In this document: positions 1-21,241 of the stretch, piece by piece
How positions within the stretch are numbered: position 1 is the first letter of the stretch
Layout: every line of letters starts with the position of its first letter
Virus record (IMG/VR): IMGVR_UViG_3300031566_007446
Span: 1-21,241 of that record
Reading direction: 5' to 3' (one strand)
From: a virus
Length of the DNA stretch: 21,241 bases
Notes under the pieces: model-generated
Told to the model about the DNA's origin: nothing
What the model saw: the letters and a program-made list of their open reading frames with translations, nothing else
Databases searched by the model: none
Made by a program: the position numbers and the translations under genes

Positions 1-55
1 CATTATTTCCAGTTAAGGTAACCCCATCAATTTGGATTTTAAATTCTTTTGTCAT
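1..55 (-). CDS. Partial small protein, 5' end only (18 codons)
   Basis: An ATG at 55 read on the minus strand opens a frame that runs without stop to the window edge (MTKEFKIQIDGVTLTGNN). It is preceded by a strong Shine-Dalgarno sequence (AAGGAGT, complement of 62-68), which overlaps the last codons and stop region of the upstream minus-strand gene, so the two are probably co-transcribed. The visible residues match no family that I recognise, and the frame is too short to assign a function. Confidence 0.6.
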   Translation of the reverse strand, partial: MTKEFKIQIDGVTLTGNN

Positions 56-68
56 TTTGATACTCCTT

Positions 69-326
69 TTATACGAAAATTACCCCATAATGAGGTCTTA
101 AATCTCCACCCTGATCTGTGAAGGTGTCGTTACCTTTGAGGGCTGTGATGTTACCGTTTCCATTGATTACATACATTGTGTGAGGGGCTTCAATGTTTCT
201 GATTAATCTGAAAACTCCGCCCCTTTTTCCATGAAGTTTGTAGGCTATGTTAGAATCTTCTACAACCTCAATCTGGTAACCCATGATTTCTTTTTTGTTT
301 GTGTTGTTTTCTTTTATGTTGTTCAT
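69..326 (-). CDS. Small hypothetical protein (71-85 aa)
   Basis: This is a small soluble protein with no signal peptide or membrane segment and no family that I recognise. The long version starts at 326 and has an Asn/Lys-rich 14-residue head; it has only a poor ribosome site. A second in-frame ATG at 284 (MGYQIEVVEDSN) would give 71 aa and begins where the sequence first looks folded. The promoter at 336-364 would start transcription near 329, leaving almost no leader for the 326 start, so either the mRNA is leaderless or the 284 start is used. It is divergent from the late genes and may belong to a different expression class. Function unknown. Confidence 0.6.
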   Translation of the reverse strand: MNNIKENNTNKKEIMGYQIEVVEDSNIAYKLHGKRGGVFRLIRNIEAPHTMYVINGNGNITALKGNDTFTDQGGDLRPHYGVIFV

Positions 327-335
327 CTTATTTAT

Positions 336-364
336 ATAATAATGTTAATTTAACATAAAGTCAA
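336..364 (-). promoter_or_regulatory. Sigma70-type promoter driving the minus-strand small genes
   Basis: Read on the minus strand, TTGACT (359-364; 5 of 6 match to TTGACA) is followed by a 17-base spacer and TATTAT (336-341; 5 of 6 match to TATAAT). The predicted start of transcription is near 329, just before the ATG at 326. The 327-422 interval between the divergent genes is extremely AT-rich. On the + strand only a weak TTGTTA / TAAAAT pair with a 19-base spacer (370-400) is visible. Confidence 0.5.
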
Positions 365-422
365 GTAATTTGTTAAAATAAATGAAAGTTTTTTTAAAAT
401 AAATAGTAATTTGGAGGAAAGT

Positions 423-1130
423 ATGGTTAACTTCTTTAAAAAGAACTGGTTATCAATTGCACTTTTTTTAATAATCTTAATAGGAATTGCTTCTATGGCT
501 TATGAAAAAGGTGTTACAAAGCAGCTGAGAAAGTCTTTGAATGAAAAGGAAAGGGTATATTTAGAGAATATCTCTGGTAAACAGTTGGAGATTGATAGGT
601 TACATGAAAATAACCTAGAAATAAAAACAAAAATATTAGAATTGGGGGAAAAGTTTGATACTTTTGCAGCAGAAAAGGCAGAGTGGAAAGAACGGGAGAA
701 AGAATTAGAGAAAAAAGCCTATACTGCTCCACCAGAACATCTCATAGTAGATCTTAAACGGATCTTGGATACAGATGAGATTTGGCAAGTTACGGATGGA
801 ATCCTTTTTTCTATTGAGTCCGTTAGAAAGTTATCTTCCAAGCTATATGATTGGGAGGATTTCACACTTAAACGTGAACCAATATATTTAGAAGAAATTA
901 GTACATATAAAACAAATGTATATCTTCTAAATCAGGAAATAAGGAATTTGAATTCTGAAATACAGAATACAAATGATATTGTTAAGGCCCAAGAAGCTTT
1001 TAACAGGGAATTAAAGGAATACCTTTCTAAGAGGGATAGGGCTAGTTTTATGGATTCAGTTAGAAAGATTGGGACTGGAATTGCGATAGGAGCAACTACA
1101 GCCTTTTTAATTAAAGAATTGAAAAAGTAA
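423..1130 (+). CDS. Membrane-anchored coiled-coil protein of unknown function
   Basis: The 235-residue protein begins with a short basic stretch and a hydrophobic helix (about residues 8-26, WLSIALFLIILIGIASMA). Long charged heptad-like segments follow (about 30-105 and 150-205, rich in Glu, Lys and Leu). It ends with a second, weaker hydrophobic segment (IGTGIAIGATTAFLIKEL). A TTG at 411 would extend it by four residues, but the ATG at 423 is preceded by GGAGG at 413-417 with ideal spacing and is the better start. It sits at the head of the protease-capsid block. The shape resembles phage inner-membrane spanin or membrane-anchored structural accessory proteins, but the length and the C-terminal hydrophobic end do not fit a standard Rz protein, so I leave the function open. 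Confidence 0.75.
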   Translation: MVNFFKKNWLSIALFLIILIGIASMAYEKGVTKQLRKSLNEKERVYLENISGKQLEIDRLHENNLEIKTKILELGEKFDTFAAEKAEWKEREKELEKKAYTAPPEHLIVDLKRILDTDEIWQVTDGILFSIESVRKLSSKLYDWEDFTLKREPIYLEEISTYKTNVYLLNQEIRNLNSEIQNTNDIVKAQEAFNRELKEYLSKRDRASFMDSVRKIGTGIAIGATTAFLIKELKK

Positions 1131-1139
1131 GGAGAGAGT

Positions 1140-1463
1140 ATGGAAATAGGTAAACGTTCTACTATTGCAGAGGCCTTTGTTAGTTTGAATAAGGTTTTGG
1201 GTGATCTTATTCATGATACTTTTGGTAAGGAGTCGTATGTAGTTGATTTCTCACCTAAGGAGCTTGTTTACTGTATCTGGATTGGATCTAAACCAATATA
1301 CTATAAGGTAAAATATTCGGTAGCGTATGGAGTAGCATCATTGGATGGTTCTTCCGTTATGGTGGATAAGCAGATAACCTATGAAAAGGTGACAACAGAA
1401 AGTTTTGTGAAGTTAGTGGCTCTGGAATCAGAAGTTGGAGGGATTAATGAGAAAATCAGCTAA
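1140..1463 (+). CDS. Small hypothetical protein (107 aa)
   Basis: A clear GGAGAG ribosome site lies just upstream of ATG 1140. The soluble protein shows no membrane segment and no catalytic motif. The middle contains alternating hydrophobic residues (ELVYCIWIGSKPIYYKVKYS) that suggest beta strands. Its 3' end overlaps the start of the protease gene by 17 bases, so translation of the two is likely coupled. Its place beside the protease suggests a head-assembly role, but this rests on position only. Confidence 0.65.
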   Translation: MEIGKRSTIAEAFVSLNKVLGDLIHDTFGKESYVVDFSPKELVYCIWIGSKPIYYKVKYSVAYGVASLDGSSVMVDKQITYEKVTTESFVKLVALESEVGGINEKIS

Positions 1464-2832
1464 GTGTGAGTACTTCATGGTTCGGCCTGAGATACTAGCA
1501 GAGAGTATTGATGAGGTTACAAAGGAACCTAGTGTAAGAGTACGACTAAAATTCCAACATGGCGGGATTATTAACAAGAATAAGCGTAGATACCGTACAG
1601 AGTTATTGCAACGGGAAATTGATAGGATTCAAGATGCTTTAGCAGAAGGTGAAGTGTATGGAGCAGCGTACCACCCAGTAGAAGATGCGGAAATGCCTGA
1701 TGTTAGCCATATTTGGCACAAGGCTTGGATGGAGAAGGATGGAAGTGCTATAGGAGAGGCCACTATCTTACCAACTCCAAATGGAAAAATTGCTATGACT
1801 ATTATGAGGCATGGTAAGATAGGGCTTAGTTCCCGTGGTTTTGGTACAGTGACAAGAAAGACAGAAAAAATAAATGGAAAAAATGTTACGTTTGATGATG
1901 TGAATGAAGATTTTGAAATGGTAACACCGGGTGATTTTGTGTTATCCGCAAGTGTTCCTGGAGCAGGAATATTAAGTATTATTGAATCCCAATTCAGAAA
2001 TGTTGGGTATTCAGAAGATAATAAGGAGAGTTTAAATATGGATTACGAAAATATTGACGCAATGGAGAAAGATTACCCTGATCTTTTTACACAGTACAAG
2101 AAGGGATTAAGGGCCGCTGTGGAAAAGGAGCTGTCCGGGACTGTAGAGGCCCAAATTGCAGATGCCAAGGCTTCCTGGATGAAGGAAATGGAGGAAAAGG
2201 TTGATGCAAAGGTTGATGCAATCACTGAAGCAAATAATGGATTGGTTGAAGGCATACGAAAAGCTTGTAATGCGCTTTCTGATTTGCCTGGAGTTATTCC
2301 TGAATCTACTGACAATGATAAAGGAAAAAATAAAGAAGTTGATACGAAAGGCACGGAAACTGAAGGATTGAAAAAAGAGGTCTCTGGGTTAACTACTACA
2401 GTTGCTGAGCTAACGGCTAAACTTGAGGCTAAGGAGCTAAAAGAAGTGTCTGAAAGTATTGCCAAAGGGGTAAGGGTCAAAGTAGTTGAGGAATTGGATA
2501 AACCTGAGTTTAAGGTTTACAAAACCATGTTGGAAAAGCGGTTACTGAATGAAGATGGTACTGTTAAGATTGAGATTAAATCTGTTGATGCTGTACCAGA
2601 GGCTGTTAAGGATGTATTTACCGATATTTCCGCTACGATTGCAGAGGCACAGAAGAACAAGATTATAGGTACTGGGCTAGATGAGAAGGGTAGAATTGGT
2701 AACCCAGATCTTACAGAGGCAGCCAAGAAAGCTGCTGGATTGAAGGCAAAATATGAACAATATTTACAGGGGGCAGCCCCTGGACGGAAAAAGCTTACTT
2801 TTGAAGAGTTCAAAAGCCGGGCTGTGTTGTAG
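1447..2832 (+). CDS. Prohead protease-scaffold fusion (T4 gp21-like, peptidase S80 type)
   Basis: This 461-residue protein should cleave the scaffold and capsid precursor inside the immature head. Residues 1 to about 190 match the T4 gp21-type prohead protease. They contain His76 in an AYHP motif, DVSHIW (85-90), the strand ATILPTPNGK, and a Ser in GLSSRGFG (Ser128/Ser129). An acidic segment EDFEMVTPGDFVLSASVPGA then follows, as in the family, before the domain ends. The remaining 265 residues are highly charged and helical (Lys/Glu/Ala rich), as expected of an internal scaffold. The ATG at 1447, preceded by GGAGGG, is preferred over the in-frame TTG at 1435. In T4 the protease and scaffold are separate genes; here they are joined, with an internal start described in a separate entry. 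The capsid gene follows directly. Confidence 0.88.
   Translation: MRKSAKCEYFMVRPEILAESIDEVTKEPSVRVRLKFQHGGIINKNKRRYRTELLQREIDRIQDALAEGEVYGAAYHPVEDAEMPDVSHIWHKAWMEKDGSAIGEATILPTPNGKIAMTIMRHGKIGLSSRGFGTVTRKTEKINGKNVTFDDVNEDFEMVTPGDFVLSASVPGAGILSIIESQFRNVGYSEDNKESLNMDYENIDAMEKDYPDLFTQYKKGLRAAVEKELSGTVEAQIADAKASWMKEMEEKVDAKVDAITEANNGLVEGIRKACNALSDLPGVIPESTDNDKGKNKEVDTKGTETEGLKKEVSGLTTTVAELTAKLEAKELKEVSESIAKGVRVKVVEELDKPEFKVYKTMLEKRLLNEDGTVKIEIKSVDAVPEAVKDVFTDISATIAEAQKNKIIGTGLDEKGRIGNPDLTEAAKKAAGLKAKYEQYLQGAAPGRKKLTFEEFKSRAVL
2038..2832 (+). CDS. Nested scaffold protein from internal in-frame start
   Basis: Inside the protease-scaffold gene, a strong ribosome site (AAGGAGAG, 2023-2030) stands 7 bases before an in-frame ATG at 2038, exactly at the junction between the protease domain and the charged helical region. 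Initiation here would give a 264-residue scaffold (MDYENIDAMEKD...) without the protease, in excess over the fusion. The arrangement parallels lambda C/Nu3, where scaffold is made from an internal start in the protease gene. The region has coiled-coil-like charge patterning (repeat AKVDAKVDA near residue 60), a Ser/Gly/Asp-rich linker, a second helical segment and a basic C-terminus that could bind the capsid protein. The start is inferred from sequence only. Confidence 0.7.
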   Translation: MDYENIDAMEKDYPDLFTQYKKGLRAAVEKELSGTVEAQIADAKASWMKEMEEKVDAKVDAITEANNGLVEGIRKACNALSDLPGVIPESTDNDKGKNKEVDTKGTETEGLKKEVSGLTTTVAELTAKLEAKELKEVSESIAKGVRVKVVEELDKPEFKVYKTMLEKRLLNEDGTVKIEIKSVDAVPEAVKDVFTDISATIAEAQKNKIIGTGLDEKGRIGNPDLTEAAKKAAGLKAKYEQYLQGAAPGRKKLTFEEFKSRAVL

Positions 2833-2852
2833 GAATAGAGAAGGAATAGAAA

Positions 2853-4040
2853 ATGGATAACGTTTTTAGTTTTTTAGAAGCACAGATGCGTACTAATTTA
2901 GAGTTGGACGCTGTAGAGGGTTTAATAGAGCGGGAGAGAAGTGGTTCTGACCGTCCCGGTCTACGAAAGAATATTTACCAAAACACTCTAAATTGGATTA
3001 AACAAGAGGCAAACGATACCTTGCAATTAGAATTCAATAAATTGCATAGGGCAGAACTAAATGAAGAAACATTGCAAACAGATATTACTACATTTACCAC
3101 TAGCTTGATGCCAGCGGTTCGGAGGATTTATAACCGGTTGATTGCTATGGATCTGGTATCTGTACAGCCAATGAATGGACCTACTGGGTTAATCCATTAC
3201 ATTGACCATATGTTTGGTACTAGTGGTGGTGGGGCTACTTCTGGGCAGCGGTTAGACAAATATCGCTATGACGACTATGCCAATAGCTCTGAGGGTGGTG
3301 ATATCCGAGAAGTAAATTTTAAGATCAAGGCAAAAACGATTACAGCGGTTACAAAGAAAATCCAGGGAAAATGGAGTATTGAAGCGGAACAAGATCTGAA
3401 ATCACAGCACAATATTAATCTTGAGGCTGAATTAATGGGTAAGATGGTTACTGAGATTGTACGGGAAACTGATGGACAGTTGATTGCTGATCTTGAGGGT
3501 GGAGTTGCTAATAACGTAAATTGGAATATGAATGGATACCGGGTAGCTGATGCTAGTACAGCAGAAAGAAAGGCCTATGATGAAACTCTTAAAGATGCGA
3601 TTATTGAAGCAAATAATGAAATTTACAAGTTGAAGTACATGAATGCTGGTTGGATTATCTGTGATGCTGATGCCTACCTACGGTTGCAGAAGTTAGAGGC
3701 TTATAATGTCGATCCACTTATTGTTAATAATGAAGGGTTCTTTGGTCGGCGGTATGTTGGAACCTTGAGTGCCGGTTCACTGATGCGGGTATATGTTGAT
3801 CCTGATTTCACCGCTAATAAGTTCCTTCTGGGGCTGAAGGGTAATACTTGGGATGTTGCAGTTGGTTACTACGCTCCTTATATTCCACTTTTCACCTCTT
3901 CCAAGTACATCCAGGGTGATGATTTTACCCAGTTCCTAAAAGGTGCCATGACTCGGTATGCCCATGGTATTATCCCTGAGGAGTACACTGCCAGTACCGT
4001 AAATAACGGATTAGCGTCTGTATCACTTACCTCTAGCTAG
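2853..4040 (+). CDS. Major capsid protein (T4 gp23-like, HK97 fold)
   Basis: This 395-residue protein is the main shell subunit. It resembles the T4 gp23 family: the stretch TTSLMPAVRRIYNRLIAMDL followed by VSVQPMNGPTGLIHYIDHMF corresponds to the conserved family segment that ends in QPMTGPTG. Later come strands with KIKAKTITAVTKKIQGKWSI, then AEQDLKSQHNINLEAELMGK, matching the family's sequence before the spine-helix region. It is shorter than T4 gp23 (521 aa) and lacks an obvious inserted domain. The N-terminal 70 residues are charged and helical, like a pre-sequence removed by the protease; LxE-type sites occur at Glu26 and Glu71. The protease-scaffold gene upstream and the connector genes beyond the island support the call. 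Confidence 0.9.
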   Translation: MDNVFSFLEAQMRTNLELDAVEGLIERERSGSDRPGLRKNIYQNTLNWIKQEANDTLQLEFNKLHRAELNEETLQTDITTFTTSLMPAVRRIYNRLIAMDLVSVQPMNGPTGLIHYIDHMFGTSGGGATSGQRLDKYRYDDYANSSEGGDIREVNFKIKAKTITAVTKKIQGKWSIEAEQDLKSQHNINLEAELMGKMVTEIVRETDGQLIADLEGGVANNVNWNMNGYRVADASTAERKAYDETLKDAIIEANNEIYKLKYMNAGWIICDADAYLRLQKLEAYNVDPLIVNNEGFFGRRYVGTLSAGSLMRVYVDPDFTANKFLLGLKGNTWDVAVGYYAPYIPLFTSSKYIQGDDFTQFLKGAMTRYAHGIIPEEYTASTVNNGLASVSLTSS

Positions 4041-4072
4041 CCTATGGGTAGTTGGTATGGTTGATAATGGAG

Positions 4073-4101
4073 ACAGGGAGGGGCAGTTTGTCCCTCCCTG
4101 T
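4073..4101 (+). terminator. Strong hairpin after the capsid gene (no U tract)
   Basis: ACAGGGAGGG (4073-4082) pairs perfectly with CCCTCCCTGT (4092-4101) around a 9-base loop. The 3' flank (AATACAAAATATTTA) has no run of T, so it is a poor intrinsic terminator. It may be a partial terminator, or a 3' end that protects capsid mRNA and allows read-through into the island. The CAGGGAG/CTCCCTG base recurs in the hairpin after the tail tube gene. Confidence 0.6.
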
Positions 4102-4131
4102 AATACAAAATATTTATAAAAAGGAGATAAA

Positions 4132-5187
4132 ATGGAAATAAAGAAAACGTTTAACCTAAGGGTTAGTACATCTAAGATAGGACAAATCATTAAATCTTCA
4201 GAATCAAATTCCAGTATAAGAATTCATGAAGGCGGTATTTTTGACGCCAATACAATTTCCTCAGGTTCAGGTTATCTACATTTCACAAAACCAGTTAAAG
4301 ATATTTATGCTTGGCTACGTAAGAATTTTATACAAGAGTTCTTTTTAGAAAGAACTTTTTCTTTGGGTGATTTGCTGTTATTAATTCCTGTATACCGTGC
4401 TTTTGTTAGGGATGGGTTTAGGCCATATATTCGTACAAGAGGGCAATATGTGGAACTACTTTCCAAATTAGAGGTTTCTTGTGAATCTGTGGATGTACAT
4501 AAAACACCGGAAACTCCTGGTGTTTTCTTGGATTACGTAGTAGAGCGTGATCATACAGATCCAAAATTACAGAAAATACATAGAACAAAGATTTATCATG
4601 ATTTTATGGGAGTCCCTTACATAGAAAAGGAGTTAGATTGGGGATTTAAACTAGAGAATTTTCCTGAGGTTTCTTGGGATGATAAACCGTATATTATTTT
4701 CCAAGGAAGGGGTGCTGTAGATAGGCGTGGTTTAAGTACTACGGTGATTCAGGATTTGATCTATTTTATGAACCTAGAAGGGGTGCGAGTGCTCTATATT
4801 GGTGAATCTTTACCAATGTTAAAGGGAATTGATGACTTAACAAGATTTCAATTCATGAATTCAACTTTACCTGAACTGTTTAGTTGGATTGCAGGGGCTA
4901 AGATGTTGATTACTATGGATTCAAGTCCTTTATGGATAAGCCACTATACAAATACACCTACTGTAGCGATTTTAGGCCCCAGTAGACCAGAGGAGCGGTT
5001 ATCCTTACATCCTCTATACCCAGAGCAGGCAAATGCTATTAGGCTGAACACATGGATTAATTGTGAATCTTGTTTTGAGCAATCACAAAAATGTAATCAT
5101 ACATTTAAATGTTTAAAAAATGTTAATACTGATGTATTATATAAAGAATTGAGAAAAGAACTTATGAAATATTGGGAATTAGGTTAA
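4132..5187 (+). CDS. GT9-type glycosyltransferase (heptosyltransferase-like)
   Basis: This 351-residue protein has the two-Rossmann (GT-B) outline of the ADP-heptose:LPS heptosyltransferase family, GT9. A first nucleotide-fold strand and loop (FSLGDLLLLIPVYRAF, about 76-91) replaces the family's GDxxxxxP motif. The C-terminal half contains ISHYTNTPTVAILGPSRPEE (about 269-288), the family's donor-site region. The Cys cluster C-x2-C-x6-C-x5-C follows (about 311-328), seen in many GT9 proteins. About 70 residues at the N-terminus are extra and unassigned. An AAGGAG ribosome site lies before ATG 4132. It is the first gene of the island, and its 3' end overlaps the next gene as TAATG. The sugar donor and acceptor cannot be told from the sequence. 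Confidence 0.8.
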   Translation: MEIKKTFNLRVSTSKIGQIIKSSESNSSIRIHEGGIFDANTISSGSGYLHFTKPVKDIYAWLRKNFIQEFFLERTFSLGDLLLLIPVYRAFVRDGFRPYIRTRGQYVELLSKLEVSCESVDVHKTPETPGVFLDYVVERDHTDPKLQKIHRTKIYHDFMGVPYIEKELDWGFKLENFPEVSWDDKPYIIFQGRGAVDRRGLSTTVIQDLIYFMNLEGVRVLYIGESLPMLKGIDDLTRFQFMNSTLPELFSWIAGAKMLITMDSSPLWISHYTNTPTVAILGPSRPEERLSLHPLYPEQANAIRLNTWINCESCFEQSQKCNHTFKCLKNVNTDVLYKELRKELMKYWELG

Positions 5188-7106
5188 TGAAAATTGATGA
5201 TTATCCAGGCGGAAAACCACTTAGAGGTAGATTTACAAAACCGAAGGGTGCAAATCAGATCTATAGGGATAATTCTGGGAATTTATTGAAGATAATTCCA
5301 GGTGATTTTGTATTTGAGGAAGAGATTGAGAGGTTTAATATAGATCCAAAATATTTTATTCATCCAGATAGCCTTTTACACCAAGGGGCGTTTGAATTTG
5401 CTTATGAAAAGAAAGGTAACTTTTCCGTTGCTATTATTCGGGATATGAATGGACGTGGTGATATCTTAATGGCTTCAGTGATTGCTAAGGCACTAAAGTA
5501 CCAGTATGGTAAACAGGTGAAAGTATGGTTTTGTGTAAAACCTGGGTATGAAAAGATTCTAGAACATAATCCATTTATTGATAAAGTGTATACAAGTAGA
5601 AAAACAGTGGACCATTTGGTTCCAGATATTAAAATAAATGTCAATGATATGGAATTTAAGGTAGAGGTTAAGGTTTTTGAGAAATGTGGTGAAGTTCTAA
5701 AGAATAGGGCATCCATTTATTTAGAAAATATGGGGTTATTCTTAGAAAATAAAACTCCTGTATACAAGGTTACTGAGGAAGAGAAAAACTGGGCTAAAAA
5801 GGAGTTAAAGAGTTTAGGTATTTCTTCTGCATCTCCTGTAGTTGGATTACAGTACTTTGGATCTAACATTACCAGAACATACCCGCATATGGATAGGGTT
5901 AAGACTGGGCTACAGGAGCTTGGATATCAGACTGTTGCACTTGACCATAAGGAGAAAGATGGAAGTTATAGATGGGATGTTATAGAAACTGCTGCAATTA
6001 TTAATGAATTAGATTGTATTGTTTCTCCAAATAGTTACTTTTACCACTTGGCAGGAGCGTTGAAGAAAAGAGCAGTTGGTGTGTTTGGATCTTGTGATGG
6101 TGAAATATGGGTTCAAGATTATGAGAAAGTTACCGCTGTTCAGTTTGATACTTGTCCAGTGTACGGGAAAAGGAAATGCTGGTGGAAATTATCTTGTCTT
6201 CCGGGTGGAAGCTTAAGAGAGAAAGAATCCGTGAATACACCGCAATGTTTAAGCAATATTCCACCACAGTATATTGTGAATGAGGTTTCTAAGCACTTGA
6301 CAGTACCTAAAAAGATATTAATTGTGGTTCTGACCTATGAGCTTTTGCATCTTACAAAGCAGATGATTGATAGTATTAGAAGTTTTCATAATTATGATAT
6401 TGTAGTGCTGGATAATGCATCTACAGATGGTACAGTGGCTTGGTGTGAGGCTCAAGGAATTCCATATATTGTGGAAAGGCAAACGGTGGATTCTGCTTGG
6501 AACATGGGGTTACATATTGGGCTATCAGAGGGATATGATTATACTTTATTGTGCAATAATGATTGTATTCTAAGTGCCGGGTATATTGATACTTTGGTTG
6601 AGGTTGCAGAGAGAAGGAAGGCATGGGCTATTACTGGGAATGTAGTGAACAAGAAGGAAGGAAGTGAGATTAATTTTACCACTTTAACCAGGAATATTGA
6701 GATAGATCAAAACATTATGGTACCTGGGGATTATTCAGCCTTGTTACTTAGTAAAGAATGTATTGAAAAATTGGGTGGGTTTAAGTTCTTTGCCCCAAGA
6801 TATCAGTGTGATGAAGACCATTTATTGCGTCTTAGGTTGGCCAATCACCCATTAATAAAGGTGTATGCTACTACATTTTTCCATAAACATGGGGCTGTTG
6901 TTAAAAGGAATGCCGGATTTACAGAAGAGAGAAGGCAGAGGGAATGGGCTGCTGGAGTAGCAGCTTTTAAGAGGGAATGGAATTTGGATTTATATGGGGA
7001 TGGTAGGAAAGATTTGAATAGTCTGCAATTAGTGAAATCAAAGAACCCGGATTGGGAAGAGAAGCTATATAGGCCACTCTGTATTAAAGGGGTATATTCA
7101 AAATGA
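5187..7106 (+). CDS. Two-domain glycosyltransferase: GT9-like plus GT2-like
   Basis: The 639-residue protein appears to join two glycosyltransferases. Residues about 80-365 are GT9-like: RDMNGRGDILMASVIAKAL resembles the N-terminal GDxL motif, VVGLQYFGSN starts the second Rossmann half, CIVSPNSYFYHLAGALKKRA VGVFGSCDG-type donor-site sequence follows, and then several Cys before CLSNI. Residues about 374-600 are a GT-A domain of family GT2: ILIVVLTYE, then LDNASTDGT (about 408-416), the DxD-equivalent CNNDC (about 455-459), and a late acidic pair in YQCDEDHLLRLR. The first 75 residues are unassigned. The ATG at 5187 shares its A with the previous stop, so translation is coupled; a TTG at 5172 is also in frame but is less likely. 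It could add two successive sugars to one acceptor. Confidence 0.82.
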   Translation: MKIDDYPGGKPLRGRFTKPKGANQIYRDNSGNLLKIIPGDFVFEEEIERFNIDPKYFIHPDSLLHQGAFEFAYEKKGNFSVAIIRDMNGRGDILMASVIAKALKYQYGKQVKVWFCVKPGYEKILEHNPFIDKVYTSRKTVDHLVPDIKINVNDMEFKVEVKVFEKCGEVLKNRASIYLENMGLFLENKTPVYKVTEEEKNWAKKELKSLGISSASPVVGLQYFGSNITRTYPHMDRVKTGLQELGYQTVALDHKEKDGSYRWDVIETAAIINELDCIVSPNSYFYHLAGALKKRAVGVFGSCDGEIWVQDYEKVTAVQFDTCPVYGKRKCWWKLSCLPGGSLREKESVNTPQCLSNIPPQYIVNEVSKHLTVPKKILIVVLTYELLHLTKQMIDSIRSFHNYDIVVLDNASTDGTVAWCEAQGIPYIVERQTVDSAWNMGLHIGLSEGYDYTLLCNNDCILSAGYIDTLVEVAERRKAWAITGNVVNKKEGSEINFTTLTRNIEIDQNIMVPGDYSALLLSKECIEKLGGFKFFAPRYQCDEDHLLRLRLANHPLIKVYATTFFHKHGAVVKRNAGFTEERRQREWAAGVAAFKREWNLDLYGDGRKDLNSLQLVKSKNPDWEEKLYRPLCIKGVYSK

Positions 7107-7795
7107 CAAAGTATCGGCAGGATCATTTTGATGTGGAATATTATGAAGGATTTGCAAGAGGTGGATTTAGAGGATATACGTGGAAGAAGGTAAAGGGAGA
7201 GCAGGTAAAAAAGATTAACTTTATTAAGTGGCATTATCGTAGATTTAAGGTAGATACTGTTCTATTTGCAGCATGTGCTAAAGGATTTGAAGTACGGGCC
7301 GCTAGAGAGGGTGGTTATAAGGCATTTGGTTGTGATATGTCAGACTATGCTTTAGGACAAGCCAGTAAGGCCAGTAAGGCCATTAAACCATACTTAAAAC
7401 AGGCTGACATACGGGATTTGAGTATTTATAGGGAGAATGAGTTTGATCTTGTTTGTGCGTTTGATGTGATTCATATTATAGATCCAGAAACTAGGAAGTT
7501 AGCATATTCTGAGTTAAATAGAATAGCTAAAAAGGGTGTACTTATTCGTACTAGAGTTCTTCCTGCTGAATTTACCGAATGTGGTTATGACGGAACAGTG
7601 GATGGTGAGAAAATATTTAGAGAAACGGTTCAAAGTCCTATTGTAGAGATGGAAAAGTTAAATAAATTTAAAATGTTCCATATGGGTACCGGTGTTCGAT
7701 ATGTTGTATGGTATGCATTTGGTGATGAAAAATATTTTCCCTGTACTTTTGAAACTGAATTTTACAGGGGAATGGAGGTGGAAAATGATTCTTAG
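7103..7795 (+). CDS. SAM-dependent methyltransferase-like protein (class I)
   Basis: This 230-residue protein has the order of a class I methyltransferase. A strand and glycine-loop equivalent VLFAACAKG is at 53-61, an acidic residue ends strand two in FGCDMSDYAL (about 72-81), then QADIRDL, and FDLVCAFDVIHII (about 113-125) corresponds to motif IV. Motif I is unusual: the expected acidic residue is Phe and only one Gly remains, so SAM binding is plausible but not assured. The ATG overlaps the preceding TGA (ATGA). It lies between a glycosyltransferase and a sulfotransferase, which suggests methylation of a glycan or its precursor. An in-frame 9-base repeat near 7362-7380 gives ASKASKAIK. Confidence 0.7.
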   Translation: MTKYRQDHFDVEYYEGFARGGFRGYTWKKVKGEQVKKINFIKWHYRRFKVDTVLFAACAKGFEVRAAREGGYKAFGCDMSDYALGQASKASKAIKPYLKQADIRDLSIYRENEFDLVCAFDVIHIIDPETRKLAYSELNRIAKKGVLIRTRVLPAEFTECGYDGTVDGEKIFRETVQSPIVEMEKLNKFKMFHMGTGVRYVVWYAFGDEKYFPCTFETEFYRGMEVENDS

Positions 7796-8525
7796 TGATA
7801 ATGCTAAAAAATCTTTTAAAGTGTATGATGATGATTCCTTTATTGTATCTTATCCAAGGTCTGGACAAACATGGTTTAGAAGTCTTTTAGCTACTGTTAA
7901 ATGTGGGAAGGGGTGGCTAACTGATATACACGTAGATTCGGTCATTCCTGATTTTCGTAGAACAAGTAGGCTGGATAGAAAAAATTTGGGTAAAGGGATG
8001 CGTATATTTAAGACTCACGAATATGTAAATAGTAGGTATAAACGTATTCTATACTTGGTTAGAGATCCTAGAGCAGTAGCCTATAGTCTTTGGAACTGGC
8101 GTTGTAAGATGAACCCTAAAAGTAAATGGAAATATGAAGGACCATTTGATATAAAGTTTATTGAGGAGTTCTTAGCTGGTAAGATTTTCCCAGGTGCTTG
8201 GACAACCCATATTGAAGGTTGGTCAGAGCATGCAAAAAACCATGATGTATCCTTTGAGTGGCTATTCTACGAGGATCTTTTTAGAAGGACTAAGAAATTT
8301 CTTCACACTTCTTGTGTATTTTTAGGAATACCATGGAAAGAATATCTCCTTGAAGATGCGGTTAGGCAATTTCCAGCAGGAAAACCTACCGGATTTTTAG
8401 TAAACAGTATTAAACCACTCACTGCTTCTCCCAATAAATGGAGGGAAGCTTATACTGAGGAAATGTTAAACTTGATAAATTCAGAATTATGTGACCATTT
8501 AAAGGAACTTGGTTATGAAGTTTAA
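7785..8525 (+). CDS. PAPS-dependent sulfotransferase (first of two)
   Basis: This 246-residue enzyme should transfer sulfate from PAPS to a hydroxyl or amine. The 5'-phosphosulfate loop is textbook: SYPRSGQTWFRSLL (residues 22-35). The 3'-phosphate site is YLVRDPRAVAYSLWNW (about 90-105), with Arg and Ser in the expected places. The ATG at 7785 has GGAGG at 7774-7778, and the N-terminus then reaches the loop at the usual distance; a longer frame back to 7692 lies inside the previous gene and is rejected. The gene overlaps its upstream neighbour by 11 bases. With adjacent glycosyltransferases, the likely acceptor is a sugar. No PAPS synthesis gene is in the window, so the donor must come from the host or from elsewhere in the phage. 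Confidence 0.88.
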   Translation: MILSDNAKKSFKVYDDDSFIVSYPRSGQTWFRSLLATVKCGKGWLTDIHVDSVIPDFRRTSRLDRKNLGKGMRIFKTHEYVNSRYKRILYLVRDPRAVAYSLWNWRCKMNPKSKWKYEGPFDIKFIEEFLAGKIFPGAWTTHIEGWSEHAKNHDVSFEWLFYEDLFRRTKKFLHTSCVFLGIPWKEYLLEDAVRQFPAGKPTGFLVNSIKPLTASPNKWREAYTEEMLNLINSELCDHLKELGYEV

Positions 8526-9729
8526 TTATATTGTGATCATGACTGATGGGGCCAGATCTGATTTTGCTATGAACCCAAAAGTGATGCCAGTTACACATAA
8601 TTTTCTTAGGGAAAATGGTGGAATACTGTTCTCTAATGTATATTCTACTAGCACCTGGACCTTACCACCTCAAATGAGCTTATTTACCGGGCTCTTACCA
8701 ACAAATCATGGATTATCTGATATAACATACTCTAACAGGCGGCAAATCGTTCAAGCGGTGGATAAGGAGTTTTTTAAGGCTAAGAATGTACTGGAAAAGG
8801 ACTTTTTAGTAAACATTTTAAAAGGTCAGGGGTATACCACTAAAATCTGGAGTAATTATATTACCTATCAGTTCATGGCAAAAACCCATCACCATTATTT
8901 TGACAAAACCACCCTATGGGATTTCTTTTACTGGCAAACGGATAAAGTTATTAACGAACCAATTGAGAAGCCATTTTTTCATTTTATGTATGATGATGAT
9001 GGTGGACATGCCCCATATGGTGTTGGTATTAGGGATAGGCGGATACATTTTGATCAACAGCGAAGCAAAATGGTTACAGATACTGAAGCAAGGGCCAGAC
9101 CAGGGATATACACAGAGCCGGTGCTAAAATCCCTGGTGAGGAAACAACTTAGGCAGTATGATGCAGAGAAATTATCAAAGTTTTGGGAGTGGTTTAAAGA
9201 AAATAATCTTCATAAGGATACAGTCGTTTTTATTTTATCAGATCATGGTGAGTGTTATGCGGAGCATGGTTGGACTGGGCATGTGGCTAACTGTTATGAA
9301 CCAATAGTTAAGATTCCTGTCTTAATGTACCATCCAAACGCTAGAACACTGGTTAGGGATAAGGAAATTAGATCAATTGTGGATCTTGTTCCTACCATCT
9401 TGAATGAACCAGAGTTTGGTGATGGTAAATCAATGTATTCGAGTGATTCAGATAGGGTGGTATTTTTTGAATTTACGCGGAAAGCAGAACCAATTAAACG
9501 ATTACGAGGGCTTCCCATGAGTCGTTTATTTATTCGTGGATTACGCCATAAAAATTATAAATTTCTTTATCAGATACTTAGGGATGGTAGAGTACAGATA
9601 GAATTATATGATTTAGCAAAAAATCCAAGAGAAATATTCACAGAAAGATTAAAGGATAAGGATCTTTTACAGAAATATAGAGGGATGTTGCAGGAAAAAT
9701 ATGGTGTTTTATCAAGGAATTCACTATGA
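8515..9729 (+). CDS. Alkaline-phosphatase-superfamily enzyme (sulfatase-like fold) with Thr nucleophile position
   Basis: The 404-residue protein has the metal-site landmarks of the sulfatase / phosphoethanolamine transferase group. These are an early Asp in VIMTDGARSDF (Asp11), the nucleophile segment TWTLPPQMSLFTGLLPTNHG (47-66), LSDHGE (Asp243, His244), and EHGWTGH (His256). In formylglycine sulfatases the nucleophile motif is C/S-x-P-x-R; here the aligned residue is Thr49 (T-L-P-P-Q), as in transferases and hydrolases that form a phospho-Thr intermediate. There is no signal peptide or membrane segment, unlike EptA or LtaS. It could remove sulfate or phosphate, or move a phospho/phosphono group onto the glycan; the sequence does not decide. 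The start ATG 8515 overlaps the previous gene by 11 bases and has AAGGA upstream. Confidence 0.82.
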   Translation: MKFNYIVIMTDGARSDFAMNPKVMPVTHNFLRENGGILFSNVYSTSTWTLPPQMSLFTGLLPTNHGLSDITYSNRRQIVQAVDKEFFKAKNVLEKDFLVNILKGQGYTTKIWSNYITYQFMAKTHHHYFDKTTLWDFFYWQTDKVINEPIEKPFFHFMYDDDGGHAPYGVGIRDRRIHFDQQRSKMVTDTEARARPGIYTEPVLKSLVRKQLRQYDAEKLSKFWEWFKENNLHKDTVVFILSDHGECYAEHGWTGHVANCYEPIVKIPVLMYHPNARTLVRDKEIRSIVDLVPTILNEPEFGDGKSMYSSDSDRVVFFEFTRKAEPIKRLRGLPMSRLFIRGLRHKNYKFLYQILRDGRVQIELYDLAKNPREIFTERLKDKDLLQKYRGMLQEKYGVLSRNSL

Positions 9730-10829
9730 AAAAGGTAATTCTTGGATCAATTAGCCCTTGGTCTAAAACTAATGTTGAGATGTTTGATAGTGGATGGTTG
9801 AGCCACTGGGCTTGCCTAAATTTGAAATCTATCTATATGAAAAGGATTCTTGTTGAGGAGTATGGATATATCTCTGTACCTATATGGGATCATGATAGAT
9901 GGAGAGACACAAGAGGTAGTGGAGGGAGTGGATTAGGGCAAAGTGGGTTTGATGAACCTCCAAAATTTGATAAAGATGTTGATGTATTTGTGTTATTTGA
10001 GCAACCTCATAGAGTAAATATGGATGATATAGAAGAGTTAAAATCAGAACATCCAAATGCTATTTTTATACTTATCGTATTAGGTGATTACCGTTTTTGG
10101 AGGCGCCATTATAACCATCATAAACGGGTATTAGAGGTTTTTGATATTTTATTTGATTGGCAGTTTCATCACTATACTAATAAGGGTGATTTTAATACAG
10201 TATTTCCAGAATATTCAGATAAGCATGTGTTCTTTCCACACTGCTTTGTGCCGCACGAAAATTGGGTATCCATTAGGTACAATGAAACTCCTAAAATGAA
10301 ATGTTTATTCACTGGAAGAGTTGGAAATAGATATGACATAAGGAATCAGTTTTTAAAAAAGGTTTTGGTAGATAGAAAGTTAGAAGAAATTACTGATCTT
10401 TGTAAGGATTTTAGAGCAAAAAGATACTTAAAAAGGACTTGTTCCTATTATCATGACTTACCTTTTTTTAATACTAATCAGATTGTTAAGGATGATTATA
10501 TTAGCTTGATTAATGATCATTTTTGTTCTATTGTTGGTAGTACGTTTAGGAAACATTTATTGGGTAAATTTTTTGAGTATCCCGCTGGTGGTTCATTACT
10601 AATTGCAGATAGGTTTAAGGATCTTGACCAGGCCGGGTTTATTCCCGGTGTTCATTATGTGGAAATTACTATTAATAATGTAGCAGATGTTGTTAAGGAT
10701 GTTATAGAAAATTCAGATCAGTATGAGCATATAAGAAAGGCAGGTTTTGAATTTGTTAGGGCTAATCATAATATCAATGTGAGAATGGAATTTTTTAATA
10801 AGAAAATACAGGAGGTATTTAATGAGTAA
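9726..10829 (+). CDS. CgeB-like / GT1-type glycosyltransferase
   Basis: The 367-residue protein looks like a GT-B enzyme of the CgeB-like group. The C-terminal half has CLFTGRVGNRYDIRNQF, then FRKHLLGKFFEYPAGGSLLI (about 274-293), which carries the K-x-x-E-x-x-A-x-G donor-binding pattern. GVHYVEI and a C-terminal helix ending near ANHNINVRMEFF complete the family outline. The N-terminal half has a Rossmann-like start and a Gly/Ser-rich insert (GSGGSGLGQSG, about 63-73) that looks like a flexible loop. The ATG overlaps the upstream TGA (ATGA). The donor sugar is unknown. It is the third glycosyltransferase gene of the island and stands just before the methyltransferase-like and phosphonate genes. 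Confidence 0.75.
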   Translation: MKKVILGSISPWSKTNVEMFDSGWLSHWACLNLKSIYMKRILVEEYGYISVPIWDHDRWRDTRGSGGSGLGQSGFDEPPKFDKDVDVFVLFEQPHRVNMDDIEELKSEHPNAIFILIVLGDYRFWRRHYNHHKRVLEVFDILFDWQFHHYTNKGDFNTVFPEYSDKHVFFPHCFVPHENWVSIRYNETPKMKCLFTGRVGNRYDIRNQFLKKVLVDRKLEEITDLCKDFRAKRYLKRTCSYYHDLPFFNTNQIVKDDYISLINDHFCSIVGSTFRKHLLGKFFEYPAGGSLLIADRFKDLDQAGFIPGVHYVEITINNVADVVKDVIENSDQYEHIRKAGFEFVRANHNINVRMEFFNKKIQEVFNE

Positions 10830-11388
10830 GACAGTAACTGATATGCAATTATTTTTGCATCGATTAGAAAAAACTCGTCCAGATGAATTTCTAACTGAGT
10901 ATGTTCCTGATTTATTTAAGTATAAGTCAGTTCTTTACATTGGAATAGAGCGATATCGTATGGTATTTATTAAAAATTTTTTGCAGCATAACTATAAGAT
11001 AGATTTACTTGAAATCTGGAAACCACATGTAGATTATTATAGATTTATAAATAGTCAAGCTAAGTTTTTTAATAAGATTGTATGCGGTGATGTAAGTAAG
11101 GTTGAGGAGTATGATTTAGCAGAAAAATATGATGTAGTATTTTGGTTCCATGGTCCTGAACATGTTGAATTTGATGTTGCAACCTCTACAATAAATTTAT
11201 TAAAGAAGAAAACAGGGAAAGTCTTTGTTTGTGTATGCCCATTTGGAGTATCCCATAGCCCAGCAAGGGGTGGTAATAAATTTAATTTACACCGTTCTGC
11301 GTTATATCCCGATTATTTTTTAGATCTTGATATGGAGTCTAGGTGCGAAGGAGATAAAAGAATTAAATCTTGGTGGAGGCCAGAATGA
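10822..11388 (+). CDS. Methyltransferase-like Rossmann protein (divergent)
   Basis: The 188-residue protein has the strand order of a small class I methyltransferase: SVLYIGIERY (36-45) in the place of the SAM loop, an acidic residue ending strand two in IDLLEIWKP (about 57-65), VCGDVSKVEEYDL, and YDVVFWFHGPEHVEF (about 104-118) in the motif IV place, with later strand KVFVCVCPFG. The glycine-rich loop is degenerate (only one Gly), as in the other methyltransferase-like protein of this island, so it may use SAM weakly or be a non-catalytic relative. GGAGG precedes the ATG, which lies 8 bases inside the previous gene. The gene overlaps PEP mutase by ATGA. Confidence 0.6.
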   Translation: MSKTVTDMQLFLHRLEKTRPDEFLTEYVPDLFKYKSVLYIGIERYRMVFIKNFLQHNYKIDLLEIWKPHVDYYRFINSQAKFFNKIVCGDVSKVEEYDLAEKYDVVFWFHGPEHVEFDVATSTINLLKKKTGKVFVCVCPFGVSHSPARGGNKFNLHRSALYPDYFLDLDMESRCEGDKRIKSWWRPE

Positions 11389-12260
11389 ATAATCCTCAAA
11401 ATTTACATGAATTAGTACCCTGGCACCAAGCAGACGGTTCATTAATACGATTGGTTGGGTGTTGGGATGGGTTATCAGCAATTATGGTACAAGAGATGGG
11501 TTTCGAGGGGATATGGTCGAGTGGATTCTGTATATCTGCTTCCCATGGTTTACCGGATGCTAGTGTGTTAACCAAATCTGAGTTTTTAGAGCGTGCTAGG
11601 GAGATGAGAAATACAGCCCAGATGCCAATTTTACATGATATGGATACCGGATATGGTGGACCAGCTCATATTATTCAGTATATAAGGGAGTTTGCAGCGG
11701 CTGGTGTTAATGGTGTTTGTATTGAGGATAAACTTTTTCCAAAATCAAATAGTTTTGTGGGCGGTAATCAAGGATTAATGGGTATTGAAGAGTTTTGTAA
11801 AAAGATTATGGCTGCAAAAGAAGCCGTTGATGATATGTACATTGTGGCCAGAATTGAGGCATTTATAAGTGGTTTTGGTTTACAGGATGCTATTTATAGG
11901 GCAGATGCCTATGCGGAATCTGGGGCAGATGCTATTCTGATACATAGTAAGAGTAAAGATGGAAAAGATATATTAGAATTCTTGGATAAGTGGAAAAAAA
12001 GATGCCCAATTGTTATTGTTCCTACTACCTATGCCGGAGTTATACCAGAAGAGGAGATGAGGAATTATGGTGTAAATATTGTTATTTATGCAAATCAATT
12101 ACTTAGGGTAATGGTGGATCACGGATTTAAATATCTTAAAGAACTTGAAGGCTGGGGGGAAACTGATGTTCCAGGTTATGACTTAGAAGATATGAAAACA
12201 CTATTTGCCTTACAGGGAATGGATGTATTTAAAGAATTGGAGAAAAAGTATTCTATATAA
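11385..12260 (+). CDS. pepM: Phosphoenolpyruvate mutase (PEP phosphomutase, EC 5.4.2.9)
   Basis: It catalyses the C-P bond-forming rearrangement of PEP to phosphonopyruvate, the entry step of nearly all known phosphonate biosynthesis. In this 291-residue protein the active-site set is complete and falls at the same numbers as in the mussel enzyme: Trp44, Ser46, Asp58, Asp85 and Asp87 (HDMDTGYG), then the diagnostic EDKLFPKSNSF at 114-124 with Lys120, Asn122 and Ser123, and Arg156. The EDKxxxxxNS signature separates it from isocitrate lyase and methylisocitrate lyase relatives, which carry Cys in this loop. The ATG at 11385 overlaps the previous stop (ATGA) and has GGTGGAGG upstream. The equilibrium of this reaction strongly favours PEP, so it depends on the decarboxylase encoded next. 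Confidence 0.96.
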   Translation: MNNPQNLHELVPWHQADGSLIRLVGCWDGLSAIMVQEMGFEGIWSSGFCISASHGLPDASVLTKSEFLERAREMRNTAQMPILHDMDTGYGGPAHIIQYIREFAAAGVNGVCIEDKLFPKSNSFVGGNQGLMGIEEFCKKIMAAKEAVDDMYIVARIEAFISGFGLQDAIYRADAYAESGADAILIHSKSKDGKDILEFLDKWKKRCPIVIVPTTYAGVIPEEEMRNYGVNIVIYANQLLRVMVDHGFKYLKELEGWGETDVPGYDLEDMKTLFALQGMDVFKELEKKYSI

Positions 12261-12272
12261 GGAGAGTTTAAA

Positions 12273-12761
12273 ATGGTAGAAACATTACTGAAGTACGGAA
12301 TAACGTATGGTTCAGGAGTTCCTTGTTCTATCTTTAAGGATGAGCTTTTAGAGATTGAGAATGATCCAAGGTTTACCTATGTTCCAGCGGTAGATGAGGC
12401 TACCGCATTAGGTGTAGTAAACGGGTTTACTCTTGGTGGGAAGAGGGCGTTTTTATTAACCCAAAATTCAGCTGTTGGTAAGGTCGCAGATTTGATAGCG
12501 AGTTTTAACATTCCCTATGATGTTCCTTTGTTTTGGATTGTATCCCTGAGGGGTGTTAGTAATGATACTGAGGTTCATAAAAGGGCTATTCCGTTAACTC
12601 GGAGGATAATGGATGAACTTCATTTTATGCACTGGGATAATTACCAAATGGGATTTGATAATTTTCATGAGGCTTGTGAGATGTTTCTTGATGATACGGA
12701 AGAACTTAGGTTAGCTACTAGAAATATTTGTTATCAGATCTACAAAAAGGAAGCAAAATGA
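12273..12761 (+). CDS. Phosphonopyruvate decarboxylase, alpha (PYR-domain) subunit
   Basis: The 162-residue protein corresponds to the N-terminal, pyrimidine-binding half of ThDP-dependent phosphonopyruvate decarboxylase. It has GSGVPCSIFKDELLE (13-27, substrate region), AVDEATALGVVNGF with Glu42 as the probable catalytic glutamate that activates ThDP, LLTQNSAVGKVADLIASF, and then PLFWIVSLRGVSNDTEVHK, which matches the family's WRG segment. In Fom2/AepY-type enzymes this half is joined to the PP domain in one chain; here it is a separate gene, the way sulfopyruvate decarboxylase ComD/ComE is split. The neighbouring PEP mutase and AEP aminotransferase favour phosphonopyruvate as substrate. AAGGAG precedes ATG 12273, and the 3' end overlaps the beta gene by ATGA. 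Confidence 0.88.
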   Translation: MVETLLKYGITYGSGVPCSIFKDELLEIENDPRFTYVPAVDEATALGVVNGFTLGGKRAFLLTQNSAVGKVADLIASFNIPYDVPLFWIVSLRGVSNDTEVHKRAIPLTRRIMDELHFMHWDNYQMGFDNFHEACEMFLDDTEELRLATRNICYQIYKKEAK

Positions 12762-13291
12762 ATCCATTAGAGGAAACAAAAGATATAGTTAAATGGGTAT
12801 TTGAGGCCTATAGTGGAGGTATTTTTATATCTTCTTGCGGTCAGATTTCAAGATTCTGCTGGGAGTTGAGAGGTAAAGAAAAATTGATACCACTTACCGG
12901 AAGTATGGGAATGGCTTTTTCATTATCCATGGGATTAGCCATGGCTAAACCAGATGATAGAGTTATAGCTATTATGGGGGATGGTGATTTTTTAATGGGG
13001 TTAGGGGGTATTGCAAATTTACCGGAGCTAAACCTGTTTAATTTAGTACATATTGTAATAGCAAACTCTAAGTACCAAAGTACTGGTGGGCAGCGGTCAG
13101 TTTGGGATTTTTCAGTTATAGGGCAGTTAGTGCAGCCAATATATAGGAGTACTTATATTGATTGTATTGATTCTTGTAATAAACATAGTGAGATGGGTCC
13201 AAAGATAAAAATTTTTTATACTAAAAATTCTTCCCCAGTTCCTTCACGTATTCCAGATTCAGAGCTTTCTAGTACAGCGAGGTTAGTATAA
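12758..13291 (+). CDS. Phosphonopyruvate decarboxylase, beta (PP-domain) subunit
   Basis: The 177-residue protein is the diphosphate-binding half of the decarboxylase, which yields phosphonoacetaldehyde and CO2 and pulls the PEP mutase reaction forward. The ThDP motif is complete: GDG at 74-76, 26 residues, then Asn103, followed by SKYQSTGGQRS, very close to the family's DNEAHDSTGGQ. Upstream, TGSMGMAFSLSMGLAMAKPD (47-66) is the usual lead-in helix. The ATG at 12758 (ATGA with the alpha stop, AAGGAAG upstream) is chosen over an earlier in-frame TTG at 12728. Alpha plus beta total 339 residues, slightly shorter than the one-chain enzymes. Sulfopyruvate decarboxylase is the alternative, considered less likely because of the pathway neighbours. 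Confidence 0.9.
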   Translation: MNPLEETKDIVKWVFEAYSGGIFISSCGQISRFCWELRGKEKLIPLTGSMGMAFSLSMGLAMAKPDDRVIAIMGDGDFLMGLGGIANLPELNLFNLVHIVIANSKYQSTGGQRSVWDFSVIGQLVQPIYRSTYIDCIDSCNKHSEMGPKIKIFYTKNSSPVPSRIPDSELSSTARLV

Positions 13292-13707
13292 TGCCTAAGA
13301 GACTTATTTTTGTTACAGGGGTGTTTGATCTTTTTCACTGGGGGCATGTGGAATTTCTTAAGAAGGCAAAGTCCTATGGTGATTTTTTATTAGTTGGTGT
13401 TCACACGGATCTTGCAGTGAAAACATTCAAGGGTAAATGGTCAATTATGAATGAGTTGGAAAGGCTGAGGGTTGTGAAGGCTTGTGGAATAGTCGAGGTT
13501 GCTATTAGGATACCTTGTCAAACGGAACTTAAAGAGGAATTCTACGATGAGGTGTTCTTACAAGTTCAAGCAATCTCTGGAATTTCAGATGATTATTCCT
13601 TACCAAAACGTTTGGGGAAATTTAAGGAAATTCCATACCAAAAAGGGATTTCGACAACAGAAATTTTAAAAAGAATTAAATTAAGATTGGAGGAATACAA
13701 TGATTAG
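13291..13707 (+). CDS. HxGH cytidylyltransferase, probable CTP:2-aminoethylphosphonate cytidylyltransferase
   Basis: The 138-residue protein belongs to the TagD / phosphoethanolamine cytidylyltransferase fold. It has GVFDLFHWGHVEFLKKAK with His16 and His19 of the HxGH nucleotide motif, KGKWSIMNELERLRVVKAC, and the C-terminal signature GISTTEILKRI. The Arg that normally precedes GISTT in TagD (RTxGISTT) is replaced (YQKGISTT), which may reflect a different substrate. Being between the decarboxylase and AEP aminotransferase genes, it most likely makes CMP-AEP from CTP and AEP. The same fold is fused to PEP mutase in fosfomycin Fom1, where it activates hydroxyethylphosphonate. Alternatives are CMP-activated phosphonoacetaldehyde derivatives or phosphoethanolamine. 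The ATG shares its A with the previous stop. Confidence 0.87.
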   Translation: MPKRLIFVTGVFDLFHWGHVEFLKKAKSYGDFLLVGVHTDLAVKTFKGKWSIMNELERLRVVKACGIVEVAIRIPCQTELKEEFYDEVFLQVQAISGISDDYSLPKRLGKFKEIPYQKGISTTEILKRIKLRLEEYND

Positions 13708-14665
13708 TACAGCACCACTAAGAGTTAGACTAAATACCTCACATAGACATTCAGAATTTATCTATAAAATAAAGGTTGTAAGGGAGAAAATACTAGAATT
13801 TATTGGTCCTGGATGGGAGTTAGCCATATTTCCTTGTTCGGGTACTGGGGCTATACAGGCTATGATGCAAGGAATAAAGCATAATAGCAGTTGTGTAGTT
13901 CTATCAAATGGTACTTATGGTGATAGATTAGGGCATATAGCTATGCACTCACGATTTCAGTCTTCCTGGTGTGGGTATAGTTATTTATCATCTGTTCCAG
14001 AAGAACGGGAAGGGGTAATTGCTATGGTTCATGGTGAGACAAGCACCGGAAAATTAAATAATCTGGACCAAGTACTAGATTTTGCTAGTAAGTATGGTAA
14101 ATATGTGGTGGTAGACGCCGTAGCATCATTCCTAATGGATAAACTAGACTTTACCCATACCTCTTTAGGGGCCGTTGCATTTTCTTCCTGTAAAGGGCTT
14201 AGAGGGCTTCCGGGTACCGGTTTTGTGGCCTACCGCCCGGATATATTAGGAGGCCGTAGTTCCTTTTATTTTGCTCTATCCCCTAATAGTCATGATACGC
14301 CTACATGTACCCCAGTATCGGAGGTAATCGAAAAGTTATTTTATGATCTATTCCACTCTCATTTCTTAGAAACTTGGAGTAATAGGTATCCTAACCAAAA
14401 GGCAATTCTGAGGAAGGAATTAGAGTTATTAGGATTTGAGTTTGTTACCCCAAAGACTGAGGAGATGAATTGTCTTAGTGTTGTACAATTTAGAACCAAA
14501 GAGGAAAGGGAATCTTGTATACGGGAATTAGATACAAAAGGAATTGAATTATATAAGGGGGAAGGTAATACAGTTAAAATTTCTATTCTGAATTTATTTG
14601 AAGATACTGATTGTAGAAAACTTGATTTAGTTATTGATGCATTAAAAAAATGGAAGGAGCAGTAG
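13700..14665 (+). CDS. 2-aminoethylphosphonate aminotransferase-like (class V PLP enzyme)
   Basis: The 321-residue protein is a fold-type I, class V aminotransferase. It has CSGTGAIQAMMQG (PLP-phosphate loop), MVHGETSTGKLNN, VVVDAVASF with Asp139 (pairs with the PLP ring nitrogen), and FSSCKGLRGLPGTGFVAYRP with Lys165 as the Schiff-base lysine, very close to the PhnW/AepZ pattern. In this setting it would run in the biosynthetic direction, converting phosphonoacetaldehyde to 2-aminoethylphosphonate. It is shorter than typical PhnW (about 360 aa), mostly at the N-terminus, where the usual PGP motif is replaced by STAPLRVRLNTSHR. GGAGG precedes ATG 13700, 8 bases inside the cytidylyltransferase gene. 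No phosphonatase gene (PhnX) for breakdown is seen nearby. Confidence 0.9.
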   Translation: MISTAPLRVRLNTSHRHSEFIYKIKVVREKILEFIGPGWELAIFPCSGTGAIQAMMQGIKHNSSCVVLSNGTYGDRLGHIAMHSRFQSSWCGYSYLSSVPEEREGVIAMVHGETSTGKLNNLDQVLDFASKYGKYVVVDAVASFLMDKLDFTHTSLGAVAFSSCKGLRGLPGTGFVAYRPDILGGRSSFYFALSPNSHDTPTCTPVSEVIEKLFYDLFHSHFLETWSNRYPNQKAILRKELELLGFEFVTPKTEEMNCLSVVQFRTKEERESCIRELDTKGIELYKGEGNTVKISILNLFEDTDCRKLDLVIDALKKWKEQ

Positions 14666-14666
14666 G

Positions 14667-15461
14667 ATGCGGGGCTTAAACTTTTTGTTATCCTTTAGTA
14701 GGTCAGGATCTACTTTATTACATAGCCATTTGGGTACTCACCAGGATATTTTAACTGATGTTGGTGAGCCAAATTTTCTTTATCGGCTAGTGAGTGATCC
14801 ATATATTCAATATCAGTCTTATCAGAAGCAGTATAGGATGAAGCAAAAGGAAGTTCAGGATTTATATAATGCCGCTGTGAGAGAAATGGTTAATAAGTAT
14901 TATTCCACTTTAGCAGAAAGGTTAGGAAATACAGTAGTTTTATTAAAACATCCTTGGATCACTGAATATGCCCACCGCTTGGTTACTATGTTTCCCGAAT
15001 CCAAAATAATTTATTTAATCAGGCACCCGTATGACACTATTGCCTCTACCTATCATTTTACATTGATAAATGAAGTTGCAGAAAAAATGTTTAAAAATTT
15101 AGATGAAATTATGAGGTTATATGAACATGCAGTTGCTACTATGCAAGGTGCCGATGTTAGGGAACAAGAAAGAAAAGGTAATGTTAAGAGGATAAAATAT
15201 GAGGATTATATAAATAATACTCCTTCTATACTTAAGATGTTACTACGCTATTTAGATGTTTCGGCAGAAGATAACGTGGTAAAATTTATATATGATAAAG
15301 TACAGCAAAATGAGGGACATGGAGTTGGTTCCTCAATTTCCAAATCAAGAATTTTTAATCCTAGTGATAAGTGGAATACGGTGTTAAGTGAAGCACAGCG
15401 TAATCGGGTAAGGAAACGGTGTGGATGCTTTCTTGGATTATTTGGATATGGAGTGAAATAA
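14667..15461 (+). CDS. Sulfotransferase (second of two)
   Basis: The 264-residue protein has a short N-terminal PAPS loop LLSFSRSGSTLLHSHLGTH (7-25) and the 3'-phosphate motif IIYLIRHPYDTIASTYHF (Arg119, Ser127). Near the end FNPSDKWNTVLS provides the family's late xxKW segment. It matches the Sulfotransferase_3 group rather than the aryl-type sequence of the first sulfotransferase, so the two are not recent duplicates. ATG 14667 lies one base after the aminotransferase stop, with AAGGAGCAG upstream. The enzyme closes the island after the phosphonate genes; the likely acceptor is the same glycan, but that is inferred from position. Confidence 0.85.
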   Translation: MRGLNFLLSFSRSGSTLLHSHLGTHQDILTDVGEPNFLYRLVSDPYIQYQSYQKQYRMKQKEVQDLYNAAVREMVNKYYSTLAERLGNTVVLLKHPWITEYAHRLVTMFPESKIIYLIRHPYDTIASTYHFTLINEVAEKMFKNLDEIMRLYEHAVATMQGADVREQERKGNVKRIKYEDYINNTPSILKMLLRYLDVSAEDNVVKFIYDKVQQNEGHGVGSSISKSRIFNPSDKWNTVLSEAQRNRVRKRCGCFLGLFGYGVK

Positions 15462-15718
15462 TGGAAACTATTGGAAAGTTGGTCGATCAGTTAATTACCG
15501 TTAGTATGAAGCTTTATCATACAGAAGATATTGCCCATAATCCAGAAACAACAATTGAAAATGTAGGTAAAGCAAAATTAAGGATTAATGTCTTAAATAA
15601 CCAAAGAAATGGGTTAATTGAGGAAATTGATACCCTATTTGAAGATGTACTATCTGGTACTAAGAGAATTCCTAAAGTTTTTAGGCAACTTAAAGATTAT
15701 GGAGTGAAAAAAATATGA
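15461..15718 (+). CDS. Small helical protein, DUF4254-like
   Basis: The 85-residue protein is all-helical in appearance. ETIGKLVDQLITVSMKLYHT is followed by EDIAHNP, and then by AKLRINVLNNQRNGLIEEID. The pattern LVDxLxxVxxKxxHxEDI ... KxxIxxLNxQRNxLIEEID is what I remember of DUF4254, whose members are often near carbohydrate genes; this recall needs a profile search. The start is the ATG at 15461, sharing its A with the sulfotransferase stop. A longer frame to 15419 lies inside that gene and is rejected. It may be the last gene of the island. No catalytic function can be proposed. Confidence 0.65.
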   Translation: METIGKLVDQLITVSMKLYHTEDIAHNPETTIENVGKAKLRINVLNNQRNGLIEEIDTLFEDVLSGTKRIPKVFRQLKDYGVKKI

Positions 15719-15867
15719 AAAAGGTAAAGGAAACAAAGTTAAAAATTACAAGAAAAGAAGTTAAAAATACTTCTGATGTAGATATTTATGTGAGGGATGC
15801 GTATGGAAAAGAACATATTATTTTTCCTAAACAAGAAATGGTAATTTCTGTTGTAGATAGGAGCTAG
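15715..15867 (+). CDS. 50-residue small protein at the island-connector boundary
   Basis: A frame of 51 codons begins with ATG 15715, overlapping the previous TGA (ATGA), and ends at TAG 15865-15867, three bases before the next gene. The product is basic at the N-terminus (MKKVKETKLKITRKEVKN) and then beta-like (VDIYVRDAYGKEHIIFP). Overlapping start, exact tiling with neighbours and absence of any other use of these 150 bases support it as a real gene. It may be a small structural or capsid-accessory protein; I do not recognise it. Confidence 0.6.
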   Translation: MKKVKETKLKITRKEVKNTSDVDIYVRDAYGKEHIIFPKQEMVISVVDRS

Positions 15868-15870
15868 AAA

Positions 15871-16566
15871 ATGGTTGAAGCAGATTTAATTACCCAGGTA
15901 AGAAGTAAAATTGGAAAGGTTACTTCTGTTAAAGGTGAGGTTGAGGATTCGGATATACAAACTTACTATGGCTGGATATTAAAACGGTTTGGAGAATATA
16001 TCACAATACGGCAACTGAGGTATATTACAGGAGAGGCGGATACAAGGGAGTATTCCGTACCAAACACAGTTCTACGGGTGCAGGATGTTCTACCATGGGA
16101 TGCCATTGATGAATCTTCTCTATCTCCTTCTGAAATGGGGGCGACTCATAGGGCACAGAGTGGTGGAGAAGGTGAAACTTTTAATTTTCCATCTACTTAT
16201 ATCATTAAAATGCAGAGAAAGATGCGGGGCTTAAATAGGATAAGATTTGAGTTTGATCCAATTGAGCGTAAGTTACGTATTGATCCTTTTCCAACCTCTG
16301 ATGGGGATAAATATTGGTACAAATCAGTGGAGATGAGTAAGTGGACTTTGGCTGCACTACCTGAGGATATGGAGGAGATAACAGTAATTGGTACAAGTTG
16401 GAGGGCATTAGAGCAAGTATTGTTAGTAAGAAGTTCATTAGGTGGGATTATTAGAGAAGGGGGGTTTGTATCTTATCCTGCTGCGGAATTAAAGAATTAT
16501 GTAGAAACATGGAAAGAAGAATTTGAATCTTTACTAACAGTGAAAGGTATGATCTACTCTAGGTAA
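15871..16566 (+). CDS. Probable head-tail connector / adaptor (neck) protein
   Basis: The 231-residue protein begins with a helical segment of the kind seen in phage head-completion adaptors (VEADLITQVRSKIGKVTSVK, then a stretch ending DIQTYYGWILKRFGE). A beta-rich middle (REYSVPNTVLRVQDVLPWDA) follows, where the same pattern occurs in connector proteins that wrap the portal. It ends in helices (AELKNYVETWKEEFESLLTV). An AGGAGC ribosome site precedes ATG 15871. The order connector, gp10-like, terminator-like, tail tube is that of long-tailed phages, which supports the call; sequence motifs alone would not settle it. Confidence 0.6.
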   Translation: MVEADLITQVRSKIGKVTSVKGEVEDSDIQTYYGWILKRFGEYITIRQLRYITGEADTREYSVPNTVLRVQDVLPWDAIDESSLSPSEMGATHRAQSGGEGETFNFPSTYIIKMQRKMRGLNRIRFEFDPIERKLRIDPFPTSDGDKYWYKSVEMSKWTLAALPEDMEEITVIGTSWRALEQVLLVRSSLGGIIREGGFVSYPAAELKNYVETWKEEFESLLTVKGMIYSR

Positions 16567-16569
16567 ATA

Positions 16570-17100
16570 ATGGGAAAAAAGAAACTGATTAAAATTAATG
16601 CTGCTGATCCACTTAGTATGTTGGCTATTACTATAGATTATTCATTATTTACTGAGAAAATTACCGACTTAGGTAAGAAACTTGTTCCATATGCAAAAGT
16701 TATGGCTCAAAGATTTGCTGAAATTGGCTACAATATGATTAAGGCTAGAACACCACCCACAAAAACTGGAACAGATATTAGAGGATTGTGGGTGCTTGAG
16801 CAAGGTAGAACTGCTAGCAGAGAAGAATGGATTGTACGGAATACCTATAAAAATCAGGATATTATTGTATTTATGGAAGAGGGTACCAAGGCTCATATTA
16901 TAAAAGCAAAAGGAAAGTGGCCATTACATTTTTTCTTAGATAATGGAACAGAAATTTATGCTAGGAAAGTACGGCATCCGGGTACTCCGGCATATGAAAT
17001 GATTGATGGTACCAGAAGGTTCTTAGATCCTAAAATACGTTGGTATGTTGAGCAGGTGATTAAGGAAAAAAATGCAATTATGAAACAAGGGAGTGCTTAA
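16570..17100 (+). CDS. HK97 gp10-like head-tail/tail completion protein
   Basis: The 176-residue protein carries the marks of the HK97 gp10-like family. These are a helical N-terminal half (AKVMAQRFAEIGYNMIKART), a strand with an acidic residue before GT (VFMEEGTKAHIIKAKGKWPL), and the segment VRHPGTPAYEMI, the family's HPGT motif. It should sit at the head-tail joint. The gene follows the connector gene by 3 bases and its TAA overlaps the next ATG (TAATG). The first 35 residues (KKLIKINAADPLSMLAITID) are extra compared with the core of the family. Confidence 0.75.
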   Translation: MGKKKLIKINAADPLSMLAITIDYSLFTEKITDLGKKLVPYAKVMAQRFAEIGYNMIKARTPPTKTGTDIRGLWVLEQGRTASREEWIVRNTYKNQDIIVFMEEGTKAHIIKAKGKWPLHFFLDNGTEIYARKVRHPGTPAYEMIDGTRRFLDPKIRWYVEQVIKEKNAIMKQGSA

Positions 17101-17534
17101 TGGCATTATATAAAGTAACAACAAAGGAAGCGGTTATGTTGAATCTAGAAACTGCTTTAAATACAGTTACCGGGATTCAGTTTGTTGATTGGCAGCGGAT
17201 ATATAATCAAGCAATAGATAAGGATAAATATCCTGGTTGTTATCTGAACGATATTAGGGTAGATAAGACAAAAATGTTATCTGATATCACAAAAAATAAT
17301 TGGTCAATTGGGATTATTGGGTGGATTTGGGCCGATGAAACTTTAAGCGAAAATGTAGGAACAAAGTTAAATACATTTTATGAACTGATTAAGGATGCAA
17401 TTGTGTTGGATAGAAGTAGAAATTCTAATGTATATACTACTAATATTGACGCTATTATGGTTGATCCTGGTAGCCATTTTCCGCAAGGGATGTTTTCCAT
17501 GTTATTAACTATTATATTTTATTCTGTGGAGTAA
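17100..17534 (+). CDS. Tail terminator-like protein A
   Basis: The 144-residue protein has the layout of small tail-terminator proteins. An N-terminal helix (EAVMLNLETALNTVTGI) is followed by a beta strand region, then KNNWSIGIIGWIWADE, a helix (VGTKLNTFYELIKDAI), and a final strand (FSMLLTIIFYSVE). These proteins cap the tail tube before it joins the head. The next gene has the same order of elements, so the two look like diverged duplicates. The start overlaps the previous stop by one base (TAATG). Which of the two is the terminator proper is not decided by sequence. Confidence 0.55.
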   Translation: MALYKVTTKEAVMLNLETALNTVTGIQFVDWQRIYNQAIDKDKYPGCYLNDIRVDKTKMLSDITKNNWSIGIIGWIWADETLSENVGTKLNTFYELIKDAIVLDRSRNSNVYTTNIDAIMVDPGSHFPQGMFSMLLTIIFYSVE

Positions 17535-17538
17535 CTGA

Positions 17539-17961
17539 ATGAATAGAAGAGCAGTATTAAGTAATTTAAAAACAGTTCTAGAAGCTGCGGTTGGGATTAC
17601 TACGGTGGTTAGGTCATATTCTGAATATGATATTTCACAAGTTGGTTCTGCTAATCTTCCACTAATTGTAATTCCGGAACCAGGCGAAGATAATGATCCT
17701 GAATTAACTTCAATGCGGGCTATGTCAACTTTAGATACTACTATTAAGATATATTTTGTAGATTGGAATGATACTGTTCAATCTACATTTGGTACTTTAG
17801 TGAAAAATATAAGAGATCAAATTGGAAATAATTTTACATTAAATACGGCGGCTACAACCTGTAGAGTAATGAGTATTTCAAGTGTTCAGGGAGAGCTACC
17901 ATTATGGTTTTTTGAGATAGATTTACGAACAAGATATTATCTCAACCAGAAGAACACGTAG
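17539..17961 (+). CDS. Tail terminator-like protein B
   Basis: The 140-residue protein repeats the architecture of its upstream neighbour: helix (RAVLSNLKTVLEAAVGITTV), loop with LPLIVIPEPGEDND, strand TTIKIYFVDWND, helix (STFGTLVKNIRDQIGN), and a C-terminal strand (LPLWFFEIDLRTRYYLN). The fold pattern is that of phage minor tail/terminator proteins. The start ATG 17539 is 4 bases after the previous stop. A small gene and the tail tube gene follow, as in many long-tailed phages. Confidence 0.55.
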   Translation: MNRRAVLSNLKTVLEAAVGITTVVRSYSEYDISQVGSANLPLIVIPEPGEDNDPELTSMRAMSTLDTTIKIYFVDWNDTVQSTFGTLVKNIRDQIGNNFTLNTAATTCRVMSISSVQGELPLWFFEIDLRTRYYLNQKNT

Positions 17962-17971
17962 GAGAGAAAAG

Positions 17972-18187
17972 ATGGGTAGAAAGAAATTGGTTAAGGAAGG
18001 AAAAGATGGTAAACGAAGGGTTACCAAATTTTTTGTAACATATGTGGGAAACCAAAAACACATATCACTTACCGGAATAGGTAGAGTCTATATCGGTAAA
18101 GAGTTTGAGGTTACAGAGGGCCAGTACAATTCCTTAGAATTGGACTCTAACTTTAAAACTAGAAAAGGATGGACGTATATCGTCTAG
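17972..18187 (+). CDS. Small basic protein next to tail tube (71 aa)
   Basis: It has an Arg/Lys-rich head (MGRKKLVKEGKDGKRRVTKF), a beta-like core (FVTYVGNQKHISLTGIGRVY) and a C-terminal strand (GWTYIV). The ATG at 17972 follows a GGAGAG ribosome site. No family is recognised. The core resembles a small beta-barrel, which in this position could be a tail or head-tail accessory protein; I infer this from position only. Confidence 0.6.
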   Translation: MGRKKLVKEGKDGKRRVTKFFVTYVGNQKHISLTGIGRVYIGKEFEVTEGQYNSLELDSNFKTRKGWTYIV

Positions 18188-18200
18188 TTGAGGTAATAAA

Positions 18201-19367
18201 ATGAGTAACTGTGCATTAAATTTTGCGTTTGCAAATGAGGAAGAGCTTTTTCTAATTAAGGAAGATACTTGTGGTGTTTTAAAGAAACCCACTGGGTCAA
18301 ATCGGGCTTATACAGTGGGACCAGCTGAGTTCCCACAGGAACAGGAATTTTTAGATGATGAACAAATACGGGCAACTGCCAGTAGGTTTTCACCCATTAA
18401 GGGGAGAAAAATGCCCGGAGAGTGGAGTTTTAATACTTATGTAAAACCATCCGGAACTCCTGGTACCGCTCCTGAGCATGATGTTCTATTTGAATGTGCT
18501 TTAGGTACAAAAACAATTAATGTTGGAACCAGTGTTGTATATACATTGGCTGATCAATTGGACTCTTTTTCTTTATGGATTAAAAAGGGTCATACTGTGT
18601 TTGCACTTAGAGGGTGTACTGTTCAACAACCTGAATTTGGAATTGAAGGAAATGCCATAGCTGGAATTAGTTGGTCTGGTAACTTTATGAACCGGGCGTA
18701 TGCTGGAACAGTGACAGCTACGGGAACCTATTCTGGCGGAGAGGCTACTATTACTCTACCCGGCGGTGCTGCTCAAAGATATACTGAGGGTATGTATATA
18801 AATGTTGGAGCCGATACAAACACAGGCGCCGGTTATCGGATTACCGGTGTAAATTATACAAATGACACTTTGGCAATTACTCCTGTTATTGCTGGAAATC
18901 CTGGGGTTACTCCACAGATTACTCCTTGGTTACCAACTGCTTCGGCAGAGGTAGGAGAGCCAGTTCATGGCAAAAATGGAATGGTAACTATTGGTGGGGA
19001 AGATACTATTGTTTTAAGCGCAAAAGTTACGTTAAACAATAACATTAAATATTACAGTGATGAAAAGAATAATCAGTGGACTGCCGAGAGATTTGGTAGA
19101 CCGGGAAAAAGAGAAGTAGATGGTGAGGTAGAGTTATACTTCTTAAAGCCTGGGGATGCTTATTTTTATAGGGCAGAATATCAAGTTTCAAACGCTCTTG
19201 TTATTCCGGCAGGGAATGTTTCAGGGTATATTATGCAAATTAGTATTCCATATGCGGAATATAGAACTCCTACTATCTCTGGAGATGAGGAATTTGTACA
19301 GAATGTGCCATTTATTGGTAGATGTTCAGCAACGTTAAATGATGAATTAGCGATTACATTTTTGTAA
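18201..19367 (+). CDS. Major tail protein (tail tube), long non-contractile tail type
   Basis: The 388-residue protein is beta-rich and has the layout of siphovirus tail tube proteins. The strand PGEWSFNTYVKPSGTPGTAP (about 72-91) leads into HDVLFECALG (92-101) and SFSLWIKKGHTVFALRGCTV, and the C-terminal half has ITFL at the end of a final strand. A segment at about 168-252 (TVTATGTYSGGEATITLPGG and following, Gly/Thr rich) looks like an inserted beta domain, perhaps exposed on the tube surface. GAGGTAATAAA precedes ATG 18201. No contractile sheath gene is found next to it. A strong hairpin follows, as after the capsid gene. Confidence 0.78.
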   Translation: MSNCALNFAFANEEELFLIKEDTCGVLKKPTGSNRAYTVGPAEFPQEQEFLDDEQIRATASRFSPIKGRKMPGEWSFNTYVKPSGTPGTAPEHDVLFECALGTKTINVGTSVVYTLADQLDSFSLWIKKGHTVFALRGCTVQQPEFGIEGNAIAGISWSGNFMNRAYAGTVTATGTYSGGEATITLPGGAAQRYTEGMYINVGADTNTGAGYRITGVNYTNDTLAITPVIAGNPGVTPQITPWLPTASAEVGEPVHGKNGMVTIGGEDTIVLSAKVTLNNNIKYYSDEKNNQWTAERFGRPGKREVDGEVELYFLKPGDAYFYRAEYQVSNALVIPAGNVSGYIMQISIPYAEYRTPTISGDEEFVQNVPFIGRCSATLNDELAITFL

Positions 19368-19375
19368 TCTTTTAC

Positions 19376-19405
19376 TACAGGGAGTAGAGCAATCTACTCC
19401 CTGTA
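19376..19405 (+). terminator. Strong hairpin with GCAA tetraloop after the tail tube gene
   Basis: TACAGGGAGTAGA (19376-19388) pairs perfectly with TCTACTCCCTGTA (19393-19405) across a GCAA loop, which is of the stable GNRA type. The 3' side (TAACTTTACTTAGG) has no long T run, so termination would be partial at best. The outer CAGGGAG/CTCCCTG base is the same as in the hairpin at 4073-4101. Confidence 0.65.
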
Positions 19406-19429
19406 TAACTTTACTTAGGAGAAAGATTT

Positions 19430-19894
19430 ATGGACACAAAAGAATTAATTGGTGTTATCGGTAAGGCCGGTAAGGTTCAAAGAACAAATGAATTTGAATG
19501 TCCCGAGATTCCTGGATTTTGGGTTACAATTGCGTATGCTTCCAAATTTGTGGTCAACCAGATTAGAGAAGAATCAGAGGAGGTTCGTAGTAATGCAAGA
19601 ACCAAGGAAAGAGAAGTACATTATAATGAAGATAAAATCAGGGACCAATACTCTAAACGGATTATCATAGGTTGGAGGGGTTTGACAGTCGAAGCTTTAA
19701 AAGGATTGTTACCTGGCTTAGAGTCTTCCGATGCGGATAAGAATAAAAATGTTGAGTTTTCTTCGGCAATTGCTAAAGCACTAATGGACAATTCTTTAGA
19801 GTTTGAGGATTGGGTGTTTATTGTATGCCAAACTCTAAGAAACTTTAAACATGTTGTGGATAAAAAAACCGAGGAATTTGAAAATTTAGATTAG
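19430..19894 (+). CDS. Tail assembly chaperone G (zero-frame product)
   Basis: The 154-residue protein takes the place of lambda gpG, between the tail tube and tape measure genes. It starts after a good AGGAGAAAG site, has a beta-like N-terminus (FECPEIPGFWVTIAYASKF) and then helices (EEVRSNARTKEREVHYNEDK; LEFEDWVFIVCQTLRN). Ribosomes that stay in frame end at TAG 19892-19894; those that slip at 19882-19888 read on into the next frame. The chaperone keeps the tape measure protein extended while the tube polymerises on it and is not itself part of the finished tail. The assignment rests on position plus the frameshift signal. Confidence 0.8.
   Translation: MDTKELIGVIGKAGKVQRTNEFECPEIPGFWVTIAYASKFVVNQIREESEEVRSNARTKEREVHYNEDKIRDQYSKRIIIGWRGLTVEALKGLLPGLESSDADKNKNVEFSSAIAKALMDNSLEFEDWVFIVCQTLRNFKHVVDKKTEEFENLD
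19882..19888 (+). promoter_or_regulatory. Programmed -1 frameshift site A AAT TTA
   Basis: The heptamer AAATTTA is in phase with the zero frame (codons AAT 19883-19885 and TTA 19886-19888), the canonical X XXY YYZ form, and is the same heptamer as Rous sarcoma virus gag-pol. The -1 frame is closed by TGA at 19879-19881 and opens exactly at the heptamer, then stays open to 20337. Six bases downstream, TGGCGAAC (19895-19902) can pair with GTTCGCCG (19952-19959, one U-G pair), a candidate stimulating stem with a 49-base loop. Confidence 0.82.
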
Positions 19895-20337
19895 TGGCGA
19901 ACCAGTGGGCAAAAAGATCAAGGAAAAGTTGTAAAACATGTGCAGCATTGCGTTCGCCGAAATCCTATGCAAGGGGTACAAAATTGAAGATTAAGGCTCT
20001 TGAAGATTGTTCTAACTGTGAATTGATCTTGGCTCAACCTTCTCGGGCAAATGAAAATATAATTGAATTATACAGTGCCTTACCTCCGGTGTATGGTGAG
20101 TGGTCTGGTTTAAAGCAGGTTACTGCTGAAGGAATTAGATTAGTGTTTGAGTTGTTTGAAGTTGGTCAAGAAATTCAAGCAGATTACTATAATAGGATAA
20201 CCTTCTTCCACCAGGAACTGATGGAAATTAGGCAGGATTTAGATAAAAAGAAGCACGAGGCAGAAAATAGGGTGGATACAGCTAAAAAAGCTCTATCATC
20301 TGGATTACCAAAAGGATTATCAATAAAGAATGGGTAA
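19894..20337 (+). CDS. Tail assembly chaperone T region, made as G-T frameshift fusion
   Basis: This frame is -1 to the upstream chaperone gene. A GTG at 19894 overlaps the TAG of G, but it has no well-placed ribosome site (GAGGAA is 17 bases away), while every other well-supported start in the window is ATG. Slippage at 19882-19888 would give a 302-residue G-T protein, which joins at ...FENL/RLVANQW. The T part starts basic (AKRSRKSCKTCAALRSPKSY), has two CxxC pairs (CKTC, CSNC) spaced for a zinc-binding knuckle, and ends in a long helix (ELMEIRQDLDKKKHEAENRV). In lambda the T part binds the tape measure protein. Confidence 0.78.
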   Translation: MANQWAKRSRKSCKTCAALRSPKSYARGTKLKIKALEDCSNCELILAQPSRANENIIELYSALPPVYGEWSGLKQVTAEGIRLVFELFEVGQEIQADYYNRITFFHQELMEIRQDLDKKKHEAENRVDTAKKALSSGLPKGLSIKNG

Positions 20338-21241
20338 GAAGACAGAAGATGTATCCTTTATAATTTCTTTTGATGACAAAGGAACTGCTAAGTTAAGAAA
20401 GGTAGTTGATGGAGTTGAAAAAGAGTTAAAAGGATTAGGTGACCAAGCTAAGAAAACTGGCAAACAGACCTCTGGTGCAGGGGATGATACCCAGAAAACT
20501 GGTAAGCAGATGTCTGCATTTAAAAAGATTTTAAAATCTACTTGGGGTCAAATGGCTGCTGGTATGGGTGTAACCATGGCTATTCAAAGCGCCATGCGGG
20601 CGGTTCGCCAAACTGTAACGGATACTATTCGAGTTGGTAGAGAATTTGAGAAAGAATGGGCCAATGTTACTACAATGTTGTCCATAAGTGAAGACGCTAC
20701 AAGAGATATGCAAAAAGAATTAGTAAATCTATCCCCAACTTTGGGGGATACTACTATGTTGGCAAAAGGTATGTATCAAGTTCTTAGTGCTTCTGTGGAA
20801 CCCGCAAAAGCAATTTCATTTTTAGGGGAAGCTGCAAAATCAGCACAAGCGGGAGTTACCGAAGTAGCAACCTCTGTCGATGCCCTTACTACAGTTATTA
20901 ATGGTTATGGGATGAAGGCAGAGGATGTTACTAAGGTTTCCGATATTATGTTTCAAACAGTTAAACGTGGAAAATTAACTTATGAGGGTATGGCAGGAGC
21001 AATTGGTGCTGTAGTTCCAATTGCTTCCCAAGTAGGGGTACGTTTTGAAGAAATAGCAGCTGCTATGGCTACTCTTACTAGACAGGGTGTAGACGTTAAT
21101 ACTACCACTGTTCAGTTAAGGCAAATTCTTGTCTCGGTTCTGAAGCCACAACAAGATGCTATTAAGTATGCTAAAGATATGGGAATAGCATTTAATGTAC
21201 AAGCTGTAGCTAGTATGGGATTAGGTAAATGGTTACAGCAT
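20330..21241 (+). CDS. Tail tape measure protein, N-terminal part (runs off the edge)
   Basis: Starting with ATG 20330, which lies within the last 8 bases of the T frame, an open frame continues without stop for 304 codons to the window end. Residues 1-60 are charged and Thr/Gln/Gly-rich (KKTGKQ and QKTGKQ repeats), then a hydrophobic helix (MAAGMGVTMAIQSAMRAV). The TP901-type tape measure core follows: TMLAKGMYQVLSASVEPAKA, AISFLGEAAKSAQAGVTEVA, TSVDALTTVINGYGMKAEDV, VKRGKLTYEGMAGAIGAVVP and FEEIAAAMATLTRQGVDVNT, all close to the family. It sets tail length and passes through the tube. Only the 5' part is visible, so total length is unknown. Position after G-T supports the call. Confidence 0.9.
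   Translation, partial: MGKKTEDVSFIISFDDKGTAKLRKVVDGVEKELKGLGDQAKKTGKQTSGAGDDTQKTGKQMSAFKKILKSTWGQMAAGMGVTMAIQSAMRAVRQTVTDTIRVGREFEKEWANVTTMLSISEDATRDMQKELVNLSPTLGDTTMLAKGMYQVLSASVEPAKAISFLGEAAKSAQAGVTEVATSVDALTTVINGYGMKAEDVTKVSDIMFQTVKRGKLTYEGMAGAIGAVVPIASQVGVRFEEIAAAMATLTRQGVDVNTTTVQLRQILVSVLKPQQDAIKYAKDMGIAFNVQAVASMGLGKWLQH

Follow-up and report, generated by a model that had tools for sequence, protein, structure and literature searches.

A predicted phosphonate pathway encoded between the capsid and tail genes of a tailed phage

Phosphonate biosynthesis is known from cells. Here we analyze a window of 21,241 nucleotides, the entire IMG/VR record IMGVR_UViG_3300031566_007446 and thus a 21 kb fragment of a phage genome. 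The reading that we regard as probable is that this tailed phage encodes its own phosphonate pathway and that the activated product, CMP-2-aminoethylphosphonate (CMP-AEP), is donated to a glycan decorating the virion or, less likely, the infected cell. The genes themselves, the catalytic residues of the PEP mutase (PepM), the operon structure, the ownership by the phage and the recurrence in other phages can be established on sequence grounds. The viral roles reported in the literature consulted are phosphonate degradation (PMC13188868) or phosphate uptake. If true, the proposal would make viruses a source of environmental phosphonate, extend the chemistry of virions or host surfaces by a new class, and suggest a possible route to escape receptors or defences.

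In the proposed mechanism, PepM would convert PEP to phosphonopyruvate, which a ThDP enzyme made of two subunits (Ppd-alpha and Ppd-beta) would turn into phosphonoacetaldehyde. A PhnW-like transaminase would form 2-aminoethylphosphonate (AEP), and a cytidylyltransferase would activate it to CMP-AEP. The latter may be passed to a glycan that neighbouring glycosyltransferases, sulfotransferases and a methyltransferase build, so that the virion or, with lower probability, the infected cell surface would be decorated with phosphonate and possibly also with sulfate. The enzyme activities are inferred, as are the identity of the product (AEP rather than another aminated phosphonate), the role of CMP in its activation and the destination.

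The phosphonate cassette

The first-pass annotation had proposed five consecutive, overlapping pathway genes with four diagnostic features (EDKLFPKSNSF, GDG-26-N, HxGH and Lys165); the five genes and the four features are all found. According to the list of open reading frames, the five frames are uninterrupted and lie on the + strand between positions 11385 and 14665:

11385..12260, + strand: PEP mutase (PepM), 291 aa
12273..12761, + strand: phosphonopyruvate decarboxylase alpha subunit (Ppd-alpha), from NCBIfam and PDB matches
12758..13291, + strand: phosphonopyruvate decarboxylase beta subunit (Ppd-beta), ThDP-binding, from Pfam and PDB matches and GDG-26-N
13291..13707, + strand: HxGH cytidylyltransferase, predicted AEP cytidylyltransferase, from Pfam and PDB matches
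13700..14665, + strand: PhnW-like class-V aminotransferase, predicted AEP transaminase, from an NCBIfam match and an AlphaFold2 model

The gaps between the genes range from -8 to +12 nt, and a purine-rich stretch resembling a ribosome site precedes each of the five starts. The best start of Ppd-beta is the ATG at 12758, which overlaps the stop of Ppd-alpha as ATGA. The five genes are translationally coupled and belong to a phage late operon. Their composition shows no sign of a chimera, with a GC content of 0.36-0.38 against 0.37-0.41 in the structural genes and a codon-use correlation of 0.94 between the two groups.

Predicted enzymes

None of the five proteins reaches its NCBIfam equivalog cut-off. 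PepM matches the Pfam family PEP_mutase (PF13714) at 1.3e-56 and 192.3 bits (cut-off 31.5) and the PEP phosphomutase structure 5unc at 7.1e-66. Its top NCBIfam match is TIGR02320, under the equivalog cut-off (259.8 versus 319.55 bits), followed by phosphonopyruvate hydrolase at 191 bits. The segment EDKLFPKSNSF fits the EDKxxxxxNS motif that separates PEP mutase from other members of the family. Loss of catalytic residues had been named beforehand as an observation that would refute the pathway; alignment shows that the PepM set (W44, S46, D58, D85, D87, E114, K120, N122, S123, R156, E158 and H187) is retained and is common to other phage and bacterial PepMs. By its sequence the protein is PepM-like, and its activity is inferred.

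The decarboxylase is represented by both ThDP half-domains, spread over two genes. Ppd-alpha matches the NCBIfam models TIGR03845 (2.2e-18) and TIGR03297 (Ppyr-DeCO2ase; 2.6e-17, 62.9 bits) as well as the PPD alpha structure 9iz3_A (1e-17), and its activating Glu42 is invariant among phage homologues. Similarly, Ppd-beta matches TIGR03297 (5.8e-23, 81.5 bits), Pfam TPP_enzyme_C (1.6e-15) and the PPD beta structure 9iz3_B (5e-18); it carries the GDG-26-N motif (GDG, 26 residues, N) and its C-terminal 40 residues are divergent. Both halves stay below the TIGR03297 cut-off of 312.5 bits, a model that describes the fused decarboxylase of 360 residues.

The cytidylyltransferase matches Pfam CTP_transf_like at 6.7e-12 and contains the HxGH motif as FHWGH and a GISTT-type motif as KGISTTE. 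It is homologous to the domain that other phages have next to PepM or fused with it. The closest PDB relative is an ethanolamine-phosphate cytidylyltransferase (3elb, 1.7e-30), and the substrate of that enzyme is the phosphate analogue of AEP. This relationship hints at an AEP cytidylyltransferase but is suggestive only, and the use of CTP and AEP remains an inference.

The aminotransferase is recognized by Pfam Aminotran_5 (2e-12) and by the NCBIfam model PhnW-AepZ (TIGR03301; 2.4e-29, 102.8 bits), below the equivalog cut-off of 360.8. An AlphaFold2 model (pLDDT 81) has 9kka, 7e7g and 1m32 (PhnW) together with 6pd1 (PntC) as its top PDB folds; the alignment underlying the model consisted of PhnW-like rows, a choice that favours the PhnW answer. 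The best PDB relative by sequence is PntC-AEPT. Alignment and model indicate that the class-V fold, the PLP lysine Lys165, Asp139 and Arg16 are kept, that the near-invariant C-terminal Arg is replaced by Lys, and that the N-terminus is short. Identity to PhnW-type proteins of other loci is only 21-27%. Taken together, the protein appears to be a divergent PhnW-like enzyme for which AEP transaminase activity is predicted. The order of steps in the first-pass annotation, from PEP to CMP-AEP, agrees with these results: the PepM site is conserved, the Ppd halves match solved subunits and the aminotransferase model lies nearest PhnW and PntC, with CMP-AEP itself inferred.

Setting within the phage genome

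The cassette is located inside an 11 kb module of glycosyltransferases, a methyltransferase, two sulfotransferases and a sulfatase-like protein, with capsid genes upstream and tail genes downstream in one same-strand late structural run:

1435..2832, + strand: head maturation protease (flank), PHROG 207 6.5e-23
2853..4040, + strand: T4-type major capsid protein (flank), PHROG 138 8.3e-47, Gp23 PF07068 2.0e-38
4132..7106, + strand: two glycosyltransferase genes (GT9-like; GT9-like plus GT2), PF01075 weak, PF00535 2.8e-09
7103..7795, + strand: SAM methyltransferase, PF08241 9.3e-11
7785..8525, + strand: sulfotransferase, Sulfotransfer_1 1.7e-25
8509..9729, + strand: alkaline-phosphatase-superfamily (sulfatase-like) protein, PF00884 8.7e-23
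9726..10829, + strand: glycosyltransferase, PF13524 1.8e-07
10822..11388, + strand: protein without a family match, overlapping the PepM start
14667..15461, + strand: sulfotransferase directly downstream of the aminotransferase, Sulfotransfer_3 5.8e-23
18201..19367, + strand: tail tube protein (flank), Phage_tube_2 PF18906 5.9e-14
19430..19894, + strand: tail assembly chaperone (flank), PHROG 313 1.3e-08

These flanks, PHROG 207, PHROG 138 and Gp23 on one side and Phage_tube_2 and PHROG 313 on the other, bear out the earlier view that the cassette belongs to the phage. Within the module, the first glycosyltransferase gene scores under the PF01075 cut-off and the second barely over it, and the first sulfotransferase frame opens at 7692 with an ATG at 7785. 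Homologues of the sulfatase-like protein occur within 6 kb of PepM in three bacterial loci (L023, L042 and L092), and it is possible that it acts on phosphonate or phosphate esters. The protein encoded at 10822..11388 has no Pfam match and no convincing PDB relative. The genes scanned in this 21 kb fragment revealed neither LicD nor CDP-glycerol-phosphotransferase nor CDP-alcohol phosphatidyltransferase, so the acceptor step is missing from the window.

Recurrence in other viruses

Single-sequence scans found no close relatives of PepM, the major capsid protein or the cytidylyltransferase in IMG/VR, and none of PepM in genome contigs, so alignment-based scans were needed. These detected PepM in 35 further IMG/VR contigs, 29 of which combine a mutase, a decarboxylase, a reductase or aminotransferase, and a nucleotidyltransferase. 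This same enzyme logic answers the earlier concern that the cassette might be a lone assembly chimera. A hydroxyethylphosphonate route is predicted in most, and the aminoethyl route in the window and three others. Several of the PepM contigs also bear capsid, portal, terminase, tail or sheath genes, and one cassette was recovered by assembly from three related samples (L132, L133 and L147), with PepM more than 90% identical.

The LicD family carries out CDP-choline-dependent phosphocholine transfer. LicD genes lie near PepM in 16 of the 36 viral contigs, against none in 220 kb of control phage DNA, and a cytidylyltransferase-LicD fusion is present in one phage contig. In three contigs (G003, also L128; L129; L131), CDP-glycerol-phosphotransferase-like genes are located directly upstream of the cassette. 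The cassette adjoins protease and capsid genes in G002 and follows tail sheath and tube genes in L003. In some phages, such as G031, it is not adjacent to capsid genes, so a virion destination would not be general.

In a first PepM tree, supported branches demand four changes or more. A larger, quicker tree groups 27 of the 32 phage sequences with one bacterial sequence in a single clade, leaves the window outside this main phage clade and forces at least three changes. The idea that all phage PepMs share one origin was rejected, since both trees force multiple changes. The genes of L002 were at first read as broken, a reading that was rejected, as they are intact under genetic code 25. Two human faecal 'Bacteriophage sp.' entries (MT836947 and MT837901) were excluded from the counts, their genes reading as bacterial loci, that of MT836947 of the surface-polysaccharide type. 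The counts also leave out phage contigs with PhnW only (L100-L104 and L106); PepM is absent from L100 and L106, both of which were checked. Acinetobacter phage matches to PepM are annotated as methylisocitrate lyase and were rejected. Tentatively, and somewhat short of even confidence, we propose that several tailed-phage lineages, one reading as genetic code 25, repeatedly recruited complete C-P bond pathways and use CMP-phosphonates to coat virions with phosphonate glycans, some of them sulfated.

Alternative explanations

We consider it unlikely that the pathway modifies the infected host's surface (capsule or LPS, for instance) rather than the virion, leading to superinfection exclusion or lysogenic conversion. 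In favour of this explanation, LicD acts on bacterial cell-surface glycans. The gut bacterial locus L006 has PhnW, a cytidylyltransferase-PepM fusion and Ppd next to a gene whose C-terminal half, as read by eye, resembles CDP-glycerol-phosphotransferase, and bacterial phosphonate genes are commonly found with cell-surface genes (PMC8931226). Against a host target, the module of the window is part of a late structural run, where early host modification is unexpected, and the positions of the G002 and L003 cassettes next to structural genes point the same way.

It is improbable that the enzymes are decayed or repurposed and make no AEP, with the transaminase acting on another aldehyde and the cytidylyltransferase on a sugar phosphate, for instance. 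The low scores against equivalog models leave room for this, as does the transaminase, with its short N-terminus and without the near-invariant Arg. However, none of the five frames is interrupted, PepM retains its full catalytic set, no phosphonate-degrading enzyme was recognized, and the genes for all steps are grouped with neighbours that fit the pathway, as they are in other phages.

Very improbable is an auxiliary metabolic role in phosphorus storage or in the release at lysis of a free phosphonate, such as an antimicrobial. Phosphonate natural-product clusters contain the same core enzymes, and the two-gene decarboxylase is similar to that of rhizocticin biosynthesis; yet nucleotidyl activation, the LicD or CDP-glycerol-phosphotransferase partners across phages and the dense glycosyltransferase and sulfotransferase surroundings indicate conjugation instead. 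Host contamination or the chimeric joining of a bacterial surface-polysaccharide island to phage DNA can practically be dismissed: the window consists of one linear fragment, for which the scans found no near-identical contig, but phage genes stand on both sides, the genes overlap, composition and codon use match, and related cassettes recur in viral contigs with terminase, portal, capsid or sheath genes, one of them in the three related samples.

Comparison with known systems

The preferred reading, a phage-encoded route to a CMP-AEP-decorated glycan, shares its steps with bacterial PepM-Ppd-PhnW surface-phosphonate loci such as L006 or those with the PntC-AEPT fusion (6pd1). In contrast to these, the window set belongs to a phage, where capsid and tail genes enclose it; it has a separate HxGH protein of the ethanolamine-phosphate type as its cytidylyltransferase, and its decarboxylase is split over two genes. 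In this last respect it resembles RhiEF, the heteromeric phosphonopyruvate decarboxylase of rhizocticin biosynthesis, whose structure has been solved (9iz3/9iz4; PMC12141560). Both have separate alpha and beta subunits and their conserved parts match; the window differs in the divergent C-terminal part of its beta subunit and in its phage setting, and no rhizocticin-type peptide genes were seen.

An isolated phage for comparison is Vibrio phage Va2 (MW073017), which has an annotated PEP mutase with conserved PepM residues and, separated from it by a few genes, a ThDP enzyme resembling Ppd. Unlike those of the window, the Va2 genes lie by ribonucleotide reductase and not by capsid genes, and no transaminase or cytidylyltransferase was recognized there. 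The annotation of the PEP mutase carries no comment, and none of the open-access full-text papers searched names Va2.

According to the first-pass annotation, no characterized phage is known to make its own C-P bonds. This holds for the open-access full-text papers searched, the only literature checked, where we found no report of such synthesis, yet the Va2 PEP mutase had already been annotated; the phage genes reported in a 2026 study, phnJ among them, are for degradation rather than biosynthesis (PMC13188868). The window resembles described phage glycan-decoration and auxiliary metabolic gene sets in having glycosyltransferases and a methyltransferase amid late genes, and differs in that none of those, within the same literature, builds a C-P bond. 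With related sets in about 35 other viral DNA pieces, the phage C-P pathway seems to be a genuine trait of viruses and, apparently, one not described before.

Five predicted phosphonate genes in a capsid-to-tail operon

In an 11 kb interval between capsid and tail genes of this IMG/VR virus record (21,241 bases), the genes all lie on the same strand and most overlap. Features referred to here are:

2853-4040, T4-type major capsid protein (MCP), flanking the module
7785-8525, sulfotransferase
8509-9729, sulfatase-superfamily protein
11385-12260, PepM (PEP_mutase, 1.3e-56; solved PEP phosphomutases, up to 7.1e-66)
12273-12761, Ppd-alpha, matching 9iz3_A, named phosphonopyruvate decarboxylase subunit
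12758-13291, Ppd-beta, overlapping alpha at ATGA and matching the likewise named 9iz3_B
13291-13707, cytidylyltransferase (nearest PDB relative, ethanolamine-phosphate cytidylyltransferase)
13700-14665, divergent transaminase (top structural matches of the predicted model, PhnW and PntC)
14667-15461, second sulfotransferase
18201-19367, tail tube, tail-side flank
19430-19894, tail assembly chaperone, tail-side flank

The module runs from two glycosyltransferase genes through a methyltransferase, sulfotransferase, sulfatase-superfamily protein, glycosyltransferase and unassigned protein to the five genes and the second sulfotransferase. Purine runs resembling ribosome sites precede almost all its starts, and terminator-like sites are rarer in the 11 kb run than in shuffled sequence (2 versus a mean of 7.9).

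None of the five proteins passes its NCBIfam equivalog cut-off, so the enzyme assignments depend on motif, fold and company, not on orthology. For PepM, structure-database searches rank PEP phosphomutases above phosphonopyruvate hydrolase. At the active site it has exactly the residues found in 12 other phage and bacterial PepMs; variation at the 16 positions compared is confined to 45, 47 and, in the Vibrio phage Va2, 188. The decarboxylase is split into alpha and beta genes, and the 9iz3 subunits that these match have been described as RhiEF (PMC12141560). The transaminase structure was predicted with pLDDT 81 from a model built with PhnW-like rows, so that its fold match is supportive, not independent.

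The first-pass annotation had proposed a phage-owned C-P pathway that lost catalytic residues or an assembly chimera would refute. The PepM residues are retained, and the cassette does not look like a chimera: neck and tail genes have the same GC content (0.37) as the cassette (0.36-0.38), its codon use correlates with that of structural genes at 0.94, and related cassettes recur. The nearest PepM found, on a Pelagibacteraceae single-cell contig, is only 49-51% identical, giving no sign of recent insertion from anything sampled.

Recurrence and evolution

Pattern and alignment scans of IMG/VR revealed PepM in 35 further viral contigs, forming with the window 32 clusters at 90% identity. According to custom HMMs built from sequences collected here, 29 of the 35 combine mutase, both decarboxylase parts, reductase or transaminase, and nucleotidyltransferase. 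An iron-dependent alcohol dehydrogenase in 26 of these 29 predicts 2-hydroxyethylphosphonate as their product. PhnW-type transaminases are carried by the window, G001, G002 and L145, the last with its PepM frame interrupted, in two pieces. Cassette contigs also encode capsid protease and MCP (G002), MCP and portal (G031, G036), terminase (G004, G016, G028), sheath (G007, G023, G025, L003), or, in G003, which is read with genetic code 25, capsid, terminase and tape measure. Of 50,697 deposited phages, Va2 alone has both PepM and a Ppd-like protein once MT836947 and MT837901 are set aside; these two records are labelled 'Bacteriophage sp.' but seem to be phosphonate loci of bacteria.

Several contigs show further peculiarities. 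G003 (L002, L011, L128 and others) is an 84 kb phage reading TGA as glycine, with nucleotidyltransferase, reductase, PepM, split Ppd and a CDP-glycerol-phosphotransferase-like gene; a GroEL-like chaperonin was read by eye at L114 10171-11772. In L107, Ppd-beta shares a frame with a preceding HNH homing-endonuclease-like sequence (9564-10784), several further ORFs resemble such endonucleases, and the PepM part of the protein at 7957-9213 has EDN versus EDK in nearly all others, its motif otherwise intact. A 1066-residue ORF in L110 (4452-7652) joins phage DNA polymerase and a Mom-like DNA modification domain. Phage contigs L100-L104 and L106 bear PhnW-like transaminases, in L100-L103 amid sugar-nucleotide and glycosyltransferase genes; PepM is absent from L100 and L106.

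A single origin of phage PepMs is not supported by either of two trees. In a tree of 72 PepMs, no fewer than four changes on supported branches are needed to account for the phage sequences. A larger, quicker tree clusters 27 of 32 phage sequences with one bacterial sequence among them; the window falls outside this cluster, as do G001, G003 and the G002/L003 pair. Judged from these sequences, phage PepM was likely acquired several times; the window's long branch leaves its exact neighbours unsure.

Possible destination of the phosphonate

Activation as a CMP ester would make sense given a transferase that uses it. The LicD family is known for CDP-choline-dependent transfer. LicD-type proteins lie near PepM in 16 of 36 viral contigs versus none in 220 kb of other phage DNA, a small control partly from the same genomes, and one cassette contains an HxGH cytidylyltransferase domain fused to a LicD domain in a single ORF (L125 10357-11445). 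CDP-glycerol-phosphotransferase-like genes stand immediately upstream of the cassette in G003, L129 and L131. Neither type was found in the window, a 21 kb fragment; its transferase may lie outside, or the sulfatase-superfamily protein may play this role, since three bacterial loci have homologues of it no more than 6 kb from PepM.

The location among late genes favours decoration of the virion, though location varies among phages. Besides the window, at least three viral contigs carry sulfotransferases together with phosphonate genes (L107 4008-5905; L116 2808-3563; L145 2001-5475), suggesting from gene content that decorations could be sulfated as well as phosphonylated; the combination is seen in G001, L116 and L145.

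Relation to known systems

As first supposed, phage-encoded phosphonate biosynthesis seems unreported: we found no account in open-access full text, which leaves subscription journals and preprints largely uncovered. The viral phosphorus genes described there concern degradation and uptake. The enzymes themselves are of known kinds; what appears new is their ownership by phages, their pairing with sulfotransferases and their recurrence.
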